64,000 bases of DNA from Antedon mediterranea (taxonomy: Eukaryota > Echinodermata > Crinoidea > Comatulida > Antedonidae): assembly GCF_964355755.1 (NCBI RefSeq), contig NC_092677.1, forward strand, positions 23,408,101-23,472,100, in the 5' to 3' direction. The notes below the pieces were generated by a model. The model saw only the letters and a program-made list of their open reading frames with translations. It was not told the origin of the DNA and did not search any database. Position numbers and translations under genes: made by a program. Shown here in pieces: positions 1 to 64,000 of the stretch. Position 1 is the stretch's first letter. Each line of letters opens with the position of its first letter.

Positions 1-3000
1 TTGGCATTTTGACGGTGTGAGTGTATCCAAAAGTTCGAAGCAGTCGATTTGGCCTCTTCATGCGGTCATAAATGAACTGCCACCAAAAAGAAGGTAGATT
101 TTTGTGGGCTTTTTTATTCACTCACTCTCCCCTTTACCGCTGGACCACTGTTCCTCATGTAACCGCATTTTAAAACTTAGATTAACTATTTTGATGTTTA
201 ATGTTACAGGTTCAATAAGAATCGTATTCTTATGTTTGGCCTATGGTCTGGAGACAGTAAGCCTCAAATGCCATCGTTCATGATACCATTGACGCCCATT
301 ATTAACGATCTGTATAACAATGGTAAGAAATATAATTTGTTGTAATGTTTACGTTTCTTTCTCTTAATTTACGAGTTTGCGCCAGTGTTGGTCAAACATT
401 GTATTTGTAACGTGTTGTTCCAATAATCAAAATATTAGAAAGCAGAAAAGGTGTTCGTTTACCACGGACTAACACTTTATAGGCCTACTGTATTAATTAG
501 GTTAGTGGCCGGAACTAAACACCGTAGCGTAGGGATGATTTCCGGACACCATGTTATTTATTTAAGCCTATTAAATTCCTAGAAATGCATATCGGTCCGT
601 GGAGATCGGTCCATGAACTATTTTCCACTATTATATGTTCGCGCAACTCAAAAGCGTCAGCTTATACGCATGCGTATTCATTTTCCAATTTCCAAATCCC
701 ACTCTTAGGAGGCATGCGTCGTGTAAGCTGAGCTGAGGTGGTGAGGTGATGATTCGCGCAGCGCAAACAAATTCGCCTTTCCGATTTTTCGGAACATGAA
801 TACGCAATACTGTAGTATAAAACCTTGCGCCTACATTGCTGGTTTGCTTATCGTTTCCAGCAAATTTTGTCAAATCGTATAACATATGACCGGAGTGGGG
901 GTTTGGGGTGTAGACTTCCTCCAAGTGTTAGAACGAAGACGACTAACAGATAACATTAATAATAATAGTTAGGCTAGACTAGAGGCCCTCCATCGGCCCT
1001 ACTTTGTCTCTACGTTCTGAACTAGGCCTACACTCTTTTTGGCCCTAGACTAGTCACTAGTGGTGGTGTATGTAAGCTAGTGTTTTAGTGCGACTAGGCC
1101 TATGTTAGACAAGTAACTAACTAAAGTAATAATTAATATAGTATAACCTAGCTAGGCCTAGGCCTAGATATAGAGACAGCATAAAACAAAGAAGGTGGTA
1201 TAAAATTACAAATATCTATGATTATTTAGTATAGTAGCATGTATTTTGAAGTTGATTCTTTTTAGTGGTTTAACACAGTGTAAACTATAGGTAGGGATAC
1301 CGAGAGCTGACTCCATTTTCATTACCACGATTAAACAGCGCGCACGTTACTATGCGCGCAATGTCATTGACGCGGTGTTTTTTTACTTTGGTAAACACTT
1401 TTTATTAGGTAATTGTTCTGAAAATAAATAAATTATAAATATATCCTTTTGAGTATATATTTATTTACCTATTATTCTATAAGATCAAGTATTTTTTATT
1501 TCCATTTCATTCAACCAAAAATGTGAATATAGTGGTTAAAAGATCGTTATCGCCTAGCGCGTATAGCTTTTGTTTACTACGAAACCCTCGGAAGGCTCAA
1601 TGACCTACCATTTCAACCTTATTTTTGTAGTTGAGCCTCTTATGACCTCAAAATGTTTTTTATTCCTACACCAAGATAATATAGTTCCACATACCATGTG
1701 CTTGTTACTAAGAAAAATATTAATTTTAACTGCTAAAAAAACAATTTTATCCCGATATGAGGCCTTTATGATTCGAATATTTCATAGTAACAACCCATAT
1801 ACCATAAAAAATATCCGTTTAGTCCATTTTTTAAATAATTTTTGAAAAATTCCGAGGGGCTCAACTACAAAAACGCCATTTTATGGTATGATGTCATCGC
1901 AAGCCAATCAAACCTCCGCTCCGCAAGTCCCACGGTTGAACGATTTTGGATTCTCGCCCTTTGATTGGTTGACGCCATTCAACACACAGCGGAATAATTT
2001 TCTCGCGAGTGCCGTGAAGTCACATGGTGTCAGGCCTGTCCAATTACACAGGAAAATAATGCATTGAAATTCTTCGAACGAGGTTAAATAAACACTCTTT
2101 TTTATACAATAAATAAGTAATATCATATTTTATTGAATTTTACAATGTTGATATATAAAATATGTTACTTAAAATCGTGATTTTATATAATTATTTTTAC
2201 GAAAAATGACTAGTTCATACAATTGTCGACTGAGGGCGCAATTTGTTTATATCGTTCGTGGCTAAAAACGATCATTTTCGGCGATGTTTTAAACCCTATA
2301 TTTCGAAAAGTACAAGTCATATTTTCATAATTCTTTCTTTATTATAATATTGATACAAAATACTAACAGGCAATGTATAATTTGTTTGAAAAATATTAAC
2401 TTTTAATTTTACATCGTTATCCCTACTATAGGCCTAGGTTATGTAAATTTATGACATTTTATGACATGACAACTTTTAAATTAACAATTTATTAAACAAT
2501 TGTTAACATTTTAAACATTTTTTTCAAACTTCACAATTTGCTTGATGAGTTTGCCAGTTAAATTTAAAACATTATAATTTATCGTAACATTTAAAATACA
2601 CTGTAATTGACCGCTTCATTGGTTCCTTTATTACTCAAAATAAACCATTGAATTGTGGTTTGAGAGTGATTACAACAGCTAAAATTGTTTATTTGCCTTT
2701 TTAATTATGTCTGCTGCCTTTGTCTTGATTTTCTTTGTAACACTTTGTATGGCTAATTGTTTATATCTCATTTATATACTGTACTTATGCATAGTACTGT
2801 AGTTATAATTGTTGTCTGCCTTTGGAATTATTGTTCATTCCTAATGATGCTCAAAAAATAAAGATCAAAATGTTGAATCATGGCTTCCCCGTATTATTTA
2901 ATATTTTTATTAATCAGTTTTAGATATTAACATGATTTCCCACATGATCAATAATATAGCTTAATTATCTCAATAGTAATAGTTTATGATTAATTTTTGT

Positions 3001-6000
3001 ATTATTCTCCTTTGTTTTAAAATATTTCAAATGAGTGACTGACACATACATGTACCTATAGACTCCCATTAGTCATAAGTTTAACCAAAATGATAAAAGT
3101 TTAGTAATGCTGCCATCAGATTCTTAAAAACGTCATCTTGAATCTACTGTTTTATTTTGTGTTTTATGTTATAGATATTTTATATTGTCAATTGTTTATT
3201 TTAAATAGGAATAAGCATCGGTGGACGTGAAGTTAAGGTTTTATTCCATGTAGGGACCATGGATTTGTTGGCCATGTGTTTGACCAAAAACATGCAACAG
3301 TTTAATGGCAAACATGGCTGTGGAATGTGTGAAGTGTCTTCTGTCCGCGTACCTAAAGGAAAGGGAAGCGTATCTGTATATCCATGGATTCCTGCCAAAC
3401 CCAAACTGCGTACTGCCAATGACATGATGGAGCAGGCAAAAGAAGCCATGCAAACTAAAGACTGTGTAAGTAGACCAATAGTTTTTTTATAGAAAAGTAG
3501 TTTAGGTAGGGTTTGTTTTTTGGCAGTTATTTAAACAATTAAATTTACCTTTATTTTTATTTTATTTCCTAGGTCAAAGGAATAAAGGGATATACTATGC
3601 TATCCAAGATAACATATATCGACCCAGCTACAGACATTGTAGTCGATTACCTTCATGGTGTTTGTTCTGGCTTGATGAAGAGCATGCTAAAAGTGTTGTT
3701 ATTTGATCGCAGCAAACCGTGCTACATTGGTGATCAGATGACCGAGCTGGATGCGCGTTTGTGTGCAATCAAACCTACTGACTGTATTACTAGAACACCA
3801 AGGTCGATTGGAGAAAATTTTGCAGATATCAAAGGTTAGGCCGAACTATTGACTTTATTTTATTATACATATTGCAGTTTTTAATCTTGTGTAAACTAAA
3901 AAAAAAAAAACTCTTCTATTTTTTCAAGGGATAAGCTAAAGCTGTTCCTGTGTTGGGTTTAAGGAACACGAAAATAAGAAAGTATATATTATGTGTACTG
4001 TATTGTTTTTTATTAATTTTGATGTATAACGATATTAATTGATTATATTTTCAGCGGCTGAATTTCGTGCCTTCCTCATATATTATGGATGTGCCGTTTT
4101 TAAGGGTATCTTGCCAGAAGAGTATTATGTCCATTTTTGTTTGCTTTCATCTTCAATTTATATTTTAATGCAAGAAGAAATTACCCAAAATGAATTGGCA
4201 GTGGCAGAGACCAACTTACAAAAGTTTTATTACTTGTTCACTGACCTGTACGGTAAGTATTTTTAAGAGAATTGAAGAAACTATCTAGTGTTATTAAAAC
4301 AAACAAAAAACAGTCCTATTTAGTAATGTTTAACAACTTTTCACATCATTGTATGGTTTTAAATTTAATAAAAACAATATTTCTCACATCAATACTGATG
4401 TTAGAAACATGTAGTAATAGATCAATATGCCTCTTTTGTTTTTGCAGGTAAAGAAAATTGTACCATAAATTTGCACAACACCTGTATGCATCTTGTGGAT
4501 TGCGTAAGAAATGCAGGCCCTTTGTGGGCATTTGGGTGTTTTGCATTTGAAAGCAATTGCGGACAGATGGCCAAATTTGTACGTGGCACTCGACATTGTG
4601 GGATGCAGGTAAAGCAATTGTTTCAGATTTATTTTTTTAAAATGTATATATAATATAACTTGCACTGATGAAGGGCTAGTGTTGGCCAAAAGCTTAGCTA
4701 ATTTTAATGGATATTTATTTTTTATCTCCATTGAGATCCAGCCACAGCATTGAAATTTGTTCGATAATTTGCCTTTGAAATAACTAAGCTTTCACTTTTC
4801 AGAAATTGTGCCTCCTTCATAATATTTCATTCATTTTATTTATATATATATTTTTATTATTATTTGTTACTACCTCATTTTTCTTTAACTATGAACATTG
4901 TGCTGTATTTATATATTATGAAGGAAATAAATATTATGAAATGAAAATATAAAAATAAACAATTGTCTAATTTAAAAATCATTTTATCATATTTTTGTAG
5001 GTTGTAAACAATTACAAATATTTACAACGAGTTAAAACACTGGCAACTGAATCCAGAAGTCCTAGAGTTAAACAGCTCATTGGGAAAATGACTGGAGAAA
5101 AAACAATGTGAGTAACTTTTTTTTACATTATCACTTACAGTAATTCCTGTAATAACCATGTAATTCAGCAGTTATGCTGCTAATTGGTTTTTTTTGTGTT
5201 ATCAATAAATAACAATTAAAACCATGAATGTGTAAACATTGTTTCTGTATTAAAAGCTATAGCTCTTTGTTTAGCACAGGGCCTATTGTTAATTCGAACT
5301 TTGACTCTTCATTTTGTCAATGTTATCTTGTTGAAGCATTAAATCACTTAATAGACTTAATTTCTATTTATCTTATCTGCCTTAGCTTTAAAACGCTGCA
5401 TATTTAATATTTTTTTTAAATAGATTCTACACAGCAATTGTATACTTTCAGATTTATTTTTAAAAATGTATATATAATATAACTTGCACTGTAAGGGCTA
5501 GTGTTGCCCGATAGCTCTGCTAAATTTCTGCCTGTTTTAATTATCGTTTTGATTTAGCTTTTCGCTTTTTTTTGTATCTCCATTGAGATCCAGCCACTGA
5601 TACCCACAGCATTGTCATTTTTTCAGTAATTTGCCTTTGGATTTATAATATAACTTGCACTGATGAAGGGCTAGTGTTTTCAGAAATTGTGCCTCCTTCA
5701 TAATATTTCAAACATTTTATTTATATCCAAAGACAAATTACTGAAAAAATGACAATGCTCTGGGTATCAGGGGTTGGATCTCAATGGAGATACAAAAAAA
5801 AAGGGAAAAGCTAAATCAAAACGATAAAGTAAAACCGCAAGAAAAGTTAGCAGAGCTTTCGGGCAACACTAGCCCTTCATTTATATGTATATTTTTATTA
5901 TTATTTGTTACTACCTTATTTTTCTTTAACTATGAACTTTGTACTGTATTATTTATATATTATATGTTATGAAAGAAATAAATAATATGAAATGAAAATA

Positions 6001-7323
6001 TAAAAATAAACAATTATCTAATGCTGCTAATTGGTTTTTTGTTATCAATAAATAACAATTAAAACCATGAAATGCGTAAACATTGTTTCTGTATTAAAAG
6101 CTATAGCTCTTTGTTTAGCACAGGGCCTATTGTTAATTCGAACTTTGACCCTTCATTTTGTCAATGTTATCTTTTTAAAGCATTAAATCACTTAATTTCT
6201 ATTTATCTTATTTGCCAATTTTTTGTTGTTGTACCATTTTTTTTGTCAAGGTTCTGTTACACTGTTTTTATTTATGTACCAAAAAATGATACCTGAAATT
6301 CATGCCTTCTGCTTTATATTAGCTTTAAAACGCTGCATGTTTAATTTTTTTTAATAGAGATTCTATACAGCATGTTGGTAGTAAACGACTGAATGAGGAT
6401 TCTATGGACACAAAAATGGTCACTTCCTTCTTTAACTGCAAAGTTCAAAATGTTTCAAGATATTCAAAGTTGGAAAGAAAGTTTGACACAATTTACTCCG
6501 AAGATTGCAATAAGATAAAAAAAAGGATTGCCAATGTTGTCCAGTTCCGTGATGAAGAAGATGTAAAAATCGCAAGAATTAAATACTTTTTAGATGCCGA
6601 TGGTAAAAATGTGGCTGTTGCGCGTGTGGCAACCATAACGTGTGAGAATGTTTATAAAGAAGGAAACAATGCGCTTTGGGTAAAAGCCAACATATGCGAA
6701 GACACTGGAAATTATGCAAAACGCATACAATTTGAAAGGTAAAATCAATTTTATCAAATCCATACAATAATGTGAACTCATTGAGCAAATTTAAACATAA
6801 TATTACTAGTTAGATAAATAGCAATTCATTGTTCTTGCAGTAAATAAATTATTGTGTTTAAGTGAATGCATATGTACATTTAAGTACACCGAAAGCAAAC
6901 ATGAATTGTACAATTTTCATTCGATTTAATCTATAAACAGAAAGGAAAAAAATGTCAATATTTTCCATGTTTTTTTAGCACAATATAAAGATGTTTAAAT
7001 ATCCACATTCTTTACACTACTGTAATGTGCTTAAGCAAATTTAAACTTAATTACAAGTTAGATGAATAGAAATTCATTGTTTTTGCAGTAAATAAATTAT
7101 TGTACAATTTCCATTTGGTTTGATCAATAAACAGTTGAATAACAAAAAAATTGTTAATATTTTAACACAAAATAACGATTTTTTTTTTTTTTTTTTTTCA
7201 TTTTTTAGTATTGAACTTCACATTATAAGAGTTGAAAATATCCTGAAGAAGGTTGTGTATATGGAAACTGATTTAGATGGAGGCATAGCTATTCCTATTG
7301 CTTGTAGGTGGGAACACGACTGA
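1..7323 (+). CDS. Transposase-like protein, CACTA/Tnp2-type group (5' partial)
   Basis: Nine exons join in one open frame: 1-93, 210-322, 3209-3465, 3573-3834, 4055-4252, 4448-4608, 5001-5107, 6358-6738 and 7209-7323 (stop TGA 7321-7323), giving 561 residues with the start outside the window. Every junction is GT-AG and phase-consistent. Recognisable blocks in order are DGVSVSKSS, INELPPK, LFGLWSGDSKPQM, FNGKHGCGMCE (a possible zinc-binding CxxC), VVDYLHGVCSGLMK, AEFRAFLIYYG, LYGKENCTINLHN and GPLWAFGCFAFE. This order is what I know from animal 'transposase domain-containing' proteins related to plant Tnp2/DUF4218 CACTA transposases; the family name is recalled, not searched. The catalytic triad was not assigned. 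No frameshift or stop interrupts the frame, so it is either a young transposase or a domesticated gene. Its last exon overlaps the last exon of the BEN gene on the other strand. Confidence is high that it codes, moderate for the superfamily. Confidence 0.83.
323..3208 (+). other. Intron of the transposase-like gene
   Basis: This 2.9-kb intron has donor GGTAAG after 322 and acceptor AG at 3207-3208. A 1.15-kb inverted-repeat element fills 1285-2431. The rest is AT-rich with scattered GGCCTA words. No coding exon was seen in it; a 97-codon open stretch on the minus strand at 631-924 has no recognisable content. Confidence 0.7.
1285..2431. mobile_element. Non-autonomous inverted-repeat element, copy 1
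   Basis: The left end CTATAGGTAGGGATACCGA (1285 onward) is inverted at the right end as TCGTTATCCCTACTATAG (2414-2431), about 18 bp with small differences. Inside is a second inverted pair: TTTTTGTAGTTGAGCCTC near 1622-1639 and a complementary GGCTCAACTACAAAAA near 1858-1873. A related sequence occurs at about 10448-11459 inside the hAT-type element of the BEN gene; both share GGCTAAAAACGATCATTTTC and the TGATGTCATCG region. No coding capacity was seen. The superfamily is unknown. Confidence 0.6.
4609..6373. repeat. Tandem intragenic duplication around exon 7
   Basis: The stretch 4609-5443, which holds exon 7 (5001-5107) and a copy of the exon 8 acceptor, is followed by a second diverged copy at about 5441-6373. 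Shared blocks are CAGATTTATTTTT next to GCACTGATGAAGGGCTAG, ATTATTATTTGTTACTACCT, ATGCTGCTAATTGG and AGCACAGGGCCTATTG. The second copy lacks exon 7 and its flanks but keeps the functional exon 8. The first copy has only a stub of exon 8 (about 5424-5438), fused to sequence like the start of intron 6. Confidence 0.75.
5495..5880. repeat. Long inverted repeat inside transposase intron
   Basis: The arms at about 5495-5640 and 5727-5880 are inverted copies. GTATCTCCATTGAGATCCAG and CAGTAATTTGCCTTTGG in the left arm match CAATGGAGATAC and CAAAGACAAATTACTG in the right arm. Both carry the block GGGCTAGTGTTGCCCGA followed by AGCTCTGCTAA. A transcript could fold into a hairpin of about 150 bp. It looks like one repeat inserted head-to-head with another copy. 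Confidence 0.7.
6782..7140. repeat. Short direct duplication in the last transposase intron
   Basis: The block GAGCAAATTTAAAC ... CATTGTTCTTGCAGTAAATAAATTATTG near 6783-6856 recurs at about 7033-7103 with small changes. Both copies contain TTGCAG, a possible decoy acceptor. The true acceptor used for the last exon is the AG at 7207-7208 after a long T tract. Confidence 0.5.
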
Positions 7324-10300
7324 TCTCTGTGATGGTTGCTGTTGTTCAGTCAGCGGTGTCCTATAAAATGATTGCTGTGGTTGGTTCGCATTGTTAGACC
7401 TTTGATGGTTTTCGGCAGCATGATTGTTATATTGCCACGAAGGTTCTTCCCGAGGCTGCTGTTGTTCCAAACTAGTGAAATGAAGATGAAGAAGTCAAAA
7501 TGTCATATCAAATCAAAAGGTTCTTTTCAGAACCACAAAATTACAGAAAGAGATTTGAATTTGCAATTTTTATCCACGTATGGCTTAAAATAAAACACAA
7601 CCACATATTGTTCTTCCATTGAAAACCCTAGATTCACTATATTCCATCTACAGAACTAATTTAAAATATCGATATACCTTAGTGATTTTTGTCTAATCCT
7701 AACCATTTCTTGCCTTTTCTTGGAAATGACTTCACGGATGCTTGTCCTCGGTGTGTTTGGAAAAAGCTTTCTGGTAAAATCTATGCCAAATAAATCAAAA
7801 TGTGTTAATTGCATTCAAAAACTGCACAATGTCATAACAAAACCCCATAGTAAGTGTGCGGAACAGTTTGCATTTCAAAGTGATTCTTAATAAAAAACAC
7901 ACATTTTTCACAAAAAAATATTAGAGATGGGAAATGCATTCAAATTAATTCTGATAACATTTTTAAACAGTGTAAAATTTGTCTCCCCTGTATAACACAG
8001 TTTAAATTACCTGTAATAGCACCCAGTCGGATTGGGTCTAAAACTTGGCGCTGGAGGCCATCTCGATTCTTGGTGGCAGAGAAAGAGCAACGATACATCT
8101 CATCTGAATCGAAAAAATGGTTCACTAAAATTCTTGTGCACTTCGAAAAAGTTGAGCTTGATCTGCATTCAGATTGAATGTGTTCCGGAATTTTCTGCAA
8201 AATTAAAATATGGTTGTCAGTTAATAAGTTATTCCACCTTCTTAAAACAAAATTACCACAATGACAGTAATTTTTAAATACTGAATAGAATTGTATGGCT
8301 TACAAATCAACACATACTGATAATAGTTAGTGCAAAACTTACTTTTAAGAAATCATCTATCTCTTTCTGCTGTCGAGATTTCTGAGGAGGGCCTGGGGTG
8401 CGATTTTCTATCTGTAAAATAATTTCATATACTGTGCTATCTCAAATATTTTGAAATCTTTTTATTAATCATACAATCGGAATATAATACAAATCGGAGA
8501 TTTTTTTTGGTAACAAAATACTTGTTCTCATATAAAATAACAACTTTAAATTTTGGTGGCCAAAATGTCAATAGTTTGAATGAAATTACCTTGGCATGCA
8601 AACTACTTATTTGTTCCTTCATCACCTTGTTGTCCTCCACAAGAAAGTTGACCTGGGTGCAGAGTTCCTTTACGGTTCGTAAAAGTGTGCTGTGCTCATT
8701 TGTGGATACTGGTGTTGTAAATGGAGAATTTGTTGATTGCTGCAAAGGTTTGTATGGTGTTGGTCGTAATGGTGCATTTGATGATGAAGGTAAAGGTGGA
8801 GATGAAGGTAAAGGTGGAGATGGTGATCGTCCAGATGACATTGATGTTGAAGTTGATGGTGCTGGCGACAGTTCTTGTGGAGGCTCTTGTGAAGGCGAGG
8901 GTTCTTGTGAAGGTGATATTTCTCTAAAAGGTGATGGTTCTCGGGAAGGGGAAGATGCTTGTGCTTGTGGTGACTGTGATTTGGTGGCATTTGTTTGAAA
9001 CAGCTTTCCACACATTGCAAAAGCAGTGCCTGCAACATCATCTCTTCTTTCTAAAATAAACATATAAAAATGCCTGAAGAGTTTTTTTTTAAATTAATTA
9101 AAATATATTTACTCATAAAATACAATAGAGTAATAAGATCAGAACATACCTTTTCTTTGTAATGCTACTGCTGCAAACAAATAAATAAAATATATATTCA
9201 TTATAATAATATATTTGTGAATATTTTGGTGTAGAAAATACATACGACACATGACTGTAGAGGAATTGATATTGATTATATTGTTCCATAGTATATTATA
9301 TACAATTTATATAAAACTTACTCATATTTTTTGTCTTCTTTTCTTTGTTTTTGTCTGAAATTTTAGATAAATTTTGAAGTACCTTGGTTATTTTTTATTT
9401 ACAGTATTCTGTCCTACTTATTTACAAGCTTGTCTTTTTCAAGAATTCAAATATTTTAAAACATTCAAGAAAGGTTTATAAATTCATTTAGCTTGGCATA
9501 ATTAAGACAATAAAATAACATAGAAAAATACATCAAATTGCAAGTTGACTGTTCCAACTTAAACAATCTATAATTTTACATTGCATATCTAACCTCATTT
9601 TGCGTTGCATTACTTAAAAGTTTGCCATAAGAATAAAAAAAGGATATTGTAAATTACTTAAAATTAATTGATATCTTACCTTCCTTTTTCTTCGCTTTTC
9701 TCTTCTTTGATTTTTCTTCTGTGGACTCTAAAGAGTAAATTAAGAAATTGTTATCAAATGGAGGAAAACAAAATATGATTCACTTTAGCTAACCTTTCAG
9801 GGTATTTTATTTACATGTATAATGTATGTTATTCAATAATCACCAACTATCGGTGTCAGTGATCTATTAAATCATCCAGCTAAGGTGTACTGTATGTTTT
9901 GTTGTATTGTATATTTACAGTAGGTTTTATCATATTGCTAAAAGATTAAGGCTACTAATTTAAATAATAGATTTTAAACCCATTTTTAATATTCTGAGAA
10001 TGTTTTAACTTTTTTAAGATTTTATTTACTGTTTTTTGGCTGTTTCCCAATCATCAGCATTGCTAATTTAGGGCGCTTTCTCTATATAATCTATTATATA
10101 ATCACTTTCCACTCGGGAAGTGAGCCTTTCACTTCCTTTGTTCTAGCATGCATCAATAGCCTTTTATATTTTTGCAACTGTGTTCTTAATTACTAATAAC
10201 TTAATTACGTTTTAGTAAGTGGTTTTCGACTTAAAACGTAAATATTGAGTACTTTGCGTGCGGAGTGAGCAACAATGGGCTGGGGCATTTTAGCCATACA

Positions 10301-13300
10301 AAAATCTTGCTGTAAATATCCTAAAGTGGTCGCTAATGAATTGCCATGATCAGTGGCGTATCCAGTAGGGGGACGGGGGGGGGCGGCCTCCCCCCCCCCC
10401 CTGATTTCGTTTCCGTCGGCACATCATCGCGGCCGTCGGCAAACAAAGGTGCCGGGGAAAAAATTAAACTATTTATTCTGACAATAATTGAACTGTAAAC
10501 ATAATTCTTTTGAGTGTTTGTTTATTTACATATCATATCATCATTGATCCCTTCAGATCAACTATTTTTTAATTTCATTACATCTAACGAAACACGTAAA
10601 AAATGTGTAGCACGTACGTACGCGGTAGATTGTTTACTCAAAAGTCTTTGACCTTTACCCTAAAACCTTGTTTTTGCATGCAGTTGAGCCTCTCATGACC
10701 TGGGATTTGTATGTCTTCCTACGCTAAGAGATTATATAGTTCCACATGCCATGTGCTTTTTTGTCTATATTTATTATAAGTGCAAAAAACCCGGTTTTTT
10801 TTCTCGATATGAGGCCTTTATTATTCAAAATTTTTAAAGAAAAAGCACATATATCATAAAAAATATCCATGTATTTCATTTTTGGAACAGAATATTCCGT
10901 GAGGCTCAACTACAAAACCACCATTTTGTGATATGATGTCATCGTAAGCCAATCAAAGCTGAGCTTTTTCGCGATTGGCATTGCTCACGGTTGAATGATT
11001 TAAGATTCTAGCTGATTTGATTGGTGGATGCGAATCACCCGCAGCGGAATGTTTTCTCTCGCGCGTGTACCATGAATCTCTCTGATCGTTACTACACAAA
11101 GTTAGAGCAATGAATTTGTCCGAATTCCGTTAAGTAAACAACTTTATATATTTTATAAGCATTTAATAACATGTTTTATTGATATTTCCAATGGTGATAT
11201 ATAAAATAAATTACTAAAAAACGTAATTATATGTAATTATTTTAACCAAAAATGGCGTAGTTAATAGAATTGTCGACTGAGGCCGCAAATTGTTTTACTT
11301 CTTTCGTGGCTAAAAACGATCATTTTCGGCGATGTTTTAGACCCTATATTTCGAAAACTACAAATCAGATTTTCCTAATTCTTTCTTTATTGTAATATGA
11401 ATACAACATACTAACAGATAATGTTGGTTTGGTTTTAATTTTGCATCGTTATCCCCGGATATAAGACAATATGACTATATGTAATCCTTGATCAGAGACG
11501 TCGTGTATGTACACCAATTTTGTCGGCAAATTGGCAATTCCCGCCCCGCCCCCCCCCCCCCCCCCCACTTCAAAATCCTGGATACGCCACCGGCCATGAC
11601 TAAATATAACTTAAAAAATCCAAAGGATAAATTGAAAAATATACGCGACCGGCAAACGTAGTACCAAACGCACGGACAAACTGTATTCGTAAATAAAAAT
11701 AAATTTGTTAAACCAATTTAAACGTCGAGCCTTTGTAACTTTTGTTCTATATTCGCGATACTATTCGCACGACAGGCTTTATACTGGGCATTAATTAGAC
11801 TTGTAAACAACCCAACGAAAGTGACCGAAATTCGAACAAAGGGGCATCGCCAAACAAGAGTGCGTACCTAGTAAATACTGTACACGCTTTGGTGCCTGTA
11901 ACTTGATACAGCCCAGATCGACGCTTGAACCGCAAGAAAATGAGTCCGTGAGTTAAAGACGTTCACCTCCCTGTTTTACTATTGGTTAAAAGAACCATGT
12001 AGGCTGGTAATATTTTTGGACAAAATTATAAAAATCGTTTTTTTTTTTTAAATAATGATTCTTCACGACTACATTTATAGTATAAATAATAATATATAAC
12101 ATAATAAAGTGTATGTGTGATCATTTTTATCACAATTTGAGAGGAAAATGCAATAAAATTAATTTATATATTTTAAAAGTATAGAACATTATGCGAGTAT
12201 TTATATTATAATACAATATAATACATATATCAACAAAAATACGTAATTGCAATTAATTTTTCCGCGGTCGATAGCCGGCATGCATTAATCACAATCGCAA
12301 TTACTACAAAATCCTACGTTGGATCATGGAGGTATTATACCTCCATGGTTGGATGGACACAACGCAATGACATGATAATATTTGCATCGCTTAGGCCTAA
12401 CCTATCTGACGGTACATTATAATTAGGACATTCGCATTAAACGCAAAATACGATTGTTTTGCTGATTCCTATCGCGCTAAGGGAGTGTCATTTCCGGCCA
12501 ATTATATGCGTGAAATATAAACAGCAATAAATTTACCTTCATTTTTCTTGTCTTTTCTCTTCTTTGATTTTCCTCCTACAGACCCTAAAGAGTAAATTGT
12601 AAAAAATGTTTCAAATGAAGAAAATTGTTTGTATAAGTATTAATTATGTACAGTTTAGTGTGTATGAAATAATACTAGAGCAATAATTAATTATGCCATA
12701 CCTTTCGTTGTTGCAACTTCCGGGGCAACTTGTGTTTCTGTAGACCCTCAATTGTAAAAACAAGACATCGTTATTTATACTACAGTACAGACAAATATAT
12801 TTTAATATATATTAAAGTTTGATCAACCAATATAGCCAACATTTTAATTCAGCTGGTCACTCGATTGCAAATGTCAGAGTTATTTGCAATAGACCACGAT
12901 GTCAAATGGATCGATAAAACTCGCAAAGACACATAGTTTCATTTGTTATCTATGACGATCTATTGTATAAAAAATAACTCGTGTAAACTTAATAAATCAG
13001 ATTTAAACACGGAAAAATACGATTTCAATAACGTAGACATTTTTTTTACACCCTCCCCTCTCTAAAAAATTCCAGCATGACGAGCAAACAAAAAAGACTT
13101 AATCACACATCATCAGCAATTGATATTAATAATCGTAATGCTGGTGGTAATTTATATTTATAATCACAAGTTTACCATCATTTCTGTTATGTATAAAAAT
13201 GATTAATTTATTAAATATTACATACCACTGTCCAGATTCTTTTTAGTGTCTGAAAAAAACAACATAATTAAGAAAATTGAATAATAGATTTTATCATTAG

Positions 13301-14219
13301 TATAGATGTGATGGCCGTTAAAAAACGTGGCACACAATGCGCGAATAGCCCATTTTTAACCACTGGAGTTTTGTGATATGAAATAAAGTTGGCACCCTTT
13401 TTGTATTAGGAGTCATGGAATTAATTACTGCATGACGAAACATCCATCAGGGATGTGTTATTATTAAGTGATCCATGCACGTCACAAAAAGAGCATGTGT
13501 ACAGTACATTAAAAAGTAAGATAGATAGTATGCATATCAATATGACTTAATACAATAATACAATTTTAGAGTTTCACAATAAGTGCTATAAGTACATGAA
13601 CAAAAAAGAATACGGGATGGGATTGATGGACAAAACTACTACATCAACATACCTCCAACTCTAACAATTTCGCCTTCCCAACCTCGGCTTGGCAAGATTA
13701 CTCGCGTCCCGACTGCAAATGCGGCAACATTTAGTTTTAATTTTTCCGCAATTTCTGGTTTTAAATCTGTGATGGTATTATCGTCCCACTCGACGCGACA
13801 CCATTCTGTAAAAAAAGTTAATCTTTATTATCAATCATTTCTTTAGTATGCTAACAGTTAATATTAATAATTACTTGTAAGAAGTTATACAAATTCATTT
13901 CTGTACCAAACTTAAATACTAATATGATCATAGAACAGAGAATTGTGTAATAATACAATAATCTGCATTTACTAGTGACTATAAAATAGCCTAAATATGT
14001 GTCTATGTCGCATGACATAATAAATAATTAGAAAAAAAATGACTAATTAATTCACCATGCCTTAACTTGAACAACATAATTATATAAGCAACAATGCAAA
14101 CTAAACCTACTTTAAGAAATTATGTGCAATATTTATCAAATTCTGCCTATTTATAAAATATAAGTTAATTGAAAATCCTGCCAAAAGTTTTACTTACTTT
14201 TTTCTCCAGGAAACGTCAT
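7273..14219 (-). CDS. BEN-domain protein with Tudor/chromo-like N-terminus
   Basis: Thirteen exons, listed 5' to 3' on the minus strand: 14219-14198, 13805-13653, 13249-13226, 12746-12702, 12584-12537, 9727-9680, 9354-9322, 9170-9150, 9050-8590, 8411-8343, 8194-8011, 7780-7678 and 7471-7273. All phases agree and sum to 1410 nt, 469 residues. Residues 8-58 (WCRVEWDDNTITDL ... GWEGEIVRVG) look like a small Tudor/chromo-type barrel. Residues 82-131 are lysine-rich and probably a nuclear localisation region. Residues 145-230 are Ser/Pro-rich with SPSQEPSP repeats. Residues 240-285 could form a coiled coil (LLRTVKELCTQVNFLVEDNK). Residues 309-400 match a BEN domain (CTRILVNHFFDSDEM, LDPIRLGAI, LFPNTPRTSIREVI). 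The tail is Q/N-rich. BEN domains bind DNA or chromatin proteins, so a nuclear DNA-binding role is inferred. Exon 4 uses a weak TTGAG acceptor. Confidence 0.82.
7589..7594 (+). terminator. Candidate polyadenylation signal, transposase-like gene
   Basis: AATAAA lies 266 nt past the stop codon of the plus-strand gene. If used, the transcript would cover the last exon and intron boundary of the BEN gene in antisense. This is a match to the consensus only. Confidence 0.35.
10351..11592. mobile_element. hAT-type non-autonomous element with 8-bp duplications
   Basis: The left end is CAGTGGCGTATCCAG. The right end CTGGATACGCCACCG is its inverse with one change. It is flanked by GCCATGAT (10343-10350) and GCCATGAC (11593-11600), an 8-bp target duplication with 7 of 8 matching. 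An 8-bp duplication with CAG-type ends is typical of hAT elements. G/C homopolymer tracts sit just inside both ends. The interior (about 10448-11459) is related to the 1285-2431 element. No transposase frame was seen. Confidence 0.8.
12325..12347. mobile_element. 23-bp palindromic insertion, copy 1
   Basis: The insert starts CATGGAGGTAT and ends ATACCTCCATG, an 11-bp perfect stem around one central T. It is flanked on each side by GTTGGAT (12318-12324 and 12348-12354), read as a 7-bp target-site duplication. Two further copies lie at 46980-47015 and 47743-47768. Confidence 0.7.
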
Positions 14220-15253
14220 TAGGCTAATTTCTATATCTCACCGTCAATGTGTTACATGTATTGCTTGAGCTGAACGAATGTATAAAAAATGTACACATTT
14301 GACATATAACCAATCGTATGCAGCCCCGGCCCCGTTATTGATCGTAATAACAAAAAAGGAATTAGATCAATTGTTTAATATAAGAGGCACGCCTAACCTT
14401 TTGTTTAGTGCAGGCGTGGTTGAAAGCGCTTAGAAAAAAAACACAAAGAATGTTGCAACGATTACTGTACGATACTCATGATTCATAGTCATATTCTTTT
14501 AAACGGTTCAACTTTATTTAGTAGCCATTTTTAATTACTTAAAATAAAAATGTGTTGTACAGTCAGTGAATCATATAACGCATAAAATCAGTTGATTGTG
14601 ATCGTGAATTAAATGTTGGTATGTCCCTATCATTTATAATGTCTCTGAGCCTCCATACTAAATAATCGGGTTGTGGTTACTACCAGTGACGTTTATAGCT
14701 CCATGAAACCGAGAGTAGCTGTTTTCTGACTTGTACAAACTATAAACATTTTTTTTGGTATACTTTTTAACAATAATATTTTATAGCCTATGTATAAAAT
14801 ATACGAACATTATTAATAGTACTTCATTCATATTTAAAAAACAAAACCACAATAAATATCCGAATCGTCCGCAAGCCCTCCACTAAACAGAGCCTCGAGA
14901 TTCAAACATTCTTGGCTTGGCATGGTATCAACGCTACAAAGAAAGAAGTCAAATACGCGACATTTACCGAAGGCCGCGCATACACACTATTTTATTGTTT
15001 TTTTATAGTATTATTATCCGACCTGTAACAGTAGGCCTAAAAATAGCCTGAGTAAACAGAAGCCATGGTCAAATTGGTAACTAGGCCTTACGCAATCAAT
15101 AATTTTATTATGTCAATAAATATATCGCTACTTTTCATGTAGGAGGCCTAACTGTTGTGAAATCCATGGAAAATTCCCTTTATGGTTTGAGCCGATCGAC
15201 GCGGTGATCGTTGTTGCTGCTACCCACGTTACAAAGACAGCTGCCTTATATAA
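14220..15253. other. Spacer upstream of the BEN gene
   Basis: This stretch lies between the BEN start codon and the palindrome array. It presumably holds the BEN promoter on the minus strand. No TATA box or other site could be assigned with confidence. No exon was recognised in either strand. Confidence 0.4.
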
Positions 15254-15412
15254 GGCCGTATACGCTCAAATACGGCCGTATAACAGCCCGTATACGCTCA
15301 TATACGGCCGTATACTAGACGATATACGGCCGTATACTAGACGATATACGGCCGTATACTAGACGGTATACGGCCGGATATGGGCCGTATATGAGCCCAT
15401 ATACGCTCGTAT
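15254..15412. repeat. 22-bp tandem array of ATACGGCCGTAT palindromes
   Basis: The perfect 12-bp palindrome ATACGGCCGTAT starts at 15270, 15302, 15324 and 15346; the last three are spaced exactly 22 bp, with ACTAGACG between them. Degenerate copies (CCGTATACGCTC, GGGCCGTATATGAGCCC) flank them on both sides. The GC content and CpG density contrast with the AT-rich surroundings. Such arrays occur as subterminal repeats of CACTA-like transposons or as binding sites; which applies here is not shown. Confidence 0.75.
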
Positions 15413-15511
15413 AAAACAATAACGTTTTGTATACAACGTATACGAACGGATGTAGTATACTAACATATATGAAACATAGGTTGTTTTTTTGCAAAGGGCA
15501 GTTATATATAT

Positions 15512-15517
15512 TTTATT
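15512..15517 (-). terminator. Candidate polyadenylation signal for the short kinesin
   Basis: AATAAA on the minus strand lies about 200 nt past the kinesin TAG stop (15718-15716). It is compatible with a transcript that ends right after the motor domain. It is only a consensus match. Confidence 0.4.
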
Positions 15518-15715
15518 TATATTAGTATTGATGATATAAGTTTTTTTTCTTTTTTCTAATTTACAAACTTTCTCATTTACAAACTACTTTCAAACTTTAC
15601 TCAATGATGTCATTACTACATTTTTTCCATTTCATTTTAAACTTATAGATTTGTGAAGAAAAAAACCTTAGTAGCAAAGGTATTTTAAGTTTAAAGTGAA
15701 GAGTATTAAACAAAA

Positions 15716-18700
15716 CTAAATTGTTACTTTTTGATCCCAGTCCATATCTGAAATAGCTTTTTGATTTGCCAGTAACTGGGCTCTAATTTCCTCCTCCATT
15801 TCTTTCTTCATTTTGTCAATATCTTTTTAAATAAATGATTAAAAGAATATAAGAAAAGCAGTATGGTGTAATACTAAAGTTCTGTCTACACTATCAAACT
15901 AGTTTGACAAAAAAGGTGTGATGTGCCCAAATATGGTATACCCAAATATACAATGACATCATCAAGTTCATATATGGGCACATCACACTTATTTTGCCAC
16001 ACTAGTTTTATAGTGTAGATAGAGCTTAATGCGCATACTGTATAATCTTTGAAAATAGGGCATATAGTCTAGTGGTGATATGTCTGTCCACATACCAATA
16101 GAAAAAAGTCCATTTGGAATAATATTGATTTTGAATTAAATTTAAGGGGTAAATATTTTTATTCAACTCAAATATATGTATGTTAATAAACAACAAAAAT
16201 ACCTTCTTGACTCATTCCTACATTTTCTGGCATCATTCCTCCTGTTAGTGATTTCTTTAGTTTGTCATTTTCTTCACGTAATTCACGGATAAGTTTATCC
16301 ATAGGATTCTCATTGACTACAGCCTTATTCTTAATCTTCTTTGCTCTGTCAGCGTATCGCAATGTACCAAGTGTCTCATCATAGTTGATATCAGCAGGTG
16401 ACAAGGCTGCTATCATCACAGTTTTACTAAAGAAAATAGAATTTATTTAGTTTGTATATCAAAGCAAAACTTGTCAAACTCATCATTATTTTTCATAATA
16501 GTAAAAATAAAATATTTTAATTCAATTTCAATCAACTCATGCCTCTAATTGCAGGTCAATCAATCAATTAGACTTATATGGCACTGGTATTCATAAAAAT
16601 AATGTTCAAAGGCGCTTGACAAAGTTAATCAGGAAATGCAAGTGGGTTTTCAGTCGTATTTTAAAGGTGTTGCCGTTTTCTGATGTCTTTATTGGTAGTG
16701 TATTCCACAAAATGGGTGGTGCACAGGAAAATACATGATGACCATACGACTGCAGATTCCATTTAGGAACACGAAGGAGAAGTTTATCAGATGAACGCAA
16801 TGTACGAGACGTAGTGTAATGTACAAGAAGATCAGCCATATCCTAAGGTGCAAGTCCATTTAGAGTTTTGTATATTATGAGAAGCAGTTTGAATTTACTG
16901 CCAATGCAGAATGTTTGCTTGTATTGTAGATATAGAATTATGATTTTTTCAGTATATGACATTGATGAATGGATGTTCATTGAATTGTAAGCAAATTCAT
17001 GGAAAAATTTCATTTGAAAATTTTGTTTAGCAAAATTGCTAATCAAACTGATTTTTTAGTCAAGAAACATAGTTTTGTATTGTATTTTTTGCTACACAAT
17101 TGTAGAAATGTGTAGCAAAAAGGTTGTTTTGTATAGCTTTTTGCTATGCTACACTGGCGAAATTATTCCCTGAAATTAAAAGTATGTACCTGTTGCCACC
17201 AAGAGCATTCTGTAAAAGCTTAGTGAGCACTGAATCTCTGTATGGTACCATTATCTTCTTCTTACCCATTGACAAATCTGCTAAAGCCTGCAATGATAAT
17301 AATAATAATATTGATACTATAGTAAAAGTACTATATGAAATACATGAACACTCCGGGGCGGATTCAGCATTATATATTAGGGGTGGGGGTGGCTAAATAT
17401 TTCATAAATAATAAAAACGACCAGTAATGGAGCTGTAGCTTGGTGGTTAACTAGCTTGCCTTCCAATCCCTAGGTCCGGGTTCAATCCTGTTTAGCCTAA
17501 ATATGCGCCTGACACTATCTTCTATCAACTATAACCGAATTACAGTCATGTCTTGGGACCATTCTACAGTTACTACTAGATAGGCCTTCTTCATCAGTGC
17601 TTCTATGAATGTTGTGTGTTGAGTGCAGAACACTAGTTGATCATACCCAATTTTGATTTTACAATCAATCGAGAATTTACCTTGTGGCAGCCACATAATC
17701 AGCACCAATTTTTGGCTAATTTAAACTTATCTAAAACCTTTTTGTTTACAAATTGCTTATTCACTGCACAGTTATCAATGTTTGAATTGACATGCTATAA
17801 GTTATTATTAAATGAAAGATATTATCAATTAGAAATGAATTAAGGTAGCATACACTTAAGAAAAATGTATTATTTTCATATTATCATCATACCGATATAA
17901 CATTTCCAAGTGCAGATAAAGACTTGTTTATGTTGGCACCTTCTTTTAGCCTGTCACCAGTAGCTCCTGTACTATCAGCTCTTTCACTACCTGAAAATAA
18001 TCAGTTAAAAACACATAGTATTAGAGAGGAATCTGGATAGTTGATAATTAATACAGTACATAAGATACTTGTTTGAAGGTTTGCATGGCAAAATGAATTA
18101 GTTGATATACATTTTGCGGTACACAACGTATATATAGTTCTAAAAATAACTGTTGAGTTTCTCTACGTTTCGGTCAATATACTTTGGTCGTCCTCAGAAG
18201 TGAGAAATGAGGAGGATCAAAGTATATTGATGGAAACATAGAGAAACTCAACAGTTATTTTCAGAAATATTTATATGTGGTGTACCGCATACTTTATAAC
18301 AACTTAATATACTTGGTCTTTTTATGTTTTCTCTTTTCTTGTTAGACTGTCTTTTTAGTCATTTCTTGTATTTTTCCCATTGACTCTTCTTATTGTGATC
18401 CTCTGATCAATTTTGTTACTAGTTATCAATTTTGTTATTCTTAATAATTTTAGATTTTTTTTAACCTAAATAATTATTAATTTTTTATTATTTCATTATC
18501 AAAGTATTTATGTAAATATGGTCTAATCAATGTTATTTAAAATGGATCTAAGACGACCATTTAAGTTGCAGTCTTACGGCTCATCAAATCATCATATCAT
18601 CATATCATACTCAATATTCTGAATTTTTAAAAGGTTTAACAATAGTGTTCAATTATTCTTATGATGAATATATTATTACATCTACGCTTTCTCTATATTT

Positions 18701-21700
18701 TAATGTATAAAATATCCATTGAAAAATACTGTACCCGCTAAATCAACTAAGTTGATAACGCTCGATTTCTTAGTTTCCTGTCCAGACTCATTCTTTGAAA
18801 TTTGATCAAAGACAATCGTAACTACCGTATGAGCTCTACTACTGGTTGCATTCATGTTGGTAGAAGCTACCGTTCTGTTAGCAGTACCTGTAAAATAAAC
18901 ATTTATTTGTAAACGCATAATGGAAATAATTTCATCTGGTATGTATTGATGGTGAATTCAGAGTATACAATACAAACCAAAAGTAAAGCTGTGTTAAGAA
19001 AGTTTAATCCAGTTGTAACTTGAACAAAAGCCTAGTTTTTAAATTTTATTTTTAACTATCAGAATTACACATATACAAAAATACAATATCAGTTTAAAAA
19101 AAAATTATTTAAGTAGCACAATTAACAATTCTGATAGCAAGAATTAAGCCAAAACAGTTTTAAAGAAAATATTTCCTCATTCGTAACGCAGGGGGAAAGG
19201 GCCCCTGGTTTAGCACTCCTAAGGGCCAAGTTCTCCAATGCTGGGCAGTTGTATTGGACTGCTCATGCTCTGTTCTTGGGTTTAGCACTCCTTAGGGGCC
19301 CTTTAATGCTGGGTAGTTGCATTGGACTGCTCATGCTCTGGGAGCTCCTTAAGCCCAGGTTTTAGCACTCCTTAGGGGCCCTTTAACGCTGGGTAGGTGG
19401 CATTGGACTGCTTATTCTCTGTGGCCCCTCAGTTTAGCCAGTGAGCGCTCATACTGTAAAAGTAATTACGCCAGTGTAAACATGGCTAAATGAAAGTTAT
19501 TTTCATTGGAAGGGGAAAGAATACGTCTGTCTTTCTGGTTTTACTCTATCTTTCAATCACAATACTATCCTTACCTTCTGCTATCCTCTTTTCAATTTCT
19601 GCATAACTGCCAACGGCTACACTTCTTAGGTTTACTACATAAAACAGACCCAGTTTGGGGTTCTGACGCACCGTTAGGCCTCCTTTTGGGTTAACCTTTT
19701 CCAGAAGATCACGCACTTGTTCATTATAGATCTCCAACATTGAGAAAGTAACTTGATATTTCTGATGAAAATAGTAATTCAGTAATTTTTATTTACTTAA
19801 TAAACATTCTGGCATAAAATATACTTTAAGCTCAGATACTCTGCAAATGTATATTGCCTTAAAATATGCATTTATTCAAGTATACAAAACTATTAATTAT
19901 TAATACCCATTTTATATTAATTTTTATTTCAATATTTAAATCTAGTATATGGATATTTTGTTACACTATGATATAATGTAATTAACTGTTGATACATTTT
20001 GTCACAACCTAATTTGTTTTTCTGAAACAGATTTGATAATAAATAACTTTATACTGTGTTAACAGAAGTACGAGTCTGATATCTTTTTTATAATAGGAAA
20101 AAATGGGAAATCACATGTCAGGTCTCAAATTATGTAAATCACCATTTGGTTTTGTCAACTCAAAAAATTTTTTTTTTTAAATCTGTTTTGTATTAAATTT
20201 ATTACTTTAACTAATTAATTATTAATATCTTTTTTACATCTGCATAAATTGTTTTTTTGCAGATAGGAAAGGGTACTAACTATTGAAAGAGTTAATTTGT
20301 CAAATCATTCAGATGATACCAGAAAAAAATCATGCTTGCAGATTTAAGTGACGAGTACACATAATTTATTGTGTTACCAAGAAAAGCATAAGTGAACATT
20401 CCCAGACAGAGCTTTGCAATTAACAAAGAGAAACCAATCCATCAATAGATAATGACTTGATTTTTTATTTGATTTAGTCTATCACTAAAATGACACTAGG
20501 GCCATTAGGCGTTGTGATTCTGATGGCTTAAAACCTTCATTAAGAGGATCCTATTAAAAAGGTTCAATGTCTAGTCACTCTTCCTTATTACTGCTCAAGT
20601 GTTCATCGTTTGCCTTCTATTCTGGAATTTGTTAAATATTCTCTTACAGCATTATCGTTAATTAATATCTAATCCATAAATAAGAATAATAATATAAGAA
20701 ATATTTATCTGATAATATATATTTATAGCATTTATGGTTAGCTTAAGATAATCACCAATTATTTACACACTGAAAGATGCAATAGTATATTTCAGACATA
20801 CAGTATTAGAATGTTAAATAAGGTACAATTTTAACGTCATGCAAAGTTTTTTGAGCAAATAAAATATAAAAATTCATATTAATAATGCTTGTAAATATAC
20901 ATACAGGTATTCAACCATATTCTCCATCTACACCCACCACGCCCTATTCTTACACCCACCCACCCCCCTGCTACTACTGTAGTAAAATATCATTTTGTTG
21001 TTGTGTCTTTTTTTCATTTGTCTTTAGCCACTCAGAAAAATGAGAGAGAAATAAATGTATTAATTGAATAAAATAATAATTGTTAATCTGTGTTATTATT
21101 AAATTTGTCAAATAGATTCCTCTGGTTTCAAATAAATATTTTGAGAATTATTCTTTAGATTTAAAGCAAATAAAATTAGGTAAACTTACCGACGTTTCGT
21201 GAATTCTCAGTTAATATTCTTAAGTGCTGTTCCGTTTCTCAAGAAACAATCAAATTATTTACTGTAAACAGCAACGTTTCTTTAATGGAGTAGCACTTGA
21301 GAATGTGAACTGAGAGTTCACAAAATGGTGGTAAGTTTCAACTAATTTACATGGTTTTACTCCAAAGAATATCTGTCAGTGGCTAAACCCAGGGCTAAAA
21401 GGGCCTCCATATGAATTCCAAATAAATTAATATAACAGAGAATAATAGTAGTATTTATGGAACAGCCCACAATACTCTCCCCCAATTTGGCCCCTTAGGT
21501 TGCCAAAACCAAGGTCTCTGCGTTACGCCACTGATATCCGAGTTATTGTTTGGATCCATTCAAAACATTTCCTTTCACCATCTGCAGCAATCAAATGTAT
21601 TACTTGCAATCATTAACAGGAAAGTAATGTCATTAAACTCAAAATTTCCACAACTTCAAATTCGAATTCAATATTTAAAACTCTTTTAAAAAAATGATCT

Positions 21701-24700
21701 TAAATTATTACACTTGTTTAAAAATATCTATGTAGATAATTATCTAATTTCTGAAATTGAAAGTTTACTTATAAATCTAATCTGGTCTGTGCTGCTATTG
21801 AAAAATAATAAACGTTTATTTTAATTTGTAGTTTTGCAATCAGCTGTAACTGCATTCTAGCAAAAATTGATGGTTAACAACCCCTTGCAAAATATTATGT
21901 TTATTATGTACAGTAGTAATATTTTCAGTATTTTAAAGATTGTTAATTGCTACATTTGAGTTGAGTACACTGGAGTTTCATACAGAGATTTGAAAGGGAT
22001 ATTAGAGAAGCATTTGTGTATGGTGATTGATGTATATGTACATCTATGGGGCCACCCAACTGGCATGGCTCAGTGTCTTAGAGGAGTGTTTTTTGTTGCT
22101 CGGAAGGGGGAAAGGCTAATGTTGGTTTATCCAGGTAAGTAGGCACAAAGTAGAAATTAAATATTATTAATAACCACCACAATGTTGATCACACCATGCA
22201 TAATTCAAAAGAAATGCAAGAACAACATTTTGTTACCATGTCACATGATCTTGACTGTGAAAGAAGAATTTACCTATTCAAATTTTATTATAGATGTTTG
22301 CTATATAAACTGAAAAACAATATTTTTTCATTCATACTAGGTTTATGCTGGTTCAATCATGGTATGTCATTGCCATTTCATTGGTTAATTTCATATCACA
22401 TGTCATGCATTTTTTCTTCCATTTGAACAATTGTACTATTTTGTACCATTTTGAGAATTTTGTGCGATATACTAAGCTAGAGAATGATGCATGAATTGCC
22501 TATAGTATGCGCCATCTACAATTGGTCTACTCTGCATTGAACGATGAAGGACAGAAGGAACGGAGTGATAATGACAACAAACATGACAATGACAACAAAC
22601 ATGACAATGACAACAAACATGACAATGACAATAACAATAGCATAACAATGATACGACAAACATACAAACAAATACTGCAAGTATTATTAATGATTATAAT
22701 AAAAATAATATAAAAATTAATTTTTAATCATATTTTTTGTTTTAAAAAAAATATACTGTCAACATGGCATACATCCAAACTAAAATTGCTTGTATTTTCT
22801 GTAATGTTTAATTTAGAATAATATGCATACAGCTCAGTCTCTGGTATGGCTGCCTTTTCTCATTTTGTTTGTACATGCTTACAGGTTTCATGACATTACT
22901 GTGTAACTTAGGTTCCCTTTTAGATTTTTGTATAATCATCCTTTTTTGTTATATTTTTGAATATTAAATAAAAGTGTGTTTATTTGTTATTATTATATTA
23001 TTAACATTTTATTTTATAGCTTACTATCCATGAAAATATCTAAAAGAATACTTACAACTTCTTGTTTTCCTGCCGCCATTGTTTTGAATAATTCATCACA
23101 CGTAATTGGAACAATTCCTCTGAAAAATAATGTTAAAACATCAGCCAATTTATTTATTTATTCCTTTCAGGTGTATTTATTATTAACTGGAAACTGAGGA
23201 AATTAGGCTTTTTAAAGATGTATTGTCCGCCAAAAACATAAAAAATTAACATTAATTAAATTAGACTTTGAATAGGATATTTTGTAGTTTTAATAAACTT
23301 CTGAAAAAAATGTTTCACTTATAAAATGACAAAATAAATGGTTAAATTCAACCAATATGAATATTTTTTGCTTTAAATTACAGTTTTTTCAGGTAAATAA
23401 TTTTTGTTCAATCCAATTTTTGGTCAAAGTGGATAACTATTACGTGATATTAAAATAGCATATTCACCAAAAATATTTTTAATAATTATTTTTTCAGGGG
23501 TACAATACATCTTTAAGGATCCATGACAGCAAGCAGTGTGGCGCCTACCAAGACCAGCACACCCTTTTATTAGAAAGTACAAAATCTAATCTATATAATG
23601 GAAAAGAAAGAACTTACTTATTTGGTCCATATCCCACCATTGAGTATGACTTGCCCGACCCAGTCTGACCATACGCAAACAAAGAACAATTAAAACCTAC
23701 AAAAAACATATTTATTATTATTTAAATCTAAAAAGTAGTAGTAGTAAAAATACACGGTATCATTTATTGTAGTATATGTCAAAAATTGCTTAAGAAATTC
23801 AAAGCCTTTTTTGTAATTTAAATCTGAACCAATATTTTATCTTTTGAAAAATACTGGCGAACAGTTTAGGATGACTTGGTACTGCTTTAAATAAAAGTCT
23901 GCTTTAACATCCAATACAATTGTACTGTATGTATGCTGGTGCCATCTTCATTCAATTAATTTATTCACTGTAACTAATCCAATTTATTATTACTTTCAAT
24001 AGCTTTTTCTTTTTAGCTTGAAAAGTGCACATCATGAAAAAGGGGGATCTTTCAAACTCTACGAACCCCACCTGGCTACAAGCTTGACTCTACAGATGTA
24101 AACAGCAGTGGCATAACGTAGAGACCTAAGGCCCCTGGTTTAGGAACCCTAAGTGGCCCTCCAAATAGAGGTCGTAAGTGTTTTTAGTCTTTTTGGACAT
24201 ATTTTAATGCCTTTTTCCTCTGCGCACTGCTTAGGGGCCCAATAAGCTCTGGGTTTAGCCATTGAGCACTCATAGGCCCCGTTTCTGCTGCCAAAAATAT
24301 ACCGTATATATACGGTATATTTTATATACGGTATATTTTTTGGCAGCAGAAACGGGTCTCATAAAAAATATACCGTATATAAATATCCCCATCGTTTGTG
24401 GATATTATATGGTATATCCAAAATATACCGTATATTTCGTACCCCGTTTCTGCTGCACTCAAAATATACCGTATATGTGACCCGGCCCACTACGCGAGAC
24501 TCTAGAGGTCAATCCATACTTCCGTCTCACGAAATGCATTTTGGGTAATGAAAGCCAACTTTTTTACAGCCCACCCACGAAGTATGTGAAGCGGAAAACG
24601 GTGCACGAATTTCATATACGGTATATTTATACGGTATATTTATACGGTATATTTATACGGTATATTTATACGGTATATTTGGGCTTGGCAGCAGAAACGG

Positions 24701-27700
24701 GGCCACAGAGTTTACGCCACTATTAAACAGGTCTATCAAATTTAAACACTTATCTTCTTAATAGTTTTTCATACCTTTAAATGCATTATCCAATACTCCT
24801 CGACCAAGATCTTGAAAGACAATTCTCTGAGAGGCATAATTTGAACCAGGATCTGCCACCAAGTTACCTTCACTGTCTTCTGTAAAGTTGTCATGTGACC
24901 TAAAGTAATTCAAACATAAAGATGTTACTGTTGGTGACAAAAGAAAAATATATAGTCACTATTCTATCAGAATCTCTCCACAAAACATAATTTTACAGGA
25001 AATTTTGTTATTATTTATTCATCTTAGACCAAACTAAAAGTTTTTGCTTGTAAATGCATAATGAATTTTAAAAAATGCCACAGATTGCAGTAAAATATAT
25101 TAAAATTATTAATAAAAATGAATATAATTCTGGATTTAAAGTATTAAAGTAAGTACATTAAATATTTTGAATTATTTCACATTTTTAAAAAGACAAAGAA
25201 AGTTTTAGTGCCATGGTCTTATAAGAAATTTCTAGGAAATTACTCTGAATTTGGTATCAAAACGATACCATTCAAAACCTCAAATAAGCCACTAAAACAA
25301 AATTTTCTGGTTTCTGATTGGCTGTTAAATAAATTAAATAAAAAAAAGTAAATAAAATTCGGGATTTAAATAAATATTTTGAATTATTTCTATTTTTTTT
25401 TTCAAAAACACAACATTTTCTGCTTTTCTGTTTGGCTGTTGCCATTATCTGTATGGTAACTCTGACAACATATTAGGTAAACAAAATATGTCAGAAAAAA
25501 AATGGAGATACAATTAGGTTTTGATAGAATAGCGATAATATAATAGTAATACTGTATAATATAATAATATATAATATAAAAACTCATTTTCAGAAAACAA
25601 TATATATATATAGTCAACGAATAACTGATGTCTGGCTGACGTTGGAATGTTGTTTTATTTCAAATCAAAATAACCAAAATAAACATTTTACACTCCAATA
25701 ATAACCCTTGTATCCCATAAAACTGTCACCAATTGATATTAGTGTCAATGTATGGTGATTTTTCATTCCAACAATGTTGATTATATTTTTATTACACTAA
25801 ACGAGATAAAAAAAAACCCACTCAAATATATACATTAATATAAATTCATTTGAATTCATTTCTACATCTGTTACATAATCAAACTGTTTGATCACCATGG
25901 TGACAATAACCCTTGACCACCATATCTCATTTGCATCATTGTCACAATTGGCATATGTTTAGACTAAACTTATCAGATAATAGTATGGGGTAGGCCTAGT
26001 TTACTATACAGTGCCTTAGTTACGACATCAACAATGGTAAATCAATTTCCATTTTGTATTCTTACACATGATTGATTTATGCTAGAGAGCAGATCAATAT
26101 ATAAGGCAATAGCCCCAAGGGGTTATTAAACCCTTAATTAATTCCAATATAAAATCATAAAAACGACATAAAATATACGTTTATAGAAATGATTGCGTTG
26201 CAGTATATTGATATAATTTTGTTCTATATGGTATACAGGGTTCTATATAGATATATCGTAAGTCAGGTGGATTTCCCTATTTTGATATCAATTGTACTGA
26301 AATATATGGTATGTGAGATGCCTACAGATAGTTCTTGAAATGAATGCTGTATGAAGCTTCGGCGTAAATTATAACTGGAACTTGCCATCATTTACATACA
26401 GGAGATACAGATACAGTGCATAAAAGAGTAGATGATGATTATTGCTTTTTGTAGCCAACAGATACAGATTTCTATAGAACGTTTATCCCTAAGTGCTCAG
26501 TGCATGAAACTACTTTGTGAAAAATGTTTCTCTTGTATGAAACATTCTTAAAGCAATTCCTATAAGTTAATGACATTCTACTATAGGGTGCATTTACAGA
26601 GAGACCTCGTGAGTTGAGCTGGAGGAAGACTTGTGTTGTGGATAAATAAAGTTGTAATGTAGCTACTTTATGTAAAGTCTCACTCCAGGCTGCCACTATA
26701 TGATCAACAGTTACATTAATACTTACTTCATAGATGATAACAATTCTAATTGATTTGAAATTCTTTTAACTGGGACAATATTAAACACCCTAAACCATAT
26801 AAACTAGTTTAATTACAAAGCACAAGTTTTAACCGGGACACTAATAATAGACCCGTGATAAGTTCTTCCCTTGACCAATGGTGTTATATCATCTAATCAT
26901 TTAAATAACTTTTGACAAGAAAATATTTTGCTTCCTCTCAGTTTTAATTAATTGAAAGATGTAATGTGATCTATTAAGAATCTTAATACTAAAAATAGCG
27001 AAACTTAATGCCAGATTGTGTATACAGTAAGTGCTAGTGAAGTTTATTAATGTTGCGAATCAGTTTTGTTAGGCTCACCAGGCCTTTGATATTGTATCCC
27101 AGGAGGTCTACCTTTGTATAGCATGTTTGTGAAACTTTAGTCTAGTTCATTGTGTTCATATAAAAAAATTCACAATAGCTTCAAAAGGATTAGTATACAA
27201 GCTGCCAAAAGTAGATCTTAAATATTTATCAAAAACTCATTTCAGCTACTAGCAAATATTTTTATCGCAGAATTTGTCTAAGTATTCTGATGTACTCAAA
27301 GTTATGTCAGACCATCAGATTGTCAACAGCTACACAATGGACAATAAATCAGGTAATGTTGATACTCTCCATGGTGACAAGAGATAGTCTGATAAGGGAC
27401 TTTCCCTAATCAGTTCAAAGAGCAAAATTTGTCTTAGGGCCTTTGCTCCACATGCTAAATTTGTACTCCCAAATAATTGAATAATCTCAATTGCCATTAT
27501 ACAGCAGAAAGAGTCCCATTTTATTTTATTATTTTTTTTGCCTGTGCTAGTCTTAATAGACTGTGCATACAACGTCTGTCACAAACGACAGTGTCATTTT
27601 AGTCTTACATTCATCTGAATGATGACTAAGCCAGGACTGATTAAAGAACCTTGATTGGTCCTAACATTGTTCAAGGGCTTCTCTCGTATAGTGCCCGCCT

Positions 27701-30700
27701 TCAGCAGAGGAAAGGCAATGGCCAATACGTCTGAGGCAGATACTAGATGCAGGGGCTGCCATAAGAGTCAGCAGTGCTGATTTCAAATGCCTAATGGCAC
27801 CCGAGCTCTGTATACAGCACCTGATATTCCCTGATGGTTTCCCATCCAAGCTCTAACCAGGCCCAACAGTGTTTAACTTCGGGTGATCTGACGAGAACCG
27901 GTGTTTCAACGTGGTAAACCCATAATCTGTCATAAGCGTCCTTTGTGCAACAAGAACCTGTTCAGTTGTCTTCGGTGTCAACCGAAGTGCACCTCAAAAA
28001 CTGTCACAACTAATGTCTCCCAGCTATTAACAACCCTCACTGTACTTCAACAACATCAAAACCACTCATTTATGCCCGATTCATTAGACATGTAATAAAA
28101 ATATTTTCTCACTTCTGAAAAGGTTTAGGATAAGAAACTAGACAGGTTAATTAGTTTGTTTTGTAGATAGGCCCACGCATATTCAGCCATTTATTATGTA
28201 ACACACCAACAATCATCCAGTGGTGTATCGCAGAAGCATGAAGCCTTGGTTTATGAACCCTAAGTGGCCCTCCAACGCTGGAAGCCTCAGTTTTTTTAGC
28301 CTTTTTCGGCATATTTTAATGCCTGTTTTTTCTCTGGACACTGCTCAGGGCCCCTATAAGCTCCGGGGTCCCTGGGTTTAGCCAGTGAAAGCTTATAGAT
28401 GGTAGACCACCGCAATACCCTATACTATACTTTTAACCGGCATCATATTCTCATTATTCATTGCTGCTCCTACCAAAACTAATGCAAGGGCCTGTTTCTG
28501 ACTTCAAAGAGCCACTTATTTGAAGAAAAAAAAGAATAAAATCTCATTTCTGCTAAATATATACATTACCAGATATAAAACTGTTTTTGATAATTGTCTT
28601 CATTAATTTCTTTTCTTATAATTAAAATTTAGTTTGGGATATTGAATGTATTTTTGCTTATGTTTTTAATCGCATGTTTGAGAAATAGATATACAGTATA
28701 CATATTGCCATATATAAAACTGTTTACACTCATGTCTGAAGAGGATACTTAAGTTAGTACTTTCAAGTTCATATTATAAATATGAGTATTGGCTTCTCCA
28801 TGAGAAAAACACAAAGATTAAGATTTAACAGGATCTGCTTCTGCTGTCACATGTCCAAGGCTATTCTGATACCAAATATAGCACACCAATATAATGCCTA
28901 CTGTAAGCCTCAAAAGCCTTAGTTTAAGGCCTGGCCAAAAAATAAATATGTAATAATATATATATTATATTATAATATATAATCAAATATATTATAATAT
29001 ATATATATGTATAAACACAGTAGGCAAAGAACATTAATTCTAATAATATATATATATACATAGGAAAAAGTTCTTATTAAATTGCAGATCCAAATAGTTT
29101 ATCTAATTGAAAAAATAGGGTATTGTATACAACTTCCTGATGACTCACTTCAATTAAGCCCTGTGATATAACTGTGTCACTTATGTTTTATATTTCGCCT
29201 GATGAGTGTGGCCAGCTAGATGCTGGTCATACGAAACAGATTTGTAGCGATTAAAACAATGAATTAAGTAACCAAGTTTTCTGCTGTTATTTTATTTATT
29301 TATGCTCTACCTTGGTATCGAGCACTCTATCCTAACGGTCTGATACTTTCAACCTGAATATGAAGAAATTATTCCAATTTTATCCTAAAACTATAGAAAA
29401 TAAAAATTTAACCAATCCACTCAAATGACTTCATGTTCAATAAAAACAATTAAATATATACGATACAACCATCTTATTTTTATACATTTAATTCAAAACT
29501 ATTTAAAGTTTTTTTTTTGGAATTGAAAGCTAATTAAACTTTTGAAGCTTTTTCATCATTAATTAGTTTATCATTTTGCATGGAAATTTTCTACGGAAAA
29601 TATAAAAGATGAAGAGTTGCTCTCTCTTAATCTAAAAGACTAAAGATTCAGGGCATCATCTTTTCACTTGCATATTTTGTTATCTTTCTTGCTTACACAT
29701 AACTATCTACTTCAGCATACCAAACGCAGCAATTTACAGTCTCGATCCCATTAAAAATGTATATTAAATATATTGGCTGATTATTTGAGTCAAATGGAGA
29801 TGACAACAATATTATTGTGTACATTGTCAATAGTGCTTGACGCATTAGACCACTTAAACAGGTTTAGTGAGCTCTCAAGTGGTCACATGACTAGCAACCA
29901 GACATCTACCATTGTCTGTTGATATCATCTTAGTTACCTTCAACCATGTCTATTAAAAGTATTAGAATCTTCTAAAGTATATAACAACTATTACAATTTT
30001 GACAGTATAACTAGAATAGAAACATTTTCAATTTCAAAAAAAAAGATTGGGGACACACCTTATCAGATTCTTTTCATCACATGGAATAAGTTCAGTAACG
30101 ATGTGAAAACACTGGTAGGTCTGTCCATGGCAGTGATAAAATCACTGGAGTCGGGCAAAATATTGGCAAAGGGTAATGAGACTCAACCATAGTTCTGGAT
30201 GTCCAGTGTACATATCTGGCTTGTGTGCACTTTAAAGAACCGGCCGATCAACATTCGGTTAGAAGTTAATAATACATTACAGATCCTCTTTTGTCATTCA
30301 TTACATTATCTTCACTGAAAATTGCGATTCTTAAACCTTAAAACTAGCAATACACTTTTCAACACGTTTTAAAAGTAGATTTGCCTATATAATAAACTGA
30401 AAATATTTACTAACAAAAGGAAAAACTTTTCTTTTTACAACAATTGTTGTAGGAACAACCTAACTTTATATACAACCCGTTATACTCTACAATACTGACC
30501 ATGCAACTCAAACAATAATTTACCCATTTAAAAATGGAACAATCCTATGATACCATAGACATATTGACAGCCATAATTATCTTGATTAATTTATGCATAA
30601 ACCAATTGTAGCCTGTAAGGTAGCATCTATTACAATCACTTAATCACTATGGTAATAATTGATCAATTATCAATAATAAATATAGACAGTATGATTAACA

Positions 30701-33700
30701 AAAAAGGGTGTTCCTCACGAACTTCAACCAGTAGTTATCTGTTTATTTCAACAGAGCAAGATAAAGTAAATTGTAGGTTGGGGTTAGACCAACATTTTTG
30801 GTGTGCCCAAACCAATGACTGTTGAATACCCCAAAACTGATGGATATGAGGATATTTGGCAAATGCAAGCAGAGGAAATCTCTTTCCGCCAAAGAGAAAA
30901 ATTATTATAACGCCATATTATTATAAAATAATAATTTTTTTCTTTGGCGGAAATCAGCCACCGTACTTTCTACTTACTGTAAAGTTTTACAGGCAGCAGC
31001 ACTAATGCATTTTTCGAATAATATTCAGTGGTTGAAAATTAATTGTGGTAGTAGATACATCCAGGGCTGTAGTTACTAGTAAAGTTGGTAGGCCTGTTTC
31101 AACCCACTTCTTGACAGAAGTCTTTAACAACCCTGTGGCCCGGACAGGGTATTGTTCCCTCATTTTTGTGACCACTTTAATTCTCATGGCTATGGCACTG
31201 TTATCGCATACACACAGTATCACATTTTCATGTACTGCACATTTTTTTTTGCAACACAGTGCAATATCAACACAGCCATAGGCTGTTAAAAAAGGCGGAA
31301 AATCAAATTTACTAGTACACTGTAGTATAAAACAACAGTTACTACTACTGTTATATTCATACTCCTTCAGTTGAATTATTGATGGCAAATTAATGATTGC
31401 ACTTCCCTTTGAAATACATCAATCCTTAATGAGCAAGTAATCAAGGCAACATAACACAGCATTGTATGGGTCATAAATTATTCATGTTCACATTGTATGT
31501 TAGACAATGTCGATATACAGTTCATCAAACAGATGTTTCGTTCGATGTGCGATGATCAAATTTACACTGTTTTAATTCTGAAAAACAGAGATCAGTAGCT
31601 ATTCGATTAATGGAGATATCATTCAATTCAATTCAATTCAAAGTAACATTTATTTTTTTCAAATTAAAACAGTATACAAAATGTTTAGAAATTATACTAG
31701 ACAGTAAGAAAAAGTTAGTTTGGGGCTTCAATATTGAATACTGTATCAAAACGTGGCAGGCTGAAGGCGCTTGACCTTTGACAAGATCGCCTAAATTTTT
31801 AATATATTAACTTTACAATACTTAGTGTTGTATATTCTGGTACAGCCGCTCCATAATCTCTTTGCTTTTCTTCCTTATATCTATATTTTTAATTTATACT
31901 AACAAATATCTTTTTATTAATATAATAATAATATATCAAAAATTTATTAAATAATATTTATGGCATAATATGCAATCTACGATAATTTAATTAATTGATA
32001 TAACAAATTTATTAAATACATAACATCATTTGAATAAAAAGAACAAATCACATATCTACACATAATCATAACATCGTATACTCTATCTCTAACAATTTAT
32101 TCAATCTTCTATCGACTAAAGCCGAAGTATAGTCGTTATCTCGGGACCGTTCTATGGCCACCACCAGGTAGGCTTACTTCATCAAAGCTTCTATGAATGG
32201 ATTTACTGGTTGGGAGCAGAAAAACTAGTAGACCAGACCCAGTACCGTTTTGATTACGATCAATCGGGAAATTACCTCACGATGTATATGAATGCACTTC
32301 TTGGGAACTGGTGATAGGTATACAGATTTAATACTATAAATATTTCATCTGAAATGATTTATGACTGAATTTTAATTATGTATGTTTACAACAGTTTCCA
32401 TAACAACATAGCATTTCTAATAAACCCATAGAACAAAACACCAATGCAATTCATCAATCAATCATTCTTTACCTATGGATTGTAAATTGCATTCCTTTGT
32501 TAACACTCAACAAGCAGATTTGAGATTTTCTAATAATAAAAGTGAATAAGAAGATAAGAAAATTGTGTTGCTACATGCTAATACTTTTATTTTACAGTTA
32601 TTGAATATTATAACACCTAATCAAATTCATGTGGCATGGTGTGCAATAGTACGTACTATTTAACAATCATGTTATAGTAATTTTAAGGAAGCACAGCGTG
32701 ATGGAATTTCTCCTTCACATCAACAAGATCAGAACAATGGCAATGGCAAGAGCATATTTAAATGTTATGAAACAACTAAATTAATGTTTTTATATTCATG
32801 CGATGGTACAAATAATTTCATGAAGTGAAATATAAATACATAAACATTCCTTATTTGTATGCTGATCATACCAACTTAAAACGACATTACATTTTTTAGA
32901 TCAATAATTGATTTTGTACTATTCCTTCTTCACACTGAACTTCAAAATTCTAATTTCAACCAAGTAAATTTACCAACGAAAACCAGTAAATGTTACCATT
33001 GTTCGCATAATTATTGGTTAGTTTTATCATGGTCTGATCAAAATTTAACATTAAAAACAAAGAGCAAGAAGAAAGTTGCAACCTCTGCCAGGATTAAAAA
33101 GAGAAAAAGGATCAGGAATTGGGATAAAGATCCGTCTTGCAGAATTAGGATCCTGGTCTGGATTGGCCCCGAAATAGAGTCGTCCTTGATAATATATCTA
33201 TTTGTGGTTTAAATTTGGTAAGGATCAGTCAGTCTTTGTAGTTTTGACATATGGCCTAAAATTAGTAAAAAATGGGATGGAAAAGATTCTCTCCATTTCA
33301 ATGAATACAAAACATTTAATTTGTTTTATGTCAAAGATAAAAATGCAGCAACTTAAATACTTCTTTAGAAGATTAATTTATTATTATGAATTGTTGAAAT
33401 ACAAAAAGAAAGACGTGACTAATTATGATTCAAGTCATGCCAAAGGTTGTAAATTCTATTAATATGTTTGTATAAAGTGATTGGCTTCAATAACAAAAAG
33501 TCAAATATCCACCATTGTCATGTACTTGATGTTGATTGGTATTCAAAAGACTGAACAGCTAACAAATTACATTACAAAGATGTTGTACTGTAAGCATCCT
33601 CATGGTCAAACATGATAAAGAATAGCTATCATGACAATAAGAAATATTCTACTTCTGTGCTGTTAGCAATTTCTTTTCAATTATATGTGGCATGTTTACA

Positions 33701-36700
33701 AACCACAATTAATGGTTCATAATTTTAGTTTAACACATCACCAATACAGTGTATAACGTAATCAGATAGCGATAGGCCAATTTGAAGATCTATTGACTAA
33801 TGTAAAAAAAACGGTATGGCCATATTTTCAAAGCCAACAACCATGGTACAACTTCAGGAGGCAGAAGAAAGGCAGACAAAGAATAAAATTGGATATAGAC
33901 TGAGATGTTGGCACATAACTAAAACTTGTGGAGGGAACTTAAGTTCAATTGCAAAGCAACTCAGTCACAGGACCAGTAATAGTAACAGGTACAGACAGAA
34001 TAGGCTAACCCATTCAGTGATGTAGTCACAAGAAGTAAAGTGGGGCATTTTTCACAAGAAAATGAGAGAACATTCTTTGATCAAGCCACTAAATTGTCAA
34101 AGGCCTCCATGAAAAAGTAGTCCGGTTGAAACCTTACTAACTATGACCAATGTCATTGCTGATTGATTTGACATTTTATTGCAATCACAATATTATATTT
34201 CATTACGCATGCAGCATCTAAGATCAATTTAAGATGATACAGAAATCGCGATCAATGTATACTTAACATGTTTTTCACTAGATGGTTTTCTTTCCAGGTA
34301 CCTACAGTTAGTAATATAGCCAGTCAGTGGAATGACGACGGCCGATAGCTATTCTTATAAATCTAACTCTGCTACTAATGTTTGTTTTTAATCATTTTAA
34401 TCAATAATTAATCAATATCATTTTTCCTATACTCGTTATTAATTTTTCCATCTTTTGTATGTTTGATATTGTATATTTCTGTGTTTTTTATGCCTATATT
34501 TATATTTCAATATTTTTTAGGTATCCTAAATGTTTTGCTGTTGGTTGTGGTTGAAATAAAGTAAACCTAAAACTGACTGCAGCCTTTATTAAATCTGATA
34601 GCTGACAGGCATGTTTTTGGACTACCTGCAATTACTGTAGCAACCAAAGATAACGAAAACGAGTACATTTTCATTTTTTTTAGAAATAAAAAACTTGTTT
34701 GGCATTTTGAACTGCATGTGATTTGACTGCTTAGGCCTAGCATAAATAAATTAATTGCTCCTGGTTATTTATGTACTTTTATTTAACTTGCCGAAAAATA
34801 TAATTATTATTAAAGATATACAGTAGGCCTACTGTTACTGTAAAAAGAGGTAAATTATTTTATAAATGCTTTACTCTATAGAACTTATGCTTCAGAAATG
34901 AATGTTAAGTAAATCTGAAATTAAGCAATAATTAACCACAAGCATATAATGTTAATGCATTTAGTGTTTAAGATTTCTATTTACATTTGCATATATCTGC
35001 AACTTAGCAACTGGCACGAAGCATCCTGTGAAACACAATTGAGAAATAAGATCAATAAACAAGAATATTAATATAGACAATGAGAGCAAACACGACCTGT
35101 GAGGGCTCGGCAACGATATATCGTAGTTTGCTTAGTCCCACTGTCAATAATACTTGATGTCATTAAACAATGTTGATTAAATGTAACCAAATACCAAATC
35201 AACTGTAGAAAAAGCCCGGGTAAACTAATATGAATTCAAAATGTTAAATAAGACTGAAGGACAAGTACATTCACCTGACTACAATCAAATATTATATACT
35301 ATAGAATTGATGTACAAAATATTGATTGAACATTGATCTTTATTGTTAAAAAAAAATTACTCTGTTCACACTCATGGAATTATGGTTTCTAATCCAGAGT
35401 TTTTCGGAACTAGAGATACTGTAGATGCAATGTGTTACGTCTGGCTGGATGAAAAGGGCTACCTGTACATTTATAGATGTTGTGCCGCACAATAATTAAA
35501 AAGATGAAGGTGTTAGCAAAATTACCAGGTACAATTACTTTGGCTACATTCAGTGTTTGTTGAAGGCATGGTGAAGAGAAAACAGGGTTACATCAGGTGA
35601 TTAAAATCAGTACCGAAAGTACCAACCAACTATATATACCATCGAGTAAACATTCTAGAAGTAACACGTGATTCACCGAATTTTTCCCTTATGTAATATA
35701 TATAAATTTATATATAGATAACAAAACTAAGTAAATACCTGTTATTTTACTTCATTGAATAATTGAAACTATTCATGTCAATATTTGCACCTGGCCAATT
35801 GATTCAGCGTTTACCACACTTTAACAATCTTTTTGACACATTTCTGTTAATTGATGTATGTGCAAATTTTAATGTTATTCATGGAATGCCAGACTAGCAA
35901 CAGTTCAGGTGTTAATAAAAATGCTTAGATAGCTACCGTAAAACCTCGAAAAGAAGCCCATGGGCTTAAACCTAAAAAAGAAGTCCACCTCGAAAAGAAG
36001 CCCCCCTCTACCCTTTGCAAAAGCACTCTCGAAAAGAAGCCCATCTCGAAATGAGGCCCCCTGGGCTTCTTTTCAAGATAGTATGGGCTTCTTTTTGAGA
36101 TAGACTATACTATATTAAGAATGTAGGTTTATTAACTGAATGTCAATGGAACAGAAACAAACAATACAAACAGAGTTACTGTAGTAGGATAATTCAATGC
36201 CAGATACTTGTGATGTGTGATAACCTCGATGATTATGTGATGGATGGGTAAGATGCGCAAGCGATAGGCGAATTCTTATAACAAAGTGGGTTGGCAATGC
36301 CTGGTCCATGATGAACACAAAACCATCGCTGCAAATTCGGTCGTTCAGAAAGTGTGGGATAAATTAGCCCTTGATGGTTCTCTGAAAACAAAGAAGTAAA
36401 CGTCGAAGGGTTGGTTGGATATGAGATGCCATCATCGACAGACGACACTCTTGAATATTCCATTGTGATGACGACGATGATAACGCAATGATTGTATTTG
36501 ACGGTGAATAGGACTGTTTTTTTTTGTTGCTTTTTATATTGTTTTTTAATTGGTATATTAAACATAATTTCATGGTTGAAAAAATGTCTCAAAAGAAATA
36601 TTATTGTAGTAGAAATTCACAAAATTTATGAGCATTCATTTCAAAAAGAAGCCCCCCTCTACAGTTTGCAAAAGTACTCTCGAAAAGAAGCTCATCTCGA

Positions 36701-39700
36701 AAAGAAGCCCATCTCAAAAAGAAGCCCACCCAAGAGCACTAAAAAAAGAAGCCCACGGGCTTCTTTTCGAGGTTTTACGGTATTTTTTTAGCCAATCTTA
36801 ATTAATTGTACTAGGCCTCCACAAAACAATGGGTACGAGGCGCTAGTCTCTCAGGCCATAGTGCTTAAACAGTACAGTGTGCTCACATTTTCCCCTTTTT
36901 TTTCAGGATAATCCTGTACAAGCCTAATATGTATTATGCATAAATCATATATAGTTCTCATAGTAATACTAATAGATTTCATAGCAACTGCAATAGATTT
37001 CATAGCAACTATATAATTATGTGTTACAAATATAGAAACATTTCCACTTTATAATGCACAGGTGTTGTGCTAACGAAGAATAGTAATTCACCACCTACTG
37101 TGACAGAATTATTGTTATGAAGACTTATCATAAAGGCATGAACATTGGTTACCATGGTGATATCTTTATGATTTTTGTGTTTATGCTTCATCATAAAGAA
37201 AGTAGCAATTCAAAACAAAGTAGAATAAATTACTGATAATGTACTGAGAATTAGCAACTCATGTCTGTTCAACGATCGTTTTCATAAGTTTATTAAATGA
37301 CAATTTAAGGATGGCAATACCATGTTTTAAAGATGCATTGTCCCTCAAAATCATGAAAATAAAATTGATAAAATCAGACTTTTGAATAGGCCATTTTGCA
37401 GTTTTAATTTTCTATGGAAAAAAACCGAACAAATAAACAGTTAAATTTAACCAAAAACCATTGTCTGACAATTTAACTATTTTTGGCATTAAATTAAAGT
37501 TTTTTTCAGGTAAATAACTGTTTTAGTGATTAAATATTTGATGAAAATGAATAACTGTATGGTGAAATTAAAATGAAATATTTAACAAAATATAATAATT
37601 TAATTGAATTATAATTAATTAAATGAAATAAATAATAATAAAAAAATAAATTTTAACAAAATCCGCATTACCAATAATTTTGTTATACTGATATTCTGTG
37701 ATAAAGTTTGGTTAATTTAAATTCATAAATAATGTATGCAGTAAATATATTTAAAAAAATCAATATAATTTGCATATTAATTAAAGGATTAAATATATTA
37801 TATTGTTGCCATGGATATATTGTAGACAAATTGTAGGCAAATATTTGTTTTTTATCAGCTGCATGTTAAAACTATACCAACTTAACTTTACCATAGAAAG
37901 ACTCCATTGAATTTTGGAAGTCACAATTAATACTTTAATATCTAAACACGATTTTATAAAATCATGCTTTTAATTAGTTATAAGAAAATTGCACATATAA
38001 AACGCATATGTTTAAATTAATATTTTACTGTAGACGTTTCAGACAATTTTATTTAGGCTTTCATAAATTCCCATGGACGTGCATTACACAAGGAACGTAA
38101 AAGTGTTTTGCCATGATCCGGATTCAGATTCCAAATCCTTTCTCACTTTTTGAGCCTTAAAAATTCATAAATGGGTAGGCTCAATCTGAAGTGCAAATGC
38201 TAGGTAATTTTGAACAGATTCCTGTTACTTGGATGTCATTCTAAAAATATAATGTATTTATATCACTTACCAATATGAATAATCAAATGTAAACTGTAAA
38301 GAAAAAAACATAAAAGTTAAAAACTTTTAAATTTATCATTCATTTACATAACTTTATTTTGAAACGGATACAAAACTTGATTCAGCATCAAATTGATGTT
38401 TTTGACAAGGTAGTTTGGTTTATCAGTTTTGAAAGAGAAGGCGGCTACATCGGTGTACTGGTCCATCTTAGCCCCTGTAGTGGACAGACGAAAGAGCACT
38501 GTCTGGTGAAAGCTATAGGTTGTCAGGGGAACCTTGGGGGAGAAGAAAGTTGTTGCATCCACAACTGTGCGCAGTTAATTCCAGTAGGTATAGGCGCAGG
38601 TTATTTCTCCACATTCACATTCACTTGTGTTATTAATGGGTGTGTTTTTTTAACTAAGCTAACTCCGTGATCAGATTTTGAACTTTGAAAGAGAAAATTA
38701 AATCATTTACTTACTGATTTCGGATCTTCCTCTGAAAAAAAAAATTAAATCAGGTTAATTTCTGTTTTGTGTTAGGAGAACATTTCACCGTCATTGACAT
38801 TATGTTGACATAGCACAACAATGAGAGACATTAATTTTGATGAGAAGGTCATGGAACACTAATTAATTTTAAAACAACTAAAAACCTGAGACCTGTAACC
38901 CTTGGTAGGGACCCTGACGGGTACTCTCCCTCCGGGTGAAAGGGATTCCGAAACTCATCGGTGGGCAGGGGCGCTCATCTTCCTGTTCAGGACTATTCCT
39001 GATGATTACCCAACCTATTTATTTATTTGATGTAAATAGCAAATTAATATCTATTAAAAACTTGTGATCTCCTTGCACCCACACATTCAGGCATGTTTGT
39101 TTGTAAAATGTACTGCCATGTCATAGAACAAAACCACAAACAAATATGACATAGCAGATGATAACCCTTTAAGCTGCAATGCTTGTTTCAGAAGGGGTCC
39201 TCTACAAAACATCGGGATTTGTTTGGTACAAATTTACAGCTCCGGATCCAGTAAAACGTTTTTTAATCGTGATGTAGAGGTTGATATTTATTAAAATATT
39301 GCATCCTAAAATGATGCAAATATGTCATTGCTTGTAGTGTTTTTTTTATACCTTTGTTCTTAGTACAGTACAAAATACAGTTTTACACTGAATGTGTTAT
39401 CCAATTAATTCTGTTTTATAAGTAACAATACCAATTATCACCCATTAGTAATTGACTAAGGCAGATTCAGAAGGAGTACGATTACCCTTCTCCATTTTTG
39501 TCTATCTAAAAACTAGTACATGCTTGCCATGACTAATTTAGTTATGTATTAAACTTTTCATACAATAGTCTGCAAGCCACTGACATATCCAGTGCATACA
39601 GCAGAATAGGCCACTCTTTTCCATGCGTGTTTAATCTGTATTAATTTAACGTTGAAGCAAACAAACTTAAACAAAATACATACTTGGAGTTTCTGGATTT

Positions 39701-40642
39701 TGAATTTTTGTCAAGGCGCCATCCATAGAAATGATCAATTTAGCTCCTCTTTCTTTTTCTCTGTAAATTATAAATGTTATTCTTAAAATATATATATCTA
39801 TATAAATCATAAAAGGCTAGATATCAAATTAAAGTTATATATTAGTATCAGAGGCAGATCTTGGGTTTTTTTAAACAGGGGAGTGCTAATTATATGCTGC
39901 ACATATATATTACTGTACAGTATATCAAAAAAAGTTATCAAATTGTTTGTAAATTTAATTTTCAGCTGTCAAACGGGGAAGCGCAATCCACTAGCGGTAT
40001 AGTATCCCTGGATCTATCTCCGCTATTGACACTCCAGTAGGCCCAGGTGGTGGTACATACAATGTTAAATACTTTATGTTGATTTTCCAATTTAATTTCA
40101 CAAACAATTATTAAGTAATTAAATATCACTCATTATTTATTTTAATAATAATAATCTTATTGGGCCTATTATATTAAATACACATTTTAATGGGTCTTAT
40201 ATGGGTCTGGGACATATATGATACTAAATTTTAGTGAGGCCAAATTGAAAAATCCTACTACAGTGTCTATATAGAATAGTATATAGAATGTTAGTATTGT
40301 TGTTTCAATTAAATAAAAAAATTCTAGACAGTTAGAACACACGATGGATTAAACCAAACTTTTTGCACTCACCTTGAGTTAAACGGCCTTACACGCACAG
40401 CCACCTTCACCCTGTCGAGAAAAAAAGAAATATAATTCACTGTTGAAACCTATAGACTATGGTAGCCAGGCTACACCGTAGGCCGCCACGTCGTCTTACT
40501 TACGGTGGCCTACCACGAAACAAACACCGTGTAATACAGGCTGCAGACTGCTCCAAGGCCGCCAATATGCCATGTGCCTGTAAGTAAGCATTCATACTTA
40601 AAATAATACGCAGTGTACTTACGATTCCCCGCCACCCGACAT
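15716..40642 (-). CDS. KIF28P: Kinesin-3 motor protein, KIF28P/klp-6 type, apparently tail-less
   Basis: Fourteen exons 5' to 3' on the minus strand: 40642-40623, 40411-40373, 39760-39684, 38731-38715, 38293-38271, 24899-24775, 23696-23618, 23119-23056, 19761-19575, 18887-18735, 17990-17893, 17287-17190, 16426-16203 and 15822-15716. All phases agree; 1311 nt, 436 residues. It begins MSGGGES then [12 protein letters not shown]. The P-loop GQTGSGKS is at 110-117, switch [11 protein letters not shown] at 221-230 and switch II DLAGSER at 259-265; [11 protein letters not shown] and the neck [19 protein letters not shown] follow. Kinesin-3 motors walk along microtubules carrying membrane cargo. The KIF28P/klp-6 placement rests on the SSRAH and NKAVVNENP wording from memory. 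Family members are much longer, with an FHA domain. Here a TAG follows WDQKVTI, but GTAACA after WDQK could be a splice donor to exons outside the window. Confidence 0.93.
15876..16028. mobile_element. MITE, family 1 copy A
   Basis: Ends are imperfect inverted repeats: AGTTCTGTCTACACTATCAA on the left and TATAGTGTAGATAGAGCTT on the right. Inside, GTGTGATGTGCCCAAATATG is inverted as CATATATGGGCACATCACAC. A second copy lies at 46764-46885. It sits in the kinesin intron between the last two exons. No coding capacity. Confidence 0.8.
16555..17046 (-). mobile_element. 3' fragment of a non-LTR retrotransposon (LINE)
   Basis: On the minus strand a broken frame reads [16 protein letters not shown], then after an indel near 16840 [20 protein letters not shown] and [12 protein letters not shown]. 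This is the familiar stretch after the reverse transcriptase of CR1/Jockey-like LINEs. A 3' tail of ATTGATTGATTG follows at 16557-16570. The element is 5'-truncated and inactive. Confidence 0.75.
17427..17700 (+). mobile_element. tRNA-derived SINE, family 1, full head
   Basis: Box A TAGCTTGGTGG (17436-17446) and box B GGGTTCAATCC (17478-17488) are pol III promoter elements at tRNA-like spacing. The body (GTCTTGGGACCATTCTACAG, CTTCATCAGTGCTTCTATGA) recurs at 32096-32290 without the head. The head is tRNA-like but does not form a clean cloverleaf. Confidence 0.65.
18115..18290. repeat. Head-to-head inverted repeat with hammerhead-like relics
   Basis: Arms of about 80-90 bp at 18115-18200 and 18208-18290 are inverted copies; both hold AACTGTTGAGTTTCTCTA or its inverse and CAAAGTATATTGA. 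Read outward, each arm resembles CTGAGGA ... GAAAC, the layout of degenerate hammerhead-type tails of Penelope-like elements, but the stem II pairing is mostly lost. Confidence 0.6.
19178..19476. mobile_element. hAT-like MITE with three internal 73-80 bp tandem repeats
   Basis: The left part TCGTAACGCAG and the right part TTACGCCAGTG are degenerate versions of the CAGTGGCGTAACGCAG ends seen elsewhere in the window. Inside, GTTTAGCACTCC ... AATGCTGGG ... TTGGACTGCTCATGCTCTG repeats three times (from about 19208, 19280 and 19358). It lies in a kinesin intron. Confidence 0.55.
21183..21345. repeat. Imperfect inverted repeat, about 50-bp arms
   Basis: GTAAACTTACCGACGTTTCG with GAATTCTCAGTT on the left is mirrored by AACTGAGAGTTCACAAAATG and GTGGTAAGTTTCA on the right. 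The GAGAATTCACGAAACGTCGG reading on the minus strand resembles retroelement tails of the hammerhead type. No coding sequence. Confidence 0.5.
21377..21533. mobile_element. hAT-like MITE
   Basis: It begins CAGTGGCTAAACCC and ends CTCTGCGTTACGCCACTG. Flanks ATATCTGT (21369-21376) and ATATCCGA (21534-21541) match at 6 of 8 positions, an aged 8-bp duplication. The right end belongs to the same family as the ends at 24106 and 28218. Confidence 0.6.
22563..22640. repeat. 18-bp tandem repeat (ACAATGACAACAAACATG)
   Basis: About four near-perfect 18-bp copies run through this stretch, in a kinesin intron. The open frames over it on both strands are products of the repeat. Confidence 0.85.
23211..23516. 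mobile_element. MITE, family 2 copy A
   Basis: TTTAAAGATGTATTGTCC on the left is inverted at the right as GTACAATACATCTTTAA. A diverged copy starts at 37326, sharing CTTTGAATAGG, the TTAAATTCAACCAA region and TTTTTTCAGGTAAATAA. It lies between kinesin exons 7 and 8. Confidence 0.75.
24106..24722. mobile_element. hAT-type element with nested insertion
   Basis: Ends CAGTGGCATAACGTAGAGACC and (inverted) GTTTACGCCACTA are flanked by GTAAACAG (24098-24105) and TTAAACAG (24723-24730), 7 of 8 matching. Its left part (GGCCCCTGGTTTAGG, AACCCTAAGTGGCCCTCC) is shared with 28218-28395. The 24275-24704 element is inserted inside. The copy sits 53 bp downstream (intron side) of kinesin exon 6. Confidence 0.75.
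24275..24704. mobile_element. Nested element with GGCCCCGTTTCTGCTGCC ends
   Basis: The 18-bp terminal repeat GGCCCCGTTTCTGCTGCC is perfectly inverted at 24687-24704. Two more copies of the CCCGTTTCTGCTGC core occur inside (about 24342-24357 inverted, 24441-24455 direct). ATATACCGTATA and TATACGGTATAT palindromes are repeated throughout, including five near-tandem copies at about 24614-24680. Confidence 0.75.
24900..27515 (-). other. Kinesin intron 5, right-to-left distal part, nothing coding seen
   Basis: AT-rich intron DNA. No exon, RNA gene or clear transposon end was recognised between the hAT element and the 5S-derived SINE. Confidence 0.5.
27518..27918 (-). mobile_element. 5S-rRNA-derived SINE
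   Basis: On the minus strand 27918-27811 reads like 5S rRNA: TACCACGTTGAAACACCGG, TCACCCGAAGTTAAACACTG, TTAGAGCTTGGATGGGAAAC and GGTGCTGTA at the 5S 3' end. The internal pol III control region is thus largely kept. A non-5S body follows to about 27560, then an A-rich tail (27548-27518). This is the architecture of SINE3 or DeuSINE elements. A lone 5S pseudogene is less likely because the 5S part stops at its natural end and a tail follows. Confidence 0.75.
28218..28395. mobile_element. hAT-like MITE, degenerate
   Basis: It starts CAGTGGTGTATCGCAGA and shares CCTAAGTGGCCCTCCAA and GGGTTTAGCCA with the 24106 element. The right terminal repeat is not recognisable, so the end is approximate. Confidence 0.55.
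28950..29065. repeat. AT/TATA-rich simple repeat
   Basis: Runs of TATATA and ATTATA surround a short unique segment. No other content. Confidence 0.7.
29195..29250 (+). ncRNA. Type I hammerhead ribozyme motif
   Basis: All core positions fit. CTGATGA (29199-29205) is followed by an 11-bp stem II (29206-29216 with 29222-29232, loop TAGAT, two G-U pairs). GAA (29233-29235) leads into a 3-bp stem III, ACA (29236-29238) with TGT (29243-29245). A29246 is the expected cleavage nucleotide. GCGA (29247-29250) pairs with TCGC (29195-29198) as stem I. Such short-stem-III hammerheads are known from Penelope-like retroelements and retrozymes. Activity is not shown, and stem I pairs for only 4 bp before mismatches. 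Confidence 0.65.
30883..30953. mobile_element. 71-bp near-perfect palindromic MITE
   Basis: TTTCCGCCAAAGA at the left is inverted at the right as TCTTTGGCGGAAA, with AT-rich arms meeting in the middle. No clear target duplication was found. Confidence 0.65.
31621..31640 (-). repeat. CAATT microsatellite, possible LINE 3' tail
   Basis: Four ATTCA/CAATT units. On the minus strand it reads as a TTGAA tail after AATAAATGTTACT, as at some CR1-like LINE 3' ends. The upstream body to about 31860 was not recognised. A similar tract is at 47096-47111. Confidence 0.4.
32096..32290 (+). mobile_element. tRNA-derived SINE, family 1, 5'-truncated copy
   Basis: It matches the body of the 17427-17700 SINE (TCTTCTATC, GGGACCGTTCTATGG, CTTCATCAAAGCTTCTATGA, GATCAATCGGGAAATTACCT) but lacks the A and B boxes. 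Confidence 0.65.
32300..35930. other. Kinesin intron 5, middle, no gene seen
   Basis: AT-rich intron. The stretch 33060-33190 and the A-rich end at 34545-34575 (GAAATAAAGTAAAC) look like old retroelement debris but could not be classified. No exon was supported. Confidence 0.4.
35934..36782. mobile_element. TA-flanked inverted-repeat element with internal GAAAAGAAGCCC repeats
   Basis: The left end ACCGTAAAACCTCGAAAAGA is perfectly inverted at the right end TCTTTTCGAGGTTTTACGGT. TA dinucleotides flank both ends, as in Tc1/mariner insertions. TCGAAAAGAAGCCC and variants recur about ten times in two clusters, 35950-36090 and 36640-36770. Open frames in the interior (minus strand 36592-36233) match nothing I recognise. 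Confidence 0.75.
37326..37640. mobile_element. MITE, family 2 copy B (degenerate)
   Basis: It starts TTTAAAGATGCATTGTCC, matching the family 2 left end at 23211, and shares the internal CTTTTGAATAGG and TTTTTTCAGGTAAATAA blocks. The right end has decayed and is approximate. Confidence 0.6.
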
Positions 40643-40860
40643 TTTCTCAGTTTGCTAACTTCTACTTCTGTTTTTAATTTTATACTTCAATAAATCCAAC
40701 TTTAATCTATCCTATTAGATACTCGTCCCAACACAAAAGCCTCTGAGTATCGCAAAACTTCGTTTCTACCTTGGAAGTGGGTTATCTATTTGCTGTAATT
40801 TGTGTAACAATGCTAGGCAACCAAGTACGATGACGTCAGGTCTGGTAGAATCAACCATTT
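40643..40860 (-). promoter_or_regulatory. Putative 5' UTR/promoter of the kinesin gene
   Basis: This is the stretch upstream of the first ATG (40642-40640). It is placed by position only; no TATA box or initiator stands out. The neighbouring first intron (40420-40620) has a modest GC and CpG rise. Confidence 0.3.
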
Positions 40861-42921
40861 AAATTGTGGGGAACTTAAATGTTAAATTAAGTTAAAATTA
40901 AACCAGTTTTAGTATTTTCATTAATCATTATGAAAATATAGCAATTAGTTAATGAAAGAAAAGGACTACAATACTATATTTTATTATCGAATAAGGGCAA
41001 ATTAACAACGTTGTATTTTTATCATTTTATCTTCCTATTATTTTACTTGAGGGCGTTCTACATTTTTTTCACAACAAAAAGTATACCCGAACTTACTGTC
41101 TTTCGTAATCAAATAATTATATACAACTTTTATCTAAACTTAACTAAGAAGCATTATTTATTGGTAATTTATCTAAACAAACCTACAGTATAGCTTACTT
41201 GCTTCATCTTCGTAATAGAGTAGGCCTACTGTGGTAACATAATAATATAATATCCCGTTTTAAGTAGGCTTAATCGGGCGGGAGTAGACCTACAAACAAG
41301 CTTATTAATATTAATTTGCCTATATTATTTTTTATTTCAGCAACAAACAATGTTCACATCTATCACACCTTATTTGAAATGTATATAAACTATAGTTGTT
41401 TTATTTAATTCATGTTTTCATCATGATTGTTTGATTAAGTTCAATGAAATTTACATAAACACGGATGTAAATTGTATTTAATGTACGATCGTAATCATCC
41501 TATCAACAAACAAATAACATCGTGTAAATTATTCACACCTTTTAATGCTCATGACATCAAGAAATACGATGGAAATACATGTAAAGACAACAAAAGTACA
41601 ATTCTGAGATCATGAGAAAATTCCTCCGTGGTGTGATCTGAGCGTGAACAAAATGATCCTTGGTTATTTATTACACATTGTTTAATGACATTTAAAATGT
41701 CCTAAAATCATCAAATATGTTGTAATTTTAGGCCCTAAACTTTCTAAAACATATTTATTATTTGATATTTCACTATTATAGAAACATCTCCATTGGTTGG
41801 ATGTATTGGAACATTGAATCAATTCAATTTAATCATTTCCAATGTTAGATGTTATTACTTATACATTCCGTTTTATATGTGAAATTTCTGGTTTCGCCAC
41901 GAGCTGGATCACTGTAAACGTTGTTAAAATGTTTTAGGCTATCAATACTAATTTGTTCCAATACCATATTTTGTTTAAGATGTTAAGACGTTTAAAAATA
42001 CGATAGGCCTACTCTGCAATCTAAGGCTTAAGAGCATCCATGGACACTGATATGATAATTATTAGCTAAGATAGACACATGTGAGTGTCATGGTCGTTTT
42101 CAGCGCGACTCACCCCAAACGATAGACCTAGGCTAACACATCTCAAGCGTATTTAAGAATACGCACATATGCTTCTTCAGCAGGACAATTCAGTTTTGCC
42201 AGGTTCTTTATTCCATGTACGAACTTATCGTTTAGGCCTAGATAAGAAACAGAATTGATGACAGTAAAGTTTTACTTTAGACCAAATGCTAGTGTACGTA
42301 GGTTGTTTGGGTCACATTCCACGAACTGAAAGCAGAAGAAAATAAATTACAACTAAATTGATGTTTAAAACTTACAATTATTTTCAAATATTCCGTAGTG
42401 AGTGTCTTCGATACGATCGGCGGTTGAGCACGGTAGTGATGATGATACATTGTTTCTGATTGGTCAGTAGTTTAGTCAGGACAAAAAAAAAATGAATACG
42501 ATAAAGGCATGCGCATAATGTTACGATGACGTCATGCGCTAAAATTCACTACTTTTAAACTAAATAATTTGATTATTTATTGTTTCCTCTGGAAGTAAGG
42601 AATCAGAATTTTAACATGGACCTATAAATATAATTTTTAGATAGTTGATTTTATGGCATGCACGTCGCCCTCTTTTACGCCTAGCCTTTAAACTGGTTTG
42701 CAGAGGGATTTTTTATTCGAGTCTTTATTTAAAAAAAAAAATTAATAAATACACATTGATACGGAAAAAATACATAAATACACATTATTATGCTTTTGCC
42801 AATTAGTTTATGTAACTGTATTGTATAATCATTTAAAAGACCATGTTTTCTTAAAATATATGTTAAATCGGACTGTGAATTCCAAATTAGTATACTCGAT
42901 AAAAATATTCGACACTCTCTT

Positions 42922-43104
42922 AAGCGTGGTTCCCACTAGCGACGCAACGCAAGGACGTAACGCAACGCAAGTGAATTGACCAATCACAAGCGATGGCTTA
43001 TTCGCTTGTGATTGCTAACTGTCTATAACTTCGCTTGTTATTGGTTAAAACGCTTGCGTTGCGTTTACGTCCTTGCGTTACGTTCTAGTGGGAACCAAGC
43101 TTTA
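42922..43104. mobile_element. MITE with about 50-bp terminal repeats
   Basis: AGCGTGGTTCCCACTAGCGA with CGCAACGCAAGGACGTAACG on the left is mirrored by CGTCCTTGCGTTACGTTCTA and GTGGGAACCAAGCTTTA on the right. GCGTTGCG-type words are dense and GC-rich relative to the flanks. No coding capacity. Confidence 0.8.
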
Positions 43105-45326
43105 GACCGCGCCTGTATAGTTCGAAATTACAAAGTTATGAATTCGAAGGCATTTATAAATTGATATGTATTGATCATAGGATAAAAACAATAGCTGTAA
43201 AAAATATAAAACATGCGGCCATCTTCCTCTTTCGTGGGGGAAAACCCACAGCAGATGTTTGACGTATGATTTGGTTATTCAGCAGGCTATTATCTATCTA
43301 AAAGTTACTCCAACATTAATGTCATTTTTATTGTTCCGCGATGTCAGTCTCATTATTCTCAAAGTGGGTTTTTACAAAAAAATTGTAGGGCTACAGTATT
43401 CCAAATCTTCAAAAAGTAGTTCCGGCTAGGGACAATGACAGCATTAAAAACAACTGCAATTTAGTGACGGATGATAAATACTTAATACTTCATTGAAAGA
43501 TTTCAATTCATTTTGAATAATAATATGTCAGTAACATTTATGTGTAAATCCGGAATAAGGCATTAGTTAGAAGCCACCTTATGTAACCATGAACGTATTT
43601 ATTATACGTCCGTGATGTAAATGGTGACAGTGTGTGCCGACTTGGTAAAAAATCGCCGTCACCCCATCGACGCTTTGCATATTCATCAACTGGTGATTCC
43701 AGGAAGAGTTCAATGAGCCATCATAAAGTTTTAAAATCAACGTATGGGAAAAAAGGAATCTACAACCTTTCGTTTGTTTAATAAGAAACTTTATTTGAAT
43801 AATGTTTGACCTTGGGTAAACTGCCAAAGACCTTTTTTTTTATAACTTTATGATCATTAGAAACAAATCAATTTAATGTTATCTTCTACTTTATACAATA
43901 TTTAAACCTGCCTATATTAGTAGGTCTTATACCATTCGACTGCCGAATTGCACTATGGTACCTTTACTTATTTTACATACAGTTTACGGGTTGTAGTTTT
44001 TGAAAGGGACTACAGCATTGGAAAATACTTTCAACACGTTTCTTATGTAACAAAATAAATATAAAAACTACTATGTTTTGAAAGTTAAAAGTGCAGTCAA
44101 GCTGTACTATTATTGGTGGAATTTGTGAAATAACAATACTCGTTCTATTGCTGGTATGTTCTCACAAGTCGGTAATAATAAACTCTATTAATATGTGGGA
44201 ACTTCAAGCGAGATTGGCTTTAGACAATACTTGGCCAAATTCATTGGATACTTAGACGGAATGAATCTGAACCTAACATGTTTACATAAATCACCATATA
44301 AAATGAACAATTAACAAAACTTAACCAAGCATAAGAAGTATTCATTAAACATCAAGATATCAACTTCTTAAATATTAAGTAACAAATACCTGTTTAAATA
44401 CCTCATAATTGAGTATACAATATAATAAGTACACAGCTAAATTTGGGAACAATACGCAACCTTTTGATGAAACAAAAGATTGCAATGGCAAACCTTATGC
44501 CTGCGGAATTTCAAGACAAAAAGACAAAATACCCATACAACCAAGGGTTTAATACTAAATAAAAGGCTACAAAACAATAACTTATGTTAAATTAGGCTTA
44601 ACAATAATTGTTGGCAAGTTATCTTTTGAAACAAAATAAAAAACAAGTTTTTATTTTAAATTTATTGTTTTTGGTATTAAGAGATAACTCTCTTGTACAG
44701 TAACATAGTATTTATAGTATTACAAGTATATATAGTTGTATATACAATTATGAAAATTTAAATCATATGTTTCAATTTTTAGGTAATCAAACCAATATCC
44801 AAGGTATTGAATCAAGGCATACTGTGGGCATTCATGTATTCAATAAGAATATTCATTATTATTAGAGTGTAAGCCTACAATATCAAGGTTTTATTGTACA
44901 CTCATAATAATGGAATTGGTTGCATTATTTCATTGTTACCTGGTAACAAGTGAGTTTGATACAAAAATCAAATATTTCTAAATTTATTTACATGTAAATA
45001 ATAGCTATATACAGTATAGAATAACCAACAATTTATGATTGAAAAGTTATATCATAGATATAAACCTTGTCTTAAAATATAAACAGAACTAACTTTTTAA
45101 GAGCAATACATTTAAAGAACAGTTTATTCAATCAAATTCACATAGTGAATGACTGATAAAACTATGTACATGTAGTGGCACTGTAGAATGGTGGTTGACC
45201 AAACACAATTGAGTTATATGTTCAAATCTTGGAACAGTCCGTAGACCTAGAAACATATTTTTCTTATGACCAATAATATAAATTTGCTCTTGATATAATG
45301 GTACAACCCACCATTAAAAAAAAAAT

Positions 45327-45369
45327 CTTAGTTTTCTAGTCACCCATCATCGGATCTAGAAAACTAAGA
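45327..45369. repeat. Perfect 13-bp inverted repeat
   Basis: CTTAGTTTTCTAG (45329 onward) is inverted as CTAGAAAACTAAG after a 17-bp loop. A second, related inverted pair (GATATCTTGGTTTTCTAG / CTAGAAAGATATC) follows directly to 45407. Confidence 0.7.
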
Positions 45370-45410
45370 CCTGAGATATCTTGGTTTTCTAGATCTAGAA
45401 AGATATCTAA

Positions 45411-45586
45411 TACCCCTTTCACACCAAAAGCAAAACTCCGGAGACACCCCGGAGTTGACGCCCCCCTGTTTGGTGTGAAAGGTAAAATCAAGCAACTCCG
45501 TTGTTTAAAACTGCGGGGTTGAACAGCTGAACATTCTCCGGAGAGCGAACTGCGGGGACACCCCGGTGTTTTGGTGTGAAAGGTAC
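45411..45586. mobile_element. TA-flanked MITE, compound
   Basis: CCCTTTCACACCAAAA at the left is inverted as TTTTGGTGTGAAAGG at the right, with TA at both ends. A further inverted end, TTTGGTGTGAAAGGTA, lies at 45469-45484, so the unit may be two elements back to back. ACTCCGGAG and ACACCCCGG palindromic words repeat inside. Confidence 0.7.
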
Positions 45587-46763
45587 CTTAGGTCATAGTT
45601 AGACACCCCTTTATACTGTACAAAAGTTTCTACTTGTGACGTCACATTAAAAAAAAAATTTCCCCCATTTCTTAGGGCTGTTTTCTATGCCTTATCAACA
45701 TCTCCGAAATTTACTATTACAGTCAGTGGTATGTAATAGTGTATACTACGTGTAGACATAACATGAAACTTTTTGGAACCCTTTCATATCATCTTTAAGG
45801 ACGGTTCCAGCAGAGGATCTTGCCTACTTAGGTGGACTAATGCGCCGGGTTATCTCACACTCAGCTGTTGTTTCTACTACTAATAATGTCTCCCCTTGTG
45901 TGTTAAGTTCAGTACAACCATTTCTATAAATATATTGCTCTTTCCCCCTACAAATCATACTAAAATCATACTAAATCATATCAAATCATCATATCAAATC
46001 ATACTAAAAAATATTCGTTGTTTTACCTATCAGCACAACAATCAGAAACAATACTACGGTATTATTGATTTGGCAAAATCATCGTTGATTTATGAAAATA
46101 AAATTACATTAAACATTGAAACTATATATAATTCGAAATAAACTATACAAAATAATGTAAACAAATAATGACATGCTTAGACAAGCACACTTGACAGATG
46201 GTGGAAGCATGAAAAACAATATAAATATTACAACTTATTTATCTAAAATAAAATATGTATTTCTTTTACAATACTATACATAGCATTTTTCATTCATTAA
46301 AAAGCACTATTTTTTTTTTAAAACTGTTACTAAATAATAGTAAATAGTGTCATAAGTAGGATGTCAATATAATATTACAGATATCTGTTGGTACAAACAA
46401 GTTTTGGTGTTTTGTAATGGGAATGGAATTGAAATTATCAAAAACACCTACATATCCAATTGTAAAATTTCTTTGATAAAAATAATATTTTTAAAAATCC
46501 ACTCAAATGACATCATGAACAATAAAATCATCACAATATTATTGCTCTTACTAATCATGACATCATTCAATTGGACTTGTGAAAACATTATTTTTATCAA
46601 AGACAATGTAAAGGTTATCGGAAGTTCTATAGATGAAAACTTTTCTAATTTACTTTATGTAAGAAAATGCATAATTATTTATCTAGCTATTGTTATCATC
46701 TTAGTATAAATGGGCCTTAAAGTTTTTTGTTTAAACACTGATAAACATGAGATGATATAGAAT

Positions 46764-46885
46764 TAAAGCTCTGTCTACACTATCACTAGTTTGACAAAAA
46801 CAAGTGTGATGTGCCCAAATATGGTACAACATAATTGTGTCCATATATGGTTTGTCACAAGCCTGATAGCGTAAACAGAGCTTTA
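46764..46885. mobile_element. MITE, family 1 copy B
   Basis: Starts TAAAGCTCTGTCTACACTAT, ends AAACAGAGCTTTAG, and shares GTGTGATGTGCCCAAATATG with the copy at 15876-16028. Confidence 0.75.
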
Positions 46886-46979
46886 GATGTGTGTGATGAT
46901 TAATATAGACAGTTTTGGTACCCCATGATGTATGGAGTTCGGACAAAAACTGTTGAACTTCTCTACAATATGCTTAGAT

Positions 46980-47015
46980 CATGGAGGAAAAAATATTATT
47001 ATTTTTTCCTCCATG
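46980..47015. mobile_element. 36-bp palindromic insertion, copy 2
   Basis: The insert runs CATGGAGGAAAAAATA, TTAT, TATTTTTTCCTCCATG: a perfect 16-bp stem with a 4-nt loop. CTTAGAT lies on each side (46973-46979 and 47016-47022). Confidence 0.75.
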
Positions 47016-47742
47016 CTTAGATCAAAGGAGTAAGCACTACATAATGTGTTGCACTGCAAATCTTATACTGTATATTCAATTCAATTCAGATAACAATTCA
47101 ATTCAATTCAATTTCTCCATGATCATATGTTACAAGAAAACGATAATATTTTGATACATTACCAGCTACAAGTTGTTGATGTCAAGTTAAAATATCAACT
47201 CATAATATTTTGATACATATGTCCTTCTACTAAGGTATCCAGTTGGTAATCAATGGAGGTATAAATCTTAATAATACAGTATGTGATACATCATTATTGT
47301 AGGTGCTTTCCATTTTGATATCAAGTTAACCCAAAACTGACAATATTTCATTTTGATGAATGTGACATTTATGATTATTGTTGGCAAATAGTATTCAGGA
47401 TATTCCACATGAATTTAGGCTAAACCTACATAATGTATTGGTACAACAGTAAATGAGATTGATAGTATTTTTGTTTATACAACTTGTTCTAGTTTTTACT
47501 TGCACATGTCTGTACAGTATTACAATGTAGGTCTCCTATTGATGATCATCAAGTGTTTACCACTGGACATTTCTTATTCCTATCATGACCAGTGGAAATC
47601 AAAGATATTCACTCTTAAAGTCTCAATCACACTGGAGGCGTTTTTTGAAAATTTATCCAACCCAATTAATTTGACCAACAAAGCCAATCCAAACACTGGC
47701 TACCAAAAGCATCCATCTTGAGTAAAGTTACAATGGTTAAAT

Positions 47743-47768
47743 CATGGAGGTTATACTGTACCTCCATG
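47743..47768. mobile_element. 26-bp palindromic insertion, copy 3, beside its empty site
   Basis: The insert starts CATGGAGGT and ends ACCTCCATG (9-bp stem). GTTAAAT flanks it (47736-47742 and 47769-47775). The neighbouring sequence is tandemly duplicated, and the second copy (47824-47876) has GTTAAAT once and no insert. Confidence 0.8.
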
Positions 47769-48549
47769 GTTAAATTTACTATTTTCCAGTTCAGTGCGAA
47801 CAAGGCTTAAACAAGGCTTTAGTTAAAGTTACCATGGTTAAATTTACTATTTTCAATACTAGTGCGAACAAGGCTTTAGGTACATAAATAAATACAGCAG
47901 CATGTTACAAACACTAACATCTGAATTGTACAGCATGTGTGCACATACCTACAGTGGTATAAATTTCATTCCATCATTAATTTTAGCGTGACCCTAAACT
48001 CACCTCTGATGAGGTCAATCATGTGACAATTTCACAAATCAAATCAATAGAACTATTTTATTTTTCCTGTAAAAAATTATTAAAAAATACAAATATGAAT
48101 TTTATTTTAGATTAATAGTGTACATACACTTAAACATATATTTGTTACATATATTTTCCACAAAACAGATGTTATTCATTACAACTTGCATGAGATGGAA
48201 AGATTTGGATCACGACAGTGGGTTGTATGCAGGACAAACCACAGGTCGATGACTTTTTAAGTTTGAAAATAGATTATGAATCAAACAGTTGCATAGGGCT
48301 GGTATTTATTGTATGTTAAGAGGAACCTTTTTATGGACTAATGTATTTGGTAACGTTGCCAAAAGTTGCAATAATACATTCTTTCCTTTAGTGGTTAAAG
48401 CAAAAATGTGGTTCTTTAGAAATGTTGGTACTGGGATGAAATAGATAAAGAAGATGATTGAAAATGTTCATCTGGTTTGTAGTAATAAGTTACTAGAAAT
48501 GTTCTAAATGTTCTAGGTGTCAATCTGTTTGATGATAGATCGTCATTAG

Positions 48550-48590
48550 TTCTGAAGAAGCTGTCCGATCAGGACAGCGAAACTGTCAAG
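48550..48590 (+). repeat. Hammerhead-like hairpin, degenerate
   Basis: CTGAAGA is followed by GCTGTCC, a 5-nt loop, GGACAGC and GAAAC. Stem II is perfect over 7 bp, but an unpaired A sits at its base and no stem III with a following cleavage base is visible. Probably the tail of a retroelement remnant. Confidence 0.45.
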
Positions 48591-49757
48591 GTTACTTTAT
48601 ATACTAATTGTTGGTTTGAAAAAAAGAACATTTCTACAAGAAAAAGAAGAGTCTTAAAGGTAGAGTGTTATCTACACGGTGCAACCGAACTAGGGCGTGG
48701 TTAACCGTTAGACAGCTATTACGCCTTGCATTTAGTTAATTGCGCAAGCAGAGGCTAAATTATCGATTAGATTACCGAACGGTACACCTTAATGCATCAG
48801 TGAATTTAATGCCGACCAATGAACACACAAACACGATCTATGATAACAAACGGTGCATCTTAAAGATGAGTAATTTTGACATTAAACAATGAATAGGTGA
48901 CGGCGAAAAGTGTTGACGAAACAGTTTAAAAGTCACACATTACCGTACATTTGTTAGGTAAGCAAATCTAATGCCGGGAGTCTGACCGTGATGATCAAAA
49001 TATAATTCTTTATGGATCTTCACAATGCTGATAAGTTAATGTAAAATGGCAACAGTTTAACTTACAATGTAACAATATGGTGTACGTACCAAAATATAAT
49101 GTAAAAAGAATCATATTGCGTTTACAGGTCGAGTTTACTTTACAACTACCAATGAGAGGCAGTGTGAAGATACCTGATGCCAAGTGGCGTACATAGTCTT
49201 GGTATCTTAGACATAATACTGTAAAGCCTTTGTTCAACCATGGATTTAATACCTGGACTGGAACAGTGATCCTTTGCCTACAGGTAAGCTGGGGTATTAT
49301 TCTTCACATAGTTGATGGCTATATACACCTTATCTTTATTAAAATAAATAAACAGTCTGTAAACTCTCATTTTATCAGTTTTAAATAGAATTAAATCAGA
49401 TATTGTACAGCAGTTGAATACAGGTATGGTAAAAATCTAATGATTCACAGTTTGAATGGGTACTCAGGTACCCAGTCATTTTCTGTTTGTAAAAATAATT
49501 TTGTAGGCTTTTGGATGATTTAATTGTAATTCAACGGTAAAAAATAATAATTAATACTTGAAATATTTTTAAAAGTACCTTTAAATGTAATGGGGAAATA
49601 ATAGGCTTAATTCATGTTATTCAGTTTCATCACGTTTAAAAAACATGTATATGACGCACATTGTTTCCAAAATCAATTATAAAACCACTATCTTTGATGT
49701 CATCCGTATTGTTATTTTAAGTTCTTGGTACTGTATCTATATTTTGTCAGTATCATA

Positions 49758-49888
49758 GGAATATTCAGGAATACAGCATCACATGTGTTGCCTAGTACCA
49801 TAGACCATAACGTAACACTTAACCTAACCTTACACAATACAAGCAACACATGTGATACAAATGAGATTCTGTATTTACTAAATATTCC
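49758..49888. repeat. Inverted repeat around a 50-bp spacer
   Basis: Outer GGAATATT / AATATTCC and inner GCATCACATGTGTTGC / GCAACACATGTGAT form arms of about 34 and 46 bp, with an extra block in the right arm. MITE-like; no duplication identified. Confidence 0.55.
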
Positions 49889-50253
49889 AATAGAGGGCAA
49901 ATCTTAGCGTGTGGAGATACAGCACTGACAATTGTGTACATTAGTTTTGTTTTTACTGTAAACAATATTTATTTGTAGCAATATCAAAGTAAATTCTATT
50001 GGATGACATTTTGATTGCTTGCATATTTTGTATCATCCCTATGATAGTAATTGTAAAGCAATTACAGGTAGTAACACTCTCTCAAGGTGGAATGTTAATG
50101 GTCAGATTGAGAACAAGGTGTCAATTTTTGTCTCCTCTTCTTATTTTACATCTAAATAAGATCATACAGTAGAACTCTATTAAAAAGACACTATTGGGAC
50201 CCAACAAAGTTTCCCTGTAATATGGGTGGCCCCATGAATGGGGGTTGTCTCCA

Positions 50254-50404
50254 CCCGTTTCACATCACATAGCAGAATTTACAGACACCAAGGCATAGGG
50301 TTTCACCATGGCTAGTATGGTGCGCGCTTGGAGATCACCATAACGACCATGGTATACGCTCCGATCTGTAAACTCCAGAGATTTGCTAGCCGATGTGAAA
50401 GAGG
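50254..50404. mobile_element. MITE-like inverted repeat
   Basis: CGTTTCACATC and ATTTACAGA at the left are mirrored by TCTGTAAACTC and GATGTGAAAGAGG at the right. Small, non-coding. Confidence 0.5.
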
Positions 50405-51789
50405 TATTATATGTTTGTGTAAATATGTAAATTATTTAGTAGATTACAGTCAATAAAAACAATTTTAATGACAAAATATATGATGCCTTTAAAATTAATA
50501 TACAATTCTAATTGAAATATGAGTTGTTTGAACTCCACTTAGATAAATTTAATAAGTGGAAAAATAATTCTTATTGCTACAATACTATACATCTTACTAC
50601 ATAAAAAGGAATGTTCAACTATCAGGAATTAACTAATGTACAGTAATAATAAGTTACCGTGGCACACATTTTTACAAATCTACCATAGTAAAAACTGTTG
50701 ATTAATTATCAGAATATATATTTACTACTGTATTTGCTAGCTAAAGAAAACCTACTATACAAGAAATCATGAAAACATTGTTAAGAGATTTGTAACTTTT
50801 TGGTTGGCAGGTGTTTCATCTACTGTAACTCTCTCTCCATTTTTTCTGTTTTTAGCACAATCCAGAGCATAGTGGGTAACAAAAAGTTAGCTTTACAATT
50901 GTCCTTGCTCTAATTAACAAATAAAATAAACATCTAATAAATAATGCTGCCAAGAGTTGACAAGTTGCTTGTTGTTTTGATATTTGTTTTGGTGTCATGA
51001 CAAAATGTACACAAATATATTCATATAATTGATCACTATAGTATTATTATCACAGTATTATAGAGTAAAGACAGTTCAGTACTAATAAAACAAACATTCT
51101 TTTGAAGAAAATTGCCTTCAAAGTAATATGCCAAACAGCACTTGAACATAGGGCCTGTTCACACCAAAGAAGTTTAATGCTTTCGTATCATACGTGATGT
51201 ACAACTCCATAGGACTGAACCACCTCTTACGACACTGATCTTTGTTACGGTACAAAATTAGTGTATGACGTTTATGATCTGAATGTCGTGCATCAACGAT
51301 TTTGACATCCAACATATCAATCAAAGCTATTCCTGCATACTATATGTTCGCCCCAATGTGTGGAACTTCAGAATGCGCTACTTGCTGTTACGACGCTATG
51401 ACCGTGATACAAACACATTTCTCCATGGATTTGAACATATAGCCAGACATAAAACTTTTCATATACTGCAATTTATGTAAAAAGAATGACAATACAATAG
51501 TAAATGGAACTTATTTTATCAGAACAACAAGCATACATAAATAAAGTTTAGAAATAATACCATCTCTCTAAAAGTAACCTTATATCAATAATCTGAACTT
51601 ATTTATGTGATTGGAGCACCATGCAATTCTTTTCTAAATGAATAAGTCACATGTTTAAATTCATTTCTGCGACAGATATTACATCAGGTTATAAATCAAT
51701 TAATTTTCTATATCACATTCATCATTTTCACATTTTGTTTTTCCATGATCAGTATCAACGTCATACAAAATTTTGGGTTTTCCCCGATG

Positions 51790-52158
51790 CTATAACTTGT
51801 ATTTATTCTCTTTACCAGACGCTATTTCTTGCGATTCGCGAACGCTTGTTTTACTCCCTAACCCGTCTAACTCCTGTTGCGGTATTCGCCGTTTGCCGGA
51901 ACGGCCGGATATCCGTGAACGTGTGGATTTATTTGACTGAGTTGAGTGTGTAGATTTAGTGCTTCTGCTGCGTGTTGATGTGCGTTTTAGCCAGTTCTGA
52001 CTGATTGATCGATGCAAGTTCTTCAGACTAGATTGTCCAGCATTTGTTACAATCCATGGATGTTTTAATGCTTGAGCGCATGTCAGTCGTTCAGCTGGAT
52101 TTGTACGTAGTAATTTATCGATGAAATCCTTAGCGGCAGCAGACACATCTTTCCATGG
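51790..52158 (-). CDS. PSKH1: Protein serine kinase H1 (PSKH1)-like, last exon only
   Basis: A single terminal exon with acceptor TTGCAG (52164-52159 on the minus strand) and TAG stop at 51792-51790, 122 residues in phase 0. It begins PWKDVSAAAKDFIDKLL and continues NPAERLTCAQALKHPWIV, the end of a CaMK-type kinase domain. The non-catalytic tail KNLHRSISQN then a Ser/Thr/Arg-rich KSTHSTQSNKSTRSR stretch matches the PSKH1 tail as I recall it; PSKH1 is a Golgi- and nucleus-associated kinase in vertebrates. PSKH2 is an alternative. The catalytic exons are not in the window, so the preceding intron exceeds 11.8 kb and includes the satellite array, unless the model is a retained fragment. Confidence 0.88.
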   Translation of the reverse strand, partial: PWKDVSAAAKDFIDKLLRTNPAERLTCAQALKHPWIVTNAGQSSLKNLHRSISQNWLKRTSTRSRSTKSTHSTQSNKSTRSRISGRSGKRRIPQQELDGLGSKTSVRESQEIASGKENKYKL

Positions 52159-52286
52159 CTGCAAGAAATCAATTGATATTATTTATTAATAATCTAGTAT
52201 CGGATCAAGGACATACTGAGGCTCCATCACAGTAAACATTAGTTAACAATGTAACAACATTTGAAAACCTGCAAAAAACACATTAA

Positions 52287-53088
52287 CACTTTGACTGCCA
52301 AACACGAAGATTTCCACGTTTGGAAACACAATTCTTGGCTGCCAAACACGAAGATCTCCACGTTTGCAAACACAATGCCTGACTACCAAACACAGAGATA
52401 TTCTGGTATTTACGCTAATTGTATTACCAGTATTTTTAGTTGCGTACACACGTGACTTTATAGCTCACTAAGTCGGTCGGTCAGTAAACACTAACTCAAA
52501 TTTGCGCACGCAACTGCAGCCGTGTATATGGCCTTGTTCACTAAGTGACCAGTATCAGGGGCGTGTGTAGGATTTATTTTTACACGCACCTGAGTATCAC
52601 TCAATGAACCTGTTTGGCATTGATATATTATATTCATTTACCATTGGCCGAGTCCCGCAACGATTTCAACCAACATTAGGCCTGGTGTCTTATCATGTGG
52701 ATTTTGGCGGAAACCATGACATGAAATTAATGATTTATAAAATGTAGTCAATGTTTAGATAATGATTTGTTTATTAATGTAATGTTTACTCTGTTTGATA
52801 TTTTGATAATTATGATGTCCTACACAAATTTGTGAATATCTTGACTCTGTCGTGCAAATCTTTGAAGTAAAACTCAAAAAGTGAGTTCATTTTATTGTTA
52901 TGATTCACATATATTGTGATTTTAATAAGTATCTTGGTAACACTGTTAAGCTGAAATGTTTATTGTTCTTTTAGTCTTTATTACATATCAATCTGATCCC
53001 ATACATACTTTCAACCAGCTTGGTAAAAATATTGAAATTGGCTAAAAATGTCAGCAGTGACCGGTAGAAACCCATGGCAGTCAAAGTG
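52287..53088. mobile_element. piggyBac-type non-autonomous element
   Basis: CACTTTGACTGCCA at the left is perfectly inverted as TGGCAGTCAAAGTG at the right. TTAA flanks both ends (52283-52286 and 53089-53092), the hallmark of piggyBac. A 45-bp direct repeat starting CTGCCAAACACGAAGAT occurs 2.5 times next to the left end, with CCAAACACG ... CCACGTTTGG pairs. No transposase frame. Confidence 0.85.
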
Positions 53089-53092
53089 TTAA

Positions 53093-55585
53093 ACATATAT
53101 CTGTCAACAATGACAAACAAACATAATATTATTACCACATATATATTTGAGTGTTTAAGCATGATTAGGCTGCTTATTGAAATATAAAAATTAATAAAAT
53201 AATCAATTGTTTAACTTCAACAACAAGTTATTTAATATCAGAATTGATATAAACACAATACAGTATATCATTCAAAAAAGGGATATTAGCAATTTCTAAA
53301 ACTTCTGAATATTGTTTTATTCATATTAAACAGTATTTAATTTGGTTATCAATTTTGAAGAAAATAAAAATACATAAAATGACTTTTTTTATCTATCGTG
53401 TATTAATTATTAACGTTTAAGTCAATAGTTATTTCACTAGACATAAGACATCAGAAAACGTCAATATCTTCAAAATACTTCTCAAAACAAATTGTACACA
53501 GAGGCATATTTACTGTTTAACTTTGACTAGCGCCTTTCAATATTACATATGGATACCAGTGCTATGCTGATTGATGAAAAAGCAAGCAACAGTGAAGAGA
53601 GTTGATGGACTACACTATAAGATTATCATTTCAGTTCTAATATTTAATATTATTAGATAAAAAAAAAATAATTACAATATATTGATTGATCCACATAAAG
53701 CGTAAAAAAAAATTTTTTTTTTTATTCAAGTATAGTTGCACATTTGCTGAGCAGGGACGACTTTAATTTTCAGTTTTAATAAGTCCTATTCCCTACGTTT
53801 TTTAGATCTAATTTAAGGTAACCAACTACATTAAATGTAAAAATAAATACTATAATATGGTCCTATTGCGATAAAAGTTTTCGTCTTTGAATGGTTAAAA
53901 ATGTGAAAAATAAGTCGATTTTAATAATTTTAGCGCTATAAATACCAACATGCATTGAGCGCAAATTGATATTTTAGTTTTTCATCTGTGATTTACCTAA
54001 TTTCGATCGATTGTGAAGGCCAACATAAATTGAAGAATCGTAATTTTTCAGCGAAAATACCAGGTTTCCCCCAATCTGTATTAAGGATTCTGGCAAAAAC
54101 AGAAAGATAATTAATGCAGCAACTAGACGTCAAGCTAGGCCTATAGCTAGCGTACGATGTGCGTACGTTACTAGGTAGCTAAGCCTACAAAACTATAAGC
54201 CTTGCTAGGCTAGGCCTAAAGACCATACATGAGAGGACATTCACCGCGAGCTACTTAGGTAGTGCATTGTTTCTCTCTTTTTATAATAAATTACCATAAA
54301 ACGTACATCTAAGACAAGGAATGACCTGGTTTAATGTTTTTAAAGTAATATATATGCATTATTTGTACAAAACATCAACAATTGTAGGGAATGGGTCTTC
54401 AAAAAATTTAATCAAATGACGTCATTCTCAATAAGCAACAATTCATACGATACTATTTATTGTCCTTATTGATTACAACATCATTAATCTATAATAGGTC
54501 TAGGTTGAAAACTTATCTAATTTTTTTTGGTTTTTTTAGGAGGAAAAATATATATTTATATAATATTTATCATCATTCACCGTCCAAGTATAAACAGATC
54601 TTAACCTTAATGTTGAAAGAAATTTCGTAGCCAGTGTGCAACCTGTTACCATCATACAGCTGTAGGCTCCAGCCACTCTAATGGCAAGATAGGTATATTA
54701 CACCAAACAGGCTGTTACCAAACACTAACAATAGACTTCACAAACCACTCATTGCGTATGTTTCAGCCAATATACAACTTGAATCAAAATACATTTTACG
54801 CCTAAAATTAATGTCTCAAGTTGTAAATTATAAGATTTTTAATATAGATGCCAATATTGAAAAAAATAATTGTTGGCAAAAAATATACAGGTACATTCTT
54901 TGATATCAGAAATGGGATGCACAAACAATTTGTTATAGACGCATTTTTCTCAGCTAGATAAATTTGATAAAAAGTGATTTTCCTTCAGCAAGTAGAAAAA
55001 AAAATGTAATGCGTGCCATATAATTTTTATATGTGTTTTTTAAAAAGCAAAACGACATAATTATGAATTCTGAGCATACTCAAAAAAGGTATTTACTATA
55101 ACCAATACTAATGGTTGACTATTAAACTGAGTGTATATATACTAGGACATGATGAAATAGATAGCTATTGACCTAAATATTTTGCCTTTAATGTTTTGAT
55201 AGATGTTGGCTTTCTCACTATCTTTTAGTAAAGGTTCTCACCATTCAACAACTGTAATACCATGCTGAGGCTTAGGGTTAAATGTAACATCCCCAGCAAT
55301 CTTATTAGAAAAATAACATCACAAAAATAATGCATTAGTTTGTCCGCAGGCTGAGGTGATTTCAGATTTCTGACTCAAAATGTTATTTTGTTTGTGGAAT
55401 TTAATCATTGTACATGAAATGGGCCTACTGCAATTACTGTTACAGAAGCATGTTCCTTTTGTGAGGATAGAAAGTCAATCCAGCATCTATTCATCCATTA
55501 ATAAGTGACCCCCAATTTAAAATTACAGGAACCTGAATACAATAGCGAATTCCCAATAAAAATGAATTAAGTCAAATTATGAATA
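53093..55585 (-). other. PSKH1 intron, no recognisable content
   Basis: AT-rich intron sequence. The GGCCTA-rich patch at 54120-54215 and the homopolymer runs near 53705 are the only notable composition changes. Confidence 0.45.
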
Positions 55586-55589
55586 AACA

Positions 55590-55805
55590 GGAGTTTGGCA
55601 GCCGAGTGGTTAGGATACTCGACTGTCATACAGAGAGACCCGGGTTCAATTCCCGACAACTCCCAGTTCACTCAGCTGTAAAATGAGTATCTGGTTGAAA
55701 ATGCTAGGGAGAAAAAGGCGGCGTGGCACCCTACCACATAATGCCGAGGCTTAGTACAATGAGCTGTATGGAGCTCTGATAGATAAGAAAAAGCAATTAT
55801 TCATA
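55590..55805 (+). mobile_element. tRNA-derived SINE, family 2 (tRNA-Asp-like head)
   Basis: The head 55590-55663 resembles tRNA-Asp: acceptor-like GGAGTTT with CAACTCC, box A TGGCAGCCGAGTGG, the ACTGTCATA anticodon-loop region with GTC, AGACCCGGGTTCAATTCCCG as T arm and box B. The anticodon stem is broken and a non-tRNA body follows (CTCAGCTGTAAAATGAGTAT, GGCGGCGTGGCACC), so it is a SINE rather than a working tRNA gene. Confidence 0.7.
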
Positions 55806-55975
55806 AAGAGAAAAGGTTGTAATGTAGGATTATGTACTGCAGGAAGCTGAATTATAGTAAGGTTATCTAAAGTAGCACAAATGCTCCAAATACTTGGTCA
55901 ACACCAAAATTAAGTAGATGAACTGAAATAGCATGCGTACAAGACCCTGCACATGTTCCTAGTGCGCCACATAAT

Positions 55976-56290
55976 ATGAAAAAAAGGCATTTATTAGAGA
56001 ACAAAGGCAAACACAGCGTGAAGCAAACCCACAGTATGAAGTTGAATTTGCCTGCTGATGCCTCGACAGACATTCTCCATCAATTCAATAAGAATTTATC
56101 TCCACTGGTGGGCATACCACGTCCAATTTTCTCGCAACTGATTACAAATGCGAGGCGGTGTAAAGGCACAGATGCCATAATCATGGTACAACAGCATTCT
56201 GGAAGAGATTACAGCCCAGTCTCTGTCCAAACAGCTCCTGCTAGGCCGGGCTGGGCACAGAAAGAGGTCAAGCTCTACTGACCTCTTTCT
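55976..56290. other. GC-richer block with 101-codon frame and a 12-bp inverted repeat
   Basis: This stretch is less AT-rich than its surroundings and stays open for 101 codons on the plus strand (55976-56281). I recognise no protein family and see no good splice sites. It ends in AGAAAGAGGTCA, 8 nt, TGACCTCTTTCT (56259-56290), a perfect 12-bp inverted repeat with two AGGTCA half-sites. It could be a conserved regulatory element, an unrecognised exon or an old repeat. Confidence 0.4.
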
Positions 56291-56299
56291 TGTCTGGAT

Positions 56300-57278
56300 G
56301 GGAAATGTTTAAAAACAAAATGTACATTACACTCCCAGAAGCATGGTATTATCAGTGTGAAGAACAGCGGCACGAGCAAAATTAAATTATGCTAGCCACC
56401 TCATTAAAATTCTTACAAAATATTACTAAGGTTTAATTTAATAAAAGTTCTTTTGGAATGTTAGGCTTTTGTTTCAAATCTTTTGAGTAATTTACCTCCT
56501 GGTTCTTTACCTCATTTTCACATCTTGTTGCTTCACAATGAACATAATGGTGGAACTTATTGAGGTTATGAACTTTAGAACGTAGCACATCGAAAATTGT
56601 TTATTGAGGTTACAAACCCAACAATATAGCCTATGTTCTATCTATAAAGTTCTAGCTATGAAGTTGAAGTTTTCCTCGTACAGGAAAAGTTGCAGTATTT
56701 TATTATTGTAGTACATCGCAAAAGAGTTCCAATTCCAATATTCCTTTATTTATAGTCTTTTCGAACAATAAGAACATCAAACATAGCATAACTAAACATA
56801 TTTACTTCATACCACAGTATTTACTTGACAAATTACAACTGAATTTAATTGCAAATATAATTTACCGAATCTATATATCTGTATTGAGTGAATATATCTA
56901 ATATGAAGTCAAATTTGACAACATGACATGCTTGCATCTAAAAATGAAAATTAATATCAGTACCATGTACAGTACCACTGTATGACTTTATCATAAATTT
57001 CAATAAAATATGTATTACAGTAGGTAAATAGATGTCCTTAGTGACCTGAGGTGATATAAAATTGAGAATGCACACAAACTGCATTTTTGAATTTTTGCTT
57101 TTTGGTGAATAATTGGGATTCGACATGATTATTAGATCATGTTCCGAATATGAGTACTGTTTCAATAATATGACAGTATTATTTATATATACATGGAGCT
57201 ACAGTAAATCGTTAACTTAACATCAGATTTGTATTCTTGGTGCAGTATATACATATGAATAAATAATTTTAATATTAA
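56300..57278 (-). other. PSKH1 intron up to the satellite border
   Basis: AT-rich, no feature seen. The array begins sharply at 57279. Confidence 0.45.
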
Positions 57279-60200
57279 CTAGACATGTAACTCGTCACTT
57301 TGACGAGTTTGGTTATCCGCCGCGCAAGTGGTGCAACATAAACATTAAGAGGATAGGTTGAGGACAAAAGGAAGTGTTCACGTTGGCATTATGACCTGAA
57401 CTGAAGAATATGATATGTTGTTATTGCTGAATTTTATTATTTAAATTCATATATAGTATACACAGTATCTGTATCCATATCACATACAGTGTAGAATAGG
57501 TGAAATTACGGGACCCGCTATTTATTGCAATTTTTAACATGTTGACGGTTTTAAAATGAAACGCGAAGGTAGCAATTCCGAAAGGAAATTATCTCAGCAA
57601 CAACGTATTAACGTGTAGAAGAAATTTGAATACGTGAAATATTGATGCGCGCTCTTTTAAATGTAATGAATTATGACGCAAAAGATGAAAATACGACCTT
57701 TTTTATTTAACTGGCCATATGATGACGTCACAACATCCGATTGGCAACATTTTTACATAATTTCGTATCTACAATCCAATAGCTTCCAGAAAAAGTTTTA
57801 ATCGTGATTATCACATTTTATTCTTACGAGCTATAACAGATTAAAATTTACTGTAAAGATGAAATTGATGCCACACGTGATTTAAATTTTTAGGCATGAC
57901 GACGTCAAAAAAATAAAAATATTTTTAACTCATGCGAAAGATAGTTGATTGACCTAGACAATATCAAAATCGGGGTGAAAATGGAAAACGGATAAGTGGA
58001 GATGCGCTCTATTCAATGTGATGAGCTATGACGAAAGATACAAAAATCCTAAATTTTATATTCGCGTGGCCATACGATGACGTCACAATGTCCGGTTAGC
58101 CATATTAATACCTGATCCGACATCTACAACTCATCTACTTCCAGAATATGTCATCCACAAAAAGTTGACCGTCTAGTTTAGAAATTACGACTGTTTAAAA
58201 AAAGGCATATTTTAAACGAATTGTTTAACCTTTTCATAAAAAACGCGCGCAAATTGTCCAATTCGACGTGCTCGTATGACGTATCTTTAAGTCGAAATTG
58301 TTTAAAATTTGGTAAAATTACTAGAAAAGGCTGGAAAAACATAAATTACGCGAAAAAAATACGTTTTCAATGCTACGTGCGCACCGCACACGTAAAAATG
58401 TGCGCACGCGTGGGAATTTTTGACATGCTTAAAACGACATGAAACGCGTAGAAAGTTGATTATAAATTAATTTTGCGCAATTTGAAATTTTAAATGCGCG
58501 TGCGCGCGTAACTTTGTGTAAAACACGCAATTTTTTTTCAACAGAAAGTTAGCGCATGATATAAATTAAACTTTTGCAAAGTTTCACTTTAAAATGTTAT
58601 TTGGTTTTCGACATATGTTAAATACGAGAAAATCGTTAAATCGCGCGTACGTCACGTTGCGCAATTGTAAACGTCATGAAAAGCTTCGCATGACGACGTT
58701 ACGTAAATGTCAAAATGTTAACATAGTTAACGAAATGTTATGTTTGCGAGTTTCAGAGAAAAGCGTTACACAAAAATCATACAGAAAGAAAGAAGAACTA
58801 GACATGAAACTCGTCACTTTGACGAGTTAGTTATCCGCACGACAAACGCCACGTGCACGTCATACGTTGGAATATTGCACACGGAAAAAGATTATGGCAT
58901 TGTGACCTGAACTGAAGAATATGATATGTTTTTAGTGCTGAATTCTGTTATTTTGTGTCATATAGTATACACAGTATAATCTGTATACATATCACATACA
59001 GTGTAGAATAGGTGAAATTACGGGACCCGCTATTTATTCAAATTTTTAACATATTGACGGTTTCAAAATGAAACGCGAATGTAGCAATTTCGGAAGGAAA
59101 TTATCTCAGCAACAACATATTAACGTGTGGAAGAAATTTGAACACGTGAAATATTGATGCACGTTCTTTTAAATGTAATGAACTATGACGCAAAAGATGA
59201 AAATACGACTTTTTTTATTTAACTGGCCATATGATGACGTCACAACATCCGATTGGCAAAATGTTTACATGATTTCGTATCTACAATCCAATAGCTTCCA
59301 GAAAACATTTTAATCGTGATTATCCCATTTTGTTCTTACGAGCGATAACAGATTAAAATTTACTGTAAAGATGAAATTAATGACCCAAGTAATTAACATT
59401 TTTAGGCATGATGACGTTACAAATATTAAAATATTTTTAGCTCATGCGAAAGGTAGTTGATTGACCTAGACAATATTAAAATCTCGGAGAAAATGGAATA
59501 CGGATAAGCGTGATGCGCTCCATTGAATGTGATGAGCAATAACGAAAGAGACAAAAATCCTATATTTTATATTTGTGTGGCCATACGATGACGTCAAAAT
59601 GTCCTGTTAGCCATATTAATGTATGATTTGATATCTACAACTCATCAACTTCCAGAATATGTAATAAAAATAACTTTCACCGTTTAGTTTAGAAACTACA
59701 ACTGTTTAAAAAAAGGCATAATTTTGACGATTTTTTTAGCTTTTTGATCAAAAACGCGCGTAAATTTTCCAATTCGACGTGCTCGTATGACGTAATTTAA
59801 AGTCACAAATGGTTTTAAAATGGTAAAATTACTCTAGAAGGCTGGAAAAACATAATTCATGAGAAAAAAAGATGTTTTTCACGGTACGTGGCCACCGCGC
59901 GCGTAAAAAAATGCGTGCACGTGGGAATTTTTGACATGCGCGAAATGTCATGAGTCGTGTAAAAAGTTGATTAAAAATTAATTTTACGCATTTTGAAACT
60001 TTAAATGCGCGTGCGCGCGTAACTTCTTGTAAAACATGCCATTTTTAATCAATAAAAAGTTTGCACTTGATATGACTTAAATTTTCACAAAGTGTCAAAA
60101 CTAAATTATGCTTGGTTTTTAGTCTATGAGCAATCATAAAAAATCATGAAATCGCGCGTAAGTCACGTTGCGCAACTCTGACGTCATTAAAAAATAGGAG

Positions 60201-63200
60201 GTGCACAACTTCACGTAAATGCCCATATGTTGACAAAGTTATGAAATGTTATGTTTACCCATTTTAGAGATACGCTCTGCACAAAAAGTGAGGGAGAAAG
60301 ACAGAAGAATAATATAAAATTGAAACAGGACGATTACAAGGAGTTATCCGCTACTAAGCGGATAACTAACTAGACATGTAACTCGTCACTTTGACGAGTT
60401 TGGTTATCCGCCGCGCAAGTGGTGCAACATTAACATTAAGGGGATAGGTTGAGGACAAAAGGAAGTGTTCACGTTGGCATTATGACCTGAACTGAAGAAT
60501 ATGATATGTTGCTGAATTTTATTATTTAAATTCATATATAGTATACACAGTATAATCTGTATCCATATCACATACAGTGACATACATAGAATAGGTGAAA
60601 TTACGGGACCCGCTATTTATTGCAATTTTTAACGTGTTGACGGTTTTAAAATGAAACGCGAAGTTAGCAATTCCGAAAGGAAATTATCTCAGCAACAACG
60701 TATTAGCATGTAGAAGAAATTTGAATACGTGAAATATTGATGCGCGCTCGTTTAAATGTAATGAATTATGACGCAAAAGATGAAAATACGACCTTTTTTA
60801 TATAACTGGCCATATGATGACGTCACAACATCCGATTGGCAACATTTTTACATAATTTCGTATCTACAATCCAATAGCTTCCAGAAAAAGTTTTAATCGT
60901 GATTATCACATTTTATTCTTACGAGCTATAACAGATTAAAATTTACTGTAAAGATGAAATTGATGCCACACGTGATATAAATTTTTAGGCATGATGACGT
61001 CAAAAAAATTAAAATATTTTTAACTCATGCGAAAGATAGTTGATTGACCTAGACAATATCAAAATCGGGGTGAAAATGGAAAACGGATAAGTGGAGATGC
61101 GCTCTATTCAATGTGATGAGCTATGACGAAAGATACAAAAATCCTAAATTTTATATTCGCGTGGCCATACGATGACGTCACAATGTCCGGTTAGCCATAT
61201 TAATACCTGATCCGACATCTACAACTCATCTACTTCCAGAATATGTCATCCACAAAAAGTTGACCGTCTAGTTTAGAAATTACCACTGTTTAAAAAAAGG
61301 CATATTTTAAACAAATTTTTTAACCTTTTCATAAAAAACGCGCGTAAATTTTCCAATTCGACGTGCTCGTATGACGTATCTTTAAGTCGAAATTGTTTAA
61401 AATTTGGTAAAATTACTAGAAAAGGCTGGAAAAACATAAATCACGCGAAAAAAATACGTTTTCAATGCTACGTGCGCACCGCACACGTAAAAATGTGCGC
61501 ACGCGTGGGAATTTTTGACATGCTTAAAACGACATGAAACGCGTAGAAAGTTGATTATAAATTAATTTTGCGCATTTTGAAATTTTAAATGCGCGTGCGC
61601 GCGTAACTTTGTGTAAAACACGCAATTTTTTTTCAACAGAAAGTTAGCGCATGATATAAATTAAACTTTTGCAAAGTTTCACTTTAAAATGTTATTTGGT
61701 TTTCGACATATGTTAAATACGAGAAAATCGTTAAATCGCGCGTACGTCACGTTGCGCAATTGTAAACATCATGAAAAGCTTCGCTTGACGACGTTACATA
61801 AATGTCAAAATGTTAACATAGTTCACAAAATGTTATGTTTGCAAGTTTTAGAGAAAAGCGTGCCACAAAAATCATACAGAAAGAAAGAAGAGAAACTAGA
61901 CATGTAACTCGTCACTTTGACGAGTTAGTTATCCGCACGACAAAGGCCACGTGCACGTCATACGTTAGAATATTGCACACAGAAAAAGATTATGGTAATA
62001 TGACCTGAACTGAAGAATATGATATGTTGTTATTGCTGAATTCTGTTATTTTGTGTCATATAGTATATACATAATCTGTATACATATTACATACAGTGTA
62101 GAATAGGTGAAATTACGGGACCCCCCGTTTATTCCTATTTTTAACATGGCGACGGTATCAAAATGAAAAACTAAGACAGCAATTTGGGAAGGAAATTATC
62201 TCAGTAACAACATATTAACGTGCTGAAGAAATTTGAATACGTGAAATATTGATGCACGCTCTTTTAAATGTAATGAATTATGACGCAAAAGATGAAAATA
62301 CGACTTTTTTTATTTAACTGGTCATATGATGACGTCACAACATCCGATTGGCAAAATGTTTACATAAATTCGTATCTACAATCCAATAGCTTCCAGAAAA
62401 CGTTTTAATCATGATTATCACGTTTTATTCTGACGAGCTATAACAGATTGAAATTTACTGTAAAGACGAAAATAAGTGACCCACGTTATTTACATTTTTA
62501 GACATGATGACGTCATAAAAATTAAAATATTTTTAACTCATGCGAAAGATAGTTGATTGACCTAGATAATATAAAAATTGGGGTAAAAATGGAAAACAGA
62601 TAATTGGAGATGCGCTCTATTAAATGTCATGCGCTATGATGAAAGATACAAAAATCCTATATTTTATATTCGCGTGGCCATACGATGACGTCACAATGTC
62701 CGGTTAGCCATATTATTACATGATCCGATATCTACACCTCATCAACTTCAAGAATATGTCATCCACAAAAAGTTGACCGTCCAGTTTAGAAATTACGACT
62801 GTTTAAAAAAAGGCATAATTTTGACAAATTTTAACGAATGTTTTACCTTTTTCATCAAAAACCCACGTAAATTATCCAATTCGACGTGCCCGTATGACGT
62901 AATTTTAAGTCTAAATCGTTTAAAAGTTGGTAAAATTACTACAAAAGGCTGGAAAAACATAAATCACGTGAAAAAAATTGTTTTCAACGCTACGTGCGCA
63001 CGGCGCGCGTAAAAAAATGCGCACGCGTGGGAATTTTTTACCTGCTCAAAATGACATGAAACGCGTAGAAAGTGGATTAGAAATTGATTTTTCGCGTTTT
63101 GAAATTTTAAACGCGCGTGCGCGCGTAACTTCGTGTAAAACATGCCATTTTTTTTACAAAGTCAGTTAGCGCAAGATATAACTAAAACTTTTGTTAAGTT

Positions 63201-64000
63201 TCAATTTAAATTGTTATATGGTTTTCGATGTATGTTAAATACGCGAAATTCGTTAAAACGCGCGTAAGTCATGTTGTGCAATTCTGACGTCATTCAGAAA
63301 TAGAAAAGCACAACTTCAGGTGAATACCCATATGTTGACAAAGTTATGAAATGTTAACTTTACACGTTTTTGAGATATGCTCTGCACAAAAATGACAGAA
63401 AGAAAGAATAATACAGACTAGACATGTAACTCGTCACTTTGACGAGTTTGGTTATCCGCCGCGCAAGTGGTGCAACATTAACATTAAGGGGATAGGTTGA
63501 GGACAAAAGGAAGTGTTCACGTTGGCATTATGACCTGAACTGAAGAATATGATATGTTTGTTATTGCTGAATTTTATTATTTAAATTCATATATAGTATA
63601 CACAGTATAATCTGTATCCATATCACATACAGTGTAGAATAGGTGAAATTACGGGACCCGCTATTTATTGCAATTTTTAACATGTTGACGGTTTTAAAAT
63701 GAAACGCGAAGGTAGCAATTTCGAAAGGAAATTATCTCAGCAACAACGTATTAGCGTGTAGAAGAAATTTGAATACGTGAAATATTGATGCGCGCTCTTT
63801 TAAATGTAATGAATTATGACGCAAAAGATGAAAATACGACCTTTTTTATTTAACTGGCCATATAATGACGTCACAACATCCGATTGGCAATATTTTTACA
63901 TAATTTCGTATCTACAATCCAATAGCTTCCAGAAAAAGTTTTAATCGTGATTATCACATTTTATTCTTTCGAGCTATAACAGATTAAAATTTACTGTAAA
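57279..64000. repeat. 1.5-kb tandem satellite with A-B higher-order structure
   Basis: Units start with CTAGACATGTAACTCGTCAC or a one-base variant at 57279 (A), 58798 (B), 60370 (A), 61896 (B) and 63418 (A, cut by the window edge), with lengths 1519, 1572, 1526 and 1522 bp. A units continue GGTTATCCGCCGCGCAAGTG; B units continue AGTTATCCGCACGAC. A matches A and B matches B over their first parts more closely than A matches B, giving a dimeric period of about 3.05-3.1 kb. Each unit opens with a 9-bp hairpin, AACTCGTCA CTT TGACGAGTT, and contains an internal diverged duplication with a period of about 355 bp. Short open frames over the units are not conserved enough to be genes. Confidence 0.9.
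57723..57730. promoter_or_regulatory. TGACGTCA palindrome, recurring in the satellite
   Basis: A perfect ATF/CREB-type octamer. Others seen in the array are at 58078-58085, 59235-59242, 59589-59596, 60818-60825, 60995-61002 and 61173-61180, at the same places in successive units. Function is unknown. Confidence 0.6.

What the first reader, a model, noticed from the sequence alone, without database searches (positions are those of the whole stretch)
46973..47022. Tiny palindromic insertions with 7-bp target duplications: a possible new class of micro-transposon
Seen directly: a 36-bp insert with CATGGAGG/CCTCCATG ends and a perfect 16-bp stem, flanked by CTTAGAT twice. The other two copies in this window, at 12325 and 47743, have the same ends but different middles (23 and 26 bp) and are flanked by GTTGGAT and GTTAAAT. 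The three flanks fit one 7-bp pattern, STTRRAT. Shared ends, fixed duplication length and a target preference are what mobile DNA leaves behind, yet these are far too short to be ordinary MITEs. Inference: hairpin mini-elements mobilised in trans, or terminal stubs left by one DNA transposon.
Basis: partly seen in the sequence, partly recalled or inferred. Interest (0 to 1): 0.88.

Follow-up and report, generated by a model that had tools for sequence, protein, structure and literature searches.

The report
P-type transposon excision scars, genome-wide
The tiny hairpins are most likely scars left where P-element-like jumping genes cut themselves out of an animal-like genome and the break was glued back together, so they are a fossil record of excision rather than a new kind of tiny transposon.

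Summary
Observation confirmed. The window's 354-Mb genome holds 1,045 CATGGAGG(N2-30)CCTCCATG palindromes, against 1 for the reversed pattern. Of the 50 places listed, 37 have an exact 7-bp duplication and none extends to 8. The target is a weak palindrome, RTTNAAY, not STTRRAT. A parent was found: a 6,324-bp element with 32-bp inverted repeats CATGGAGGTATAAAAATAGAAGG..., an exact 7-bp duplication and P-type transposase domains; 0.9-kb copies share its ends. Half of 50 non-redundant tiny copies are exactly two end-prefixes of that repeat joined with 0-4 nt overlap, against a mean of 2.6 for shuffled middles. Retained ends stop at 20-21 of 32 nt in the 100 rows listed. A second P-type family leaves similar scars (14 against 0), stopping at 17 nt. 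Laboratory Drosophila P excision footprints have this anatomy. Best reading: end-joining footprints of P-superfamily excision. 'Micro-transposon' is not supported; 'terminal stubs' was close. Parents of window copies 2 and 3 were not found.

The parts
12318..12324 (.). target-site duplication GTTGGAT, left copy
12325..12347 (.). copy 1, 23 bp; exactly 11 + 13 nt of the L092 inverted repeat with 1 nt overlap
12348..12354 (.). target-site duplication GTTGGAT, right copy
46973..46979 (.). target-site duplication CTTAGAT, left copy
46980..47015 (.). copy 2, 36 bp, 16-bp stem; ends CATGGAGGAAAAAATA (sister end family; parent not found)
   Evidence: similar forms L046, L047, L071
47016..47022 (.). 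target-site duplication CTTAGAT, right copy
47736..47742 (.). target-site duplication GTTAAAT, left copy
47743..47768 (.). copy 3, 26 bp; right end reads CATGGAGGTACAGTA (third end type, seen also in L055 and L058, which lack exact duplications; parent not found)
47769..47775 (.). target-site duplication GTTAAAT, right copy
47824..47876 (+). neighbouring paralogue of the copy 3 site (small tandem duplicate) with a single GTTAAAT and no insert: empty-site form, 33 bp shorter (26 + 7)

Best explanation
The palindromes are excision footprints of P-superfamily cut-and-paste transposons. A P-type element inserted and duplicated 7 bp of target (shown: duplications on full-length, 0.9-kb and tiny copies). 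Its transposase then cut the element out with a long staggered cut inside the inverted repeats, leaving about 20 nt of each repeat as a 3' tail on the donor site (inferred from where retained ends stop). Host end joining paired short microhomologies between the two tails, trimmed or filled the rest, and sealed the gap; because both tails carry the same repeat, the scar is a palindrome flanked by two target copies (inferred; such products are known from Drosophila P excision). Window copy 1 is such a join of the family whose 6.3-kb element was found. Copies 2 and 3 are read as scars of sister families with the same first 8 nt.
For: 1,045 copies against 1 control. 37 of 50 with exact 7-bp duplications, 4 more at 6/7; 0 of 50 extend to 8 bp. 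Parent element in L092: GATACCG twice, 32-bp identical inverted repeats beginning CATGGAGGTATAAAAATAGAAGG, domains PF21787 (85.6 bits) and PF21789 (25.6 bits, cut-off 24), PDB match to P transposase 6p5a (E 6.3e-5). Six loci with 878-891-bp copies and 7/7 duplications: L102-L106 and L111. The two-prefix model explains 25 of 50 non-redundant copies; shuffled middles give mean 2.6, maximum 8 in 1,000 runs; 29 of 50 with five related repeats, shuffled mean 3.7, maximum 8 in 300 runs. Of 100 listed rows (81 places) that retain at least 18 nt, 17 read further into the repeat: 1 to nt 19, 12 to nt 20, 4 to nt 21, none to 22 (counted by eye). Prediction on a second P-type family (L088: 794-aa frame with PF21787 and PF21788; 6p5a E 1.5e-14): 14 tiny palindromes against 0 control, 7 of 14 exact 7-bp duplications, retention at most 17 of 32 nt. 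Drosophila P scars with both duplications: length 7-44, median 30; stems 2-18 (from a table of PMC2895639 read); the window's are 23, 26, 36 and 11, 9, 16.
Against: The parents of the A-type ends (copy 2) and TACAGT-type ends (copy 3) were not found, so those two rest on analogy; the two other TACAGT-type copies in the sample have flanks of 2/7 and 3/7 only. 13 of 50 copies lack an exact duplication and 9 have 4/7 or fewer. Only 5 of 14 copies of the second family are exact two-prefix joins, and 3 of these 5 share one flank. Scars far outnumber the long copies found: the first 26 nt of the repeat occur 6 times exactly, two of them the ends of L092 itself, and the first 300 bp find 17 matches; such a skew needs much excision or later loss. 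Identical 34-bp and 30-bp forms recur at unrelated sites, which microhomology-guided joining can produce but tiny mobile elements would produce too. The cut offset is inferred, not measured. Some copies are passengers in larger repeats, so 1,045 overcounts independent events.
Confidence: 0.88

Rival explanations
1. Hairpin micro-transposons: 18-45-bp elements themselves moved in trans by the P-type transposase.
For: Exact 7-bp duplications; an identical 34-bp form at independent sites (L134, L137, L140, L142 and L073 exact; L138, L139 at 6/7) and an identical 30-bp form at five sites (L145-L149, four exact). An insert-free paralogue lies beside copy 3.
Against: 38 different palindromes in 50 non-redundant copies, half of them exact joins of the parent's ends; a sharp limit of retained end length in the rows listed. 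P-element ends carry internal transposase binding sites beyond the repeat (PMC7776569, figure-legend passage), which tiny copies lack. The 38-bp form, the most frequent in the list, is a passenger: all 16 fetched (15 identical, 1 with a substitution) share one flanking sequence apart from small differences.
Confidence: 0.05
2. Internal-deletion derivatives (incomplete gap repair or slippage inside palindromic elements) rather than end joining at the transposase cut.
For: Also leaves both ends and the duplication; internally deleted P-like copies are known in zebrafish (PMC7776569 passage), and 0.9-kb copies exist here.
Against: Deletion should also leave copies retaining 22-32 nt of an end; 0 of the 100 listed rows do and 0 of 14 exceed 17 in the second family. 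Limit: these patterns find copies up to 56 and 50 bp only, so longer stubs were not surveyed, and 74 further rows were not listed.
Confidence: 0.06
3. Chance palindromes or a hairpin-generating replication error without a transposon.
For: Short AT-rich hairpins are expected in such DNA (inference).
Against: 1,045 against 1 control; fixed 7-bp duplications; 26 like-ended palindromes from 25 viral and prokaryotic loci, picked for NTTNNAT on one side and partly redundant, reach at most 4/7 flank identity.
Confidence: 0.005

Closest known systems
Drosophila P-element excision footprints (end-joining products with 17-nt 3' tails)
   Same: Target duplication on both sides, ends beginning CATG, up to 17 nt of each inverted repeat, microhomology joins or short AT-rich inserts; 7-44 bp long in the rows compared
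   Different: Those were recovered in a laboratory assay in rad51-mutant flies; target duplication 8 bp. Here they lie by the hundred in a genome assembly, with 7-bp duplications, and retention in the main family stops at 20-21 nt
Galileo (P superfamily, Drosophila)
   Same: 7-bp duplications of a palindromic consensus (GTANTAC there, weak RTTNAAY here)
   Different: Galileo's inverted repeats reach 1.2 kb, here 32 bp; no tiny-palindrome set is mentioned in the passages that I read
P-MITEs of Anopheles gambiae
   Same: Non-autonomous P-type elements with the ends of a master copy, like the 0.9-kb copies here
   Different: About 0.2 to 2.5 kb by their names, 8-bp duplications; the tiny palindromes here have no shared internal sequence
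Zebrafish THAP9 / P-like element
   Same: P-type transposase with short inverted repeats and internally deleted copies
   Different: 13-bp ends, 8-bp duplication

Membership tests
P superfamily (parent element in L092) | transposase with P-type RNase H-like catalytic domain | tested here: met
   PF21787 85.6 bits (cut-off 24.6), PF21789 25.6 bits (cut-off 24); 6p5a by sequence, E 6.3e-5
P superfamily (parent element in L092) | GTP-binding insertion domain | tested here: inconclusive
   not found in the four open frames of L092 scanned, splicing not resolved; found in L088 (PF21788 65.7 bits)
P superfamily (parent element in L092) | about 31-bp inverted repeats and 7-8-bp target duplication | tested here: met
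   32 bp identical, GATACCG twice
P superfamily (parent element in L092) | 11-12-bp subterminal inverted repeats | tested here: inconclusive
   an exact 12-bp pair at 216-227 / 237-248 from the ends, E 0.12, among several chance-like matches
P superfamily (parent element in L092) | THAP DNA-binding domain | tested here: inconclusive
   not found in the open frames scanned; a sub-threshold zf-AD match instead (25.3 bits, cut-off 28); further exons not resolved; none in the L088 frame either
P-type excision footprint | both target duplications kept around the scar | tested here: met
   37 of 50 exact, 4 at 6/7; 7 of 14 exact, 3 at 6/7 in the second family
P-type excision footprint | scar made of the terminal nucleotides of a known element, cut off at a fixed distance | tested here: met
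   for the L092 and L088 families, from part of the copies; not shown for window copies 2 and 3
P-type excision footprint | produced by excision and end joining | not testable with these tools
   needs an excision assay
MITE | shared internal sequence amplified by transposition | tested here: not met
   38 distinct palindromes in 50 copies; the recurrent 38-bp form is a passenger; the recurrent 34-bp and 30-bp forms at independent sites are the exception that leaves this open for a minority

The most novel reading that the evidence does not exclude
Some of the commonest scars (the 34-bp and 30-bp forms seen at several independent sites with exact duplications) are themselves recaptured and moved by the P-type transposase, which would make them the smallest transposable units known to me in animals.
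Probability: 0.05. Interest if true: 0.85.

Novelty: new variant of a known kind. Interest (0 to 1): 0.57.

Why it matters
If right, this genome carries an archive of many natural transposase breaks and of how they were repaired in the germ line, a thing that the papers seen here read from laboratory crosses. It would let the cut offset of a transposase be read from scars (about 20 nt in one family, 17 in another), show the microhomology preferences of an unstudied animal's end joining, and suggest that a P-type family can leave far more scars than surviving copies. It also warns annotators: short palindromes with target duplications can be scars, not elements.

Tried and rejected
Rejected: micro-transposon as main reading, MITE, chance (see rivals). 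STTRRAT as target motif: 5 of 37, three of them the window's own. Prokaryotic and viral collections: 25 loci, 26 palindromes, none with more than 4/7 flank identity; used only as a null. Of seven P-type loci fetched at 10 kb out of 35 matches, four (L089, L090, L091, L117) gave no CATGGAGG ends, L093 gave only a right end, CATGGAGGTATAAAAAAGAAGGAG, L088 proved another family and L092 the parent. Among the end-matching loci, L107 has two ends without matching flanks, L101, L113 and L115 show one end, L108 and L112 none at the threshold used. Host species not determined: kinesin and protein kinase exons in the window say animal-like (the kinase match in Pfam is just under its cut-off). Literature: the 8-mer search found 1,943 papers, the 20 listed unrelated by title; no paper held two of six terms for tiny MITEs and footprints, none four of five terms for P-like elements in molluscs and cnidarians; the last footprint search listed 13 papers, none on genome-wide P scars by title and abstract start. 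Never answered: the STTRRAT genome count, the pattern CATGGAGGN{6,14}GAAGGAGA, and the A-type end count.

Full report
Observation. Apart from an AT-only stretch inside a simple repeat at 28966-29001, nothing else of this build was found in the window, and Markov controls gave none of at most 60 bp in 20 runs and none in 8 runs. Folded as DNA they form hairpins with z-scores of -4.6 to -8.8. Copy 3 sits in one unit of a small tandem duplication; the other unit lacks the insert, has one GTTAAAT, and is shorter by 33 bp = 26 + 7. The gap can be placed in more than one way there, but its length is fixed.

Genome. The window is C8:23408101-23472100 of a 354,431,138-bp assembly in 18 contigs. The pattern CATGGAGGN{2,30}CCTCCATG occurs 1,045 times; the reversed control pattern once. 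I read the flanks of all 50 distinct places listed, all on C1: 37 have exact 7-bp repeats, 4 have 6/7, 9 have 4/7 or fewer; in none does the exact repeat reach 8. Three of the 50 are co-duplicated with others and were dropped; by eye L026 and L033, and L032 and L035, which I kept, also belong to shared repeats. With the three window copies, 37 unique duplications give a weak palindromic target, RTTNAAY; position 2 is T in 82% of the symmetrised set. STTRRAT fits 5 of 37, three of them the window's own. As a null, 26 palindromes with the same ends in 25 viral or prokaryotic loci, picked for NTTNNAT on one side, never exceed 4/7.

The parent. PF21787, the RNase H-like domain of P-element transposase, has 35 matches in the genome and none in the tool's 14 control genomes. 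I fetched 10 kb around seven of these 35. One, L092, holds a 6,324-bp element at locus positions 1157-7480: GATACCG on both sides and 32 identical bases at both ends, CATGGAGGTATAAAAATAGAAGGAGAGAGCTC. Its frames carry PF21787 and PF21789, and the longest matches the P transposase structure 6p5a. Its first 300 bp have 17 matches in the genome, its own two ends included. Among these, six loci (L102, L103, L104, L105, L106, L111) hold 878-891-bp copies with exact 7-bp duplications; L109 (1,035 bp) and L110 (936 bp) have 6/7; others show one end or none. So one family comes in three sizes: 6.3 kb, about 0.9 kb and tiny.

What the tiny ones are made of. I asked whether each tiny copy is a prefix of the inverted repeat joined to another prefix in reverse. 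Of 50 non-redundant copies (47 genomic plus 3 from the window), 25 are, with 0-4 nt of overlap; with shuffled middles the mean is 2.6 and the maximum 8 in 1,000 runs. Adding four closely related repeats read here raises it to 29 of 50, shuffled mean 3.7, maximum 8 in 300 runs. Window copy 1 is 11 + 13 nt with 1 nt overlap. Of the 21 left over, nine have A after the first eight bases on at least one side (as window copy 2) and three have TACAGT (as window copy 3), so they look like scars of sister families; the other nine mostly carry a few extra or changed bases. Of the seven copies with A on both sides, six have exact duplications; of the three TACAGT copies only the window's has. The exact-match search for copies keeping at least 18 nt gave 89 forward and 85 reverse matches against 0. 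In the 100 rows listed (81 places), counted by eye, 17 go on to read the repeat: 1 to nt 19, 12 to nt 20, 4 to nt 21, none to 22, although the repeat runs to 32. In the commonest of these the left end is fixed at nt 20 while the right partner varies, as expected for a tail of fixed length. The pattern finds copies of at most 56 bp, so longer stubs were not surveyed.

Recurrent forms. Identical forms could mean moving micro-elements, so I read their flanks (35 places). The 38-bp form (15 identical, 1 with a substitution) has the same flanking sequence in all 16, apart from small differences: it rides in a larger repeat. Five of eleven 34-bp copies ride in a second repeat (GTCAAAC/GTTTGAC), six stand at unrelated sites (four exact duplications, two 6/7). 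A 30-bp form stands at five unrelated sites (four exact), another 34-bp form at three (two exact). In Drosophila one P scar form made up 14 of the 66 isolates that I could read, so recurrence by preferred microhomology is ordinary, but it is the evidence that leaves the micro-element reading alive.

A prediction. If scars are general to P-type transposase, another family here should leave them with its own ends. L088 (one of three copies with equal score and a 794-aa frame) has 32-bp repeats CTGAGACAACAATCAAAGAGATTGG..., duplication CGGACAC, and matches 6p5a at 1.5e-14. CTGAGACAACN{0,30}GTTGTCTCAG occurs 14 times against 0. Seven of 14 have exact 7-bp duplications (five independent; three share one flank), three 6/7, four 4/7 or fewer; retention is at most 17 nt; 5 of 14 are exact two-prefix joins, three of them the copies with one flank. 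By eye four more (L156, L159, L162, L166) lie in one common flank.

Mechanism and what is known. P transposase cuts 17 nt inside its 31-bp repeats, an unusually long stagger, and makes 8-bp duplications (PMC7776569, passages). End-joining products of P excision keep both duplications in most cases read, up to 17 nt of each end (CATGATGAAATAACATA), and microhomology joins or AT-rich inserts (PMC2895639 and PMC5466332, passages with tables). From the rows with both full duplications (44 of 66 isolates read) length is 7-44, median 30, stem 2-18; the window copies, 23, 26 and 36 bp with stems 11, 9 and 16, fall inside. Galileo, of the same superfamily, makes 7-bp duplications of GTANTAC (PMC4168063 and PMC2775673, passages). 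Anopheles P-MITEs: PMC1562414, passages. Shown here: the scars, duplications, parent, and retention limits in the rows seen. Inferred: staggered cut, end joining, and that copies 2 and 3 have such parents.

Verdict. Ordinary in kind (P-type excision scars are known from the bench), unusual in scale and in being readable genome-wide, with a family-specific cut offset that can be tested. The skew of scars over surviving long copies is real in these searches, but the number of independent events is below 1,045 because of passengers. My literature searches covered open-licence papers only, so I do not claim that such a survey is absent from print.

Noticed in passing
L092:1392-3205 (+): The P-type element carries a second gene region on the strand opposite to its transposase: a PHD-finger frame (PF00628, 28.5 bits) followed by a 350-aa frame without Pfam match; the transposase frame begins with a sub-threshold zf-AD-like match, not THAP.
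   Followed up: partly
L088:2500-8050, also C3:37950354 and C8:6208861: A second P-type family with three copies of equal score and a 794-aa open frame, which suggests recent activity; a 337-aa frame without Pfam match lies on the opposite strand.
   Followed up: partly
window 57300-63440: Direct repeats with a period of about 1.5 kb (CACTTTG/ACGAGTT borders recur), probably a tandem array.
   Followed up: no
window 1292-2425: 1,134-bp stretch with TAGGGATA inverted ends and 7-bp direct repeats CTATAGG; may be another element or chance.
   Followed up: no
window 46764-46826, 15875-15938, 15969-16027: A dispersed repeat of about 60 bp (85-92% identical) near copy 2.
   Followed up: no
L118-L133: A 38-bp scar amplified inside a larger repeat with near-identical flanks at 16 fetched places on C1-C6: a passenger scar that could help to date that repeat's spread.
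   Followed up: partly
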